A stretch of DNA of 64,000 bases from Incurvaria masculella (Eukaryota; Arthropoda; Insecta; Lepidoptera; Incurvariidae): contig OX335657.1 in NCBI GenBank assembly GCA_946894095.1, forward strand, positions 9,548,001-9,612,000, read 5' to 3'. A program made the position numbers and the translations under genes. How positions within the stretch are numbered: position 1 is the stretch's first letter; every line of letters begins with the position of its first letter. Under the pieces are notes generated by a model that was not told the origin of the DNA, did no database searches, and was given only the letters and a program-made list of their open reading frames with translations. This document shows, one piece after another, positions 1 through 64,000 of this stretch.

Positions 1-599
1 TTTTTGCATATGGTCGCGTTGTGACGCTTTTGAACTTGAATTCGCCAATCACGACGCCCAATGACCATTAGGTCACCTGCGACCCGGCGCGGCGGCCGGC
101 GTGCATGAGAATTTAGTTCACGAATTGCGGGCGAGCGCATAAAAAAGTTCTGGCACCGTGTCGCCGGGGCGCACCCGACCTTGGTTCGCGCTTGCAACAG
201 CCGTGTCAAGGAAAAGCCGCTCGCGGGCGGATTTCCCTCCGACCCGCCATCCCCTCCCCACCCCGCCCCGCCGCCGCCGCCGCCCTGCTACATTTTCCAC
301 ATCGCCGCCCACCCACGCCCGCCGCGCCTGTGAACTTGCGTACGCCGCTACAAATACAATTCTGCGTTTGTTGAATACGAAATCTAAAAACGTAGCGTTC
401 CCAAAATTGTCTCCTGTGCCTAGTTCTGGAACAAGAACCGATCGTTCCTACACGAATCTTATTTATAGTTACTTTATTCACTTTCATCAATAAACGCCAA
501 AATCAAACAAACGGAGAAAAATCAAACACCTACGTTTTTTTTTCCCTTTTTTTTTTTATTTAATGCATACGACATTACTGTTATGGTTGTACGACGAGA
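1..599. other. Gene-free stretch, GC-rich then AT-rich
   Basis: I see no convincing gene here. Open frames around 158-493 exist on both strands because the DNA is C/G-rich (runs of CCG and GCC); they show no domain and no codon signature, so I treat them as chance. Confidence 0.5.
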
Positions 600-785
600 T
601 CTACATTGAAGAATGAACGATGGTCGAAGCGGCAATGAAGATTGTCCGTGTTTCCATCCAGTTCATTGTAGCCGAGCAATATAAGGAAGGTCCTGGCATG
701 GCACCTAGTTCCTATGTGGTGTGTTAGGCTAATATCTGACGGTCATTTTGGTATTAGCCATCCATGTCCAGTTACATAAAAAAAT
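600..785 (-). repeat. SINE-like interspersed repeat, body fragment
   Basis: Reverse-orientation body of a repeat also found at about 8763-9005, 9434-9800, 36975-37120, 37225-37605, 44070-44345, 52578-52950 and 61185-61563. Shared words are GGCTAATACC and its inverted partner GGTATTAGCC, then CTACATTGAACTGGATGG and GCCGCTTCGACCATC. This copy lacks the tRNA/5S-like head seen in the copies at 37.5 and 61.5 kb. Confidence 0.75.
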
Positions 786-3700
786 CTGATTTTGAAAACA
801 ATCAGAAATGGTTGTTGGTAAAATCTGCTACCTTTTGATCACGTATCCACTGCTCTAACCGCTGATTAATCAAGTTCAATCCGGGCTGAAATCTACTTTG
901 GTGACGACTATAGCAATTAGGTTGATATCTAAATCATTCAGTCAAAATGTCTTAGCACAGGATCAATATGCGAAACTAGCGCCATCTAGTAGCAGACAGG
1001 GGAAGCATTCTGTCGATTCGAATGTAATCGAGAAATTCGCTTGCTGACGTAATTGTCGCGATAGCACGTAGACGTTCAACGTAGATGTCGTTGGATGACC
1101 TCAAATCTACAACGCTTCTTTTAGATCCGACCATATCCTAGCTATGCTATGCAGGCGATGTTAGTCACGTGTGGATGACGCACGTTACAGTCGATCGTTG
1201 ATGGTAGTTTCAACGAACGGAGAGTTACGTAACATTGTGGGAACACACGTCGGAAGTCTTCACGGAAGCGATGCATTTTCGCACGAACGCGTCGCGTCTA
1301 AACTACGGCCTCCAACTTGCAGAGTTTTCGCCGAACCCGACCAAGTTGGGCCGTGAATCGCAATCAGGGCGAGTTCGCCTTTGTTTTTGCCAGCGCTCCG
1401 TGAGATTTAGGGCGAGTCTATTAAGATAGAGCGTTGCGCAGCGTCGAGCTAGCCGCAGGACTTACAAATAAGGCGTCGTCCCGATTGAACGCGATCATCG
1501 CAAGTTCGCGTAAACTTCGCTCTCGCGAACTGGCCAATCAATCGCACTGGTGTCGAAAAGCTGTCCTAATCAAGCGCGACGAAAATGTTCGATATCAATT
1601 CGCGCGAGCTTAGTTCACGAGAACATACGATCAAATATGTTATATTTCGAACGGGTGTCCTAATTTACATCGGCGCGATAATCGCGTTGCGTCGTCAGTG
1701 AGCGGAGATTCATCAGCCAGCAAAATATAAGATGATCCAGCATATTCCCGAAATTAAAAACTGGACTCGTCCAGTCCAGTTTTTAATTTAAAGCCAATGC
1801 AATTCAAAATGCTCGCGTTTGCACCCGTGACCGTGCGAACGACTATATAATAGGACACCTAATTTTGTTATAGCGCGGTGATCGCGTCGAGACATTTGCG
1901 CTATGATCGCGTATTCGCGTTCAATTAGGACGACGCCTAAGATGACGAATATTAAAAGTGCGACAGGCCATTTCCATGCCGTTTGCGCGAGTCGACAGTC
2001 GACAGAGCCGGGTGGCAATTAGCGACATGCGCCAAGTACTCGCGTTAGCCTTGACTGCAATGCGCGCGCGCCGCATTTGCGTGTCAAGGGAGCTGCTGCG
2101 CTCGCCGCTTTCACGTCGCCGCCATCACTCTCCACGCTTCACCCTCATCCTTGATCCTTGACCCACAGCTCCAGAGTTCGGAGCGGGAAGGGGCTAGCAT
2201 ATTACGCAAATGAGGGAAATGTGGTGCTAATGTGGGAGAGGTACAAATTCGTCTCCGACAACTATACTCAATTGCAACCTATTTCGAGATTAGCAAAATT
2301 CGTTTTGTAACAATTCAGTGTTGCTCTCTATCCCAATTTTGACGGCTTATTTCGGGACAATTTGTTATGCATAAATGGATGCATTGTAGATACGCGCTCG
2401 ATCCCATTGTAGCTGCTTAGCTAAAATGAATTTAAGCATGTTGTGTTTGCCTATTATTGGGCTGATTCACCGAAACCGAAACCGAAATTGTAACATATGT
2501 TATTACAAGTGTATTGTGTAAAGTCTGTTGTCAATCCTGAAATATAAAATAGAAATTCCTTAAAATATCCTTTCTGATATGAATCTACGATTAAATTAGC
2601 AGGTTTCATCATTAAGGCACAAATAACGCGAGACAATCTCTAAAGTAACACACTGGGGCTACAAACTTTCGCCCCCTGTATTTTTGTCAACGTCGACGGT
2701 TGGCCGCAATGCGGTGACGCAAGAGCCGTGTCCGGTGCGGCGACAGCGCGCATCCTTTGTCTCTTGTGGAAAAGAAACGCAAAGTTTTGGGGTCACCTCC
2801 GTCGGCGCGGGCGCAGCGGGCGCGGGCGCGGGCGCCAGATGTGCGCGAGCGGCGCGCAGGCGGCGCAGGCTGTTGCACAAGAGCCGACCTTCTGCCTTCT
2901 GCCGCGCCGCTTTCTCCCGTGTCGTCCCAAGGAAAACGAACACATGCGCGTGCGCCGTAACGAACGACGCACGACCGCTCCCAGCTTGAACTCCTCACGC
3001 AATCATGGCGACACCAATGGGTCATACTACACAATGCTTATAAGAACTTGAATCCTAAAAACAAAACAAAAATCTACATATGTATCAAGGTAGCGATAAC
3101 ATTTACTCATGAATATCGGTTAAATACCGTCAACAATTAGCCATATTTAATTCGAATTAGGCAGGACAAAATGGAACCAAATATGGCTGACTTAATTTGA
3201 TTGTCAGTCCAAAATGGGGCGCGATACGTAATTAATGTTCTTGCTGAGACACCTTTATTTGTAAACTCGTTGGCAGTTATTCGGTTGAAGTAACCGCTGG
3301 GTAAAAAAATAAAGGAGTGAAATCGATCAATTCTGCACTATTTAGAAGAGTGACAGGACATCTGCGCTCTATCTTGTGCAATGATTTCAATATATAAAAG
3401 TCAATGATCTTGTGACATTTTTGACATCCACTTCTGATTGGTGCAGAATTGATAGAATTCCCTCAGTTATTTTATCACATTCTACGCCGGTTCAGTCCCT
3501 GATTCGAATCTAGATTGAATTTTCCGAAACTTCGCCACTTGTGAATATGTATTCACAACTGCAACTGTTAAGGCTGCGTATGAAGCTAGACAAATTCCCG
3601 ATTTCCCCCCCACCGCTCCGCTAGACGCCGAAGCGGCAGTGGCGCCGTGAATCTTAGGACAAAACTGAAATGAGATATTGTTAGAGCGACACCTATACGC

Positions 3701-3870
3701 CGTCGCGGGAACTTCGTGAAAGTTGTATCGATCCCGCGGCAAGTCGTCAATGATCATGCAACCAATTACAAGGCTCGAGATCACCCGCCATATTATTCAC
3801 ATTGCTGCTAGAAAACAGCCACCATTTCGTGAGATCTCTACTTCATGAAAGGATTTACTATTTTCACATC
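786..3870. other. Gene-free stretch
   Basis: No supported gene. A 16-bp hairpin lies at 1751-1789. GC-rich sequence at about 2680-3000 is open in several frames on both strands, which is what base composition alone produces. A segment at about 870-960 resembles one at about 45850-45940 (shared words TCCGGGCTGA and CTTTGGTGACGAC), so it is probably an old repeat. Confidence 0.5.
1751..1789. repeat. Perfect hairpin, 16-bp arms
   Basis: Arms 1751-1766 and 1774-1789 are exact reverse complements around a 7-nt loop (TCGTCCA). No gene or terminator context is visible; it is probably a foldback remnant. Confidence 0.8.
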
Positions 3871-3879
3871 GATCGTCAG

Positions 3880-3990
3880 TAGCTCGTTGGTGTAGCGCGT
3901 GAGACGTCTTATCTACAGTTATTGTTCGATGGGGGTGTCGGTTCGAATCCTGTAGATTACAAAACTTTTTTTTTTGTTTTTTTTCTTTTT
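3880..3990 (+). repeat. tRNA-like SINE head with poly-T tail
   Basis: TAGCTCGTTGG at about 3891 is close to a polymerase III A box, and GGTTCGAATCC at about 3941 is a perfect B box. T-rich runs after 3964 could act as pol III terminators. A complete tRNA cloverleaf does not fold by eye, so I call a tRNA-derived SINE head or tRNA relic rather than a working tRNA gene. Confidence 0.6.
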
Positions 3991-4295
3991 ATTGTTAATG
4001 GTGTATAGTATATAATTATAGCGTAGGTTATACTTAATTGATTTACACATATAAAAAAATATTACATAATAATAGGTTTTGGTAAAAGTTTTTACCTGAG
4101 AAACAATTTTAAAAAGTATAAACGTAAAATAAAACAAAACAATAAAAAGTAAAATAACACTTTTAAAAAGGATAAACGTGAGACGATGGAGAAATAATTT
4201 CCATACAACGAGCGCGCAAAAAATTACGCCACGCGACTTACAACATTATATCGCCGTTCATAGCGCCCCGTAGCGCAGTGATGAAAACGGAGAAA

Positions 4296-6165
4296 AATCT
4301 ATCGCATGATGGGTCTAAGACCAGTGTTTCCCAAGATATAACGAAAACTAATTTTGACATGACAGACAGGTAGATCAGGTCAGGGCGTTTATTTTGAGTG
4401 GTCGCATGATGGGTCTACTACCAGTATTTCCCATGATATAACGAAAAAAAAATTTGACATGACAGGAAGTTAGATCAGATCGGGGCGTTTATATTGAGTG
4501 GTCGCTTGATGGGTCTACGATCAGTGTTTCCCATGATATAACGAAAACCAATTTTGACATGCCAGACAGGTAGATCAGGTCGGGGCGTTTATTTTGAGTG
4601 GTCGCATGATGGGTCTGCGACCAGTGTTTCCCATGATATAACGAAAACTAATTTAGACATGACAGACAGGTAGATCAGGTCGGGACGTTTACTTTGAGTG
4701 GTCGCATCATGGGTCTACGACCAGTGTTTCCCAAGATATAACGAAAACTAATTTTGACATGACAGGAAGTTCGATCAGGTCGGGGCGTTTATTTTGAGTG
4801 GTCACATGATGGGTCTGCGACCAGTGTTTCCCATGATATAACGAAACTAATTTTGACATGACAGACAGGTAGATCAGGTCGGGGCGTTTATTTTGAGTGG
4901 TCGCATGATGGGTCTACTACCAGTATTTCCCATTATATAACGAAAAAAAATTTTGACATGACAGGAAGTTAGATCAGATCGGGGCGTTTATATTGAGTGG
5001 TCGCTTGATGGGTCTACGATCAGTGTTTCCCATGATATAACGAAAACCAATTTTGACATGCCAGACAGGTAGATCAGGTCGGGGCGTTTATTTTGAGTGG
5101 TCGCATGATGGGTCTAAGACCAGTGTTTCCCATGATATAACAAAAAACAATTTTGACATGACAGACAGGAAGATTAGGTCGGGGCGTTTATTTTGAGTGG
5201 TCGCATGATGGGTCTACGACCAGTGTTTCCCATGATATTACGAAAACAAATTTTGGCATGACAGACGGGTAGATCAGGTCGGGACGTTTACTTTGAGTGG
5301 TCGCATCATGGGTCTACGACCAGTGTTTCCCAAGATATAACGAAAACTAATTTTGACATGACAGACAGGTAGATCAGGTCGGGGCGTTTATTTTGAGTGG
5401 TCGCATGATGGGTCTACTACCAGTATTTCCCATGATATAACGAAAAACAATTTTGACATGACAGGAAGTTAGATCAGGTCGGGGCGTTTATTTTGAGTGG
5501 TCAAATGATGGGTCTGCGACCAGTGTTTCCCATGATATAACGAAAACTAATTTAGACATGACAGACAGGTAGATCAGGTCGGGACGTTTACTTTGAGTGG
5601 TCGCATCATGGGTCTACGACCAGTGTTTCCCAAGATATAACGAAAACTAATTTTGACATGACAGGAAGTTCGATCAGGTCGGGGCGTTTATTTTGAGTGG
5701 TCGCATGATGGGTATGCGACCAGTGTTTCCCATGATATAACGAAACTAATTTTGACATGACAGACAGGTAGATCAGGTCGGGGCGTTTATTTTGAGTGGT
5801 CGCATGATGGGTCTAAGACCAGTATTTCCCATTATATAACGAAAAAAAATTTTGACATGACAGGAAGTTAGATCAGATCGGGGCGTTTATATTGAGTGGT
5901 CGCTTGATGGGTCTACGATCAGTGTTTCCCATGATATAACGAAAACCAATTTTGACATGACAGACAGGTAGATCAGGTCGGGGCGTTTATTTTGAGTGGT
6001 CGCATGATGGGTCTAAGACCAGTGTTTCCCATGATATAACAAAAAACAATTTTGACATGACAGACAGGTAGATCAGGTCGGAGCGTTTATTTTGAGTGGT
6101 CACATGATGGGTCTACGACAAATGTTTCCCCAGATATAGCGAAAACATATTTGGTCATGACATGA
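4296..6165. repeat. 100-bp satellite array, about 19 copies
   Basis: The marker ATGGGTCT recurs every 100 bp (99 in monomers with a one-base deletion) from about 4308 to 6105. Each monomer also has AGTGTTTCCCATGATATAAC and GTTTATTTTGAGTGGTCG. Variants alternate: a GGAAGTTAGATCAGATCGG variant occurs at about 4465, 4964 and 5863, suggesting higher-order blocks. It does not encode a protein. Confidence 0.95.
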
Positions 6166-6229
6166 CATGTACAACACATGAAATTGAACTGAACCGTTCC
6201 TCCGAGATTAATATTGGAGTTTCTTTTCG

Positions 6230-6443
6230 TCATAGAATTTATTTTATTTTATTTTATTATATTTTTAATTTTTATTATTATTTTATTTTAGCTATTTGTT
6301 GTTATAACGGTAAAATAAATACACACTCCGTGAACATTTCAGCTGCCTACCTAAGGCCCTGTGACAGACGAACGGACGGACGGACAGCGGAGGCTTAGTA
6401 ATAGGGTTTCGTTTTCACCCTTTGGGTACGGTACCCTAAAAAC
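6230..6443 (-). mobile_element. Helitron-like non-autonomous element, partial
   Basis: Reverse-oriented fragment of the family with GGGTTCCGTACCC at one end, a GTCC/CCGT microsatellite (here GGACGGACGGAC at 6373) and a GTGCGAGTCCGACTCGCAC hairpin at the other. The hairpin end is missing. It abuts the right end of the 100-bp satellite. Confidence 0.7.
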
Positions 6444-7940
6444 GAACCAACAAAACAAAACATGTTATTTATGTCATTTATTCTTTTCACGGAGTTTTCC
6501 TTCTGTTCATGTTATTAATTATTCTGTGCCGCCGACAAAAACTACAAAAATCCGCCCGCCGAGCTATCTGCCAAGGTCATGTGACTTGTCCTGTTGCGAC
6601 CCGTCCGCAATGGACGTACTGCAGACGCACGTTCCACGGGGAGGCGGATATTTGCGGCCGCCCCAATACTCGTAGTGCCCGCTAGGCTTGAGAAGGAGAA
6701 TTTAGCATAATTGCGTAACGACAGTCGTGGCACAATGGTTTTAGTGTCGTATTTTTGCTGCGAAGTTGAGAACCACACATATCGAAGTTCGGTTCCTGGA
6801 AACATCACTTTTTTTATATTATAACAAATATTTTATTTATTTATGATATTTTTATTTATTTATATCTTGCTAACCGAACGTTACTAACCAGTGTCAATTA
6901 TTTCGGCTTTAGACCTCAATAACATTTGATTGAAAATTATACAGCGCCATCTATGAAGTTCAGCTGATGCTCGTAGGAATTTGGTTCGGAACTTTGTTAC
7001 TGTCGCGATCCCGAAAGCGATCTCCGCGTGCGGAGAGTCGTGCGGAGAGGCGTGCGCCCGCTTCGAAACATCGCAGCGGACTGAGGCTACCGAAATGGCG
7101 ATAGATAGTCGCCAAGAGAACGAAAGGGAAAGGGATACTTTACGGTGCTCAGAAATTTTGTCGTAAGTCCAAAATTCATTTATTTGATGATTTGAATGAA
7201 AAATTGTGTCCAAATGCAACGATAATCATTCAAAAATTTGAAAATCATGCTGCAAATATAATGTGAGATTACTAGCACTGTAATTAATACCAATTCTGAG
7301 AAATAAAGCATAATGTGAAAAAATCGACCTATTTTCGCGATTTTTTTCTATCGGGCCAATGTTATGCTATTGGAACAATAATCATTCAGATTAAGCGGAT
7401 ATAAGTGAAGTTTCATATAACGCAATTTTAGCATGATTAGTTCAATATTCTCTGAGAAATTAAGACAAAGCTAAGTGCGATTTAGCGTCATATGGAGCCT
7501 TAATGTTTAGAAAATATCGATATCGCGCGATAAAGTTTAATCCGTAACGATTCTCTTTCCGCGCTTCAAATCAAGCGTTTAGCAGTTAGCGACCCGAGTG
7601 CTTGTCGTTCTAGTTTGCCGAAGCTCACTTACATTCGTATGCAAGTGATACTTTTATCAAAAACCTGCCCCCTATTTTAGGATCGAGTCAGTATCTGACA
7701 TAGAACATTTTTTGCCAAGAAACTATGCATTTATTTGTATGGTATCAAAGGAATTACCCAAAAATAAACGTATTTCAGGTACTGAATCAACACAAAAGTT
7801 ACGCTCAGGTTTTTTGGTAAAACCGTATTTACCTAAATTTGCATAATAATTTCCGACTGCTCATTGCATGTTCATTTCCTAAAATGTTGTCGTTGTCTTA
7901 CATTATATTCTAGTGTACGGTTAACTTTCGACTGTCGACT
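6444..7940. other. Gene-free stretch
   Basis: No gene supported. The short opposing frames at 6884-7219 and 6981-7166 overlap on both strands and show no family features. Confidence 0.5.
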
Positions 7941-8237
7941 TTTTAGGGTTCCGTACCCAAAGGGTGAAAACGGAACCCTATTACTAAGCCTCCGCTGTCC
8001 GTCCGTCCGTCCGTCCGTCCGTCACAGGGCTGTATCTCAGTAACCGTAACAGGTAGACAGCTGAAATTTTCACAGAGTGTTTATTTATTTTGCCGCTATA
8101 ACAACAAATAGGTAAGATTAAAAAATAATTAAAATTAAAGGGGGCTCCCATACAAAAAACATGATTTTTTTGTTTTATTTTTTACGATGGTACGGAACCC
8201 TTCGTGTGCGAGTCCGACTCGCACTTGGCCGGTTTTA
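7941..8237 (+). mobile_element. Helitron-like non-autonomous element, near complete
   Basis: Begins TTTTTAGGGTTCCGTACCC and carries (CCGT)n at about 8000-8023. It has the conserved GCTGAAATTTTCACAGAGTG and TGCCGCTATAACAACAAATA blocks and ends GTGTGCGAGTCCGACTCGCAC then TTGGCCGGTTTT. A microsatellite core plus a 3' terminal hairpin fits Helentron-type (HINE/DINE-like) elements. That class assignment is inference; family membership is seen in five copies here. Confidence 0.8.
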
Positions 8238-8762
8238 TGGCGAAATGCCGAGACCACGTTTACGGGAGCTGGGTTGGTTCTGCAGCTGAATTATTCGTGT
8301 TGTTTTTCATACATCGATGGGCGTAATCTGTATATTTGAGCTTAATTTCTGTATGTAATCGTATTATTAAGAAAGGTAAAAGGAATGGACGCGAGATGTC
8401 CATAGTTCACTGTCAGTACATAGTTCTAAAATAATCTCCACTGATATATAAGGCGCCCGAACCACGGAGATGGTCGATTTTCGTGCCCCAACCACTGGAG
8501 AGGGCGCAGTCAGTCTTTCTTTGGATGCGAAACAAGCGATACAGTTCAAACGACACCAGTGAAATAGAGACCGTTTCTCGGAGGGGATACAAGTGATCTA
8601 GCTCTTGGGAATGGAACAGTTCAGCGAAGTAGAATTTGGAGTTTAGCACCGAAAGCGACGCATTAATAAAATTGTGTGTTTGTGCGTGTGTTAGTAGCTC
8701 TTTGAATAAAAGGATTATATGTGAACGGTTTTCTTTTACTTTAACCTGTTAGTAAAGGCTTT

Positions 8763-9005
8763 TATGTAACTGGACATAGATGGCTAATACCAAACTGACC
8801 GTCAGATATTACCCTAACACACCACATGGGAACTAGGTGCCATACCAGGGCCTTCCTTATATTGCTCGTCTACATTGAATTAGGTGGAAAACACGTAAAA
8901 TGTTTATTGCCGCTTCGACCATCGGTCATTCAATGCGATGGTACCAACCCGGGCAGGATTAACCATACCACCTAGTGAGTAAGGAAGGGGACTAATGGCG
9001 TCTGC
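8763..9005 (+). repeat. SINE-like interspersed repeat, body
   Basis: Same family as 61185-61563. Shows GGCTAATACC, CACCACATGGGAACTAGG, CCTTCCTTATATTGCTCG and the AATGCGATGGTACCAACCCG block. The head is missing at the right end. Confidence 0.75.
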
Positions 9006-9433
9006 CTCTTTAGGCAAAAAATCGAAGACGCGGTTGCGAAGCGTGTCTCTTGTCCATTCGTTGTTAACGTTCTCGCGTGTAATGATACTATTTGCGTAGC
9101 GACATAACCCGAGCACGAGATTGCCCGCTCGCCGGCTGTTAACCTACCTCCGCGCACCGGTTCATTGTTCTCGCCCGGTGACATCGGGCCATTCGTTCAC
9201 CTCGCCCGGAGACGTCAATTGTCCGAGATGTCGGTCTCTTCCGCTCGTTGCCAACCCAATTATGCTTCCTCGTTGCAAATTAATCGTTAATTATCACGGC
9301 ATTACCGGGAGTTGCAGGCGGCGAGCATTGAAGGACGGGGGTAGCAACCTTGTAACCACTTTTACCTACAAAAATGGTAACGCCGGCGAGTAAGTTCACT
9401 TATGAATTCCCTGGCTACTGTTTTTCTAGAGTT
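9006..9433. other. Gene-free stretch
   Basis: GC-richer sequence with an open frame of 90 codons (9121-9393) that has no recognisable domain, signal peptide or splice context. Not called as a gene. Confidence 0.4.
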
Positions 9434-9800
9434 TTTTTATGCGACCTGACATGGGTGGCTAGTACCACACAACTACCGTTATGATATTAGCCCAATACAC
9501 CACATTCCACAATTAGGTGCAATGCCAGGACCTTCCCTTATGAGCACGGCTACATTGAACTAGAAGGACAACACGGACAATTTTTCATTTCCGCTTCGAC
9601 CATCTTTTCATCCAATGCGATGGTACCAAACCGGGCGGGCTTAAACCCTACCACCGAGTAGGGGAAGAGGATCTACAGTTTTACATGGATTCCGAACCAT
9701 GGAGCAGCTCGCATTCGTGACGAAATGCACTTATCGAACTCTGAAAGAAAAAGATAATGGTGTATGTCGGAATTGAACCCAGGCCTCTAGTTCCAACGAC
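9434..9800 (+). repeat. SINE-like interspersed repeat with tRNA-like end
   Basis: Family body followed by GGATTCCGAACCATGGAGCA and GAATTGAACCCAGGCCTC. Read on the minus strand, the latter gives a B-box-like GGGTTCAATTC, so the tRNA-derived head is at the right end and the element points left. Confidence 0.7.
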
Positions 9801-10331
9801 ACATACAGCAGGTTGCCAAATTATTAGGGACACCAAGAGTAGTTTGTGTTTTAACTTAATAAAATGGTTTTGATGGCTCTTAATAAAAAAAATCAGTATA
9901 TTGCCACATTGTCAGCATTTTAATGAAATCTGGCGATCAAGTGCGCTCTAAAGATGTATTTCAATTAAATTACTACAGCGTTTTAAATGGATTAATTAGT
10001 CGAATTGAGTATCTTTAAAATTACAAAGTTTAACGTTTATATAAATAGTATTCATAATAGTTTGGCCACATTGATCTCAACATGGTGTTTTTTCGTTATG
10101 TTCAGGTCTTGTGACACGCCTGTAAGGAAATCGAGCAAAGTTATTTTTTTTTTAATAATTTGGCAACCTACTGTAAGACCACGTAGGAACTTCACAGGAC
10201 GCTATTTATTCCAACAAACATTCACAAGTCGTATTCAGAGATATCCTGTCAGTTATGTATCAGTTAGTCCGCCCACTCTGTTTTGCGCCCCAAATTCGAA
10301 AGCGAACGAATTACAGTTAAGACTTTTTCCA
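9801..10331. other. Gene-free stretch
   Basis: AT-rich DNA. The 113-codon open frame at 10005-10346 has no family features and runs into a foldback element. A degraded TCGTATTCAGAG word at about 10232 resembles the short TIR-MITE seen at 57.6 and 60.2 kb. Confidence 0.4.
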
Positions 10332-10678
10332 CTAAGGCTGAGATAAATAGTCGTAACCGAAACTAAGGCTGAGATAAATAGTCGTAACAAAAACTAAGGC
10401 TAACGAAAAGTAGTACTTTGTGACGTCACTTTGACACATTTCGTATAGACGAAATCTCAAAGTAAAGCAAATTGACGTCACAAAGTACTTCTTTTCGTTA
10501 GTCTTAGTTTCTGTTGCGACTATTTATCTCAGCCTTAGACTAATGAAAAGTAGTACTTTGTGACGTCACTTTGCATTACTTTGAGATTTCGTCCATACAA
10601 ATTGTGTCAAAGTGACGTCACAAAGTACTACTTTCCGTTAGTTTTAGTTTTTGTTACGACTATTTATCTCAGCCTAAG
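10332..10678. mobile_element. Foldback element: two nested palindromes
   Basis: Ends are CTAAGGCTGAGATAAATAGT and its reverse complement. Inside, TAGTACTTTGTGACGTCA and TGACGTCACAAAGTACT alternate in inverted order, so the element is a palindrome (10332-10540) joined to a second one (10540-10678). This is a MITE-like foldback structure with no coding. Confidence 0.85.
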
Positions 10679-11311
10679 TCGTGGCTACGATACTGCCGCC
10701 ATAAAAATGAGTTTAGATCGCTACTCCTACCCTTCCATGCTCGCTGTTTGCAGGTGTGGCGAGCTGGCATAAACCTAGGGCACCGAGAACGATTGATGCG
10801 AGACTTATTTCCGTACGTGTTTGCATGTTTGCATGTTTGCGCGCCGGACGGAGCCTTCGCGTTAATCGAATAAACATGGGAGGGTATCGTTGTCGTCGTC
10901 GAAGGTCATATCGAGTTGATCGAGCTGATATACTGATATACTCGATTGTTTAGTTGATCAGTTAACGTCGTTGGGGACGCAGGTCGAGTTACAGTAAGAT
11001 AATGCGAAGGACGGGTAAAGCGATCAAAGCTCATTCGTATCGCTGCAACGCAGACACGAATTTGTGGAAACAGTAAAACTTTATTTAGTTCTTACGAATT
11101 CTAAACGCGCAACATCGAATTTTCGTTGCACTAAATAAGCGTCCTATGATGTTTTTACGCGTTCTTAGGTGGCGTTGGAACTTCAGTGAATTCGTAAGCG
11201 GATTGCCGCCATTGTATGTCAGTGTGGCTACGCCCCGCCGCGCGCCCCATGGAAACGAGTTTCGGTTGATTACTCCGTTGAATGGGGCATTTGAGACGTG
11301 CATGAATTCGC
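10679..11311. other. Gene-free stretch
   Basis: No gene supported; only short open frames without features. Confidence 0.4.
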
Positions 11312-12050
11312 CCGTCCATGAAATCTTCAGAATGTGTACAAATACAGGTTATAAAAATGAATGACTCAGAATCTAACATTTTTTTTTCCCGGAACTTAGG
11401 TATTTTGGCCAAAAACACAAAATATGCGGTATCATTTGCTGCAAAAATGGCCCGCCAAATTTCTTTTCAATGTCTAATAAAATGGGTTAATAGGTATATA
11501 TGTGTTCAGGAATCCAACAATTTTTTTACACAAAAGCTAGTTTTTTTTTTAAAAATACACAGTTTTCGCTCTCATAAAATCGGCAAAATTGGCCAGCCCA
11601 ATCTGTCGTCACACATTGTTTTTTAATTCTAATCAGATCGATAATTTCAAAGAATCCAACAAAATTGTTACTGGCAACACATATATTTTGCAAATGCCCA
11701 AATAAAGTGAACAGCATAATTGGCCCGCGCACTTTTTGAAATATAATGACAATAAAAGATATAATCGAAGATACTTTTAACAGAATCCAACAAAAAAGTT
11801 ACACGACCGTCAGTTTTGCAGCGTTTAACGCAACTTTGAATTTCGCGCTGAAACGGCAAGATGAGCGCGGGTGGTAGGCTGAGGCAGGCCGAAGCGGGAC
11901 GGCAGCGGCGCCGCGGCGGCTGAGGCACGTGTTTCAATATGTGTGATTGCGTAAGTGTGCGTGTGCGCCGACCTTTGCTAGAGGCAACGAAACGCTCGAG
12001 GCGCGGGGCTTTGGAGTGTGGTGGCAAAGATAATACTAATAATTACTTTG
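11312..12050 (+). repeat. Left arm of inverted repeat flanking the satellite
   Basis: Shares long blocks, in opposite orientation, with 21631-22310. Landmarks are AAATCTTCAGAATGTGTACA, GAATCCAACAA (several times), TTGTTACTGGCAACACATAT and a GC-rich segment at 11850-11990. The near-palindrome CAAAGATAATACTAATAATT occurs at 12026 and at 21634 at the array-facing end of each arm. Likely two copies of an unidentified transposable element. Confidence 0.75.
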
Positions 12051-12208
12051 GTGGTGCATAATCGAATGTACCTAAAGCGAGCGCGTAGTTGGGAGCTGGC
12101 GAGCATTTCGGATGATTTTGGTAAATAAATTGGTCATGTACGTGCATAACTCGTGTATGTTTTCTATGGCAAGTGACACATCTTTATAACCGGCTCGACT
12201 CGTAGATT

Positions 12209-12337
12209 CTAGCAGTTGTATTCAGAGTGAACTGTAATCATTTTATACGGATTATCACTGGACTAAACATGCAAAATAATACATAGGACGGACATAATCC
12301 GGGTCGTCAAGTTAGACCGCCCACTCTGAATACTACT
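12209..12337 (+). mobile_element. Short TIR-MITE copy, diverged
   Basis: Left TTGTATTCAGAGTGAACTG and right CGCCCACTCTGAATACTAC match the termini of the cleaner copies at 57623-57743 and 60165-60288. The interior has been altered. Confidence 0.6.
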
Positions 12338-12820
12338 TTTTTAGGGTTCCGTACCCAAAGGATGCCAACGGAACCCTATTACTAAACCTCCGCTCTCCGT
12401 CCGTCCATCCGTCCGTCTGTCACAGGGCTCTATCTTATGAACCGTAATAAGTAGGAAGGTGAAATGTTCACAGAGTATGGATGTATTTTATTTATTTATT
12501 ACTTTTTAGGGTTCCGTACCCAAAGGGTGAAAACGGATTTACTAAGCCTCCGCTGTCCGTCCGTCCGTCCATCCGTCCGTCCGTCAGTCCGTCCGTCCGT
12601 CTGTCCGTCTGTCACAGGGCTGTATCTCAGTAACCGTAACAGGTAGACAGCTGAAATTTTCACAGAGTGTGTATTTATTTTGCCGCTATAACAACAAATA
12701 GGTATGATTAAAAAATAATTAAAATTAAAGGGGGCTCCCATACAAAAAACGTGTTTTTTTTTTCAACGATGGTACGGAACCCTTCGTGTGCGAGTCCGAC
12801 TCGCACTTGGCCGGTTTTTA
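12337..12820 (+). mobile_element. Helitron-like element inserted in a partial copy
   Basis: A first copy starts at 12337 and is interrupted at about 12500. A second, near-complete copy starts at 12503 (TTTTTAGGGTTCCGTACCC), carries a long GTCC array with variants, and ends with GTGTGCGAGTCCGACTCGCAC and TTGGCCGGTTTTT at 12820. It directly abuts the large satellite array, whose monomers carry the same 3' terminus. Confidence 0.8.
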
Positions 12821-12839
12821 ATATGTTGTTATATGATTA

Positions 12840-15800
12840 TAAAAGTAAATAAAATGTTATACCCACCGGATTTTTCTTTGAATTAAAAAAATATGTGCAT
12901 TTTATGTTTCCTTCATATTGACTTTTATGTGGCTAGAGAAAATTGATAATGTATTCAACTTATCAGTATATTCACTCCATTAGCATGAAAAAGATCGTCG
13001 GTGTATAAAGTATCGGTGAAAATGCGTCTTAACAATGTTTTAAATTTTAAATGTATCGAAATAAAAATACCGTCCATCTTTTTTCGCTTATGGAGTCTTT
13101 GACTTGCTATCTTTAATGGTGAAAACCTCATTTCAATCTGACCATTAATTTCCGATATATTCGCATGTCAATACTGTCAAAATTGTACAGTAAAATTTCA
13201 AAAATATAATTAAAAGGATTTTTTACCGATTTAAAAAAAAACATGAAAATATTTTCAATATCGAAAATAGGCAACCTTCAATAGGTGAAAATGCCTTAAA
13301 CAATGTTTTAAATTTAAAAGTATGGAAAATTTACTGTTTTGAGTGTATTCAAATGCGAATATCTCGTAAATGAGTCGTCAGATTTTAATTAAGTTTTCAT
13401 CATTTAAAATAACAGGTTGAAGACTCCATTAGCAAACAAAGATGAACGGTATTCATATTTTCACACATTTCAAATTTTCAAATTATTTTAAAGGAATTTT
13501 AAAGAAAGAGGCATTTATACCGATACAAATGTTTATACCGTATACACAGATTTAAATGAGGTTTTCACCATTAGAGATAGCTCGGCAAAGACTCCATTAG
13601 CAAAAAATATGGAACCAAAAATTATGAAAATTACATACAAAACTTTTTTGTGTTATATCTTGTACGATGGTATGGAACCCTTCGTGTGCGAGTCAGACTC
13701 GCACATGGCCGGTTTTTCATGCCCATGGAGTCGTTGACGTGTTATTTTAAATGATGAAAACTTCATTAAAATCTGACGACTAATTTACGAGATATTCGTA
13801 TTTTAATACGCTCAAAACAGTAAATTTTCAGTACCTTTATATTTAAAACATTGTTAAAGGCATTTTCACCGATCCAACGTTATCTATTTTTGATATAGAA
13901 CACATTTTTCATGTTTTTATCAGACCGGTGAACAAGCCTCTTTAAAATTGTTTTAAGTTTTAAATGTATGGAAAATGTACTGTTTCGACAGTATTCACAT
14001 CGAATATCTCGGAAATTAATAGTCAGATTTTAATAAAGTTTTCACCATTCAAAGTAATAGGTTGAAGACTCCATGAGCAAACAAAGATCAACGGTATTTA
14101 TATTTTCACACATTTAAAATTTTCAAAGGTTTTTAAACGAATTTTAAAGAAAGAGGCATTTATACCGATGCAAATGTATGTACCGTATATACAGATTTGA
14201 ATAAGGTTTTCCCCATTAGAGATAGCACGTCAAATACTCCATAAGCAAAAAATATGGAATTTAAAAATTGTCAAAATTACGTACAAAACTTTTTTGTGTT
14301 ATGCCTTGTAAGACGGCACGGAACCCTTCGTGTGCGAGTCAGACTCGCACATGGCCGGTTTTTCATGCTCATGGAGTCGTTGAAGTGTTATTTAAAATGA
14401 TGAAAACTTCATTAAAATCTGACGACTAATTTATGATATATTCGCATTTGAATGAGCTCAAAACAGTAAATTTTCAATACCTTAACATTTAAAACATTGT
14501 TAAAGGCATTTGTACCAATCTAACGTTTTCTATTTTCGATATAGAACACATTTTTCATGTTTTTTTTAGACCTGTGAAAACGCCTTTCAAAAATTGTTTT
14601 AAGTTTTAAATGTATTGAAAAGGTACTGTTTCGACATTATTCACATGCGAATATCTCAGAAATTAATGGTCAGATTTAAATAAAGTTTTCACCATTCAAA
14701 ATAACAGGTTGAAGAGGCCATGAGCAAACAAATAACATATTTAAAATTTTTAAAAAATTTTGAAGGAATTTTAAAGAAAGAGGTATTTATACCGATACAA
14801 ATGTGTGTACCGTATATACTGATTTCAATGAGGTTTTCACCATTAGAGATAGCACGTCAAAGACTCTATAAGCAAAAAATATGGAATTAAAAATAGTCAA
14901 AATTACATGCAACACTCTTTTGTGTTATGTCTTGTATGACGGTACGGAACCCTTCGTGTGCGAGTCAGACTCGCACATGGCCGGTTTTTCATGCTCATGG
15001 AGTCGTTCAGGTGTTATTTTAAATGATCAAAACTGCATTAAAATCTGACGACTAATTTACGAGATATTCGCATCGATTTTCAATACTTTTAAATTTAAAA
15101 CATTGTTAAGGGCACTTTCATCGATCCAACGTTATCTATATTCGATATAGAACACATTTTTCATGTTTTTTTAGATCGGTGAAAATGCATTTCAAAAATT
15201 GTTTCAAATTTTAAATGTATGGAAAATGTACTGTTTCGACAATATTCACATGCGAATATCTCAGATATTAATGGTCAGATTTAAATAAAGTTTTCACCAT
15301 TCAAAGTAATAGGTTGAAGACTCCATGAGCAAACAAAGATCAACGGTATTTATATTTTCACACATTTAAAATTTTCAAAGGTTTTTAAACGAATTTTAAA
15401 GAAAGAGGCATTTATACAGATGCAAATGTATGTACCGTATTTACACATTTAAATGACGTTTTCACCATTAGAGATAGCACGTCAAAGACTCCATAAGAAA
15501 AACATATGGAATTAAAAAATAGTTAAGATTACATGCGAAACTTGTTTGTGTTATGTCTTGTTCGACGGTACGGAACCCTTCGTGTGCGAGTCAGACTCGC
15601 ACATGGCTGGTTTTTCATGCTCATGGAGTCGTTCACGTGTTATTTTAAATGATCAAAACTGTATTAAAATCTGACGACTAATTTACGAGATATTCGCATT
15701 CGAATGCGCTCAAAACAGTAAAATTTCAATACCTTTACATTTACAACATTGTTAAAGCCATTTGTACCGATCCAACGTTTTCTATTTTCGTAATAGAACA

Positions 15801-18800
15801 CATTTTTCATGTTTTTTTTTAGACCGGTGAAAACGCCTTTTAAAAATTATTTTAAGTTTTAAATGTATTGAAAATGTACTGTTTCGACAGTATTTACATG
15901 CGAATATCTCGGAAATTAATGGTCAGATTTAAATAAAGTTTTCACCATTCAAAGTAATAGGTTGAAGACTCCATGAGCAAACAAAGATCAACGGTATTTA
16001 TATTTTCACACATTTAAAATTTTCAAAGGTTTTTAAACGAATTTTAAAGAAAGAGGCATTTATACCGATGCAAATGTATGTACCGTATTTACAGATTTAA
16101 ATGACGTTTTCACCATTAGAGATAGCACGTCAAAGACTCCATAAGTAAAACAAATGGAATTAAAAAATAGTTAAGATTACATGCAAAACTTGTTTGTGTT
16201 ATGTCTTGTTCGACGGTACGGAACCCTTCGTGTGCGAGTCAGACTTGCACATGGCCGGTTTTTCATGCTCATGGAGTCGTTCACGTGTTATTTTAAATGA
16301 TCAAAACTGTATTAAAATCTGACGACTAATTTACGAGATACTCGCCTTCGAATGCGCTCAAAACAGTAAATTTTCAATACCTTTACATTTAAAACATTGT
16401 TAAAGCCATTTGTACCGATCCAACGTTTTCTATTTTCGTAATAGAACACATTTTTCATGTTTTTTTAGACCGGTGAAAACGCCTTTTAAAAAATCTTTTA
16501 AGTTTTAAATGTATTGAAAATGTACTGTTTCGACAGTATTTACATGCGAATATCTCGGAAATTAATGGTCAGATTTAAATAAAGTTTTCACCATTCAAAG
16601 TAATAGGTTGAAGACTCCATGAGCAAACAAAGATCAACGGTATTTATATTTTCACACATTTAAAATTTTCAAAGGTTTTTAAACGAATTTTAAAGAAAGA
16701 GGCATTTATACCGATGCAAATGTATGTACCGTATTTACAGATTGAAATGACGTTTTCCCCATTAGAGATAGCACGTCAAAGACTCCATAAGAAAAACATA
16801 TGGAATTAAAAAAAAGTTAAGATTACATGCAAAACTTGTTTGTGTTATGTCTTGTTCGACGGTACGGAACCCTTCGTGTGCGAGTCAGACTCGCACATGG
16901 CCGGTTTTTCATGCTCATGAAGTCGTTCACGTGTTATTTTAAATGATCAAAACTGTATTAAAATCTGACGACTAATTTACGAGATATTCGCCTTCGAATG
17001 CGCTCAAAACAGTAAATTTTCAATACCTTTACATTTAAAACATTGTTAAAGCCATTTGTACCGATCCAACGTTTTCTATTTTCGTAATAGAACACATTTT
17101 CTTTAGACCGGTGAAAACGTCTTTTAAAAATTGTTTTAAGTTTTAAATGTATTGAAAATGTACTGTTTCGACAGTATTCACATGCGAATATCTCAGAAAT
17201 TAATGGTCAGATTTAAATAAAGTTTTCACCATTCAAAATAACAGGTTGAAGACGCCTTGAGCAAACAAAAAACACATTTAAAATTTTCAAAATTTTTTGA
17301 AGGAATTTTAAAGAAAGAGGCATTTATACCGATGCAAATGTATGTACCGTATATACAGATTTAAATGAGGTTTTCCCCATTAGAGATAGCACGTCAAATA
17401 CTCCATTAGCAAAAAATATGGAATAAAAAAATAGTCAAAATTACACACAAAACTTTTTTGTGTTATGTCTTGTACGAGGGTACGGAACCCTTCGTGTGCG
17501 AGTCAGACTCGCACATGGCCGGTTTTTCATGCTCATGGAGTCGTTCAGGTGTTATTTTAAATGATCAAAACTGCATTAAAATCTGACGACTAATTTACGA
17601 GATATTCGCATCGATTTTCAATACTTTTAAATTTAAAACATTGTTAAGGGCACTTTCATCGATCCAACGTTATCTATATTCGATATAGAACACATTTTTC
17701 ATGTTTTTTTAGATCGGTGAAAATGCATTTCAAAAATTGTTTCAAATTTTAAATGTATGGAAAATGTACTGTTTCGACAATATTCACATGCGAATATCTC
17801 AGATATTAATGGTCAGATTTAAATAAAGTTTTCACCATTCAAAGTAATAGGTTGAAGACTCCATGAGCAAACAAAGATCAACGGTATTTATATTTTCACA
17901 CATTTAAAATTTTCAAAGGTTTTTAAACGAATTTTAAAGAAAGAGGCATTTATACAGATGCAAATGTATGTACCGTATTTACACATTTAAATGACGTTTT
18001 CACCATTAGAGATAGCACGTCAAAGACTCCATAAGAAAAACATATGGAATTAAAAAATAGTTAAGATTACATGCGAAACTTGTTTGTGTTATGTCTTGTT
18101 CGACGGTACGGAACCCTTCGTGTGCGAGTCAGACTCGCACATGGCTGGTTTTTCATGCTCATGGAGTCGTTCACGTGTTATTTTAAATGATCAAAACTGT
18201 ATTAAAATCTGACGACTAATTTACGAGATATTCGCATTCGAATGCGCTCAAAACAGTAAAATTTCAATACCTTTACATTTACAACATTGTTAAAGCCATT
18301 TGTACCGATCCAACGTTTTCTATTTTCGTAATAGAACACATTTTTCATGTTTTTTTTTAGACCGGTGAAAACGCCTTTTAAAAATTATTTTAAGTTTTAA
18401 ATGTATTGAAAATGTACTGTTTCGACAGTATTTACATGCGAATATCTCGGAAATTAATGGTCAGATTTAAATAAAGTTTTCACCATTCAAAGTAATAGGT
18501 TGAAGACTCCATGAGCAAACAAAGATCAACGGTATTTATATTTTCACACATTTAAAATTTTCAAAGGTTTTTAAACGAATTTTAAAGAAAGAGGCATTTA
18601 TACCGATGCAAATGTATGTACCGTATTTACAGATTTAAATGACGTTTTCACCATTAGAGATAGCACGTCAAAGACTCCATAAGTAAAACAAATGGAATTA
18701 AAAAATAGTTAAGATTACATGCAAAACTTGTTTGTGTTATGTCTTGTTCGACGGTACGGAACCCTTCGTGTGCGAGTCAGACTTGCACATGGCCGGTTTT

Positions 18801-21240
18801 TCATGCTCATGGAGTCGTTCACGTGTTATTTTAAATGATCAAAACTGTATTAAAATCTGACGACTAATTTACGAGATACTCGCCTTCGAATGCGCTCAAA
18901 ACAGTAAATTTTCAATACCTTTACATTTAAAACATTGTTAAAGCCATTTGTACCGATCCAACGTTTTCTATTTTCGTAATAGAACACATTTTTCATGTTT
19001 TTTTAGACCGGTGAAAACGCCTTTTAAAAAATCTTTTAAGTTTTAAATGTATTGAAAATGTACTGTTTCGACAGTATTTACATGCGAATATCTCGGAAAT
19101 TAATGGTCAGATTTAAATAAAGTTTTCACCATTCAAAGTAATAGGTTGAAGACTCCATGAGCAAACAAAGATCAACGGTATTTATATTTTCACACATTTA
19201 AAATTTTCAAAGGTTTTTAAACGAATTTTAAAGAAAGAGGCATTTATACCGATGCAAATGTATGTACCGTATTTACAGATTGAAATGACGTTTTCCCCAT
19301 TAGAGATAGCACGTCAAAGACTCCATAAGAAAAACATATGGAATTAAAAAAAAGTTAAGATTACATGCAAAACTTGTTTGTGTTATGTCTTGTTCGACGG
19401 TACGGAACCCTTCGTGTGCGAGTCAGACTCGCACATGGCCGGTTTTTCATGCTCATGAAGTCGTTCACGTGTTATTTTAAATGATCAAAACTGTATTAAA
19501 ATCTGACGACTAATTTACGAGATATTCGCCTTCGAATGCGCTCAAAACAGTAAATTTTCAATACCTTTACATTTAAAACATTGTTAAAGCCATTTGTACC
19601 GATCCAACGTTTTCTATTTTCGTAATAGAACACATTTTCTTTAGACCGGTGAAAACGTCTTTTAAAAATTGTTTTAAGTTTTAAATGTATTGAAAATGTA
19701 CTGTTTCGACAGTATTCACATGCGAATATCTCAGAAATTAATGGTCAGATTTAAATAAAGTTTTCACCATTCAAAATAACAGGTTGAAGACGCCTTGAGC
19801 AAACAAAAAACACATTTAAAATTTTCAAAATTTTTTGAAGGAATTTTAAAGAAAGAGGCATTTATACCGATGCAAATGTATGTACCGTATATACAGATTT
19901 AAATGAGGTTTTCCCCATTAGAGATAGCACGTCAAATACTCCATTAGCAAAAAATATGGAATAAAAAAATAGTCAAAATTACACACAAAACTTTTTTGTG
20001 TTATGTCTTGTACGAGGGTACGGAACCCTTCGTGTGCGAGTCAGACTCGCACATGGCCGGTTTTTCATGCTCATGGAGTCGTTGACGTGTTATTTAAAAT
20101 GATGAAAACTTCATTAAAATCAGACGACTAATTTACGAGATATTCGCATTTGAATGCACTCAAAACAGTAAATTTTCAATACCTTTACATTTAAAACATT
20201 GTTAAAGGCATTTGTACCAATCTAACGTTTTCTATTTTCGATATAGACCACATTTTTCATGTTTTTTTTAGACCTGTGAAAACGTCTTTTAAAAATTGTT
20301 TTAAGTTTTAAATGTATTGAAAATGTACTGTTTCGACAGTATTCACATGCGAATATCTCAGAAATTAATGGTCAGATTTAAATAAAGTTTTCACCATTCA
20401 AAATAACAGGTTGAAGACGCCTTGAGCAAACAAAAAACACATTTAAAATTTTCAAAATTTTTTGAAGGAATTTTAAAGAAAGAGGCATTTATACCGATGC
20501 AAATGTATGTACCGTATATACAGATTTAAATGAGGTTTTCCCCATTAGAGATAGCACGTCAAATACTCCATTAGCAAAAAATATGGAATAAAAAAATAGT
20601 CAAAATTACACACAAAACTTTTTTGTGTTATGTCTTGTACGAGGGTACGGAACCCTTCGTGTGCGAGTCAGACTCGCACATGGCCGGTTTTTCATGCTCA
20701 TGGAGTCGTTGACGTGTTATTTAAAATGATGAAAACTTCATTAAAATCAGACGACTAATTTACGAGATATTCGCATTTGAATGCACTCAAAACAGTAAAT
20801 TTTCAATACCTTTACATTTAAAACATTGTTAAAGGCATTTGTACCAATCTAACGTTTTCTATTTTCGATATAGACCACATTTTTCATGTTTTTTTTAGAC
20901 CTGTGAAAACGCCTTTCAAAAATTGTTTTAAGTTTTTAATGTATGGAAAATTTACTGTTTCGACAGTATTCACATGCGAATATCTCGGAAATTAATGGTC
21001 AGATTTAAATGAGATTTTCACCATTTAAGATAGCACGCCAGAGACTCCATAAACAAAAAAGATGGACGGTATATATATTTTCATACATTTAAAATTTAAA
21101 AAAATGTTTTGAGACATTTTCACCGGTACTTTATACACCGACGATCTTTTTTTATGCTTATGGAGTCTTCAACGTGTTATTTGAATTGATGAAACTTCAC
21201 TAAAATCTGATGAGTAATTAACTAGATATTCGCATTTGAA
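12840..21240. repeat. ~640-bp satellite array with Helitron-type 3' ends
   Basis: Twelve copies of a terminal cassette (TACGGAACCCTTCGTG, then GTGCGAGTCAGACTCGCAC, then ATGGCCGGTTTTT) start their hairpin at 13684, 14330, 14956, 15582, 16230, 16876, 17494, 18120, 18768, 19414, 20032 and 20659. Spacing is 618-648 bp. Between cassettes lies an AT-rich body built from three related modules (one inverted and two direct), each ending near TGAAGACTCCATGAGC or its reverse complement. The cassette differs from dispersed elements by GTCAGAC and ACATGG instead of GTCCGAC and ACTTGG. I see no protein-coding capacity. Confidence 0.95.
14942..20017. repeat. Tandem 2538-bp higher-order repeat, two copies
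   Basis: Five consecutive cassette positions (14956, 15582, 16230, 16876, 17494) recur exactly 2538 bp later. Private variants recur too, such as the GACTTGCAC cassette at 16230 and 18768 and the ACATTTTCTTTAGACCGG deletion in the fourth monomer. By eye 14942-17479 and 17480-20017 look essentially identical, implying a very recent duplication or an assembly duplication. Confidence 0.9.
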
Positions 21241-21242
21241 TT

Positions 21243-21345
21243 CAATAAGTAAATATACTTTTTCGTACTAAGCTAGTGCGGCACTGAATCCAAGAACGTG
21301 ATATATCACGTTCTTCATTCATGAATGTATGTATAATCCACCGTG
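21243..21345 (+). repeat. Fragment of tRNA-Leu-like SINE family
   Basis: AAATATACTTTTTCGTACTAAGC and the later TATGTATAATC...CCGTGAA words match the family at 44697, 51504 and 62475. The tRNA-like part is absent. Confidence 0.5.
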
Positions 21346-21630
21346 AATCAATTTGTGAATTATAAATATGTAGTTTATCTAATTTCAGTGATTTATCTTC
21401 GCGGAATCATCTTGCATAAAAATAAAATATCTCAAATTGTATTCAACCTTTACCAAAGTATTTTACTCATTTACATGTGTATATTCGACGATCACTAGCA
21501 ATTACAAAAGAATAATACCTTTATCAAATTGGCGAATTAATTAATTTAAATGTCACAGCACACTTATAAACTCTTGTCCATTATGCAGGTACTACGCATG
21601 AAAACAAACTATGTATACATAAGTATCACC

Positions 21631-22310
21631 AAAGATAATACTAATAATTACTTCGTAATCGGTATCACTAACACAGGCTAAACCCTTTCTTACCGCCGCC
21701 ACCGTTCCCACGCCACCGCGCCGCACTGCCTCCGCACCGCGCCGCCTATCACCCGCTTTCGCCAAGCTATTTTAGCGCGAAATTCAATGTTACGTTATAC
21801 GCTGCAAAACTGACTGGCATGTAAATTTTTTGTTGGATTCTGTTAAAGGTATGTTCGTCTATATCATTTATTATCATTATAATTTAAAAAATGGGCGGGC
21901 AAATTATGCCGTTTACTTTATTTGGCCATTAGCAAAATATATGTGTTGCCAGTAACAAATTTGTTGGATTCGTTGAAATTATCGATCTGATAAGAATTAA
22001 AAACAAATGTGTGACGACAGATTGGGCTGCCCAATTCTGCCGAGTTTATGAGAGCGAAAACTGTGTATTTTTAAAAAAAAACTCGCTTTTGTGTAAAAAA
22101 ATTGTTGGATTCCTGAACAAATATATACCTATTAACCCATTTTATTGGACATTGAAAAGAAATTTGGCGGGCCATTTTTGCCGCAAATGATACCGCATAT
22201 TTTGTGTTTTTGGCCAAAATATCTAAGTTCCGGGAAAAAAAAATGTTAGATTCTGAGTCATTCATTTTTAAAACCTGTATTTGTACACATTCTGAAGATT
22301 TCATGGACGG
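21631..22310 (-). repeat. Right arm of inverted repeat flanking the satellite
   Basis: Reverse-complement partner of 11312-12050, with matching blocks TTGTTGGATTC, ATATGTGTTGCCAGTAAC, GACGACAGATTGGGCTG and TCTGAAGATTTCATGGACG. Divergence includes many single-base changes and small indels, so these are related copies rather than a recent duplication. Confidence 0.75.
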
Positions 22311-23473
22311 ACGATTTAGTGCTTTGGTAAGCCCCAAATTTTAGCTTCATTCATTGGCCTATGATGTCCTTCCATGCTCGCTGATCGCAGTAGTCAAAAA
22401 AGTAAGAAGAAACTTCTCGGAGTTCGAACTGAACCCAGTCAAACACACGTTTTCCAAAAGTTCTAGATTTTAAAGCGATGCTTAAATACTAAATATCAAA
22501 GCAGCGTTCGCACAGCTCTTCACCGTTCGTTTTGTTTGTTCGACCGTCCGCCAGTCGCGCTCGACGGTTTCCCGTAGTGGTGGGTGTGTCTGGCTGCCAG
22601 GGGGAGGGGGAGGCATATTCTGGTCTGGCTGGACGCGTTCACTTGCGCGCCTTTCACTTCCTGATTCTGTGGCAAGCGCCGCGCCGCGCCGTCGACGGGG
22701 CGAATGACCTTGCACTCCAAACTTGTCGCAGAAATTGTGCCCGTGGCTCACTTCTCACTATCGCTGTGCGGCTAATCGTACTGAGCTTCTGCATACGTCG
22801 CCGGGGATATCTAATACATGAATATGCTTCAGAGACTTGAAATGGCAAGACAATGCCTCAGCGAGGCGATCATGATGTCATGGTTAGAGTCGGCTAGGTA
22901 CTAGCTCGGGCCATTTAAGCACTCGTGCCGGTTCGCCTGTCGACAAATCCATTATTTCAAGAGTTCACGTGTGCGCCAAGCCGTCGGCGAATTAGTCGAT
23001 TTGCATTCAGGACAAAAGCAAAAGGGCTGCGGAGCCTTGGTCTAATGCGGGACGGCTCCTTGCATCGGCGATTACATTGTCAGCAATGTCGTTTTACTTC
23101 GTTTGTCGATAAATGGCTGCGAATGAGCGTGTGCGCGTGCGCCGGCGCGGTAACCTTGGCTTTTGAGTCGCGGGCGACTTTCACGGTTAGACGCTCAACG
23201 GCGCGTGCGCACATTATGTAAGTTACCAGCCGTGAGGCGTGGGGCCCGGCGGTGGTGGTGGCGCGGGCGCATCCGGCGACACGTGGAGGCTCTCAATGTC
23301 ATTCCTCTCCTTAGATGCGTAGTCTCGGCAAGCATAATATGTTTGTCACTGTGACCTTCCGATTTGGAACTTAGTAGCCCACCGAACGGGCACGAACGCA
23401 GGATTTTTTTAAATTTGGAATGATCCCCATGAAAGTGAGTTCACTCTTGGGGATTACAATAAGTAATTTTTTT
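22311..23473. other. Gene-free stretch, GC-richer
   Basis: Open frames at 22482-22751, 22532-22840 and 22925-23221 overlap on both strands, lack domains and end without splice context. Not called as genes. Confidence 0.4.
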
Positions 23474-23709
23474 TATGGTTCCGTACCCAAAAGTTGAAAA
23501 TGGAACCGTATTACTAAGCCTCCGCTCTCCGTCCGTCCGTCAGTCACAGATTGTATATTTTTTTACCTAACAACAAATTTGTAAAATAAAAAAATAACGG
23601 GGTTATTAAATTGTATTAAAATACAAAAAACGTGCTTTTTTAAGTTAAACCTTGTACGATGGTACGGAACCCTTCGTGTGCGAGTCCGACTTACACTTGC
23701 CCGGTTTTT
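23474..23709 (+). mobile_element. Helitron-like non-autonomous element, shortened
   Basis: GGTTCCGTACCC near 23478, CTCCGTCCGTCCGTCAGTC near 23528, and terminal TGTGCGAGTCCGACTTACAC then TTGCCCGGTTTTT. Internal deletion relative to 7941-8237. Confidence 0.75.
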
Positions 23710-24943
23710 GTTTCTAGATCTACGGAGCCTATTGTAGCCCCAACAGCTTAGTCGAAATGCGTGCATGCACTCGGCGGTGTGTCCGTTGGAGGAATTTCAA
23801 TGACGAATTGTGTTTTCCCAGGTGCTTAGCCTTTCAAATAGCTTTCCGGTGGGGTTTTGCGCGTCGCTTCTTGCTTGTAGGCATTTGCCCAAGCGTTCGC
23901 CGTTCAGATAACTTGCAAGATGTGTGTGGCCACTGTCTGTCTGGGACCTTAAAAGTTAGTGGAAATTCTGACTGTCGTGTGGATTAGGAAGCTTATGAAG
24001 CATCAACAATAGATCTGATAGTAAATTCAATGCACTTTGACCAGAAGGTTTTCGTCGATTGCAATACGTGTCATCAACTTCACATATTAGTTTATCGGTC
24101 ACTTCCGTTGGATAGGAGTCGTATTTATTTCTTCGACGTGGCTTTTCTCTTAAGATTTGCAGCATAAGTCTTTAAAATTTCCCTCAAAAAATCTGGAACT
24201 AAAGGGGACTCAGAATGCATACTCGAGAAACACCATACATTCTCATATAGATATGTGTAAGGTTTAGCTATTCAGTACTTTTAAACATTACATTTATGCA
24301 CCCTTACTGATCTCGGTGCACCTTCAGATGAGTTAATGTTTCACAAGTTTTCACAAAAGGCATATTGACATCATACTCAGCCAGGTATTTGCTTTACGGT
24401 GTTCTACCGAACTAGCTTGCTGTTTTTTACCAAATAAGTTTAAACGAATGATACTGCATCACTTGCATGCATGTACTTCACATTGACGGGGCTGAATTTC
24501 GATTCCTAAATAAAGTAAATTCGTGTCCATGCGACCCGTACTTTATATCGACTCGGGCCGACTGAAAGAGATGACTGAACCGACCGACCGACCGGTGAGC
24601 TCGGTTTTCGCTCGGCTCGCGAACGAATGGGTCAAAAGAAAGGGAACGTAGAACCCACAGAAATCGGAATAGTTCTGATTTCTGTGGTAGAACCACAGAT
24701 TGCTAAATTATTTGCGGATCTACTCATGAAAGCGAACACGAGAAGTTCTCGTGTTCGCTTCTCTCAAACTCGATGTATAAAAAATTGGCATCTGTTTTTT
24801 TTTACTTAGAGTTTGACGGAACCGAACACGAGAAGTTCCCGATTTCGCTTCCCTGAGGTCTTTGCTGATTTGTCTGTGCGTTCGATCAAGAATGCTCGCG
24901 AACGACCCACCGCAACCTCAACCAAAGCTGATAACAACGACAG
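23710..24943. other. Intergenic DNA upstream of gustavus exon 1
   Basis: No gene seen. The last 300 bp contain strong palindromes (24654-24686 and 24730-24760) just before the first gustavus exon and may include its promoter; I cannot place a TATA box or start site. Confidence 0.4.
24730..24760. promoter_or_regulatory. Perfect palindrome upstream of gustavus
   Basis: Arms 24730-24744 and 24746-24760 are exact 15-nt reverse complements around one base. The core GAGAAGTTCTC contains the heat-shock-element pattern GAAnnTTC. A damaged second copy lies at 24822-24860 (CGAACACGAGAAGTTCCCG). A regulatory role is inference only. Confidence 0.35.
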
Positions 24944-25167
24944 ATGGGCGAGGGCTCTGTCGGAGTGTCGGAGTGGCGTACTGACGTGATGTCTTGTCGT
25001 TGTCCCAGGTACAAGAGCGGGCTGCGCTCACTGAGGAGCGGCGGCGGCGGCGGCGGAGGCGGCACGGCCGGCGGGGGAGGCGGCGGCGCGGACGGCGCGG
25101 CGGACGCGCACGCGCGGCGCGGCGGCCTCAAGGCGCTGCCGACCAAGCGCGCCCGCATCCGGTGCAG
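24944..25167 (+). CDS. gus: gustavus exon 1 (Gly-rich N-terminal extension)
   Basis: The open frame from ATG 24944 has an in-frame TAA just upstream and ends CGGTGCAG|GTACGT. Phase 2 joins in frame to 26596 (AG|GGGCATG), reading [16 protein letters not shown]. It encodes a poly-Gly tract, then Ala/Asp-rich and a basic [13 protein letters not shown] tail. The sequence TTGTCGTTGTCCCAG ending at 25009 also looks like a splice acceptor, so this may instead be an internal exon starting at 25010 and joined to an unseen upstream exon. The family core does not need this extension. Confidence 0.6.
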
Positions 25168-28100
25168 GTACGTCAAACCACACCACACCACACCACACCA
25201 CACCACACACACCCCACACACACCCCACACACACCCCACACACACACCACACACACACCCACGCCGCTTCTCTCTTCCGCTTCGGCCGCACAGTTTTAAG
25301 GTGGCCCAATCCGGCGGGACTAACTCATTCGCGGGCACGGTACAAAACCGTGCTGTTGCGCTCTGGGACCTTCTCTGTTTCAAAGAAAAAGACAGGCTCC
25401 GTGATGAGGAAGATGCAACATGTCCACAAAAAAGACAATGTGCATAGTGTATGATTTGGTAAGATTTACAAAATTTTTAATTACAAAACGGCTAAAAGTA
25501 AACCACGACCGCTGTAGTCAAAAATCGAACAATTATAACGAATAGATCATAAATCTTGATTAAATAAGCTATGTCTGATGACTAATCTTTTTATGATTTG
25601 CTTACTTTATCATTGCGTAATCCACCTCTAAAGTTGTTGTATAAAACGCGCGAAAAATTCGAACTTTCGGACCTTATAACTTAAGGTGGCCCATCCCGCT
25701 CATCTCCCCATACAAAAGGGGAAAGAAGATCACGCCCATATTTCTTGTCAGAGATCCAAAATGTTGCTCAAAATAGCTTTATTTGATCGAACTAGATGTC
25801 TGATGACCATTGGCATTGTAAAATTGTATTTGGTTTCTAAGTTATACGGTCCGAAAGTTCGCATTTTTCGCGCGTTTTATACAATAACTTTGGAGGTGGA
25901 TTACGCAATGATAAAGTAAAAACATCTTAAAAAGATTAGTCATCAGACATAGCTTATTTAATCAAGATTTATAATCTATTTGGTCTTTGTTCGATTTTTT
26001 ACTACATCGGTCGTGGTTTACTTTTAGCTATAAGTCGTTTTGAAATTAAAATTTTCGTAAATCTTACCAAATCATACACTATGCACATTGTCTTTTTTGT
26101 GGACATGTTGCATCTTCCTCATCACGGAGCCTGTCTTATTATTTGAAACAGAGAAGGTCCCAGAGCGCAACAGCACGGTTTTGTACCGTGCCCGCGAATG
26201 AGTTAGGCCCGCCGGGTTGGGCCACCTTAAGGTGGGAAATCCACCAAACACGTGAGCTCGTAGGTTCTGACCAACCGTCGTTGGATAAGCAGTAGGCCTG
26301 TTCGTGCTAATGCTTCTGATATTTAGCATTGTGACATCTTGGATAGCACCTATTGAATCACAATGACATCATCACATTGTCGGACGCACCCTTACATAAT
26401 ATATACAACACATTAACTAGATAGTTGAAATAATAGTTTAAAAAGCTGTTACCCAAATTATGATGCATGTGTTTTATACCTTAGTGATGCTATGTAGATA
26501 TGATAAGACAAAAAAATACCTCACCGCATAAAGTATAACTTTGCTCGACAAGAGTATTTTTTCACTTGAAGCTGACTAGTTTTTTAACTTTTCAGGGGCA
26601 TGAACATGGGCCAAAAGCTTTCCGGCGGTGTGAAGTCGGTGTCGCGCGAGTGCGCGGCGCCGTTCAAGGCCGTGGTGGCGCGCGAGCTGGCGCCAGAGCC
26701 GGCGCGGCCGGCGCGGCTCGACGCGCTGCTGGACGCGCCGCCAGCGCACCCCGACACGCAGCTCAAGCACGCCTGGAACCCAGACGACAGGTAAACGGCG
26801 CTCGCTGCCCGCTCCCACTGTACTTCTGAACACATCGGCACCATACTGGAGTTATGGGAGTCAGGAGATAAGGCGCAGGCAGGCATCCGTCACTCCTAAA
26901 TACCTGCTGAGATCTTCACCTACGGCGCTTGGGAACCCGAGGTTCCAAATTCAGTCAGGGCCGCCGCGCGCACACGTTCGCACGTCCACTACGTCCAGCC
27001 GATCAGTCGCTTTGGAAAGCGCACTTTCGCCGTTTTTATTCGTAATAATGTCTAATCATCATCGAATTAAGGCGCTAGGACTAGCCAACTACTCGCGCCA
27101 TACAAATGCACTTTTTAACAAATGTAATAATATGTAGTGAAACGCTTCAGCAAATCCAAATAGAACTCCAGACTGATAATGGATTGTTAATATTTTTTTA
27201 TTCCATCATTTATTTAAATAATAATAAAAATAAAAAAAGTTGATTTTTCTCATTAGAAATCTGAAAGTCATTCGATTTCTAGATATAAGCAAAAACAGCA
27301 TATATGCATAAACAAAAAATTCCATTTGCTTTTAGATTTCTACATTTAGTCAAAAAAGTTCGGAAATGGACACCGTTTCCGCAATGTATTTTGTATAGAA
27401 AAAGGAAACATACATTAACGAAAATCATTCGATTCCTAGACAAGGAATCATATATTGTAAGGATGACACTTATAATCGTCAGACTTAGTTAGTTTACTTG
27501 GGGTGCCTCGTCTAACTTTGCGATTTGGCTAGTAGCAGGCCCTTAAATATAATAACTGTTGCGTGAACGGATGTCATAGTACACGGAAGAATTTGAAGTT
27601 ACCTTTATTTACGCTACCGAAATATTCTGAACGGAGAGTTTGTTTTTTTAGTTTAGGTTTATTGACGTTTTGCCTTTATGTAGGTAGGTATGTGGTATAG
27701 TGTTATGAGGGGCCTATTGAATTGACACGTATTTCACTGGTATCAGCACAGCACTTTTTTATACATTAGGTAGTATTTATCCATGTATTACAAGGAAAAA
27801 CAACATAAATTGGTTTCGTCTAGTGAAACAATAATGGGCAATCATTCGTGGCAGGTCCTACTTGTTGCCTATTCTCCTTTGCTGCATGTAGTTGGTTTTT
27901 TGCCATACCAGGACCATCCTTTCATGAGTACGGCGATATTGAACTAAATGGTAAACACAGACAATGTTTTATTACCGTTTCGACCATCTTTTTATCAAAT
28001 GGGATATTATCAACCCGGCCTTAATCAACAATATCAAACAATGCTAGACCAAAGTACACCGAAAACACCGAAATACACAGAAAATATCAAACTACACCGT

Positions 28101-31100
28101 TAAAGCCAATCAACACTAACCAATATCAAACAACACCTAAAAACATGTTTCAAAAATGTTACGGCTTTTCACGCGGCAGGTAGAGATATTCTCCGACGTT
28201 TCGAGCTAATCATTCAGCCCGTTGTCAAGGAGGCGGTAACCTCAAAAGTAACACCTAAAAACAATAAACAATACATAACAGCAGCAGGCATATTTGTGAC
28301 GCAAAATCTTAAAATATTAATAATTGTAGACACATAAAAAAAAAAAATTTTGAAAGTTTTGTTTGTATTTTATTCGACTTTTAAACAATAGGCGGCGGCA
28401 GTGTATAACCCTAGCGCAAGCCGCATTCCAGCAACTTGGGGCGGGTGAGCGACGACGCGGTTCATCTCGCCGCCGCGCCGACAATGAGCGACGTAATAAA
28501 TACTTTACAGTAAAGACTATTAGGATGAAAATGGAAAAATTACTGGCGGGGAGTGCAACTTCTGTGCGTAGCACTATTAGTTATTCTGTGGCGCAGGCCC
28601 ATTGCGAGCTGTATCCGCGAATCGTGCAAATACAAAATGGGCACGCCATCCGATGCGCCGCTTCTGTGTGGCTTGCGCCTAGTGCGGTCCAGCTTGGATT
28701 GATGTTAGCAGCTTCGGTTGACAGCGGTGAGCGTGCATTACGCTGCCCTCAACTGCATATGAGGCCTATATGTAGTTACCGCCTTTTTAATAAGTAGGTC
28801 AGTACAGCTCTATGTATCTGGAAAATGAAAAACGTCCACGTGGCACTCGCCTTTAAGAGTACCAAAGCAATATGTGAAGGTGGCGGACTGGGCGTTCAGT
28901 GTGCGTAGCGTCTCTCTTTGCGTTTAACCTCATATTTGGACAATGGGAGCGTTATATAATAAATAGCGAAGGGAAGTAGTATATACACAAAATATCTGTT
29001 CTTGAAGCCGTGCCCCAGTAGATATATAACTGTGAGACCAGGGTCACAGCAGTAGCTCAACTTGGCGATTTTTTAGATAAATTTTAGACACTTCAGCACC
29101 GGGAAACTAGCTTAGAGCCTATACAAGCGAAATGTGCCTGTCTAGGTGCACGAAACCGGGACTTGTATGGAGGTGAGCTACTGGATGTAATGCTAGATAT
29201 ATTCTGTGGCTGTGCTGTGCCACAACAACACACTGATAACATCTACCGTCCCGTTTCAGATCACTGAACATATTCGTGAAGGAGGAGGACGCGCTGACGT
29301 TCCACCGGCACCCGGTCGCGCAGAGCACCGACTGCATCCGCGGGCGCGTCGGCTACGCGCGCGGCCTGCACTGCTGGGAGGTGTCCTGGCCGGCGCGGCA
29401 GCGCGGCACGCACGCGGTCGTCGGCGTGGCGACCGCGCACGCGCCGCTGCACTCGGTCGGCTACCAGAGCCTCGTCGGCGCCGGCGACCAGAGCTGGGGC
29501 TGGGACCTCGGGCGAAACAAGGTGAGCCCGCGCTACGACCGGCGGGGAAGAAGACTGCTCGTTTACTACGACAGGTGGCGTCTAGGGCCGCTGACAGCAT
29601 GAACACAGTTGGTCCGAATCGTGCTCAGATCAGAGAGTGGTCAGTCTGAGTTCTCACCTAAATTGGCGGTTACGGCAAACTGATCGATTGGCGTTTTCCG
29701 TAAAAACCTCAAACTCCGTACGAGTATTTACTAGATAGTAGTTCGGATTTTGCGATCTAATAGCATGTTAGAAGACCGAAGTAAAGTTTGCAACAGAGTC
29801 GCAGCAAGTTAGTAGTCCGACAAGCAACGCATTTCAAGCAAACTAGGTTGTTTCATATTTTAGGGTACAATAGAGAGGGATAGAAGATCGAATACATTTG
29901 GGGCATGGTTGTCGAACCCATAACACAACGCGCACTTCGTAAATGGAACGTTCTTTACATTTCCCGCGCTTTTGTTCTATGTTGTTTGTCAGAGTTGTTA
30001 ATTTTATTTCGCTATAATTTGATTATTACGATTGGTTTTCCTACAGATGGAGCATTGTACTAACAACTTAGTAATAAACTATAGAGTTTTCTTAAAATAT
30101 CTCCTCACTACGTAATTAAAATGTGTATGTGAAATGCAAACATTGTGTTACATAAACAAATAATTAATAAAGATAGCCTTAATTTCTTTTAATGACCCTC
30201 TCTTGTAAATATTAATTAAATTAATGGCATATGAAAAATTGTGGGATGGTTTACCTATCCGATAGAACGTGAGACCGATGCCTGTGAATTTGCTGCCTAA
30301 CATTGTTTGATTACGCCCCGAAGCATACAATTATAATGAGTACATACAAAAAACAACATTTATTAATATCTAATCTGTTTGTTTGTTATTTTCATTGACA
30401 TTGAGCATGCATTTAGTTAAGAAGTAAGGTTTCAAAATAATATTTTGCACGAGGCAGGTTGAAACAAACTGAACGTGAACACGTTTCTCAAACAAAAAAA
30501 AAATCACTACAGTAGGGACGAGCCGATGCCTTCACCTTCGAAGCGCCAGCGGTCTGATCCAGTTTTTTTTCTGCGCAGCCGCTGGCGCCGCTTATAAAGG
30601 GAATTACTTAATTTGAAGTGAGGTTAAGATTTTTTTTGAAGTTTTCAATTTAAATTAATTGAAGTGAGGTTATGTTGTATGCAAAGACATTTACTTAGAG
30701 AAATATTGTTTTTGTTGAATTCAAAGTCATAAAATATTTTCCATAGGTGTCGTAACAGAGATGCTATTCAAATATCGCACATTGATTGCATACAACAATC
30801 CATCCGGCCTCAAAAAGTACCTCCTTTATAAACTGGAAAGAAATTTACTGTAACTCAATCCTAACCCAGTTCCAATCCAGCTGAATAACATCGGGAATAC
30901 CGATTCTGACATTTCTCTATACATTGTGATGACAGTTTGTGATCGCAAACTCGCTCGAAATTAATTCCGCTACTACTCGTTGGATCGAGGGCGCTGCTGT
31001 CGTTTTCACTTATTGCTATTTCACTGATCTCTTCGATTCTGCAGATTGACGCCAATGAATAGTGCTGAAAAAATGTCTATTCGATTTTTTTATGGGTCGT

Positions 31101-32636
31101 AATAGATTTGTTTGTAAATTTAACCAAATCAACACTATGCGCATTGCCTGCTTTTTGAACACGTTGCATCCTCCTCATCACGGTGACTGGATTTTTCTTT
31201 GAACCAGAGATGGTGACAACACAATACCACGATTTCGTGCCGCGTCTGCCAATGAGTAGGTCCCATCGGGTAGAGCGCTCTTAAAATATATAATTACATT
31301 ATATTCTGAGAACAGTAACGCATGTGCTTCCATTAGATAACACAACTTACAATTTCTAATTTCGATTTCTAAACTACGTTTCCACGGGGAAGAATGCTTT
31401 CTGTCCGACCTTAATACCTTAATAACGAGGTTAGCATTTCAGTCTATATTAATTCCATTCATAAATTCCGTAGTATTTATTTACCTTCAGGGGGAGGTCA
31501 GTCAGTTGTCCAAAATGGCGACCAGATCCCACCGTTTTCACACAATAATCTGTTTATTATTTTGACATGTTTTGGGCATGACAAAAAATTTCATCCTTGT
31601 CAGATTGCCAGCTTTGACAGCAATAACTTACCTTAGAATTTACGTTATGTCACTAGTATTGCTCCAGTTAGCCCTAGCAGATTTTCGACATCTCTGTATC
31701 TTGCTCCGAAAATTTTTCAGTAGTCAATCCTTCTATAGTGGAACTTTGAAAAAACTATTTCACAGTCATAAGCAGCATCGACTCACATTGCAGGTGTATC
31801 ACAACGCAAAAGGCAGTGGCGGCAGTGGCACGACGTACCCGGCGCTGCTGCGCGCCGACGAGCAGTTCCTCGTGCCCGACCGCCTGCTCGTCGTGCTAGA
31901 TATGGACGAGGGCACTCTCGCCTTCTGCGCCGACGGACGCTACCTGGGCGTGGCGGCGCGCGGCCTGCGCGGCAAAACCCTCTACCCCATCGTGTCCGCC
32001 GTGTGGGGACACGCCGAGATCGCCATGAAGTACGTCGGCGGACTCGACCGTGAGTGTCTTACCTCTGTACGTTCTCGAAGAGCAGCTCCTCGTCGTACTA
32101 GACGTGGACGAGGGCACCCTCCCCTTCTGCGCCGACATACGTCGGCGGACTCGATTGTGTCTATCTCTGTACTTACTCGATGAGCATTTCATCGTCCCGG
32201 ACCACCTGCTCTTCGTGCTATATATGGACGAGGACAAGACCCTCTAATCCATTGTGCGGTGTGGGGACACGCCGTGATCGTCATGAAGTACGTTGGCAGA
32301 CTCGACCGTGAGTGTCCTTACTTGACGAGCATTTCCTCGTGTCCAATCGTCTGCTCGTCACTGCTAGACATTGACGAGGGCACCCTCGCCTTCTCCTTTG
32401 ACAGTAATAGGTAATATTTCCTTTGGCCACGGTGTGCACCATTAGAATGTGTAATATCGTATGATTGAGGCGAATTAACTGGTTGGTGTTGCGTTGCAGC
32501 GGAGCCGCTGCCCCTGATGGAGCTGTGCCGGCGCGTGATCCGGCAGCGCGTGGGCCGCACGCGGCTGCGCGCCGCCGCCTCGCGGCTCGCGCTCCCGCCC
32601 GCGCTCACCGCCTACCTGCTCTACCACGCGCCCTAA
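24944..32636 (+). CDS. gus: Gustavus / SPSB SPRY-SOCS box protein
   Basis: Orthologue of Drosophila Gustavus and vertebrate SPSB1/4. In that family the SPRY (B30.2) domain binds short peptide motifs such as the one in Vasa, and the SOCS box recruits Elongin B/C and Cullin-5 to make a ubiquitin ligase. The core protein starts at ATG 26600 or 26606 ([12 protein letters not shown]) and joins four exons (26600-26790, 29260-29521, 31794-32049, 32500-32636) into 281 aa, the usual family length. Visible landmarks are [68 protein letters not shown], the BC box [14 protein letters not shown] and the Cul5 box [11 protein letters not shown]. All junctions are GT-AG with matching phases. An upstream exon (24944-25167) stays in frame and would add 76 residues. 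Downstream lies a long gene-free 3' region with poly(A) signals. Confidence 0.95.
25174..25262. repeat. CCACA/CACAC microsatellite at exon 1 donor
   Basis: (CACCA)n then (CACACACCC)n begin within ten bases of the exon 1 splice donor in intron 1 of gustavus. Confidence 0.9.
25299..25680 (-). mobile_element. TA-flanked MITE, truncated, inverted copy
   Basis: Reverse-orientation copy of the family below: terminus AGGTGGCCCA next to TA at 25297, truncated at the other end, where it meets the full copy at 25681. Lies in gustavus intron 1. The sequence matches the reverse complement of 25843-26227 with only scattered differences. Confidence 0.85.
25684..26227 (+). mobile_element. TA-flanked MITE, full length (~544 bp)
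   Basis: Terminal inverted repeats AGGTGGCCCA and TGGGCCACCT flanked by TA on both sides, suggesting a Tc1/mariner-mobilised MITE. Other copies are at 31085-31290 (part), 40824-41367, 44890-45121 (right end), 47205-47632 (reverse) and 61935-62447. No transposase is encoded. Confidence 0.85.
26596..26790 (+). CDS. gus: gustavus exon 2 (core N-terminus)
   Basis: Acceptor TTTTTAACTTTTCAG ends at 26595 and donor GACGACAG|GTAAAC follows 26790. Contains the conserved start [14 protein letters not shown] and the segment LKHAWNPDD that leads into the SPRY domain. The coding start at 26600 or 26606 fits family N-termini (MGQK). Phase 2 out. Confidence 0.93.
27067..27546 (+). mobile_element. TTAA-flanked MITE, 480 bp, in gustavus intron 2
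   Basis: TTAA at both ends, with imperfect terminal inverted repeats (left TTAAGGCGCTAGGACTAGCC, right ending GGCTAGTAGCAGGCCCTTAA). A highly similar copy is at 37695-38173. TTAA flanks are typical of piggyBac-type target choice. Confidence 0.8.
27903..28240 (+). repeat. SINE body fragment and foldback-family fragment
   Basis: 27903-28020 matches the SINE body (CCATACCAGGACCATCC, CGACCATC). 28145-28175 contains CATGTTTCAAAAATGTTACGGC, shared with the 26-nt arms at 53826-53914. Both lie in gustavus intron 2. Confidence 0.6.
29260..29521 (+). CDS. gus: gustavus exon 3 (first half of SPRY)
   Basis: Acceptor CCCGTTTCAG ends at 29259; donor AACAAG|GTGAGC follows 29521. Codons [10 protein letters not shown] through [10 protein letters not shown], including the highly conserved [12 protein letters not shown] core. 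Strikingly GC-rich third positions compared with flanking introns. Confidence 0.95.
30227..31011 (+). repeat. ~790-bp dispersed repeat in gustavus intron 3
   Basis: Near-identical in order and orientation to 39679-40482. Shared words include GCATATGAAAAATTGTGGGA, GACCGATGCCTGTGAATTTG, TCGAAGCGCCAGCGGT and GGGCGCTGCTGTCGTTTTCA. A small deletion at about 30550 distinguishes this copy. Family not identified. Confidence 0.8.
31085..31290 (+). mobile_element. Diverged right end of the TA MITE
   Basis: Matches the right part of 25684-26227: AAATCAACACTATGCGCATTG, CATCCTCCTCATCACGGTG and the ACGATTTCGTGCCGCGTCT block. The terminus is eroded. Confidence 0.55.
31794..32049 (+). CDS. gus: gustavus exon 4 (second half of SPRY)
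   Basis: Acceptor CTCACATTGCAG ends at 31793; donor CTCGACC|GTGAGT follows 32049. Encodes [19 protein letters not shown] through [15 protein letters not shown]. The GSGGSG insert is a small lineage-specific linker. Decayed copies of the later part of this exon follow in intron 4. Confidence 0.95.
32077..32405 (+). pseudogene. Three decayed tandem copies of gustavus exon 4
   Basis: Intron 4 repeats fragments of exon 4 in order. Copy 1 (about 32077-32165) has GAGCAGCTCCTCGTC...GACGAGGGCACC then jumps to TACGTCGGCGGACTCGA. Copy 2 (about 32172-32315) has ATGGACGAGGACAAGACCCTC, TGGGGACACGCCG, ATGAAGTACGTTGGC and CTCGACCGTGAGTGTC, so it even includes the splice-donor region. Copy 3 (about 32320-32400) has GAGCATTTCCTCGTG and GACGAGGGCACCCTCGCCTTC. 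Internal deletions and stops make them non-coding. Confidence 0.85.
32500..32636 (+). CDS. gus: gustavus exon 5 (SOCS box)
   Basis: Acceptor GTTGCGTTGCAG ends at 32499; stop TAA at 32634-32636. Encodes [16 protein letters not shown] (Elongin C-binding BC box) and [16 protein letters not shown] (Cullin-5 box), the C-terminus typical of SPSB proteins. Confidence 0.95.
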
Positions 32637-35600
32637 CACGCGCCGCGCGAGACACGCGACCACGCCGACTAACATTACACAACCTAACCTAACCCACCGC
32701 CCGCACTCCCCCCACCCCCCACCCCCCTGAGCCTCGTGCTACGTTTACACTCGCGCGCGAGACGGAATTGCGATGCTCCCTCGCAAGTGTGTAAACGAGC
32801 ACCGCGTGAGAAGCCTCGAGGAGCGAATGTACTCGCTCGTCCATGTTTCGTTTTTGTGGGTACACAGTTGATGGGCATTGATTTTTTTATGACTGTTGCG
32901 AGGTTACTTTTAGCTTGCACGGGAACTTACGAGACAATTTCGACTGATGGAATATTGATCGAAGATATTTTTAAAGATTTATTTTGTAATATGTCTAGTA
33001 CTGCGAGTTTTGTAGTTGGATGTTTTAGTTATAATGAAATACATAGTTTTACGTTACTGCTTTCTGTGAGAAAAATGTGTGAAATTAAAACGACATTTTC
33101 CCTTCGTTGTACAATAATGCTCAACTACAAGACTCATGGTGTCACCCTCAATTATATTTAATTTGATTGAATTCAATGTGTAATGTATGATGGAAGTGTC
33201 CATCAGAAAACCAAGATAAATTTGCAGGGAGGATTGCCTTGCGTCCTATGATGCCTCCAAAAAAATTATGGCAGCAGCCTTTCATTGACAAAGAATAGTG
33301 ATTCACGTTGAATAGAAAGCGCTGCTTGCGTCTCAGGTTTTCTGATGGAGTTTATAATTACATGAATACTTTTTTGCAACTGGCTACATCACACACTCAT
33401 TCTTCACTCTTTCAGTCACTTCATGGCATAATTACTTGTTACACAGTTGATTAAGGGAGCTCCGTACCTGTCAAACCTACACAAATTTTCTTGTACACAA
33501 TAGAGAAATAGTAATGGACTTTAATGATAAATTCATGTGGAAACAGTCAATCAAATCGAATCCCAGACATACAATGCAAAAATCCTATTAACTTGAATTT
33601 TGAAAGGAAAAAAAAATAGTAAATCGAAGACAGCGACGAGAGAGACCAAATATGTACAATTGAATTCAATGTAGGCGATTCCCTCGCACTCAGAACTGTT
33701 GATCTAGGGGCAGATCCAGTAACCAGGCATCCATTTGCCTCAACCCCGCAACATGCTCCAAAATTTTATTTACCCAACTCAAATTGAAATTACTCAATTT
33801 CCTCTTCTCTCAGTTTAATATTATTGCGAAAGTCTTGTTTCAAATTAAGAAGTGGGAAAGAAAATATGATAATAACATCAACTATAAATATTGCATTTCA
33901 AACTTTGTGCTGGTCGATATCAACAGGGACCCATATCAGTTTTTATCCAAAAACTCATTAAAATTAGTTTGAAGACAAAAACCAGCTCTTATTTTCTTCC
34001 AAACCTTATTCTTACTACATCATGGAGTAAATCTTGAAAAGTCATAAATAAAACTTGACAATAATGACAGTTTTGATGTTTCCGAGGTGAGGTCGCTCAA
34101 ATCCAAAAAACACATATTAGCCAAATTAATTTTAAATGTATAGTTAATCAGTGCCTGAACAAAAAAAAAATTTTTGCTACATAGAATAAGAAACATTGTA
34201 TGCTTCCGACAGGTTTGGAACTCCCTTAAAATATAACTCCTGTATTAGATACACTTTGGATGTTTCAATGGGTGTATGCAGTACGCGTTGACTGAATATG
34301 AAATGAGGTCCGGATTATAGGGCTGGACATTGCCCTTTGACATATACACAAAATGGCTGATTATAGAAGCGGAGGGAGGTGGAGGAATAGATTGGTATAT
34401 TATGCTTGTACAAAGGTATACCATAGTCGTTGGTGTTGTAGGCTCAAACATGTAACATGTGGTTACCGGCAATTGAAAATCTTATTATAAGTTAATGATT
34501 CACTTATTATTTGACTGATTTTCTATGCTTCTGATTACCAAGATTGAAATAGTTATTTCTTATTTTATCTTTTTATAATGCTTAAAGAGGAAAATATTTA
34601 TTATTTGCCCTTCGTTTGACTAATTTCAATGGAATTTTTCGCTTGACTATATGTGAAATTTATATAACTTCTGTTAAACATTTTACTATTATTGTGATGA
34701 ATTATCTTTTCAATTTTATCTATATTTCTTACTATTTAATTTTGTGGTATCTGTATTTTACAAAATAATTATATGTATTATTTAACATTAAGATTATTGT
34801 AAAAGTGACATGAATTTGATGATGCCTCGATTCCGAAGGAAACATTGGCACACGGATTGGAAGGATAGAGATCCTCACTGCAATATTTCCACGCATCCTT
34901 CCAGCGCAGGCCAGTGGCACTAAGCACATTTTTCTCTTAAGATTTTTAAGTGACTGTTTTTTTAATTGTAGTCTTTTAATCACTACTGTAAAAACTATGT
35001 GTGTGTTTGTGTCGTGTATATAAAGTGACCGATTAGATAACTCACGTGTAGGGAGCGAAGTGTGCGAGTGATACTTTTTTAAAGATTAGCTGTAAATTGG
35101 TTTAATATTTTGCTGTAAGGATGGAGATTTTTGCGAAAATCAACTTTAGGTGTAGAAAAATATTGTGCGAGGATTATAATGATACGCAGCAGCATACACC
35201 ATTTACAGTAGGTGCAATACTTTTTATCTTGGAGCCTCAACCTCCATGGAAAATCTTCCCGTATGTTGAACGAATGCTGAACGTAACACACTTCCAATTT
35301 ATGATTACGTAGGGAGGCACGGGGCTTTTGCTCGAAACTGCCAAATGGTCAATATAAATGGCGTCAGGGATGAATGCAGAAGTGATGTGTGTGATGTGTA
35401 CGAGTGCGTGTGAGGCATCAACATATAATAATAAACACGAAGACACCAAGCTCTATGAATCGTCGTGGTCGCTCGCAGCTGCCGCCGACGCTGCCGCCGC
35501 CGCTGCGGTTTACATGTTCCTTTGTTTCTGCAGTTTGTAAAAGATTTTTCAGTGGGCTGCGAGCGACGTAGACTTAGAGAAAATAACACTAAGAAACATG

Positions 35601-35850
35601 ATAAATTGATTAGTCCTGTATATATTTTGCAGTGTTAAGTAACTTTATGATTATTAATTAAGTGGAAATGCATTTTAGTTTTATAGGTTCTTAGGCAATA
35701 TTTTAAATAATCACAAGGTCGTTCTCTCCAGCTGATGAATGCATCGTCAGTCAGAATCTCTTATTAGATACAATTCTAAAAAAAATAGGCAAAAACAATT
35801 GGTGAATATTATTGTTTAAGAGAAATAAATAATTATGGATGAAAGTGGTG
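32637..35850 (+). other. gus: Probable long 3' UTR of gustavus
   Basis: About 3.2 kb without a supported gene or a recognised repeat. AATAAA occurs at 34047 and 35824; either could end the transcript. Short open frames here (for example 32736-33161) show no domains. Extent is inference from the absence of other features and the convergent neighbour. Confidence 0.45.
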
Positions 35851-36739
35851 TTTTTTCTCTAATAGAATATGTAATTAGGAATGAATAGTATAACACTTTT
35901 GATTATATAACCACCCATTTGTTTATTGTTTATTCATCATCCATGGCTATATACAAATGATAGTAGGGTTAGACTGCTAACGTCATACAATGTATAAAAC
36001 TCACTAAATACTTCTTATTGTCGCTGATACCATGACATTTTAACCAGCGCCATCTCCCGTCACTGCCAGAACTAGTCGTAACATTTTTAAACTAAGCTTA
36101 ATTCCAAATTTTGCCTAGGCAGGCATGATAAAAACGTTACAATTTAACTATAAAAATAATTAATGTCATTGTAAATAAAACATATTAATATTCATTGGTT
36201 TGTATTTAAAGTATTCTCAAATGTGAATTGCAATTTTTTTTATCCCTATTCAACACTCGTATGACGTTAGCAATCTTTTCCTACTTCCAATTATCTATGT
36301 CCATGGCAGCACACTGCACTCGGATTTGTCTCTTTTTATGAAGGCTGCGAGCCCTCATGCCTAGTTCTTACTGCTTCTATTCCATGAATGGATAAAAAAA
36401 TACCGAGTCTTTGGATGCGACGATTGCTTCCATTGATGGAAAGCTCCTTTCTATTCGATGTGCTGTTCCTTGCTTTATACATAAATTTGGTCAGTTCCGC
36501 CATGTTTTTCCACACTGCTAAGGGTGGTCAGCACACATGGTGCAAAATAAGCAGTCTGCAAACGAAACGTCGACTTCAACAGTCAGCGATAATTTGAATA
36601 CTGTTCATCCAAAAACATTTTAATAATGTATAGGGTGTTGTGGACCAGCTTACCCTAAATTGTGAAATAATCAGAGACTATGAGCCCTAAGCAGCTAGTG
36701 TTAATAATAAAAAAATGGGTTGTATGTTTGTAGAGCATA

Positions 36740-36745
36740 TTTATT
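36740..36745 (-). promoter_or_regulatory. Poly(A) signal of the FLYWCH gene
   Basis: AATAAA read on the minus strand, about 82 nt past the stop codon at 36827. Confidence 0.55.
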
Positions 36746-36826
36746 TAATCATTAAAATTAAATGTTTCTTATAAAAATACCTATACATTACACAGATTAA
36801 CCAAATCTCTTGCGCTCGCATTGAGA

Positions 36827-36862
36827 TTAGTTTGCTTTTCTCTTGGTGGCAAACTTGGTAGG
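36827..36862 (-). CDS. FLYWCH gene exon 12 (C-terminal tail)
   Basis: Acceptor ATTTCTTTCTTTACAG, then PTKFATKRKAN and TAA. AATAAA on the minus strand at 36745-36740 would end the transcript about 90 nt after the stop. Small exon, so the call rests on splice signals, phase 0 and the nearby poly(A) signal; further exons between 36863 and 38853 are possible. Confidence 0.65.
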   Translation of the reverse strand, partial: PTKFATKRKAN

Positions 36863-39800
36863 CTGTAAAGAAAGAAATCAAATGAGTATATTGTCTTGTG
36901 TGAACAGAAAAACATGCAACACGAGTAGCACTTTTATCACAGATCCTTCATTTGAGGAATTTTATATTTATAATGGGCATAGATGGCTAATACCACACCA
37001 CTGTTATGATATTAGCCGAATACACCTCATGGGAGCTGGGTCCCATACCAGACTCCTTATATTGCATAACTACATTAAACTGGATCGAAAACATGGACAA
37101 TTTTCATACTACCATCTCTAATCTCGTACTAAGTTTTAAAAAGTGCTGTTTGAATACGACTGCTACAGTTTTAAGTGGAATCTAAACCAGGAACGACTAA
37201 TCCCTTAGTTGCCTCTTGACATGCAGATGATTTTTTTTATGCAACCTGACATGGATGGCTAATACTACACACCTACCGTTATGATATTAGTCCCAGGACC
37301 TTCCCTTTATGAGCAAGGCTACATTGAACTGGATGGAAAACATGGACAATTCTTCATTGTCACTTTGACCATCTTTTCGTCCGCTGCGATGGTACCGGGC
37401 GGGCTTAAACCCTACCACCTAGTAGGGGAAGGGGACCTATAGTTTTACACGGATTCCGAACCATGGAGCAGCTCGCATTCGTGACGAAATGCACTTATCG
37501 AACTCAGAAAGATAAAGAAAGTGGTGCATGTCAGGGCGAGGAATTGAACCCAGACCTCTGGTATGCTAGGCCAGTCTTCGCGCCACTAGGCTACGAGCCG
37601 CTCGAAGCCTAGTGGAAGTGTAGTAGTCCTCTCTGCCTACCCTTTATAAAGGAAGTGGCATGATGTAAACATTTGGGAAACTATGAAGACTATTTTAAGG
37701 CGCTAGGACTAGCCAACTACTCGCGCCATACAAATGCACTTTTTAACAAATGTAATAATATGTAGTGAAACTCTTCAGCAAATCCAAATAGAACTCCAGA
37801 CTGATAATGGATTGTTAATATTTTTTTATTCCATCATTTATTTAAATAATAATAAAAATAAAAAAGTTGATTTTTCTCATTAGAAATCTGAAAGTAATTC
37901 GATTTCTAGATATAAGCAAAAACAGCATATATGCATAAACAAAAAATTCTATTTGCTTTTAGATTTCTACATTTAGTCAAAAAAGTTCGGAAATGGACAC
38001 CGTTTCCTCAATGTATTTTGTAAAGAAAAAGGAAACATACATTAACGAAAATAGGTCGATTCCTAGACAAGGAATCATATATTGTAAGAATGACACTTAT
38101 AATCGTCAGACTTAGTTAGTTAACTTGGGGTGCCTCGTCTAACTTTGCGATTTGGCTAGTACCAGGGCCTTAAGGTCGGCCCGTAAGCACCTGAAAATTT
38201 CGCCTCCCATACAAACGTAGTTTACTAATCATTTGAAAACCACTGTTCCAACTTACTTGATATTTGGTATCTAATATTAAGCTACAAATATCTGTGTCTG
38301 CATGCCTTTGTTTTTTCGGTAAATGTATTCTGGGTCAAACCACAGAGAAAACAGAATTCGTATAAAGATTTTCTTTTTGCTTTCATTTCATTCGGTTTGG
38401 ATTTTTTAAAAAAACAAAAGCATGCAGACACAGATATTTGTTACCTGATATTAGATATTAAATATCTATTTAATTGGAATAGCATTTTCCAAATGATTAG
38501 TAAACTACGTTTGTATGGGAAGCATGGCTTACGGGCCGTTCTTAAGGAATTGGTTTAACGAAGGGCACCTTAAAACAACAAAAACTATAAGCTGTACAGC
38601 TTGACATTTCCAATTGTATGGGGGAAAGTATAGTAAATTGGACCCCTCTCATAATCAAGAAAATAAGCTGTTACCCTAAACTGGCAACACATATTGATTT
38701 GAAGGAACATCACTGCGATACAAGCGAAACGCCAGTTGTCAAATAGCAAGCAAGGTGCGATGTTTGATGATGTATGTGATGGTGTGATGGGTTTGATGTT
38801 ATTGACTAATTTCTACACGAAAAAATGAAAGTTAATCGATTCAGTGAGGTTACCTCCGCACATATTATGTCCGGCGGGAGCATACTATCGTCGTTAGTGT
38901 TGGTGCCGGACCATGACTGGTTGCCGTCGTCCTGCAGCGTCACCTACACAGAGTACAAACACTGTCAAGCACATGTCTCTCTTAACGTACAGTTAAAGTA
39001 TGTGTAGGGGTCAATATAAAAATTCTCTTTAACCCTTTCCCCGCCAGCATGTCGATTCTCGACACTCTATTGACTTTACAATCAAGTCGATCGATTGCCA
39101 AATTTCAATCCAGTTGCGTTTTAATTTGGTATTCTTGAGTTCAACTGTGTTCGGATTTTGCGATCGAATAGCATGGCTATATATAAAGCAATCCTCAAAC
39201 CGGTCTGGACATACGGGATACAGCTCTGGGGAACTGCTGCAAAGACTAATATAGACATAGTGGAGAGATTCCAAACAAAAACAATTCGAAGAATATTCAA
39301 AATCCCATGGTACGTATCCAACAAACAAATTTATGAAGATCTAGATATCCCAACAGTTAGAGATGAAATACAGAAACATACAACAAGATACAAGGAACGT
39401 ATTGAAAACCATCCAAATAAAACTGCAAAGGATCTAATGGGATCGGCCAGCATACAATTCTCGAGACTGAAAAGACATAGTATACCCAGTCTACTGACAA
39501 GATTTAATTAACCTGCAAATGGAGCCACACGAAGAGGAAAGAGACTGCTGAGTCTCTCTCGGCCTATGATGAGGAAAAAAAAAAAACAGCATAAGGCATA
39601 CAAATGAGATGATTATTGCAGTCAACACTGCAGATGGCATCTGTACAGAACTAACAAAGAAGAAAAAAAAAAAAAATAGCATATGAAAAATTGTGGGATG
39701 GTTTACCTATCCGATAGAACGTGAGACCGATGCCTGTGAATTTGCTGCCTAACATTGTTTGATTACGCCCCGAAGCATACAATTATAATGATGTGAGTAC

Positions 39801-42800
39801 ATACATAAAATAACATTTATTAATATCAAATCTTTTTGTTTTGTTATTTTCATTGACATTGAGCATGCATTCAGTTAATAAGTAAGGTTTCAAAATAATA
39901 TTTAGCACGAGGCAGGTTGAGATAAACTGAACGTGAACACGTTTCTCAAACAAAAAAAAATCACTACAGTCGGGACGAGCCGATGCCTTCACCTTCGAAG
40001 CGCCAGCGGTGCGCACGCAGTAACCAAATCTGATCCAGTTTTGTTTCTGCGCAGCCGCTGGCGCCGCTTATAAAGGGAATTACTTAATTTGAAGTGAGGT
40101 TAAGAATTTTTTAGAGGTTTTGAATTTAAATCAATTGAAGTGAGGTTATGTTGTATGCAAAGACATTCACTTAGAGAAATATTGTTTTTGTTGAATTTAA
40201 AGTCATTAAATATTTTCCATAGGTGTTGTAACAGAGATGCTATTCAAATATCGCACATTGATTGCATACAACAATCCATCCGGCCTTAAAAAGTACCTCC
40301 TTTATAAACTGGAAAGAAATTGACTGTAACTCGATCCTAACCCAGTTCCAATCCAGCTGAATAACGTCGGGAATACCGATTCTGACGTTTCTCTATACAT
40401 TGTGATGACAGTTCGATCGCAAACTCGCTCGAAATTAATTCCGCTACTACTCGCTGGATCGAGGGCGCTGCTGTCGTTTTCAAGAATACCAAAGAACTGT
40501 CTGTCAACTTGCTAAGGATAGAGAAGTTCAATCGAGTGTCGGGAATCGCAATGCAGGAACGTATATATCCGTCAGAGCAAGGCATTCTGCAGGCGCCCCA
40601 GGTAGCGGGCGTCAATGACATAATGAGGCAGTCATAGGCCAGCCGCACATTCGATACAAATTCGTAAACATATGTTATTGGACGTGTGAACTGAGCAAGC
40701 AAACTGGATTTTCACCCCTAAAAGCTGTGTGTGACCACTGACAGTGTGACAAAAATTCGTTTAATTGTTTGGTCACCATGCGACCTAATCTGACTAAATA
40801 CTTTCGCTAAGCCATATCTCGTAAGGTGGCCCATCCCGCTCATCTCCCCATACAAAAGGGGAATGAAGATCACGCCCATATTTCTTGTCAGAGTTCCAAA
40901 ATATTGCTCAAAATAGCTTTATTTGATCGAACTCGATGTCTGATGACCATTGGCATTGTAAAATTGTGTTTGGTTTCTAAGTTATAAGGTCCGAAAGTTC
41001 GAATTTTTTGCACGTTTTATACAATAACTTTGGAGGTGGATTACGCAATGATAAAGTAAGAACATCTTAAAAGATTAGTCATCAGACATAGCTTATTTAA
41101 TCAAGATTTATAATCTATTTGGTTTTCTGTTAGATTTTTGACTACAGCGGTCGTGGTTTACTTTTAGCTATAAGTCGTTTTGAAATTAAAATTTTCGTAA
41201 ATCTTACCAAATCATACACTATGCACATTGTCTTTTTTGTGGACAAGTTTCATCTTCCTCGTCACGGAGCCTGTCTTATTTTTTGAAACAGAGAAGTTCC
41301 CAGAGCGCAACAGCACGGTTTTGTACCGTGCCCGCGAATGAGTTAGGCCCGCCGGGTTGGGCCACCTTAAGAGCGGATTAGTTTACATACAAACTAATGA
41401 ACTGAAAAAGTTGGTATTGATTTTGGATGTCGTTACTATATGTACGACATCAGAGGACCGATATAAATCGTGCTTATTCGCAAAAAATTTATAAGTACGA
41501 AACTGCATCCATAAAGAGGAGCGCCTCACTGCTTCTATTTCTAATATTTGCAAAAAAACACGAAACCACCGCTTGCACTGGCATACCTCTCACACCAGCA
41601 TATTTAGTCTGAATTATACCCGATTAACATTTGCAGTGTAATGCTGATTCCATCTTGCTCTAACTTTACCCGGTACAAATACAGTACCCAGCAGAAAATA
41701 ATACACATGGGACGTTAAAAGGTGACAATCGCCTAGTTTCGGCTTTGTAAAGGTTCATCTCTCTCACACGTAGTACACAGGTACTGAGTGACAGCATGTG
41801 ACAGCGACGAAGCCCTACAAAGCCAAAACCAGCAGATTGTTTCCTTTCCAATGTCCAATGTGCATTATTTACTGCCGCGTACTGTACAGCAGTTTGATTT
41901 CATCATGCAAGAGTAATTGGAACATATGTTAATGAACCGGCAGGATTAAGAATTCAGATGGATGGAACAGACAGACAGATGGAAAGTGAAATCAACGATA
42001 CCTGCATGGTCGGGTCATCCATCTGCATCCTTACGCTTTTTTGCCACTTCCGCATCGTGGGCTCCTGGAACACCAAGTTTTTGGCGCCTTCGGGGTACCT
42101 GCGGAGAACACAGCCAATGAAGGCATACCTGCGACTCGTCGTCGGCTAGCCCTTGGACGCCCTTCCTTTGCCACATTCGCAACGACGTCTCGATGTACGG
42201 AAGGTTTTGCGCGCCCAATGGGAATCTGCAAGGGCAAGGTGATGTGCCAACACATTTGTGAGTGGGGGGTGGTTTTAAAGGGGTAAGGGATGTCTTTTAG
42301 CAGTGCGAAATTCCGAATCCATCCCATTCCCCCCTATACTTTATAAATGTAATAATGTTTTGAATGGAGGTCGTCTTAAATTTTTATCAGACCAAGTAAC
42401 AAAAGGAGCTAATGATATTTTGTCAAATAATGTTGGCATGTTTGATGTATGGTAGTGTATGTATTTATAGAAAACATCCGACATCAAGGGTTCTACTACT
42501 AGGGTACTACGTGCTAAAAGAACTTTGAATGTTGCTGGTGGTGGTTTCGTTGAAGCTAAATAGAAGGTGTGGATTGTATTTGTAAATATATTTTGCTGCT
42601 GCTTGTGTTCTTTAAGAATTTAAATTAAAATAATTTGGGAACACTTCAACCCATTTTTACTGGATGGTGGCCTAAATCACACACCTCGGCATACTCAGAC
42701 AAGCTGTCATCGTCAAAAAGTCACGTCAAAGGATATACTAGGCAAAAACGTGAAACAGACTCACTTTTTTAAGCCCTTGGTCCGCATTAAATAGACAAAC

Positions 42801-45800
42801 TGTAAAAATAAAACAACCAGAGCCCTCTGTTAGCAACCCAATACATTATTTCACAGACTGAGAATCTGAGACTCTGATGCCATGCTAAGAGTAATTTTTA
42901 ATGCTAATAATATGGTACAGAGGCGAAGGTGTAAAAATAATTTGTTCTACAAACATAAGTTGAAAATTGAAAATATACTTTTGTTATGCTTCCAATTTTT
43001 CTAATCAACTCACTACTACTAAACTAAAATTATAAATTTGGACCATCGCTATTACTCCGGTATCTCTAGCTAGAAGTATCGGACAGTAAGAAATACCGGA
43101 GTATTAGCGATGGTATAAATATTTATCACTAAGGCAGTATACTTCTACACCCTTACTAATAAACCATTTTAATTCCACTGCTTTACCTCGGAATAGCCAG
43201 TCTTTACGATGGTAAAAGCCAAAATGTGTATAATTACTAACAAATCCAGAATAGGGAAGGAATAATTAAACCTACGTTATACCAACAAGTTTGCTCACTG
43301 GCGTATACTTGCATGACAATCGACTTCGAACCATTGGAATACCGGCGCCTAAAACGTGGTTCCTGGATTTGATTGTCAAGACAAATGTCATTTTAGTCAC
43401 ATTAAATTTGCTCAAACACCCAATTTAGCGTTCTTGCTTACGCTCAGAGCTTTTTTGTATAGAGTTAAAGACTTTTTGAACACAAACTGAGCAGTTCGAG
43501 TAATTTGTTGTTTGGTTTAATTACGCCAATTTTCTCTTTTTCCGTCGCTATACTAGGGTCCAACCTAGAGTAAAGGCGAATATAAGTAAATAATATATTC
43601 CATTGCTTAGCAGAGGATCAGTTTAAATAACCATTATTAGTAGTACTTCTGTGACAGCTTGGAATAACTAAGGAATTGCGATGGTGTAAACGTTTATTGG
43701 TAAGGCTAGTGTCATAACCCTTATTTGTGTCAATGCATTGATGCAACACACGGAGTTTGTGATGTGCGTGTCATGAGGTACCTGTAGGCCTCTTCATCGT
43801 AGATGATGCGTATGGGCGTTGTCTCCGTCATGCACCGACGTCGCAGCACGTTGTACATCTCGTTCCTGCACAAAACAAAAGTCAATAGCACCATTTGTGC
43901 ATGGGGGACCAGTGAGGGAATATTTTTCTTTCCTCTTGCACAAATATTCGCAAAAAAGCAAAAACGAACCGACTAGTGACATGGATGAGTTTTTCTGTGG
44001 ATGTTATTTTCACGGATGGCTCACGCCTACTTTAATTTAGTGGGCCCAACACAGCTAATGAGAACTAAGTTTTTTTATGCGACCTGACATGGATGGCTAA
44101 TACCTCACTACTACCGTTATGATATCAGCGCAATACACCACATTCCCGGAGGAATTAGGTGCCATGCCAGGACCTTTCCTTTATGAGCACGGCTACATTG
44201 AACTGGATGGAAAACACGGACAATTTTTCATTGCCGCTTCGACCATCTTTTGATCCAAAGCGATGGTACCAACCCGGGCGGGCTTAAACCCTACCACCTA
44301 GTAGGGGAAGGGGACCTACAGTTTTACATGGATTCCGAACATGGAGCAGCTTGCATTCGGGACGAAACGTGTCATGCCAGGACCATCTTTAAATTGCTCG
44401 GCTACATTGAACAGAATGGATGGTGACTTTTGATGATTTTCGCCCCTAAGCACACCCTCATCAAAGTAACAGTGAGTTTGAATGTGCATAGCACCTCTCC
44501 TTGAGCCACTCGTAGGGCGGGTGCGAGTGAACGCCCTGCGAGGCCACCGAGCCGATGACTGGTACCCGCACCTCCGCCCAGCATCCGTCAACCCAACACT
44601 TCAGCACCTGTAACAGCACACACGGTTCAGCAGTACATCGTAAACTCACACCTGGAGAAATCTTGTTCAATGTCCTGTAAAGCAAAAACTATGATATATT
44701 TACTTTTCTGTACTAAGCAGGTACGTCGCTTATTCCAAGGAATGTGACATATATGTATGTATAATCGAACGTGAAGCAAGCATACATTAATTGAAGAAAG
44801 AGAACAGTAAAAACTTAACGAATATACTGCAAGAATGGACTCGAACCAGCAAAACATACCATTCGCGGGTATTGCGTCTACCAATTTCGCCTACGGCTGT
44901 CATTTGCTGTTTGTCTTTTAGCTATAACACGTTTTGCAATAAAAATGTTCGTAAATCCTACCAAATCAAACTATGCACATTGTCTGTTTTGTGGACATGT
45001 TGCATCTCCTCATCACGGAGCCTGTCTTGCCTTTCAAACAGAGAAGGTCCCAGAGCGCAATAGCACGGTTTTGTACATGCCCGCGAATGAATTAGTCCTA
45101 TCGGGAAGGGCCACCTTAAGGTGAAGGTATATTTCGTTTACGTTTAACCTCCATAACAGAAATTCCACAGTCATCGCCACTCGATAATGTTGCATGTATA
45201 TAATTAATTTTTATTGTTACCTGCACGCCAGCCCGCGTGACGCCAGTCTGGTGGTAGGTGTAGCCGCGCCACTCGTACCAGAGTGAGCCCTTCTTGTATG
45301 GCGCGATCAGCGTTGGCTGCACAATCACAAATTGTTGTGTGTACGGGCAAATTGTACATACATACTTATAGGTAGAAAACTTAGGGTCTCTTCCACCAAG
45401 AACTGATATGCTTAATCTTCGCAAAAAATACCAGTACAAGATAATCAGCACTTTAGTAATAAAGGTCCTTTAAGTGTCGATTAAAGAAAATCAGCACTTG
45501 GTGTAATCCTGCCTTAGTGATCAACGCCGTGACGAACTTTTTAGTTTTGGATAGAGTACTGTAAGCTCAACATAATTTTTGTTTACTTTAGCTTTATAAA
45601 ACTTGCTTGCACCCTATATATATGTATTATATATATACTTCATATATTGTAGTAACTGTGGATGTTTCTGTGAATATGCTTATCACAGACACATCCTTAT
45701 TATGATTATATAATGTATTCTTAACAAGGTTATTTCTATAAGGGTCCCTTGCATCCACTTTCCTCTTGGGATGAGCCCACACAATATTTCACTTCGCGGT

Positions 45801-48800
45801 GACATAACGGTAATGACGTATTCTATTAAATACATAAAATTATCAAGTTAAATCCGGGCTGACTCCTAGTGTCCGATACCAAAATCGACTTTGGTGACGA
45901 CAGCATTAAGATTGATATCTCAATTATTGCAGACAAAATGCTTTTTTTACCGAAAAATACAGATATTTACAAAAAAAACATACGGACATAGAATGAAGCT
46001 TTATCAAGTGATAAAGAACATTTGATGAAAACCTGACAACTTTTCGGGGTAGGGAAAAGTTAGGACCTGGAAGATGATTTCGCTAGTTTAATGGCAGTCG
46101 CCGTGCAAATTTGTGACAAAGAATGCATTTCCTAAAATTTTCAAATATTAGATTACCTATGACTTCACGACAGCCTTAACAACGGTATTCCCAGAGAAAT
46201 AAGATAACAAAGGGGCATCAAATGCGTACAGCGTCACGCGGCTGCAGCTCGTGCACGTGCGCGTCCTTGTAGTGACGCTTGATCTCGGCGCTGCTGGTGG
46301 CCGTCTCCGGGCACAGCTCGCACGCGTACGCCGCCTTCTTCTTGTCCTTGTGGCACTCCACGTGCTTCTTGGCCAGCGCCAGGTTGTTGAACGGTCTGCG
46401 ATCGCAGAGCATGTTAGTCTGTGTGATCGATTAGCTAGGTTTTAACCACAGACTCAATAGATACTGCATATCAGAGGACCGTCTCGGATTTTTTTTTTTT
46501 ATATATCTAACATCTAAATTATATAAATATATAATCTAAATCTGTGAACAATATGGCGGGTGACCTCAAGCCTTGCAATGGGGAGGACGGCTGCCAAACT
46601 TTACCACCAGATGGCGCCACATAAAACTATGCAACGGTTTGTTTTCAAAGTTATGGGTTGTTAGCCAATTAAACTGAGTTAATATGAATAGCTACCTTGA
46701 AATGGATGTATAGCCTCTATGTGATAGCTTGGCATAGTTTTATGTGGTGCCATCTGGTGGTAAAGCTTTGCGCCTTGCACCCCATTGGTTGCATGCTGAA
46801 GAGAAAGGAAGGAAAAGTGGCATGAGGTATATGTTTCGTGTCTCCGCCGTATGGTCAAAATGTAAATTGTATGGTAATCCGGTGTCATTATATGGTAATC
46901 GGGTGTGTTCAGTACGTCTGTGACTATGATTGCATGTGGCATGTACGTTTGAGTTGGGTTGGTAGTTTTAGAAAATTGGAGACAGCGGGTCTCATAGTAA
47001 GAGTGCTAGATGGCATATCTCCTTCCTTTTTATCAATGGTTTTAACATATGGAATGGATTAGCTTTTCAGAAATAGCCAGTAGAGGAGACCTGTATTGTA
47101 AATTGTCTAGTTTTTTTATCTCAGAATCGTGGAAAGATTTCGGCAAGTCTCTAAGCATCAAGATGCTGAATTTAGTCTAAAATCTTATAACTGAGCAGGA
47201 TGAGCAGGATGCAACATGTCCATAAAGCAATGGGCAAAGTGTTTGATTTGGTTAGATTTACGAAAATTTTAATTTCAAAGCGACTTATAGCTAAAAGTAA
47301 ACCACGACCACTGCAGTAAAAAATCTAACAAAAACCAAATTGATTATAATTTTTCATGAAACAAGCTATGTCTGATGACTAATGTATTTAAGATGTTTTT
47401 GTTTTATCGTTGAGTAATCCACATCCAAAGTTATTGTATAAAACGCGCGAAAAATTTGAACTTTTGGACCTCATAACTTGGAAACAAAACGTAATTTTAC
47501 AATGCCAACGGTCATCAGTTATCTAGTTTGATTAAATAAAGCTATTTTGAGTAAAATTTAGGATCTCTGACAAGAAATATGGCCATGATCTTCTTTCCCC
47601 TTTTGTATGGGGAGTTGAGCGGACCTTAACTACAAAACAAGAAGTTGTAAATTTCATAATATACAGATGGATAACCAGAACCCGGTGACACGGCACGGTG
47701 TCCTCCCTTTTGCACACATCAATCCGCACTCTCGATACGACTCAGAACTTCCGTGCAGGTGTAACATATGCCTGAGTTCCAATACCACCAAGTAATAGAT
47801 TGAACAAAAACTTTGATACCCAAGTTAAAAAATGTCTATAATCTAAGGGCTAAAACAGGCTCACAATCCACATAATTTGTCTCATATCGGGTAAGCATGA
47901 AGAGTACCAACTTGTTGCAGTAAACGCAAGAGTAAGGCATGCTGTGTCTCTCCTGCACATGCTCGTTGAGCTCTTCCTCGGACTGGAACACTCGGTGGCA
48001 GTACACGCACGTGTGCGTCTGTCCGCGATGCGCCACCTCTAGGTGCAAACGCAGCGAGTGCTGCCCTTTGAACACCTTGAAGCAGAGCGGACACTCGGTG
48101 CTGCCGTACGGCACTTCTGTAATAATGTAATGACTTTAAAAAACAGTGTTGAGTGACGTCACAACCAAATAGTACTAACTATACCCACTTGATTCTCTAC
48201 GATTAAACATAATATGATGCTAACTGCACAGCTGATATGTGTTAATGTCAGTGACTTCCAGCAGATTTTTTTTGGTATTTCAGATTCAAAGCCGAGAAAA
48301 TACTCTATATTGTAATGCAATCCCGCGTATGGTTAGCATTGCAATTAAAATCGGATTTGTCGACTGGCAACTTAGTATTAGCACCAACTGTAGATTGCAT
48401 GCAAAATTTAAACGTCGAAAACTGACTTGGAGCGTCAACAGAAAGACAAATATACACTCAACAAAGTTACTGATACTGAGACAGCATTCATTTACACTCA
48501 CTAGGTCGGAGTTTATTTCGATCCTGTTTCTGCTTGCTGGCATCGGTCTCCCACAGATTGGATATTTTCACGACGCGCCGTCGGTACAGTTGTCCGTTTT
48601 TATCCAAGTACTGGTCCTCTGATATCGTCTCCACCTCCTCACCTGCCATCACAATGTACAAGAGGGGTTAAAGGTATTCTTCTGCCTTCATGGGACATGT
48701 TTACAGAGAAACCTTGATAGCTCTTTTTATTGCACCAAAAAGTAAGCACAAAATAAAAACTAACATAAACACAAAACCAAATAGTCGTACTTTAGCTTTC

Positions 48801-51800
48801 GATTCCTAGATAAAAATTTGCTTACAAAAAGAAAGATTAGGAAGGTATTTCAATTTTTAGGGTTCCGTAGCCAAAAGGTGCCAACGGAACCCTATTACTA
48901 AGCCTCCGCTGTCCGTCCGTCCATCCGTCTGTCACAGGGCTGTATCTCATAAACCGTAATAGGTAGGCAGCTGAAATCTTCACAGAGTGTGTATTTATAA
49001 CAACAAATAGGTAAAATTAATAAATAATAAAATTAAAGGCCCCACAAAAAAGGTTTTTTTGTGTTAAATCTTGTATGATGGTACGGAACCATTCGTGTGC
49101 GAGTCCGACTTGCACTTGGCCGGCTCGTCACAATGACTGCAGCGGGGCGGAGTACAAGCTGTGTACTCCGCCCCGCTGCAGCCACAGTCGCGTTGCACAG
49201 TAATTTTGTGGTTCGTTTCGCCATAGACAGTCGGCTCCCAGCATGCTGTCGAAATTGGCAGTAAAAATATTTCTGTCTGTGGCGGGCCCAAAAGGTGGTT
49301 GGTCAATTACTTACCTTGGTCAGTGGTGGCATTATTTGTGGTGGTTTCAGCTTCATTGTCACTGTCCTCAGCAAACTGTGGGTCAGTCTGAAAAATAATT
49401 TGTTAGTAATATGGGTTCAGTGTGAAAATTTGTATTTAACCACATTTTTTAAACAATAAAATTCGATGAGTACCATCTTTTATTTTGGGTTTTAAAGAAT
49501 CAAACGCCTTAAGAATATGCTGAATGTTTCTTCCCGTGAATTTTAAGTCGCAAATACCATGCCCTACCTTGAATAGTTTCAACCAGCCCGTACTAGCTTT
49601 ACAATCAGATTAATGACACTGAATTGCCTTTTCTCATAGACAGACCGGGATAGATAGGGTTTGAGAAGCACATGAAAACCGAAATGATTTTTTTTTTCTC
49701 AGAAATATATAATTTCATGATCATATGCTTACATTAAGTTTGCAACATTTAGCGGGGCCCGGAAGATTTTAAAATGTATTAAAAAATATATATCTGCTAA
49801 ACAAATATTTAGAAACGGTATTAAAAAAAAATATATGTTAAGTCTTTTAAGGCGTAACGTAACTGTGAATTTGCATCAATTCTGTAATTAGGGAAATGTA
49901 TTTAAAAAATATTTTTACTAAAAAAAATCTATGCTTGCTATTGCTATATTTCTTTCTAGAATATGTAAAAGAAAATTTAATTCTTTAAACACTATACAAC
50001 GAACGATTTTAAATACGTATTTCGAATTTTTTGTTTAGCTTTTGTGTGAATGTAAAAATTATAAATGAAAAAAAAATGTTTTTCTAATATTTGCAACATT
50101 TTACAAATTTCACAGAATATAGAGTTTGCGGTTAGTTTCCAATTTTAGAAAATAAAATAGAATTTTCATTATTTGCTTTGCAGATATTATGAAAATAGTA
50201 CAAAAAAAATATATTTACACAGTTCCGTAAATAAGAAATTGTTGCAAATTCACAGTAATATTACACCTAAAATTAGCTAACATATAACATTTCTAAATAT
50301 TTGTTTAGGAGATATCATTTTTTAAACATATTTCAAATTTTATTTCTATCTTCCGAACCCCCCAAAATGTTGCAAACTTAATGTACACACGTCCACATGA
50401 AATACTACGTTTATGAGAAAAAAAACTGCATTTTGGATTTCATGTTTTTCTAAGTGCTGATTTAAGGCTAAAGTTCCTGGAGTAAGAATTGGACCTCCTG
50501 ATCTGATCTTTTTTGTGTAAACCACCTAATAACGGCGTCCGCTAGATTATTGCAGCCAATTTCATGATTTTACGATCCATTTACCCAAGAGTCCAATCAA
50601 GTTTTGATTATAAACGTATTTTTTTGTTTCTTAGTATCACTGTCGTTGGATAACTTGGTTATAGATTTGCCATCTTCTAACATTCTAGGTCTCATATAAA
50701 AAGAACCACACGTTTACGTTTAGGAGTTTTACACACATGAGCAGAGAGTTAACTACTTTAGGCGTGAATGTATTTTATTACTTAGCAGTCGTGCAGCACT
50801 TTTGCGGGATTAAAAATTGACTCTGCACATCGGATGATTCTGACCAATGCGACAGGAGTGAAGGATAGAGCGGTGCGGCGAGTGTTCGCTACCGTGGATT
50901 GCGAAAAGTGATGATGCGGAAACCGGTGGAGAATTCTCGATGCGACACGTCGCTAGCTCAGTTTTTAAGATGTTCGAAAAACAGATGTTCAGATTACCGA
51001 TGTTCAGATAATTGGCACTACTGTAACAGAATGATAAATTCCTTACCAATTCACTTTTAACATGATCTGTATTTATAGAAGAGGGTTTTGCAACATTCAG
51101 TTCTTCCTTTACTGATTCAGCATTATCTGAAAAAATATGTTTATTCTCTGTCAAGTGATACAACAATGAACAAATAACCTTAATTAATACCTTAAATAAT
51201 GTTTTGGTAGGTAATAGTCACGCGTACGGATAGCACCAAATGACCAGTGTTATGTTGTTGTTGTATTAATTGCTAAACGATATGTGGCAGCCCACGGCAG
51301 CCCACTCTGACGCGCACTTGCATGGCTAGCGCGCGCATTAATTGTGCAACTCGGTATCTTTCGTTGCTTTAGAAGTGTGATTGTTCAATTTGAATTTATA
51401 GTAAGGGTTGTCAGTAAATTGGAATTGAAAAACTACCTTTTTAAATGGTTACGAAACAAAAAAAAGCAAAAATGCATGTTTCTAGGGTGTTTAGTGGGTT
51501 AAGTAAATATACTTTTTCATACTAAGCAGGCACGTCGCTTATTCCAAGGAGTGAGTTATGTTTGTTTTATATAATCGACCGTGAAGCAAGGACACATTAC
51601 TTGAAGAAAGAGCCCAGTAAAAAGAACTACTTTAATAATATACTGCAAGGCTGGACCCGAACCCGCAAAACATACCATCCGCGGGTATTGTGTCTACCAA
51701 TTTCGCCACCGGCTGTACACCCATAATTTGGAATTCTCTTACAGTCCCTCCTTCCGTAATGAACGCCTCCTAATAACAGTGTTTATGATTATACTTTCAT

Positions 51801-52228
51801 ACATTTATTTAACGCTTCATCTCGTTATGAGGGCAATATGTTTGAATGTTCAATCTTTGCAGTCAAAGTCCGCAAGTTAAAGAACCTTCCCTGGACCATA
51901 TGGAGGAGATATTATTCATGATGTTTTATGACTATTTAAAAATTCAGCGTTTTGTATTCTAGTTGGACCGTAACAACGCATGAATTGTGCCCCAATGATT
52001 AGCCGCGTGGGATAGATACCAGCAACACAAATCTTTAAAATAAAAACCTGAGTTTTTTGAGACTTTGAAGCAGCCGCCGCGTTCCAAGTGCTTGATCATA
52101 ACCATCAGGTTGTCGAAACGAATGTTGCACAGGGGACACTTCAAGCGTTGGTAGGCAGAGGTCAAGTGAGTCGCAAGCTCCACCGTATCCTGGAACTCCT
52201 GACCGCAGCAAAGCGGACACGGTATCAT
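36827..52228 (-). CDS. C2H2 and FLYWCH zinc-finger protein, 12 exons
   Basis: I assembled one 453-aa reading frame from twelve GT-AG exons whose phases all agree. The start ATG is at 52228-52226 with an in-frame TAA upstream; the stop is at 36829-36827. In order: a degenerate finger (CPLC, residues 4-26, second His replaced by Tyr), a C2HC finger (31-53), an acidic linker (about 60-158), four C2H2 fingers at about 167-273, a FLYWCH finger at about 292-345 (LWYEWRGYTYH, then CWVDGC and HSH), a segment NEMYNVLRRRCMTETTPIRI with IYDEEAYR, one of two alternative 32-residue exons, an Asp/Asn-rich segment, and a basic tail PTKFATKRKAN. Multiple zinc fingers suggest a nuclear DNA-binding protein; no specific function is claimed. 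The FLYWCH-plus-IYDEE layout recalls FLYWCH/MULE-type transposon proteins, but no transposase domain is present. It could alternatively be two genes split at a TGA after exon 6. Confidence 0.8.
36975..37605 (-). repeat. Two SINE copies, one with tRNA-like head
   Basis: 36975-37120 is a body fragment. 37225-37605 is longer and ends with GAATTGAACCCAGACCTC and CGCGCCACTAGGCTACGAGC. On the minus strand this reads TAGCCTAGTGGCGCG and GGGTTCAATTCC, good A- and B-box matches. Both lie in the last intron of the FLYWCH gene. Confidence 0.75.
37695..38173 (+). mobile_element. TTAA-flanked MITE, second copy
   Basis: Nearly identical to 27067-27546, with the same TTAAGGCGCTAGGACTAGCC start and a GGCTAGTACCAGGGCCTTAA end. 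Its right TTAA is also the left TTAA of the next element. Confidence 0.8.
38170..38545. mobile_element. TTAA-flanked palindromic MITE
   Basis: Terminal inverted repeats around GGCCCGTAAGC and GCTTACGGGCC. The interior is also inverted: AATATCTGTGTCTGCATGC on the left and GCATGCAGACACAGATATT on the right. It shares TTAA at 38170 with the MITE on its left. Confidence 0.8.
38854..38943 (-). CDS. FLYWCH gene exon 11
   Basis: Acceptor TTTGTACTCTGTGTAG and donor GCGGAG|GTAACC, phase 0 both ends, 30 codons. Reads VTLQDDGNQSWSGTNTNDDS then MLPPDIICAE. Confidence 0.75.
39158..39520 (+). mobile_element. Jockey-like LINE ORF2 C-terminal fragment
   Basis: 117 codons ending TAA at 39509, with the familiar end of Jockey-type reverse transcriptases: IYKAILKPVWTYGIQLWG, then VERFQTKTIRRI, PWYVSNKQIYEDL, IPTVRDEI. 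5' truncated, followed by A-rich tracts at 39572 and 39661. Sits in an intron of the FLYWCH gene on the opposite strand. Not functional. Confidence 0.85.
39679..40482 (+). repeat. ~800-bp dispersed repeat, second copy
   Basis: Partner of 30227-31011. Starts directly after the A-rich tail of the Jockey fragment. Contains CGCGCAGCCGCTGGCGCC and GGATCGAGGGCGCTGCTGTC. A minus-strand frame at 40337-40702 runs through its right end but shows no family features. Confidence 0.75.
40824..41367 (+). mobile_element. TA-flanked MITE, full length
   Basis: AGGTGGCCCA at 40824 preceded by TA; TGGGCCACCT ends at 41367 followed by TA. About 544 bp, same length as the gustavus intron 1 copy. Lies in the FLYWCH gene intron. 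Confidence 0.85.
42002..42098 (-). CDS. FLYWCH gene exon 10B (alternative)
   Basis: 97 nt. Acceptor TGTGTTCTCCGCAG and donor ACCATGCAG|GTATCG; phase 2 in, 0 out. Begins YPEGAKNLVFQEPTMRKWQ. Only 30 nt (42099-42128) separate it from exon 10A. Read after 10A, its frame shifts and hits TGA. Confidence 0.8.
42129..42225 (-). CDS. FLYWCH gene exon 10A (alternative)
   Basis: 97 nt. Acceptor CACCTTGCCCTTGCAG and donor GAGTCGCAG|GTATGC; phase 2 in, 0 out. Begins FPLGAQNLPYIETSLRMWQ. Homologous to exon 10B at 11 of 32 residues plus conservative changes. Confidence 0.8.
43042..43114. repeat. Small foldback element
   Basis: ACCATCGCTATTACTCCGGT at the left and ACCGGAGTATTAGCGATGGT at the right form inverted arms with one mismatch. 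In an intron of the FLYWCH gene. Confidence 0.75.
43782..43865 (-). CDS. FLYWCH gene exon 9
   Basis: Acceptor GTTTTGTGCAG and donor GCCTACAG|GTACCT, phase 2 in and 2 out. Reads NEMYNVLRRRCMTETTPIRI then IYDEEAYR. This is the common upstream partner for the two alternative exons. Confidence 0.8.
44070..44420 (+). repeat. SINE body with a second partial copy
   Basis: 44070-44345 carries GCGACCTGACATGGATGGCT through GATTCCGAACATGGAGCAGC. 44370-44420 restarts with GTGTCATGCCAGGACCATC and CGGCTACATTGAACAGAATGG. Confidence 0.7.
44495..44607 (-). CDS. FLYWCH gene exon 8 (second half of FLYWCH)
   Basis: Acceptor TGTGCTGTTACAG and donor GAGAG|GTGCTA, phase 0 in, 2 out. Holds the metal ligands: KCWVDGCWAEV (C-x4-C) and GVHSHPP (H-x-H). 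Confidence 0.85.
44697..44905 (-). repeat. SINE with tRNA-Leu-like head
   Basis: On the minus strand: GGCGAAATTGGTAGACGCAA (A-box region), then TTTTGCTGGTTCGAGTCC (B box). On the plus strand the tail starts with TACTTTTCTGTACTAAGCAGG. Other copies: 51504-51725 and 62475-62695. Confidence 0.75.
44906..45121 (+). mobile_element. Right end of a TA MITE copy
   Basis: Matches the right ~230 bp of the 544-bp element, ending GGGCCACCTTAAGG. Inserted next to the SINE, so one likely landed in the other. Confidence 0.7.
45221..45316 (-). CDS. FLYWCH gene exon 7 (first half of FLYWCH)
   Basis: Acceptor TTTGTGATTGTGCAG and donor GTGCAG|GTAACA, phase 0 both ends, 32 codons. Reads PTLIAPYKKGSLWYEWRGYT then YHQTG, the aromatic first part of a FLYWCH finger. 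Confidence 0.8.
46230..46395 (-). CDS. FLYWCH gene exon 6 (C2H2 fingers)
   Basis: Acceptor CTCTGCGATCGCAG. Completes finger CVYCNKPF...HVECH across the junction and encodes CELCPETA...HYKDAH. A phase-0 donor GCT|GTACGC follows 46230. If not used, the frame reads four residues to TGA at 46220-46218, giving a shorter C2H2-only protein. Confidence 0.8.
46560..46795. repeat. Foldback element
   Basis: Arms contain TTACCACCAGATGGCGCCAC with ATAAAACTATGC on the left, and GCATAGTTTTATGTGG with TGCCATCTGGTGGTAAAG on the right, around a ~90-nt loop. In an intron of the FLYWCH gene. Confidence 0.75.
47205..47632 (-). mobile_element. TA MITE copy, reverse orientation, diverged
   Basis: Matches the reverse complement of the 544-bp element: GATGCAACATGTCCATAAAG at the left and CCCTTTTGTATGGGGAG at the right. 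Termini are eroded. Confidence 0.7.
47912..48116 (-). CDS. FLYWCH gene exon 5 (C2H2 fingers)
   Basis: Acceptor TTACATTATTACAG. Encodes fingers CPLCFKVF...HLEVAH and CVYCHRVF...HVQERH and the start of a third, CVYCNK. The donor that keeps this third finger intact is AACAA|GTTGGT, a poor +3 to +6 match; phase 2 out. Confidence 0.85.
48502..48642 (-). CDS. FLYWCH gene exon 4
   Basis: Acceptor TGTGATGGCAG and donor CGACCTA|GTGAGT. Reads EEVETISEDQYLDKNG then basic YRRRVVKISNLW; phase 1 in, 1 out. Confidence 0.75.
48854..49123 (+). mobile_element. Helitron-like non-autonomous element
   Basis: Starts TTTTTAGGGTTCCGTAGCC, has GTCCGTCCGTCCATCCGTC, and ends TGTGCGAGTCCGACTTGCAC then TTGGCCGG. Lies in an intron of the FLYWCH gene, opposite strand. 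Confidence 0.8.
49137..49181. repeat. Perfect 20-bp GC-rich hairpin
   Basis: Arms 49137-49156 and 49162-49181 are exact reverse complements (CTGCAGCGGGGCGGAGTACA) with a 5-nt loop AGCTG. It begins 14 nt after the Helitron-like element ends. Confidence 0.9.
49315..49387 (-). CDS. FLYWCH gene exon 3
   Basis: Acceptor AATTATTTTTCAG and donor ACCAAG|GTAAGT. Acidic/Thr-rich TDPQFAEDSDNEAETTT; phase 0 in, 1 out. Confidence 0.75.
49731..50384. mobile_element. ~650-bp foldback element
   Basis: Outer ends ACATTAAGTTTGCAACATTT and its inverted partner AAATGTTGCAAACTTAATGT; matching inner blocks include CTAAACAAATATTTAGAAA and ACTGTGAATTTGCA. AT-rich, no coding. In an intron of the FLYWCH gene. Confidence 0.8.
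51047..51126 (-). CDS. FLYWCH gene exon 2
   Basis: Acceptor CATATTTTTTCAG and donor GAATTG|GTAAGG. Reads NAESVKEELNVAKPSS then INTDHVKSEL; phase 1 in, 0 out. Contains a VKEEL motif resembling a SUMO-acceptor consensus. Confidence 0.75.
51504..51725 (-). repeat. SINE with tRNA-Leu-like head
   Basis: The clearest copy: on the minus strand GGCGAAATTGGTAGACACAA, ATACCCGCGGATGGTATG, TTTTGCGGGTTCGGGTCC. The A/B-box spacing and the extra arm between them resemble a class II (Leu/Ser-type) tRNA. Confidence 0.75.
52048..52228 (-). CDS. FLYWCH gene exon 1
   Basis: ATG at 52228-52226, MIPCPLCCGQEF. Donor AACTCAG|GTTTTT (weak after +2) follows 52048; phase 1 out. Contains the degenerate first finger and the C2HC finger. 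Confidence 0.8.
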
Positions 52229-52577
52229 TTTCACAACTTATTACCAAACCAAAACAACTGGAAGATTGAGGTTATTGATTACAGCTGTCACAAAATTTGA
52301 AGCCCGCCGCTGGCAGCGAACTGGAGATGGACGCAGTTGGCTTCACACAACTTCACGGCACCCGCAAAATGGCCGCTCACTCGAAATTTCCAAAATCCTG
52401 CATCACAATTTCCCCGCAATGAAAATGCGGTTGCTCGGTGTTGCCATATATTATATGTTCTGTGGTTGCCATTGGGAATGGACCATTCTCCATCATAAAA
52501 TAATGTGGAGGTAGGTCAATGAGGTAGGTAGAATTTATACACACTTTTTCAACATAGCAATGTCAATTACAGTTACC
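52229..52577 (-). promoter_or_regulatory. Probable promoter and 5' UTR of the FLYWCH gene
   Basis: Upstream of the ATG at 52228. No TATA box at a convincing distance is seen; placement rests only on position. Confidence 0.3.
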
Positions 52578-52950
52578 CGTTTTTTTTATGTAAATGGACA
52601 TGGATGGCTAATACCGAACTGACCGTCAGATATTAGCCTAACCACACTACATGGTAACCAGGTGCCATGCCTTTCCTTATATTGCTCGGCTACATTGAAC
52701 TGGATGGAAAACACGGACAATTTTAATAGCCGCTTCGACCAGCGTTCATTCAATGCGATGGTACCAAACCGGGCTGAGTTAACACTACCACCTAGTAAGT
52801 ATAAGGAAGGGGACCAACAGTTTTACGTGGAATTCGAACCACGGCCAGCATCAACGGTTGAAAATGGTCACCCATCCAGAACCTTACCGCCCTCAGAGGT
52901 GCTTCCCCAGCTTATCGATTCGCAAGGCGTCGCACACTGAGCTATACCGA
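52578..52950 (-). repeat. SINE with tRNA-like head
   Basis: Body as in the family. The right end, read on the minus strand, gives GGTATAGCTCAGTGTGCGAC (A box) and later GGATGGGTGACC, a 5S-rRNA-like word, then GGTTCGAATTCC. The ORF here is just the repeat read through. Confidence 0.7.
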
Positions 52951-53165
52951 GGCTGACTTCTCATATACTATTATCTTCTTCATCTTGTTTAGAGTCGTCG
53001 GCTTCAGCCGGAAGTATTCTGCTTCCGCCCAGGAGCTTCTTCTTCTTTTCCTTCATTCCTCTTCTTCTGCATTGATTTCGCCTAAATAGCCACACATACA
53101 TTTGGTTATGATCATAGTGGTATCAACTGGGGCTCGCCGCTCGTCGTTAGAGGATTTCAATTTTA

Positions 53166-53262
53166 ATTTCTGGCAGCTGTATTCAGAGTGGGCGGACTAA
53201 CTTTAATTCGCCGGATTAAACCGGTTTTTGTATGGTAAGTACGGTGCTAATCTCGTACTAAG
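53166..53262 (-). mobile_element. Short TIR-MITE, partial
   Basis: GTATTCAGAGTGGGCGGACT and CGGTTTTTGTATGGT match the reverse complement of the copy at 57623-57743. Confidence 0.6.
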
Positions 53263-53446
53263 GACCGAGTGCACGAAAGCACAAAACACCAAAATAAACG
53301 TTAACGTATGATTTACCACGTCACTTTGCATGGACAGTGTGGAAGGATCTCTATGCGTTTCACTAAAAGTGACGTGTTTTAACATTGATTAACTCTGCCG
53401 TAGCTGAGCTGAGCTGAGCAGGCTTTTTTTATACCTTACTAGCAGC

Positions 53447-54782
53447 CCGTCCCGGCTTTGCACGGGCATAATATAGTTAATTGAAAAAATATTATTTTGA
53501 CACAATGATACACAAATAAACCCCTTATTACGTAGAGTTCCTTATAAAAGAGCATATACCTACATTTAAATATTTGAAATAAAAATAACAATTTTGTGAA
53601 TATATTTTTTTGGATTTTTTTTTCTTTTTTTGTATTTTTTACTTTTATGTATTTTTCGTACTATTAATTATTGTAAAAAGGTCATAACCACAAAACAAAG
53701 CCATTAAATAAATAATTATAGAGTTAAAGCCAGGAAGTAAACATTATTTGTTGTTGTTTTATTTTTCACTAAATAATTAGCTTAACTGTTATTATGATAC
53801 TGTTGAGATTACCGCGGTCGTTAGACATGTTTGAAAAATGTTACGGCTTTTGAGAATGTCTTTGGAGAATGTATCTTCCTGCCGCTTGAAAAGCCGTAAC
53901 ATTTTTCAAACATGTTTAACTGTTATTAGCTACCTGCTACTACTGCTATAACTTACAACTAAAAAGTATTTAATCGAAAATCATAAAAACTCTTTAAGTC
54001 ACTTATTTATTAGGATAACTAAATGTACAACATATATCAATGGGTCTAGTTCTGAAAAGAACTTTTTGAATGCGTTTAGTTACCTACTAAACTAATTATC
54101 ATGAAGCGACAAAATATTATCAAGCGACAATTTCTCAAATTCCCCACATGGCTGCTGCGTAGGGAGCCGACTGACTCCCCTCCCGTACCTCTGAGTGACG
54201 CCTACAAACTCTAAAACGCATAGTTGGCCGAGCGGAGTTTTTTCTAATTTTTAAACTCATGATATCTTTCGAATGAAATGTCCGAATCGAATAATTCAAA
54301 AAGTAATATAAACGTATTGAAACAGTCTTAAATAATAATTTATTTATTTTGATAAGGATTAATATCTAGGTACAAATAAAGAGCCTTTTCTAGCGGCGGT
54401 ATTTAAATTTTTATTTTAAAATAAATGCACACTTATTGTGTCATAACTATAATAGTTAGATGTATGCTGTCGCGACATTTTTTGTAGATAATAATGTGTT
54501 CTATAAAATTGTAGTACATCATTTTGTTCTAGCGTGAATAGTTTTCGCAGCGCACGCGATGTAAGGATCTCTTGGTAATTTTTTTGCACCTAGGGTTACG
54601 TTATCGGAGTTTTGGTAAGGATCCCTAATTTTTTTAAGATAAAACATAGCCTATGTCCGTCGGATAGACTGTAGCTTTCCAACGGTGAAATAATTTTTCA
54701 AATCCGTTCAGTAGTTTCAGAGCCTATTCGATTCATATAAACAAACAATCAAACCTTTCCTCTTTATATAATAGTATAGGTT
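53447..54782. repeat. AT-rich dispersed repeat, unclassified
   Basis: Begins with CAGCCCGTCCCGGCTTTGCA and ends with CTTTCCAACGGTGAAATAAT, GTAGTTTCAGAGCCTATTCG, AAACAAACAATCAAACC and a TATAATAGTATAGG end, a signature widespread in insect genomes. A 26-bp-arm foldback (53826-53914) is nested within it. Otherwise nothing coding. Confidence 0.5.
53826..53914. repeat. Perfect 26-bp-arm foldback
   Basis: Arms 53826-53851 and 53889-53914 are exact inverted copies containing AAAAATGTTACGGCTTTT. The same word occurs at 28145 in gustavus intron 2. Confidence 0.9.
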
Positions 54783-56598
54783 TTGCACATGGCTGAGGGC
54801 ACCACTGTCTTTTTAAGGTGACCACATGAAAAAAAAACCCCATTGATAGGGAAAACATTAACAGTCTGCTGTAGGAAAAAAAATCTTGAGTAAATGAAAA
54901 TTACTACTAAATACTACTGCAATGCGATTCAAATCGACTTTGCGTGGAAAAGTAGGGTCGGTACGTCTGCACACGGGAAACAATTGACGCTTTTTTCCAT
55001 CCATCAGAATATGATCATAGTCCGCGTATTAAATTGTGACAGATCACTTTGAATACGACTGTCAGTAGTTAATCCATGGATAATATGCACTCAATATTGC
55101 ATTTGATGCTTAGGTGAACTTTTTTTATCAATTATGTGTTTGTACACATAATTGATAAAAAACATGAAAAATTTAAGAAAGACAAAGAAAATATGTAACA
55201 AACAAAGGCATGTGTATTATAGCTGCCATTACTAACAGAGATAACGTTTGACGACCTTATTAGGGGTCCGTAAGTAAAACGGAATGCTAGTAAAAAAGTA
55301 AAACTAGAATGCTGTTTGTGACTCGTCATAAAGTCTGTCTATTTGACTGCCGGAATTCTAAAACTTTTCCAGCAAATATTCAGCAGGAGGGGTATGCAAG
55401 TTTGATACTATAATTGTTTTTTTATTGTTTTACATAATGTACTTTTATTTGTATATGCAAGCAAAGTTTTAAGATGATCTAATGGGTTCCGAACCATGGA
55501 GTAATTGGCATTAAAAAAATGCACATTTCAATTTCGAAATTAGATATCCTGGAATTTGAACCCGTGATCTTGTAAAAAGAAACCACAGCACAGAGTACGG
55601 GCTACAAAGAAAACCTTTAAAACAATGGTTGATACTATGAACCTATAGATAGAACGATTTATCTACCATTACCGTTTCTTTTATTCATAATTTAATATAT
55701 TAATAAACCTCGATGCCCTTAATCCAGACTGCAAATATTGCTTTACTTGCTAGCTCAGCTCGGGACAGTAGATATATAAAATATGTTTTCCGGATTAAAA
55801 AGGAAGCCACATTACTATTCGGCCCATAAACTCTATCTCTAGGCAAAACAAGGCACGTCGATATTTGCTCCGTGGCTGCGTAAAGCAAGGACAGACTAAC
55901 TAACATGTTTTCGTACTTATAATATTGGTATGGTTTGTGATGTCTGTACAGTTACTTATTTTCAAGTAATTAAACCGCAAAAAAAAATTCGACATCCCTT
56001 TCTTTCACAGCGTGAGTAGAGTTAATAGTAAACACAATCATTACATCCCGATATTCTGTCTCAGCTGCGCGCGCATGCTAGGTCTATGGTCTCAAGGTAC
56101 CCAGCGGTCGACGTCGACCGAATGCCGTGGACCGATGTTTTGCACAATGATATTTTTAGGCGAGCCCTTAGTTTTAGGTGAGTTTTAATGGCGAGCCTAT
56201 TGCTGTGCCATCTAGATTTTTGTTAGAAAGTGTTACACTACCGAAGTTGTGGGTTTCCTCACCATGTTTTCCTTCACCGTGTAGCTGTCGTGTTATAAGA
56301 CAGGTTGACCTTATAAATACCGCCATCGCTTGAGGGGGTGTATTGGTACCGAAAAAAGTCAACTGAAGTCAAAAGTGAAATACTAAGAGTACGATTACAT
56401 TGCGAAACGCCGAAATTTAATTGAATTTCAATAAAATCTTATCTGTGTCGTTAGAAAACTAAAAACAAGTTATACCTGAAGAATTAATTTAAATTCAAGA
56501 GGAAATGCGACCGTTTTCACTTTTCAAGTATCCCGATATCTTATCAACGCGAACAACCACCTACCTACTGCAACATCCACATTGTTTATTGATGCAAG
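54783..56598. other. Gene-free stretch
   Basis: No gene supported. Contains a word ACCATAGACCTAGCATGCGC (minus strand, 56090-56069) that recurs at 63902-63923, so part of it is repeat-derived. Confidence 0.4.
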
Positions 56599-56605
56599 CA
56601 TGTTT

Positions 56606-56632
56606 TATATAAAACGACACAAGCTGAACAGT
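56606..56632 (+). promoter_or_regulatory. TATA box and initiator of the Kazal locus
   Basis: TATATAAAA at 56606-56614 and an arthropod-type initiator ACAGTC at 56628-56633, 22-24 nt apart and about 75 nt before the ATG at 56704. Confidence 0.55.
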
Positions 56633-56703
56633 CGTTGAACTCGTGAAGGCTGTGCGCTAGTACGGCTACACTCCCTGCACGCTAGGACTTTTCAACGTAC
56701 AAA

Positions 56704-56719
56704 ATGGGGTACAAAATCG
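56704..56719 (+). CDS. Candidate shared leader exon MGYKI-G/A
   Basis: ATG GGG TAC AAA ATC G then GTAAGC. Sixteen coding bases, phase 1, behind a TATA/initiator pair. It joins in frame to the Kazal exon at 58619 (giving MGYKIGFDTMSL) and to the one at 60552 (giving MGYKIATFVCIVFAAIMVSA, a classic signal peptide). I find no other plausible leader exon for the second Kazal exon. Confidence 0.55.
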
Positions 56720-57426
56720 GTAAGCTCATTTTTTTATTATTTTAGAATTTATATTTTGCACATCTAGTTTATAAAAATGTTTATCAATGAAAATTTAATA
56801 ACGTTCTAAACGAATTTTGCAGTCACTAGAGCTAGGAGCTAGGGGAATAGATACAATTTTTGGTGGTGCTGCAGCTGCGAGCAGGCGCAACCCACAACTT
56901 CTCCCAAGGCTTCATGGGACGCTATTTTGCAGAACAAACTGTGTCTATTATGCTTTTGTTTATTGTTTGTTCATTATCCATAGGCAGCACATTGGAATCG
57001 GATTTGTCATATTTTATTATTAGCTAGTATTGGTACCTAGGTGTCGTCAAGAAATAAATACTCAAGAAATAATAACTAAAGTTGTTTTCCGTGTTAATCT
57101 TACAGACAACGCCATTACTGTAAAATCATAGTTTGAATCTTTAAATTTATATTTTACTTAAAAAAATATCGGGCGGCAAAGTTTCCTGAAGTGATTCTCG
57201 ACTATGAATTTTATATTAAAACTATAATCAAAATCAAAATGTTTTTATTTCAGCGAGCATTATAGGTGGATAAATCCATCATGCTATAGAAATAGTCAAT
57301 TACAATATTACATTTTCAATAAGTTCACAGCGAAAATATAAAAAGCAATAAAATGATAAAATTAAGTCATAAATTCAGTCACTGTACAAACTAAAGATAG
57401 ATATAATAAAGGTTTTAATGGTATCA

Positions 57427-57526
57427 CTTTAGTTGCATTTCGTACCCTGTTAACTGGTAAATTTCAGTTCAAATGACCGCATAACAGGTCATTTGTCAAT
57501 TAGCATGGTACGAAATGCAACTAAAG
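57427..57526. repeat. Foldback element
   Basis: CTTTAGTTGCATTTCGTACC at the left and GGTACGAAATGCAACTAAAG at the right are exact inverted arms; inner AAATGACC and GGTCATTT pair as well. Inside the putative Kazal leader intron. Confidence 0.85.
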
Positions 57527-57622
57527 GTCAGATTTAATTACTCACTTGCCTTTTCACCCGACGAGTTATTTTACCATGGTAACCCCCCACGGTAATTACT
57601 GACGTCGGAAGTCTCTTCGCTA

Positions 57623-57743
57623 ACAGTCGTATTCAGAGAGCACCTGTAAAAATTTACTACGAGACTACTTACACCGGACTAACCATAAAAAAACCAGTTT
57701 AGTCCGGCGTATTAAAGTTGGTCCGCCCACTCTGAAACGGCTG
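57623..57743 (+). mobile_element. Short TIR-MITE, ~120 bp
   Basis: Termini CAGTCGTATTCAGAG and CTCTGAAACGGCTG; inner CACCGGACTAA and TTAGTCCGGCG are inverted. Same family as 60165-60288. Confidence 0.75.
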
Positions 57744-58618
57744 ATTTTTTTTTATGGTACTTTCATCTTGCTCATAGAAATATTATTTCTTTCTTGATAT
57801 GGCATCCCAGGTGGATTTTGTTAGGATTCCTGGGGCATTTTCCCCGCATGCTACTCGTAAATTCGCTCAACTTTTGCCCTTTGCAATAGCACAACAGCGC
57901 GATTTTCACGCCAGAATCACTGGGGGTTACCATGGTATATTAACTCGCCGGGTGGGTTACTTCTCTTCCTCTGTTCTCTTAATTAGCTATTGCAATAGGC
58001 GTATTTTGATAAAAAGATAAAAACAGCTGTACAGGCAATAGGGATCAACACTGAGGGCAACCACGCGTGAAATGTTCGCTACTCGAGAACAAGGCGTTAG
58101 TGTTTTTTTTTAGTTTTACTTAAAGTGAACGGCATTCTAAGAAAATCTGAATATGTATGTCTTCCGCAGAACCCTGCAATCGAAAGCCTTACAGCACATA
58201 AAAGGATAATTACTTCATCCAGCTATACTCTCAGATTGGAGGGTTTGTCTGGGGAACAGTTTTGGCGAACGCGTTTCGGAAGGAAATACGCGGGCGGTGG
58301 CGATGTTTGTACTGCGTGGCATACGATTATGTGTCCAATTTGTTCCTAACGGTGGAGTAGCGAGCTACGACCAAATTCAATTTATCTTTCCTTTTCTCTT
58401 TTGTGGCTACACTGAACCAATCTTCAGCATATAGGATGTGCCATAGGAGTGCAAGGTGTTGTGGCCTCATACCTTAAATGAAAGTAGTGTTCATTATCTG
58501 GTCGTCATAGATATTTCCCTTTCGTTTTGTGCCTTAATATCTTAAAGGTACAACAGCGCCTTGTGCGAAACGACTGCATGTCATCCAAAACATCTTTGAT
58601 TTTTCCAACCCCATTCAG

Positions 58619-58872
58619 GGTTTGACACAATGTCTTTGATTCCAGTGGTTTTATTGGCTTGTGCGATCGTGTCTTCCTTCACTGGTGCTGACGAGCATCC
58701 AGGTTACGATGCCCCGTGCCCCTGCCCTCGGGTCTACTGGCCACTGTGTGCTACCGACGGGAGAACGTACAATAACGACTGCATGTTCGAGTGCAAGAAC
58801 CAACTTCTCCTCTCCAAACGGCGGCCCAGTCTGGATGTCGTCCACAGGGGGCGCTGCGATGGCCTACCTTGA
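58619..58872 (+). CDS. Kazal-type serine protease inhibitor 1
   Basis: Single-domain secreted inhibitor. From ATG 58630 it reads 80 aa: signal peptide MSLIPVVLLACAIVSSFTGA, then one Kazal domain with six Cys (CPC, PLCATDGRTYNNDC, MFEC and the final RC). Kazal domains insert a loop into serine proteases; the position two after the second Cys, normally P1, is Arg here, which would suit a trypsin-like target (inference from the family). An acceptor CCCCATTCAG precedes 58619, and the frame is open back to it, so the start may be the leader exon at 56704 (89 aa total) or ATG 58630. AATAAA at about 59043. Tandem paralogue follows. Confidence 0.85.
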
Positions 58873-59042
58873 TTACTTCTTTTTCAAATTATTTATCAAA
58901 TAATGAAATCTGAAATAATACCTACATATTCCTTTTTCATCTAAGCCTACATACCTATTTCAATTTATCTGCACGGTTACTAATGACGCTTTGTTTATTG
59001 CCATTCATGATATCTATAGCATGTAAATAGCCCTACATTTGT

Positions 59043-59048
59043 AAATAA
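59043..59048 (+). promoter_or_regulatory. Poly(A) signal after Kazal gene 1
   Basis: AATAAA in GTAAATAAAGATATC, about 170 nt after the stop codon. Confidence 0.5.
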
Positions 59049-59099
59049 AGATATCTTCTTCGAACGCAACTATTCAACCAATATTATTAATCTGATTAG

Positions 59100-60164
59100 C
59101 TTCATATGTACAAATATATGTATACCTTTTATTAGGTTTTTAGGACATGGCACAAATATTCGTTGTGTTCAGAAAAACGATAGTAATTTTGAAGTCGGTT
59201 TTGACGTGTAATCGTTTCTTCCGAACTCTTTGCCAGAAAAATACTTCAATGAATTTAGGTAGCATGGTTAATCTTAAAATACACAATCGCCCGTGATTTA
59301 CAGTCATATGTGACTCACCGGTGAATACTTACAATTTCTTACTCTTGGAATAACAGCCACACGCGTGAAACCTTCTCACACCAGTAATCCGAGTTTTGTC
59401 CTTTTCTAATTATTCTAATTGACATCGATAAAACAAACTAAAATGACAGCGATGCAATAATATTTTGAGAATTGAAATTGATTCATATTCACCACATGGA
59501 GGTAATTTCCTCATCTCCATGATTCACCAGCCTATATTAATTGCTTGAGCACAGGGGCAGGACATTGTCCGCTTAATAAACACTCTATAATTTAGGCAGA
59601 AGAAACATCCGCCCATGTATTATTGGAATGCAGGACTTTTGGGACAAACTGGAATAACCGTGTAACCACACCATTTACGTGGCACGGAGGTGAAGAATTT
59701 ACACCTCCATGTTACGTAGGTAGTTGTTTTCAATAAATGCATGCACTGAAACTCGCACTGGAAAGACGAGTTTCTTTTACTCTATGGTTTACGTCAATAT
59801 GACAGAATGAGATCTCGTTTTTTCGCTATTTCCGGTGTAATGGGTTTCAGAGTAAACTAGGTACAATGACCGTTTGATTTAACTCATACAACAACTAATA
59901 GACCAAAGTACTTCACATTTCTGTCTCTTTTATCCATGTCATCTCATCGAAGATGATATGGGATACATGGATACTTGCAAAATGTCTATGATCGCACTGC
60001 CGGAGTGATGTTCGTTGGCAACATATTAGATGACGGGTAGGTATGGTCTTTGCAAAAAACTGATTTTGTCATGAACACGGTCGTGAATTGTTGATTTTCT
60101 TTCATTCATATTAATTTATTGTTTTTACCTGTGTTTTTCTTCTATCATCAATGGTAAATACTAA
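59100..60164. other. Gene-free spacer between Kazal exons
   Basis: No gene and no clear first exon for the second Kazal exon. Partial inverted words GGAGGTAATTTCCTCATCTCC (about 59500) and ACCTCCATG (about 59700) suggest repeat fragments, also related to 61605-61625. Confidence 0.4.
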
Positions 60165-60288
60165 CAGTCGTATTCAGAGTGAACCTGTCAAAATTTAGTA
60201 CGGGATTAGCACCGGACAAACCATACAAAACCCTTTTTATTCCGGCGATAATCCCCGTATTAAAGTTAATCCACTCTGAATACAACTG
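60165..60288 (+). mobile_element. Short TIR-MITE, 124 bp
   Basis: CAGTCGTATTCAGAGTGAAC at the left and CACTCTGAATACAACTG at the right are inverted termini; no coding. Confidence 0.85.
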
Positions 60289-60551
60289 TGAAAGTTGATT
60301 TTACAAAAAAAGGTTAATTTATGAGTTATTTACAGAAACAAGTACCAATAACTTGTATATCCTTAAGCAGTGGCAAACGCCAGAGGACGTTGAAACAATT
60401 ACCATCGAAGTTTCTTGCTAGTTATTTTTCGCTGTGATTGTTGAACTGACTAATCATGATAAAATATGACAAATCCGAGTGTAACCTCAACCCAAGTGAA
60501 GAAGAAACAATACAATACAATACAAAACCATAACCAGTTATTGAATTGCAG

Positions 60552-60811
60552 CAACTTTTGTGTGCATCGTCTTCGCTGCGATAATGGTGTCAGCGGGCCC
60601 CTTCACCGGAGGCGACGAGTGGGCACAATGGCGTTGCCTCTGCACCAGCGAGTACGAACCGGTGTGCGGATCCGACGGACAGCTCTACTACAATGACTGC
60701 ATCTTTCGCTGCCGCCTAGAATTTCTGCAGTTGCAGGATCAGCTGCCGATATCGCGGGTTCAGTGCACTAAAGAATTCAAGACAGTAGGATTTAATCTGC
60801 CGCCTCCGTGA
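60552..60811 (+). CDS. Kazal-type serine protease inhibitor 2
   Basis: Acceptor TTATTGAATTGCAG then open frame TFVCIVFAAIMVSAGPFTGG and one Kazal domain: RCLC, EPVCGSDGQLYYNDC, IFRC and VQC (six Cys), stop TGA at 60809-60811. There is no ATG before the hydrophobic segment, so a first exon must supply it; the 16-nt exon at 56704 does so in the right phase, giving 91 aa. The expected P1 residue is Ser rather than Arg, so the target protease probably differs from that of inhibitor 1. FTGGDE here and FTGADE there show common ancestry. AATAAA at about 60862. Confidence 0.85.
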
Positions 60812-60861
60812 TGAACTCATACTGCTTGTAGACAATCTATCAACATCTTCTCTAAAGACTA

Positions 60862-60873
60862 CAATAAATAAAA
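60862..60873 (+). promoter_or_regulatory. Poly(A) signal after Kazal gene 2
   Basis: Overlapping AATAAATAAA, about 50 nt after the stop codon. Confidence 0.55.
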
Positions 60874-61184
60874 TAGTATGGTTACGCAAACCATGTACCG
60901 ACACGTCTTTTCATGACGTTATACTGGAATAAGACAAATAATTAAGGCCGAAAATTCAGGAAGGGAAAGAAAAATCGTCTCTATTTCTGGTGTAACGACA
61001 TGATGTGATATATAATATACTCCTGTTTATTTTATAAAATTATAATAATGAACACGAGAAGACTTTTTTTAAATATGACACTTAAATCCTATGAAAATTG
61101 CACCACTGATATCTACGGAGACCATTTCCCTCCATGCCACAGTAGGTAATGGAATTTTCAAAGAAAACGTAAATTATTTTTTAT

Positions 61185-61563
61185 TTTTTTTATGTGACTG
61201 GACATGGATGGCTAATACCACAAGTTCTGTCATGGTATTAGCCCAACACACCACATGGGAACTAGGTGCCATGCCAGGACCTTCCTTATATTGCACGGCT
61301 ACATTGAACTGGATGGAAAACACGGACAATTTTCATTGCCGCTTCGACCATCGTTCATCCAATGCGATGGTACCAACCCGGGCGGGATAAACCCTACCAC
61401 CTAGTAAGTAAGGAAGGGGACCTACAGTTTAACGTGGAATCCGAACCACGGCCAGCCTCTCTCAACGGTCGAATGGGCACCCATCCAAGACCAGACCGGA
61501 CCCAGCGTTGCTTAACTTCGGAGAGCGATCGCCGAAGTGTCGCGCCACTGGGCCACTGAGGGT
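61185..61563 (-). repeat. Composite tRNA/5S-like SINE
   Basis: Read on the minus strand, from 61563: CCTCAGTGGCCCAGTGGCGC (tRNA A-box-like), then CCGAAGTTAAGCAACGCTGG and GGTCTTGGATGGGTGCCC, which match the internal promoter region of animal 5S rRNA, then GGTTCGGATTCCACG (B-box-like), then the family body and GGTATTAGCC...GGCTAATACC hairpin ending at about 61200. Confidence 0.8.
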
Positions 61564-61934
61564 CAAAGTCCAATGTGTGGCGTCTAGGGTGATGCATGGA
61601 GGTAAGGAAATTTCCTCACCTCCATGGGGTGATGCCGTTGTATCTTAAAAAGCTTGGCTGTGAAGTGTTGAAACTAATATTGTAGGAGCGCAGCTACTAT
61701 TCCGAAATCTTTGGAAACGAATTATTATAGAATATATGAGAAATATGGCGTATGGCGAAGGTCTCAGCATTTCCTTCACATGAAAGCAAATATAGTGAAT
61801 ACTTGTGTTCTGAATTGATATCACTGCTCACAGCCACAATCGCACGATATCAAATCGGAACGAATTTGAGCAGACATGTGTCAGAGCCTAACCTAACTAC
61901 CTACCTCGAAAATGCATTGTATGTCTCGAGAGTA

Positions 61935-62447
61935 AGGTGGCCCATCCCGCTCATCTCCCCATACAAACGGGGAAAGAAGATCACGCCCATATTTCTTGTC
62001 AGGGATCTCAAATTTTGCTCAAAATAGCTTTATTTGATCAAACTAGATGTCTGATGACCATTGACATTTTAAAATTGTGTTTGGTTTCAAAGTTATAAGG
62101 TCCGAAAGCTCGAATTTTTCGCGCGTTTTATACAATAACTTTGGAGGTGGATTACGCAATGATAAAGTAAGAACATCTTAAAAAGAAGAATTATAACATA
62201 TTTGGTTTTTGTTAAATTTTTGACTACAGTGGTCGTGGTTTACTTTTAGCTATAAGTCGTTTTGTAATACAATTTTTCGTAAATCTTACCAAATCATACA
62301 CTATGCACATTTTTTTTGTGGACATGTTGCATCTTCCTTATCATGGAGCCTGTCTTTTTCTTTGAAACAGAGGAGGTCCCAGAGTCCAACAGCACGGTTT
62401 TGTACCGTGCCCGCGATTGAGTTAGTCCCGCCGGGTTGGGCCACCTT
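61935..62447 (+). mobile_element. TA-flanked MITE copy
   Basis: AGGTGGCCCA preceded by TA and TGGGCCACCTT followed by TA. Internal deletion of about 30 bp near 62190 relative to the 544-bp copies. Confidence 0.85.
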
Positions 62448-62474
62448 TAAGGCCGATAATTCGAGGTAGTTATG

Positions 62475-62695
62475 TAAATATACTTTTTCGTACTAAGCAG
62501 GTACGTCGCTTATTCCAAGGAATAACAAGGAAATTGGTAGACGCAATACCCGCGAATGGTATGTTTTGCTGGTTCGGGTCAAGCCTTGCAGTATATTTGT
62601 AAAGTAGTTCTTTTTACTGGGATCTTTCTTCAATTATTGTGTCCTTGCTTCACGGTCGATTATACATGCATACATGTCACATTCCAAGGTAGTTA
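62475..62695. repeat. Rearranged tRNA-Leu-like SINE (self-inverted)
   Basis: 62475-62525 is the tail start in plus orientation (TACTTTTTCGTACTAAGCAGG, ATTCCAAGGAAT). From about 62530 the rest reads in the other orientation: AAATTGGTAGACGCAATACC, GGTTCGGGTC, then GTGTCCTTGCTTCACGGTCG and ATTCCAAGG. One copy has folded back on itself. Confidence 0.7.
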
Positions 62696-62876
62696 TTTTA
62701 GGCTCTGATACATATGTCTGCTCAAATTCGTTCCGATTTGATGTCGTACGACTGTGGGTGTGAGCAGTGATATCTATTCGAAACACACATATTCACTGTA
62801 TCCGCTTTCTCTGCAATTTCTGCAATATACGCATTTCAGAACGTACAGTTTGAGTGAAGTATTATATAAGAAATAG

Positions 62877-63415
62877 GCAGGCGTATTCAGCTGGCGTGGG
62901 CCGCCTTCGGAAAACTTAGAGATGTCTTCAATTCTAAGATGCCCCAGTCTCTTAAGACCAGACTGTTTGACCAATGCGTGCTGCCGGTTTTGACCTACGC
63001 CTGCGAGACATGGACGCTCACAGTTGGTACTGCACACAAGCTGAAAGTAGCCCAAAGGGCAATGGAAAGATCCATGCTCGGTATCTCACTGCGCGACCGA
63101 ATGCCAAATTCGCTGATACGCCAAAGCACCAAGGTCACTGACGTTATTCATAGGGTTGCTAAACTCAAGTGGCAATGGGCAGGTCACGTGAGTCGCAGAG
63201 ATGACCACAGATGGAGCACTGAAGTCTTGATGTGAAGACCCTACACAGGGAAAAAAAGCGTCAGCAAACCGCCAGCGCGTTGGTCAGACGATATACGTCA
63301 GACAGCAGGTGACAACTGGCGAAGAAAAACAGGAGACAGTACAACTTGGCGAAGTCTGGGGGAGGCCTACGTCCTGCAGTGGACAACAAAAGGCTGAAAA
63401 AGAAGAAGAAGAAGA
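62877..63415 (+). mobile_element. RTE-type LINE, 3' end of ORF2, decayed
   Basis: Reads RIQLAWAAFGKLRDVF, then CVLPVLTYACETWTLT, KLKVAQRAMERSMLGISLRD, AKLKWQWAGHVSRRDD, stop TGA at 63233, and after it PPARWSDDIRQTAGDNWR and GEAYVLQWTTKG. This is the standard C-terminus of RTE/BovB-like reverse transcriptases. 5' truncated, one premature stop, and a GAA-rich 3' tail (AAGAAGAAGAAGAAG). Confidence 0.9.
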
Positions 63416-63509
63416 TTATATCTTCACTCAAACTGCGTTTTGACCGCTCAGAATGTATAGATAATTTCGCAGTTACAATCGCAGCTGCAAGTTGCAAAAT
63501 TTTCGTGTT

Positions 63510-63625
63510 CGACTGCCGCAGTAATAATAATATTCTTTATTGCAATACATACAAAAGTACAATTCAAAGGCGGATTTATTGCCTTAGGCAATTTCTAACA
63601 ATCATAGGGAAATTTTACAGCTTAG
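63510..63625 (-). repeat. Probable LINE 3' fragment
   Basis: AATAATATTCTTTATTGCAA and CAATTCAAAGGCGGATTTAT followed by TTGCCTTAGGCAA resemble a common lepidopteran LINE 3' end. Recognised from general pattern only. Confidence 0.4.
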
Positions 63626-64000
63626 GGTATGCAAAGAAAAACCCCGCTTGTTACTCATTAATTAAATACAGAACAATATAAATGAAAACTAAACTAAAAC
63701 TAAGTATAGTTACTTATTTTCTATATACATATTTAACTAAATGTAGGTATTAGATATCAAAACAATAAATTAAATTTCGCCAACTAATAGTAAACAGTAT
63801 ATTCCTAAGTGCTATACTTTTTAAAAAAACCTAAAAATATCTATGTATACATAAATATATATTATATACATAAATATATGTATGTTCTTTCATGCATAAC
63901 AACCATAGACCTAGCATGCGCGCTGCTCTATGATAACAACCAAAGAGTTCGAAGAAGTCGCTGCTCTCCTACAATAACAACTGTACTGAAAAAAAATATT
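63626..64000. other. AT-rich gene-free end of window
   Basis: No gene seen. Includes ACCATAGACCTAGCATGCGC at 63902, shared (inverted) with 56090-56069, marking a dispersed repeat. Confidence 0.4.

Follow-up and report, generated by a model that had tools for sequence, protein, structure and literature searches.

Exons 17.1 and 17.2 of Drosophila Dscam are said to exclude one another by steric hindrance acting together with RNA structure, a result attributed to Yue and dated 2013. Among 629 human mutually exclusive clusters, according to the available portion of PMC5740500, a donor-to-branch distance below 50 nt is seen in 57 (9%), and the lengths in 377 (60%) are not divisible by three. The same portion makes it plain that a short donor-to-branch distance and a frame lock are already known as a logic of exclusion. 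The steric threshold for that distance is quoted as ~50 nt for human OGDH in an extract of PMC7969005. Our full-text literature search found no report of such an exon pair in a FLYWCH gene. Here, we describe exons 10A and 10B of a predicted zinc-finger gene. With a probability of about 0.83, judged from the sequence, they are diverged copies of one exon, and each messenger would carry one and only one of them. The original prediction had also called them mutually exclusive, and that reading is supported by the homology of the two copies, their equal length and phase, the 30-nt gap between them, the frame lock and the profile of a paralog family.

The gene lies on the minus strand of the window, by which we mean the whole 64,000-nt stretch of DNA analyzed (C17:9,548,001-9,612,000); genome searches covered the 552-Mb assembly of 31 contigs. 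The model was drawn up by visual inspection of stop codons, splice sites and frame and is a prediction in its entirety. It has 12 exons and runs for 453 codons to a TAA with either version of exon 10. Its features, in window coordinates with splice junctions marked by a slash, are as follows.

52048..52228, minus strand, predicted exon 1, with the start codon and C2H2-like fingers
51047..51126, minus strand, predicted exon 2
49315..49387, minus strand, predicted exon 3
48502..48642, minus strand, predicted exon 4
47912..48116, minus strand, predicted exon 5, C2H2 fingers
46230..46395, minus strand, predicted exon 6, C2H2 fingers
45221..45316, minus strand, predicted exon 7, first half of a diverged FLYWCH-like finger
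44495..44607, minus strand, predicted exon 8, second half of the diverged FLYWCH-like finger (C-x4-C-x17-HxH), linked to the family by its paralogs and negative in Pfam here
43782..43865, minus strand, predicted exon 9, shared exon upstream of the pair, donor CAG/GTACCT, with paralogs on C2
42129..42225, minus strand, predicted exon 10A, 97 nt, phase 2 in and phase 0 out; FPLGAQNLPYIETSLRMWQRKGVQGLADDESQ; rank 2 against the paralog exon-10 profile among the 2,164 ORFs of the window, E 7.4e-5
42099..42128, minus strand, 30-nt gap between 10A and 10B, holding the 10A donor, the 10B acceptor and a TTCAT (A at +11) that is the one yTnAy among the 70 nt preceding 10B; putative function
42002..42098, minus strand, predicted exon 10B, 97 nt, phase 2 in and phase 0 out; YPEGAKNLVFQEPTMRKWQKSVRMQMDDPTMQ; rank 1 against the paralog exon-10 profile among the 2,164 ORFs of the window, E 1.6e-8
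42015..42017, minus strand, TGA met on inclusion of both exons or retention of the 30 nt
41947..42033, minus strand, candidate hairpin at the 10B donor, the 3' end of 10B pairing with the adjoining downstream intron; z -2.76
38854..38943, minus strand, predicted exon 11, shared exon downstream of the pair, with a TGA at its start if 10A and 10B are both skipped
36827..36862, minus strand, predicted exon 12, last coding exon, with the TAA

Pfam finds zf-C2H2 fingers in the predicted protein (E 1e-11) and no BTB domain in the 453-aa model, so that the BTB-FLYWCH combination of the mod(mdg4) type is absent from it. The donor of exon 9 matches the consensus at 7/9 positions, and there are weak donors at exons 6 (4/9), 8 (5/9) and 5 (6/9). 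Because some splice sites are weak, single exon boundaries may be off. The window also holds two exons of a SPRY-domain gene (29240-29602 and 31566-32183, plus strand) past the 3' end of the zinc-finger gene, and two Kazal-type inhibitor genes or exons (58600-58872 and 60545-60811, plus strand; E 6.4e-12 and 1.4e-9). Two minus-strand ORFs 2.5 kb apart (16958-17206 and 19496-19744) have an identical 82-aa translation and therefore reflect either a direct duplication of recent date or a repeat in the assembly. A tRNA search of the window found none.

The lengths of exactly 97 nt, the 30-nt gap and the passage from phase 2 to phase 0 that had been predicted for both copies are all exact. Both acceptors read CAG/ and the donors read CAG/GTATGC (10A) and CAG/GTATCG (10B). 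The latter is a weak point, matching the donor consensus at 6/9 positions, against 7/9 for 10A. Among the 936 GT dinucleotides of the region, 15.8% reach at least 6/9 and 3.4% at least 7/9. Ahead of the acceptors, 11 of 14 positions are pyrimidines for 10A and 10 of 14 for 10B, and the codon split ahead of each version encodes Arg (AG/A or AG/G). The exons have a GC content of 0.59 and 0.56, against 0.36 and 0.39 in the flanking introns.

The homology of the two copies was borne out. Their proteins are identical at 11 of 32 positions and positive at 18 of 32, the paralog family profile makes both of them versions of one exon, and the ungapped BLOSUM62 score of 55 was reached by none of 200,000 shuffles. 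At the nucleotide level, 49 of 97 positions are identical. The next-best similarity among 77 open AG-97-GT windows (both strands, the pair included) scores -1 against 10A and -7 against 10B. We also ran a search for duplicate exons modeled on the recipe in the accessible part of PMC3228551 (length within 20 aa, GT-AG, same frame, BLOSUM62, 15% relative score). Exon 10 was the sole position with a duplicate above the 15% rule (0.325 and 0.316) among the 10 internal exon positions searched. The introns adjoining the other nine contain no duplicates, with best scores that are negative, and in the two introns flanking the pair, the only segment above the rule apart from 10A and 10B themselves is an extended readout of 10B (0.16). 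The pair thus has the similar length, the matching splice sites and frame, and the homology of at least 15% that define mutually exclusive tandem-duplicated exons. According to that part of PMC3228551, the features of such pairs are present in 0.56% of neighboring non-exclusive Drosophila exons (90 of 16,180).

The reading frame constrains how the two copies can be used. As had been claimed, joint inclusion of 10A and 10B leads to a TGA near the end of 10B (42017-42015), and retention of the 30 nt stops at the same TGA, 103 nt before the last junction in either case. If both copies are skipped, exon 11 opens with a TGA that precedes the last junction by 86 nt. The predicted frame is therefore open with exactly one copy of exon 10 and closed with none or with both, and "exactly one" goes beyond the "at most one" of the original prediction. 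A length that is not a multiple of three, with an early stop on joint use, is the pattern expected of exclusion by frame and decay. Since the frame is open only with exactly one copy, the gene would make two alternative protein forms.

The second constraint lies in the gap itself. The other 11 introns of the predicted gene measure 385-3,058 nt, against 30 nt between 10A and 10B, a length that had been declared too short for a spliceosome. It is indeed below 34 nt, the shortest intron listed for silkworm full-length cDNAs in the available text of PMC3755909, and Drosophila introns of 40-50 nt are termed ultra-short and spliced more slowly (PMC5762160, in extract). The limit is not absolute, however: in the beetle Dscam1 exon-6 cluster, an excerpt of PMC8042237 gives more than 45% of introns as shorter than 50 bp, again between exclusive exons. 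A yTnAy motif occurs just once in the 70 nt upstream of 10B, as TTCAT; its A falls at +11 from the 10A donor, below the ~50-nt threshold quoted for OGDH, and 20 nt before 10B. This motif is a weak guide because it is absent from the 70 nt upstream of 2 of the 12 acceptors of the predicted gene. The branch point of 10B may conceivably lie inside exon 10A; splicing from 10A to 10B would then have none.

From the 30-nt gap, the predicted branch A at +11 and the short-intron literature, we infer a competition of U1 and U2 for one stretch. U1 bound at the 10A donor would leave no room for U2 at the predicted 10B branch site, and vice versa, and this clash would block splicing of 10A to 10B. Any leaky message with both copies skipped or both included would end early and would likely be destroyed. 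An overlap of donor and branch site, joined to the frame lock, is the likely mechanism of exclusion as far as these predicted elements go. A further reading is possible, and we offer it tentatively. The 30-nt element, made up of donor, branch site and acceptor, may act as a one-step contest of U1 and U2 (A at +11) over a shorter distance than the 25-41 nt of OGDH; within its FLYWCH-module family, only this gene may have made the exon after the finger a two-way switch.

The family in question is found mostly on contig C2. The part of the gene from exon 7 to exon 10 matches an array at 2.946-3.030 Mb of C2 and one unit at 8.602 Mb. The array (C2:2,946,000-3,030,200) contains 11 equivalents of exon 9 and 12 of exon 10 on both strands, and it represents either tandem genes or alternative 3' modules. 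The C2H2 exons of the window gene have no good match in it (tblastn, best E 0.2). In a genome-wide search with a query of consensus exons 9 and 10 (E up to 10, 24 of 24 candidates scored), C17 carried two exon-10 equivalents and all others lay on C2. The acceptor is an AG in the matching phase for all 13 exon-10 equivalents read on C2, and each offers one or more candidate GT donors in phase 0. A family profile made from these 13, with 10A and 10B left out, was run against the 2,164 six-frame ORFs of the window; 10B came first (E 1.6e-8) and 10A second (E 7.4e-5), with the third at E 2.6. Six residues are invariant in the 13 paralog exons (P2, G4, A5, M15, W18 and R19); 10B keeps five of them (R19 changed) and 10A four (M15 and R19 changed).

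The conserved exon after the finger is single in nearly all of the paralog units read. In unit U2 on C2, two exon-10-like exons are separated by 1.6 kb that contain no exon 9, and the second looks damaged. That copy, U2b, is missing four residues and looks like a remnant of another unit, and we did not count it as a second switch. Elsewhere on C2, a single open frame (C2:26382898-26383185) combines a FLYWCH-like finger with an exon-9-like linker (32% over query positions 8-99, E 4.6e-6) and is possibly a processed or ancestral relative. A protein set of 5.8 billion, seemingly without insects, gave no relatives of the whole protein at E 1e-3 (2,447 candidates) and none of residues 282-415 at E 1 (71 candidates). 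The pattern was unmatched in viral contigs, and 16 stretches of prokaryote contigs yielded none that was confirmed; these collections, too, seem to lack insects.

We then have to consider when the pair arose. 10A and 10B share N7, which none of the 12 paralog exons that have a residue at this position carries, and Q19, which none of the 13 carries. The best donor picks in the 13 paralogs give lengths of 67-118 nt, none of them 97, and a poor GT in U12 would give 97. Since N7, Q19 and the 97-nt length are common to both copies, they suggest that the duplication arose in the window gene. The duplication could instead predate the C2 array, with the other members having lost one copy each. The best tree of 20 residues agrees with this older date, in that it joins 10A with U7 (support 68) and 10B with U3 (support 72), but a clade of 10A and 10B is not rejected (AU p 0.159), and the shared residues and length stand against the older date. 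We regard the older date as rather unlikely.

It is improbable that the exon choice is set by competing docking and selector RNA structures and not by the short gap. Such structures are relied on by the Dscam1 clusters, according to the excerpt of PMC8042237, and there are some local signs of pairing here. The hairpin at the 10B donor (41947..42033), which was chosen after its repeat was seen, has a z of -2.76, and none of 200 shuffles folds as well. Inverted repeats of 14-18 nt at 78-86% identity link the two flanking introns in 6 of the 23 cases found, and exact 9-mer pairings within 400 nt of the pair are slightly raised (4 against 1, a count reached by 8 of 200 shuffles). Over the whole flanking introns, however, pairing does not exceed chance, with 28 exact 9-mers (longest 11 nt) where shuffles average 33, and the local 311-nt fold is ordinary (z 0.54). 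The strongest hairpin nearby (41715-41850, z -9.41) was rejected as a splicing regulator because the 207 bp surrounding it are a palindromic repeat present at at least 40 places in the genome.

That 200-bp palindromic repeat (41680-41886) sits ~115 nt past the 10B donor. It has at least 39 further places in the genome at 80-86% identity, counted from the 40 of 461 candidates that were scored, its own copy included, and it is likely a MITE. In the region 36500-52500, all eight Rfam matches at E up to 1 fall below the gathering score.

Another account holds that only 10B works and that 10A, silenced not long ago, is now either skipped or included as splicing noise. 10B is indeed nearer to the family consensus, keeping E3, K6, M15 and K20 and scoring 43.1 on the family matrix against 32.4 for 10A; 11 members score 51.7-67.7, on a matrix built from those same members. 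Yet 10A has no stop, four of the six family-invariant positions, and the stronger donor and the more pyrimidine-rich acceptor of the two. A long period of neutrality is rejected by simulated decay. When either copy was decayed neutrally in silico to 49/97 identity, the family score of the other was reached in 0 of 5,000 trials each way. In an earlier simulation of 16,000 copies, the pair score alone survived in 4, and none retained it along with the frame and the splice sites. With milder decay, the 10A score was still attained by 31 of 2,000 neutral copies at 78/97 identity and by 0 of 2,000 at either 68/97 or 60/97. Because neutral decay never kept the family score of the other copy, both copies were under protein constraint; as the simulation shows, they kept the family protein pattern while diverging to 49/97 nucleotide identity. 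The recent death of one copy would pass this decay test, and we take that version of events as highly improbable. That double inclusion or skipping serves as a deliberate off switch, working through a truncated and unstable message, is hardly credible: both outcomes do lead to a TGA, 103 or 86 nt ahead of the last junction, but a switch of that kind needs no two diverged and constrained coding versions, and the 30-nt gap disfavors double inclusion.

Under exclusive use of 10A or 10B, what would change is the segment right after the finger. The original prediction named this a FLYWCH gene, which Pfam does not bear out here and which is justified by way of one of the four paralogs tested. FLYWCH (PF04500) is absent from the Pfam results for exons 7-8, where 0 families were found, and from those for the whole protein at E 1. 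No FLYWCH match falls on C17 among the 150 scored of 616 genome candidates. Of the four paralog joins of exons 7 and 8, one passes the FLYWCH cut-off of 23.6 bits, at 24.2, and the others are below it (15.2, 20.4 and 15.6). The finger is therefore, narrowly, a diverged FLYWCH by family link. The segment after it may resemble the linker of FLYWCH-MULE transposase proteins. A comparison of exons 7-9 to solved structures gave one match (E 0.21), which we took as chance. The choice of exon would alter this segment and might tune binding to nucleic acid or protein. 10A has 3 K/R and 4 D/E, and 10B has 5 K/R and 4 D/E; since the K/R counts differ, the switch may, speculatively, tune the charge near the finger. 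A separate and very large array of FLYWCH exons lies at 3.92-5.20 Mb of contig C13, spanning ~1.3 Mb on both strands. All but one of the matches listed among the 150 scored of 616 candidates fall on C13, a minimum for the array, which is likely a mod(mdg4)-type locus.

If the exclusive reading is true, the locus is a compact natural model of exclusive splicing, in which one 30-nt element and a 97-nt frame rule suffice. At the protein level, the target would be the conserved exon after the FLYWCH-like finger; because it is doubled here and single in nearly all of the paralog units that were read, one can test directly how the two versions affect binding. Dscam 17.1/17.2 and 10A/10B are alike in being an insect pair of two exons, in a steric block, which is predicted for 10A/10B, and in a possible local hairpin, and they differ in the kind of protein. 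Both features of the human clusters can be read in the sequence of 10A/10B, the short distance by way of a predicted branch point; the human set was validated by junction reads, according to the available portion of PMC5740500, whereas 10A/10B is predicted from sequence. The extract of PMC7969005 describes vertebrate OGDH exons 4a and 4b as two exclusive exons whose branch point lies so close to the upstream donor (25-41 nt in human) that the two sites cannot both be used, an arrangement like the one predicted for 10A/10B. Their branch points are distant from the acceptor and were mapped by experiment, whereas that of 10B is predicted, at +11 and 20 nt from 10B in a gap of 30 nt. Finally, mod(mdg4) of flies and moths, as covered in the accessible part of PMC4667647, likewise has a FLYWCH-type finger from a region with parts that vary among isoforms. 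It varies 3' modules behind a BTB domain, many of them by trans-splicing, whereas the window gene would vary one internal exon behind a C2H2 start.
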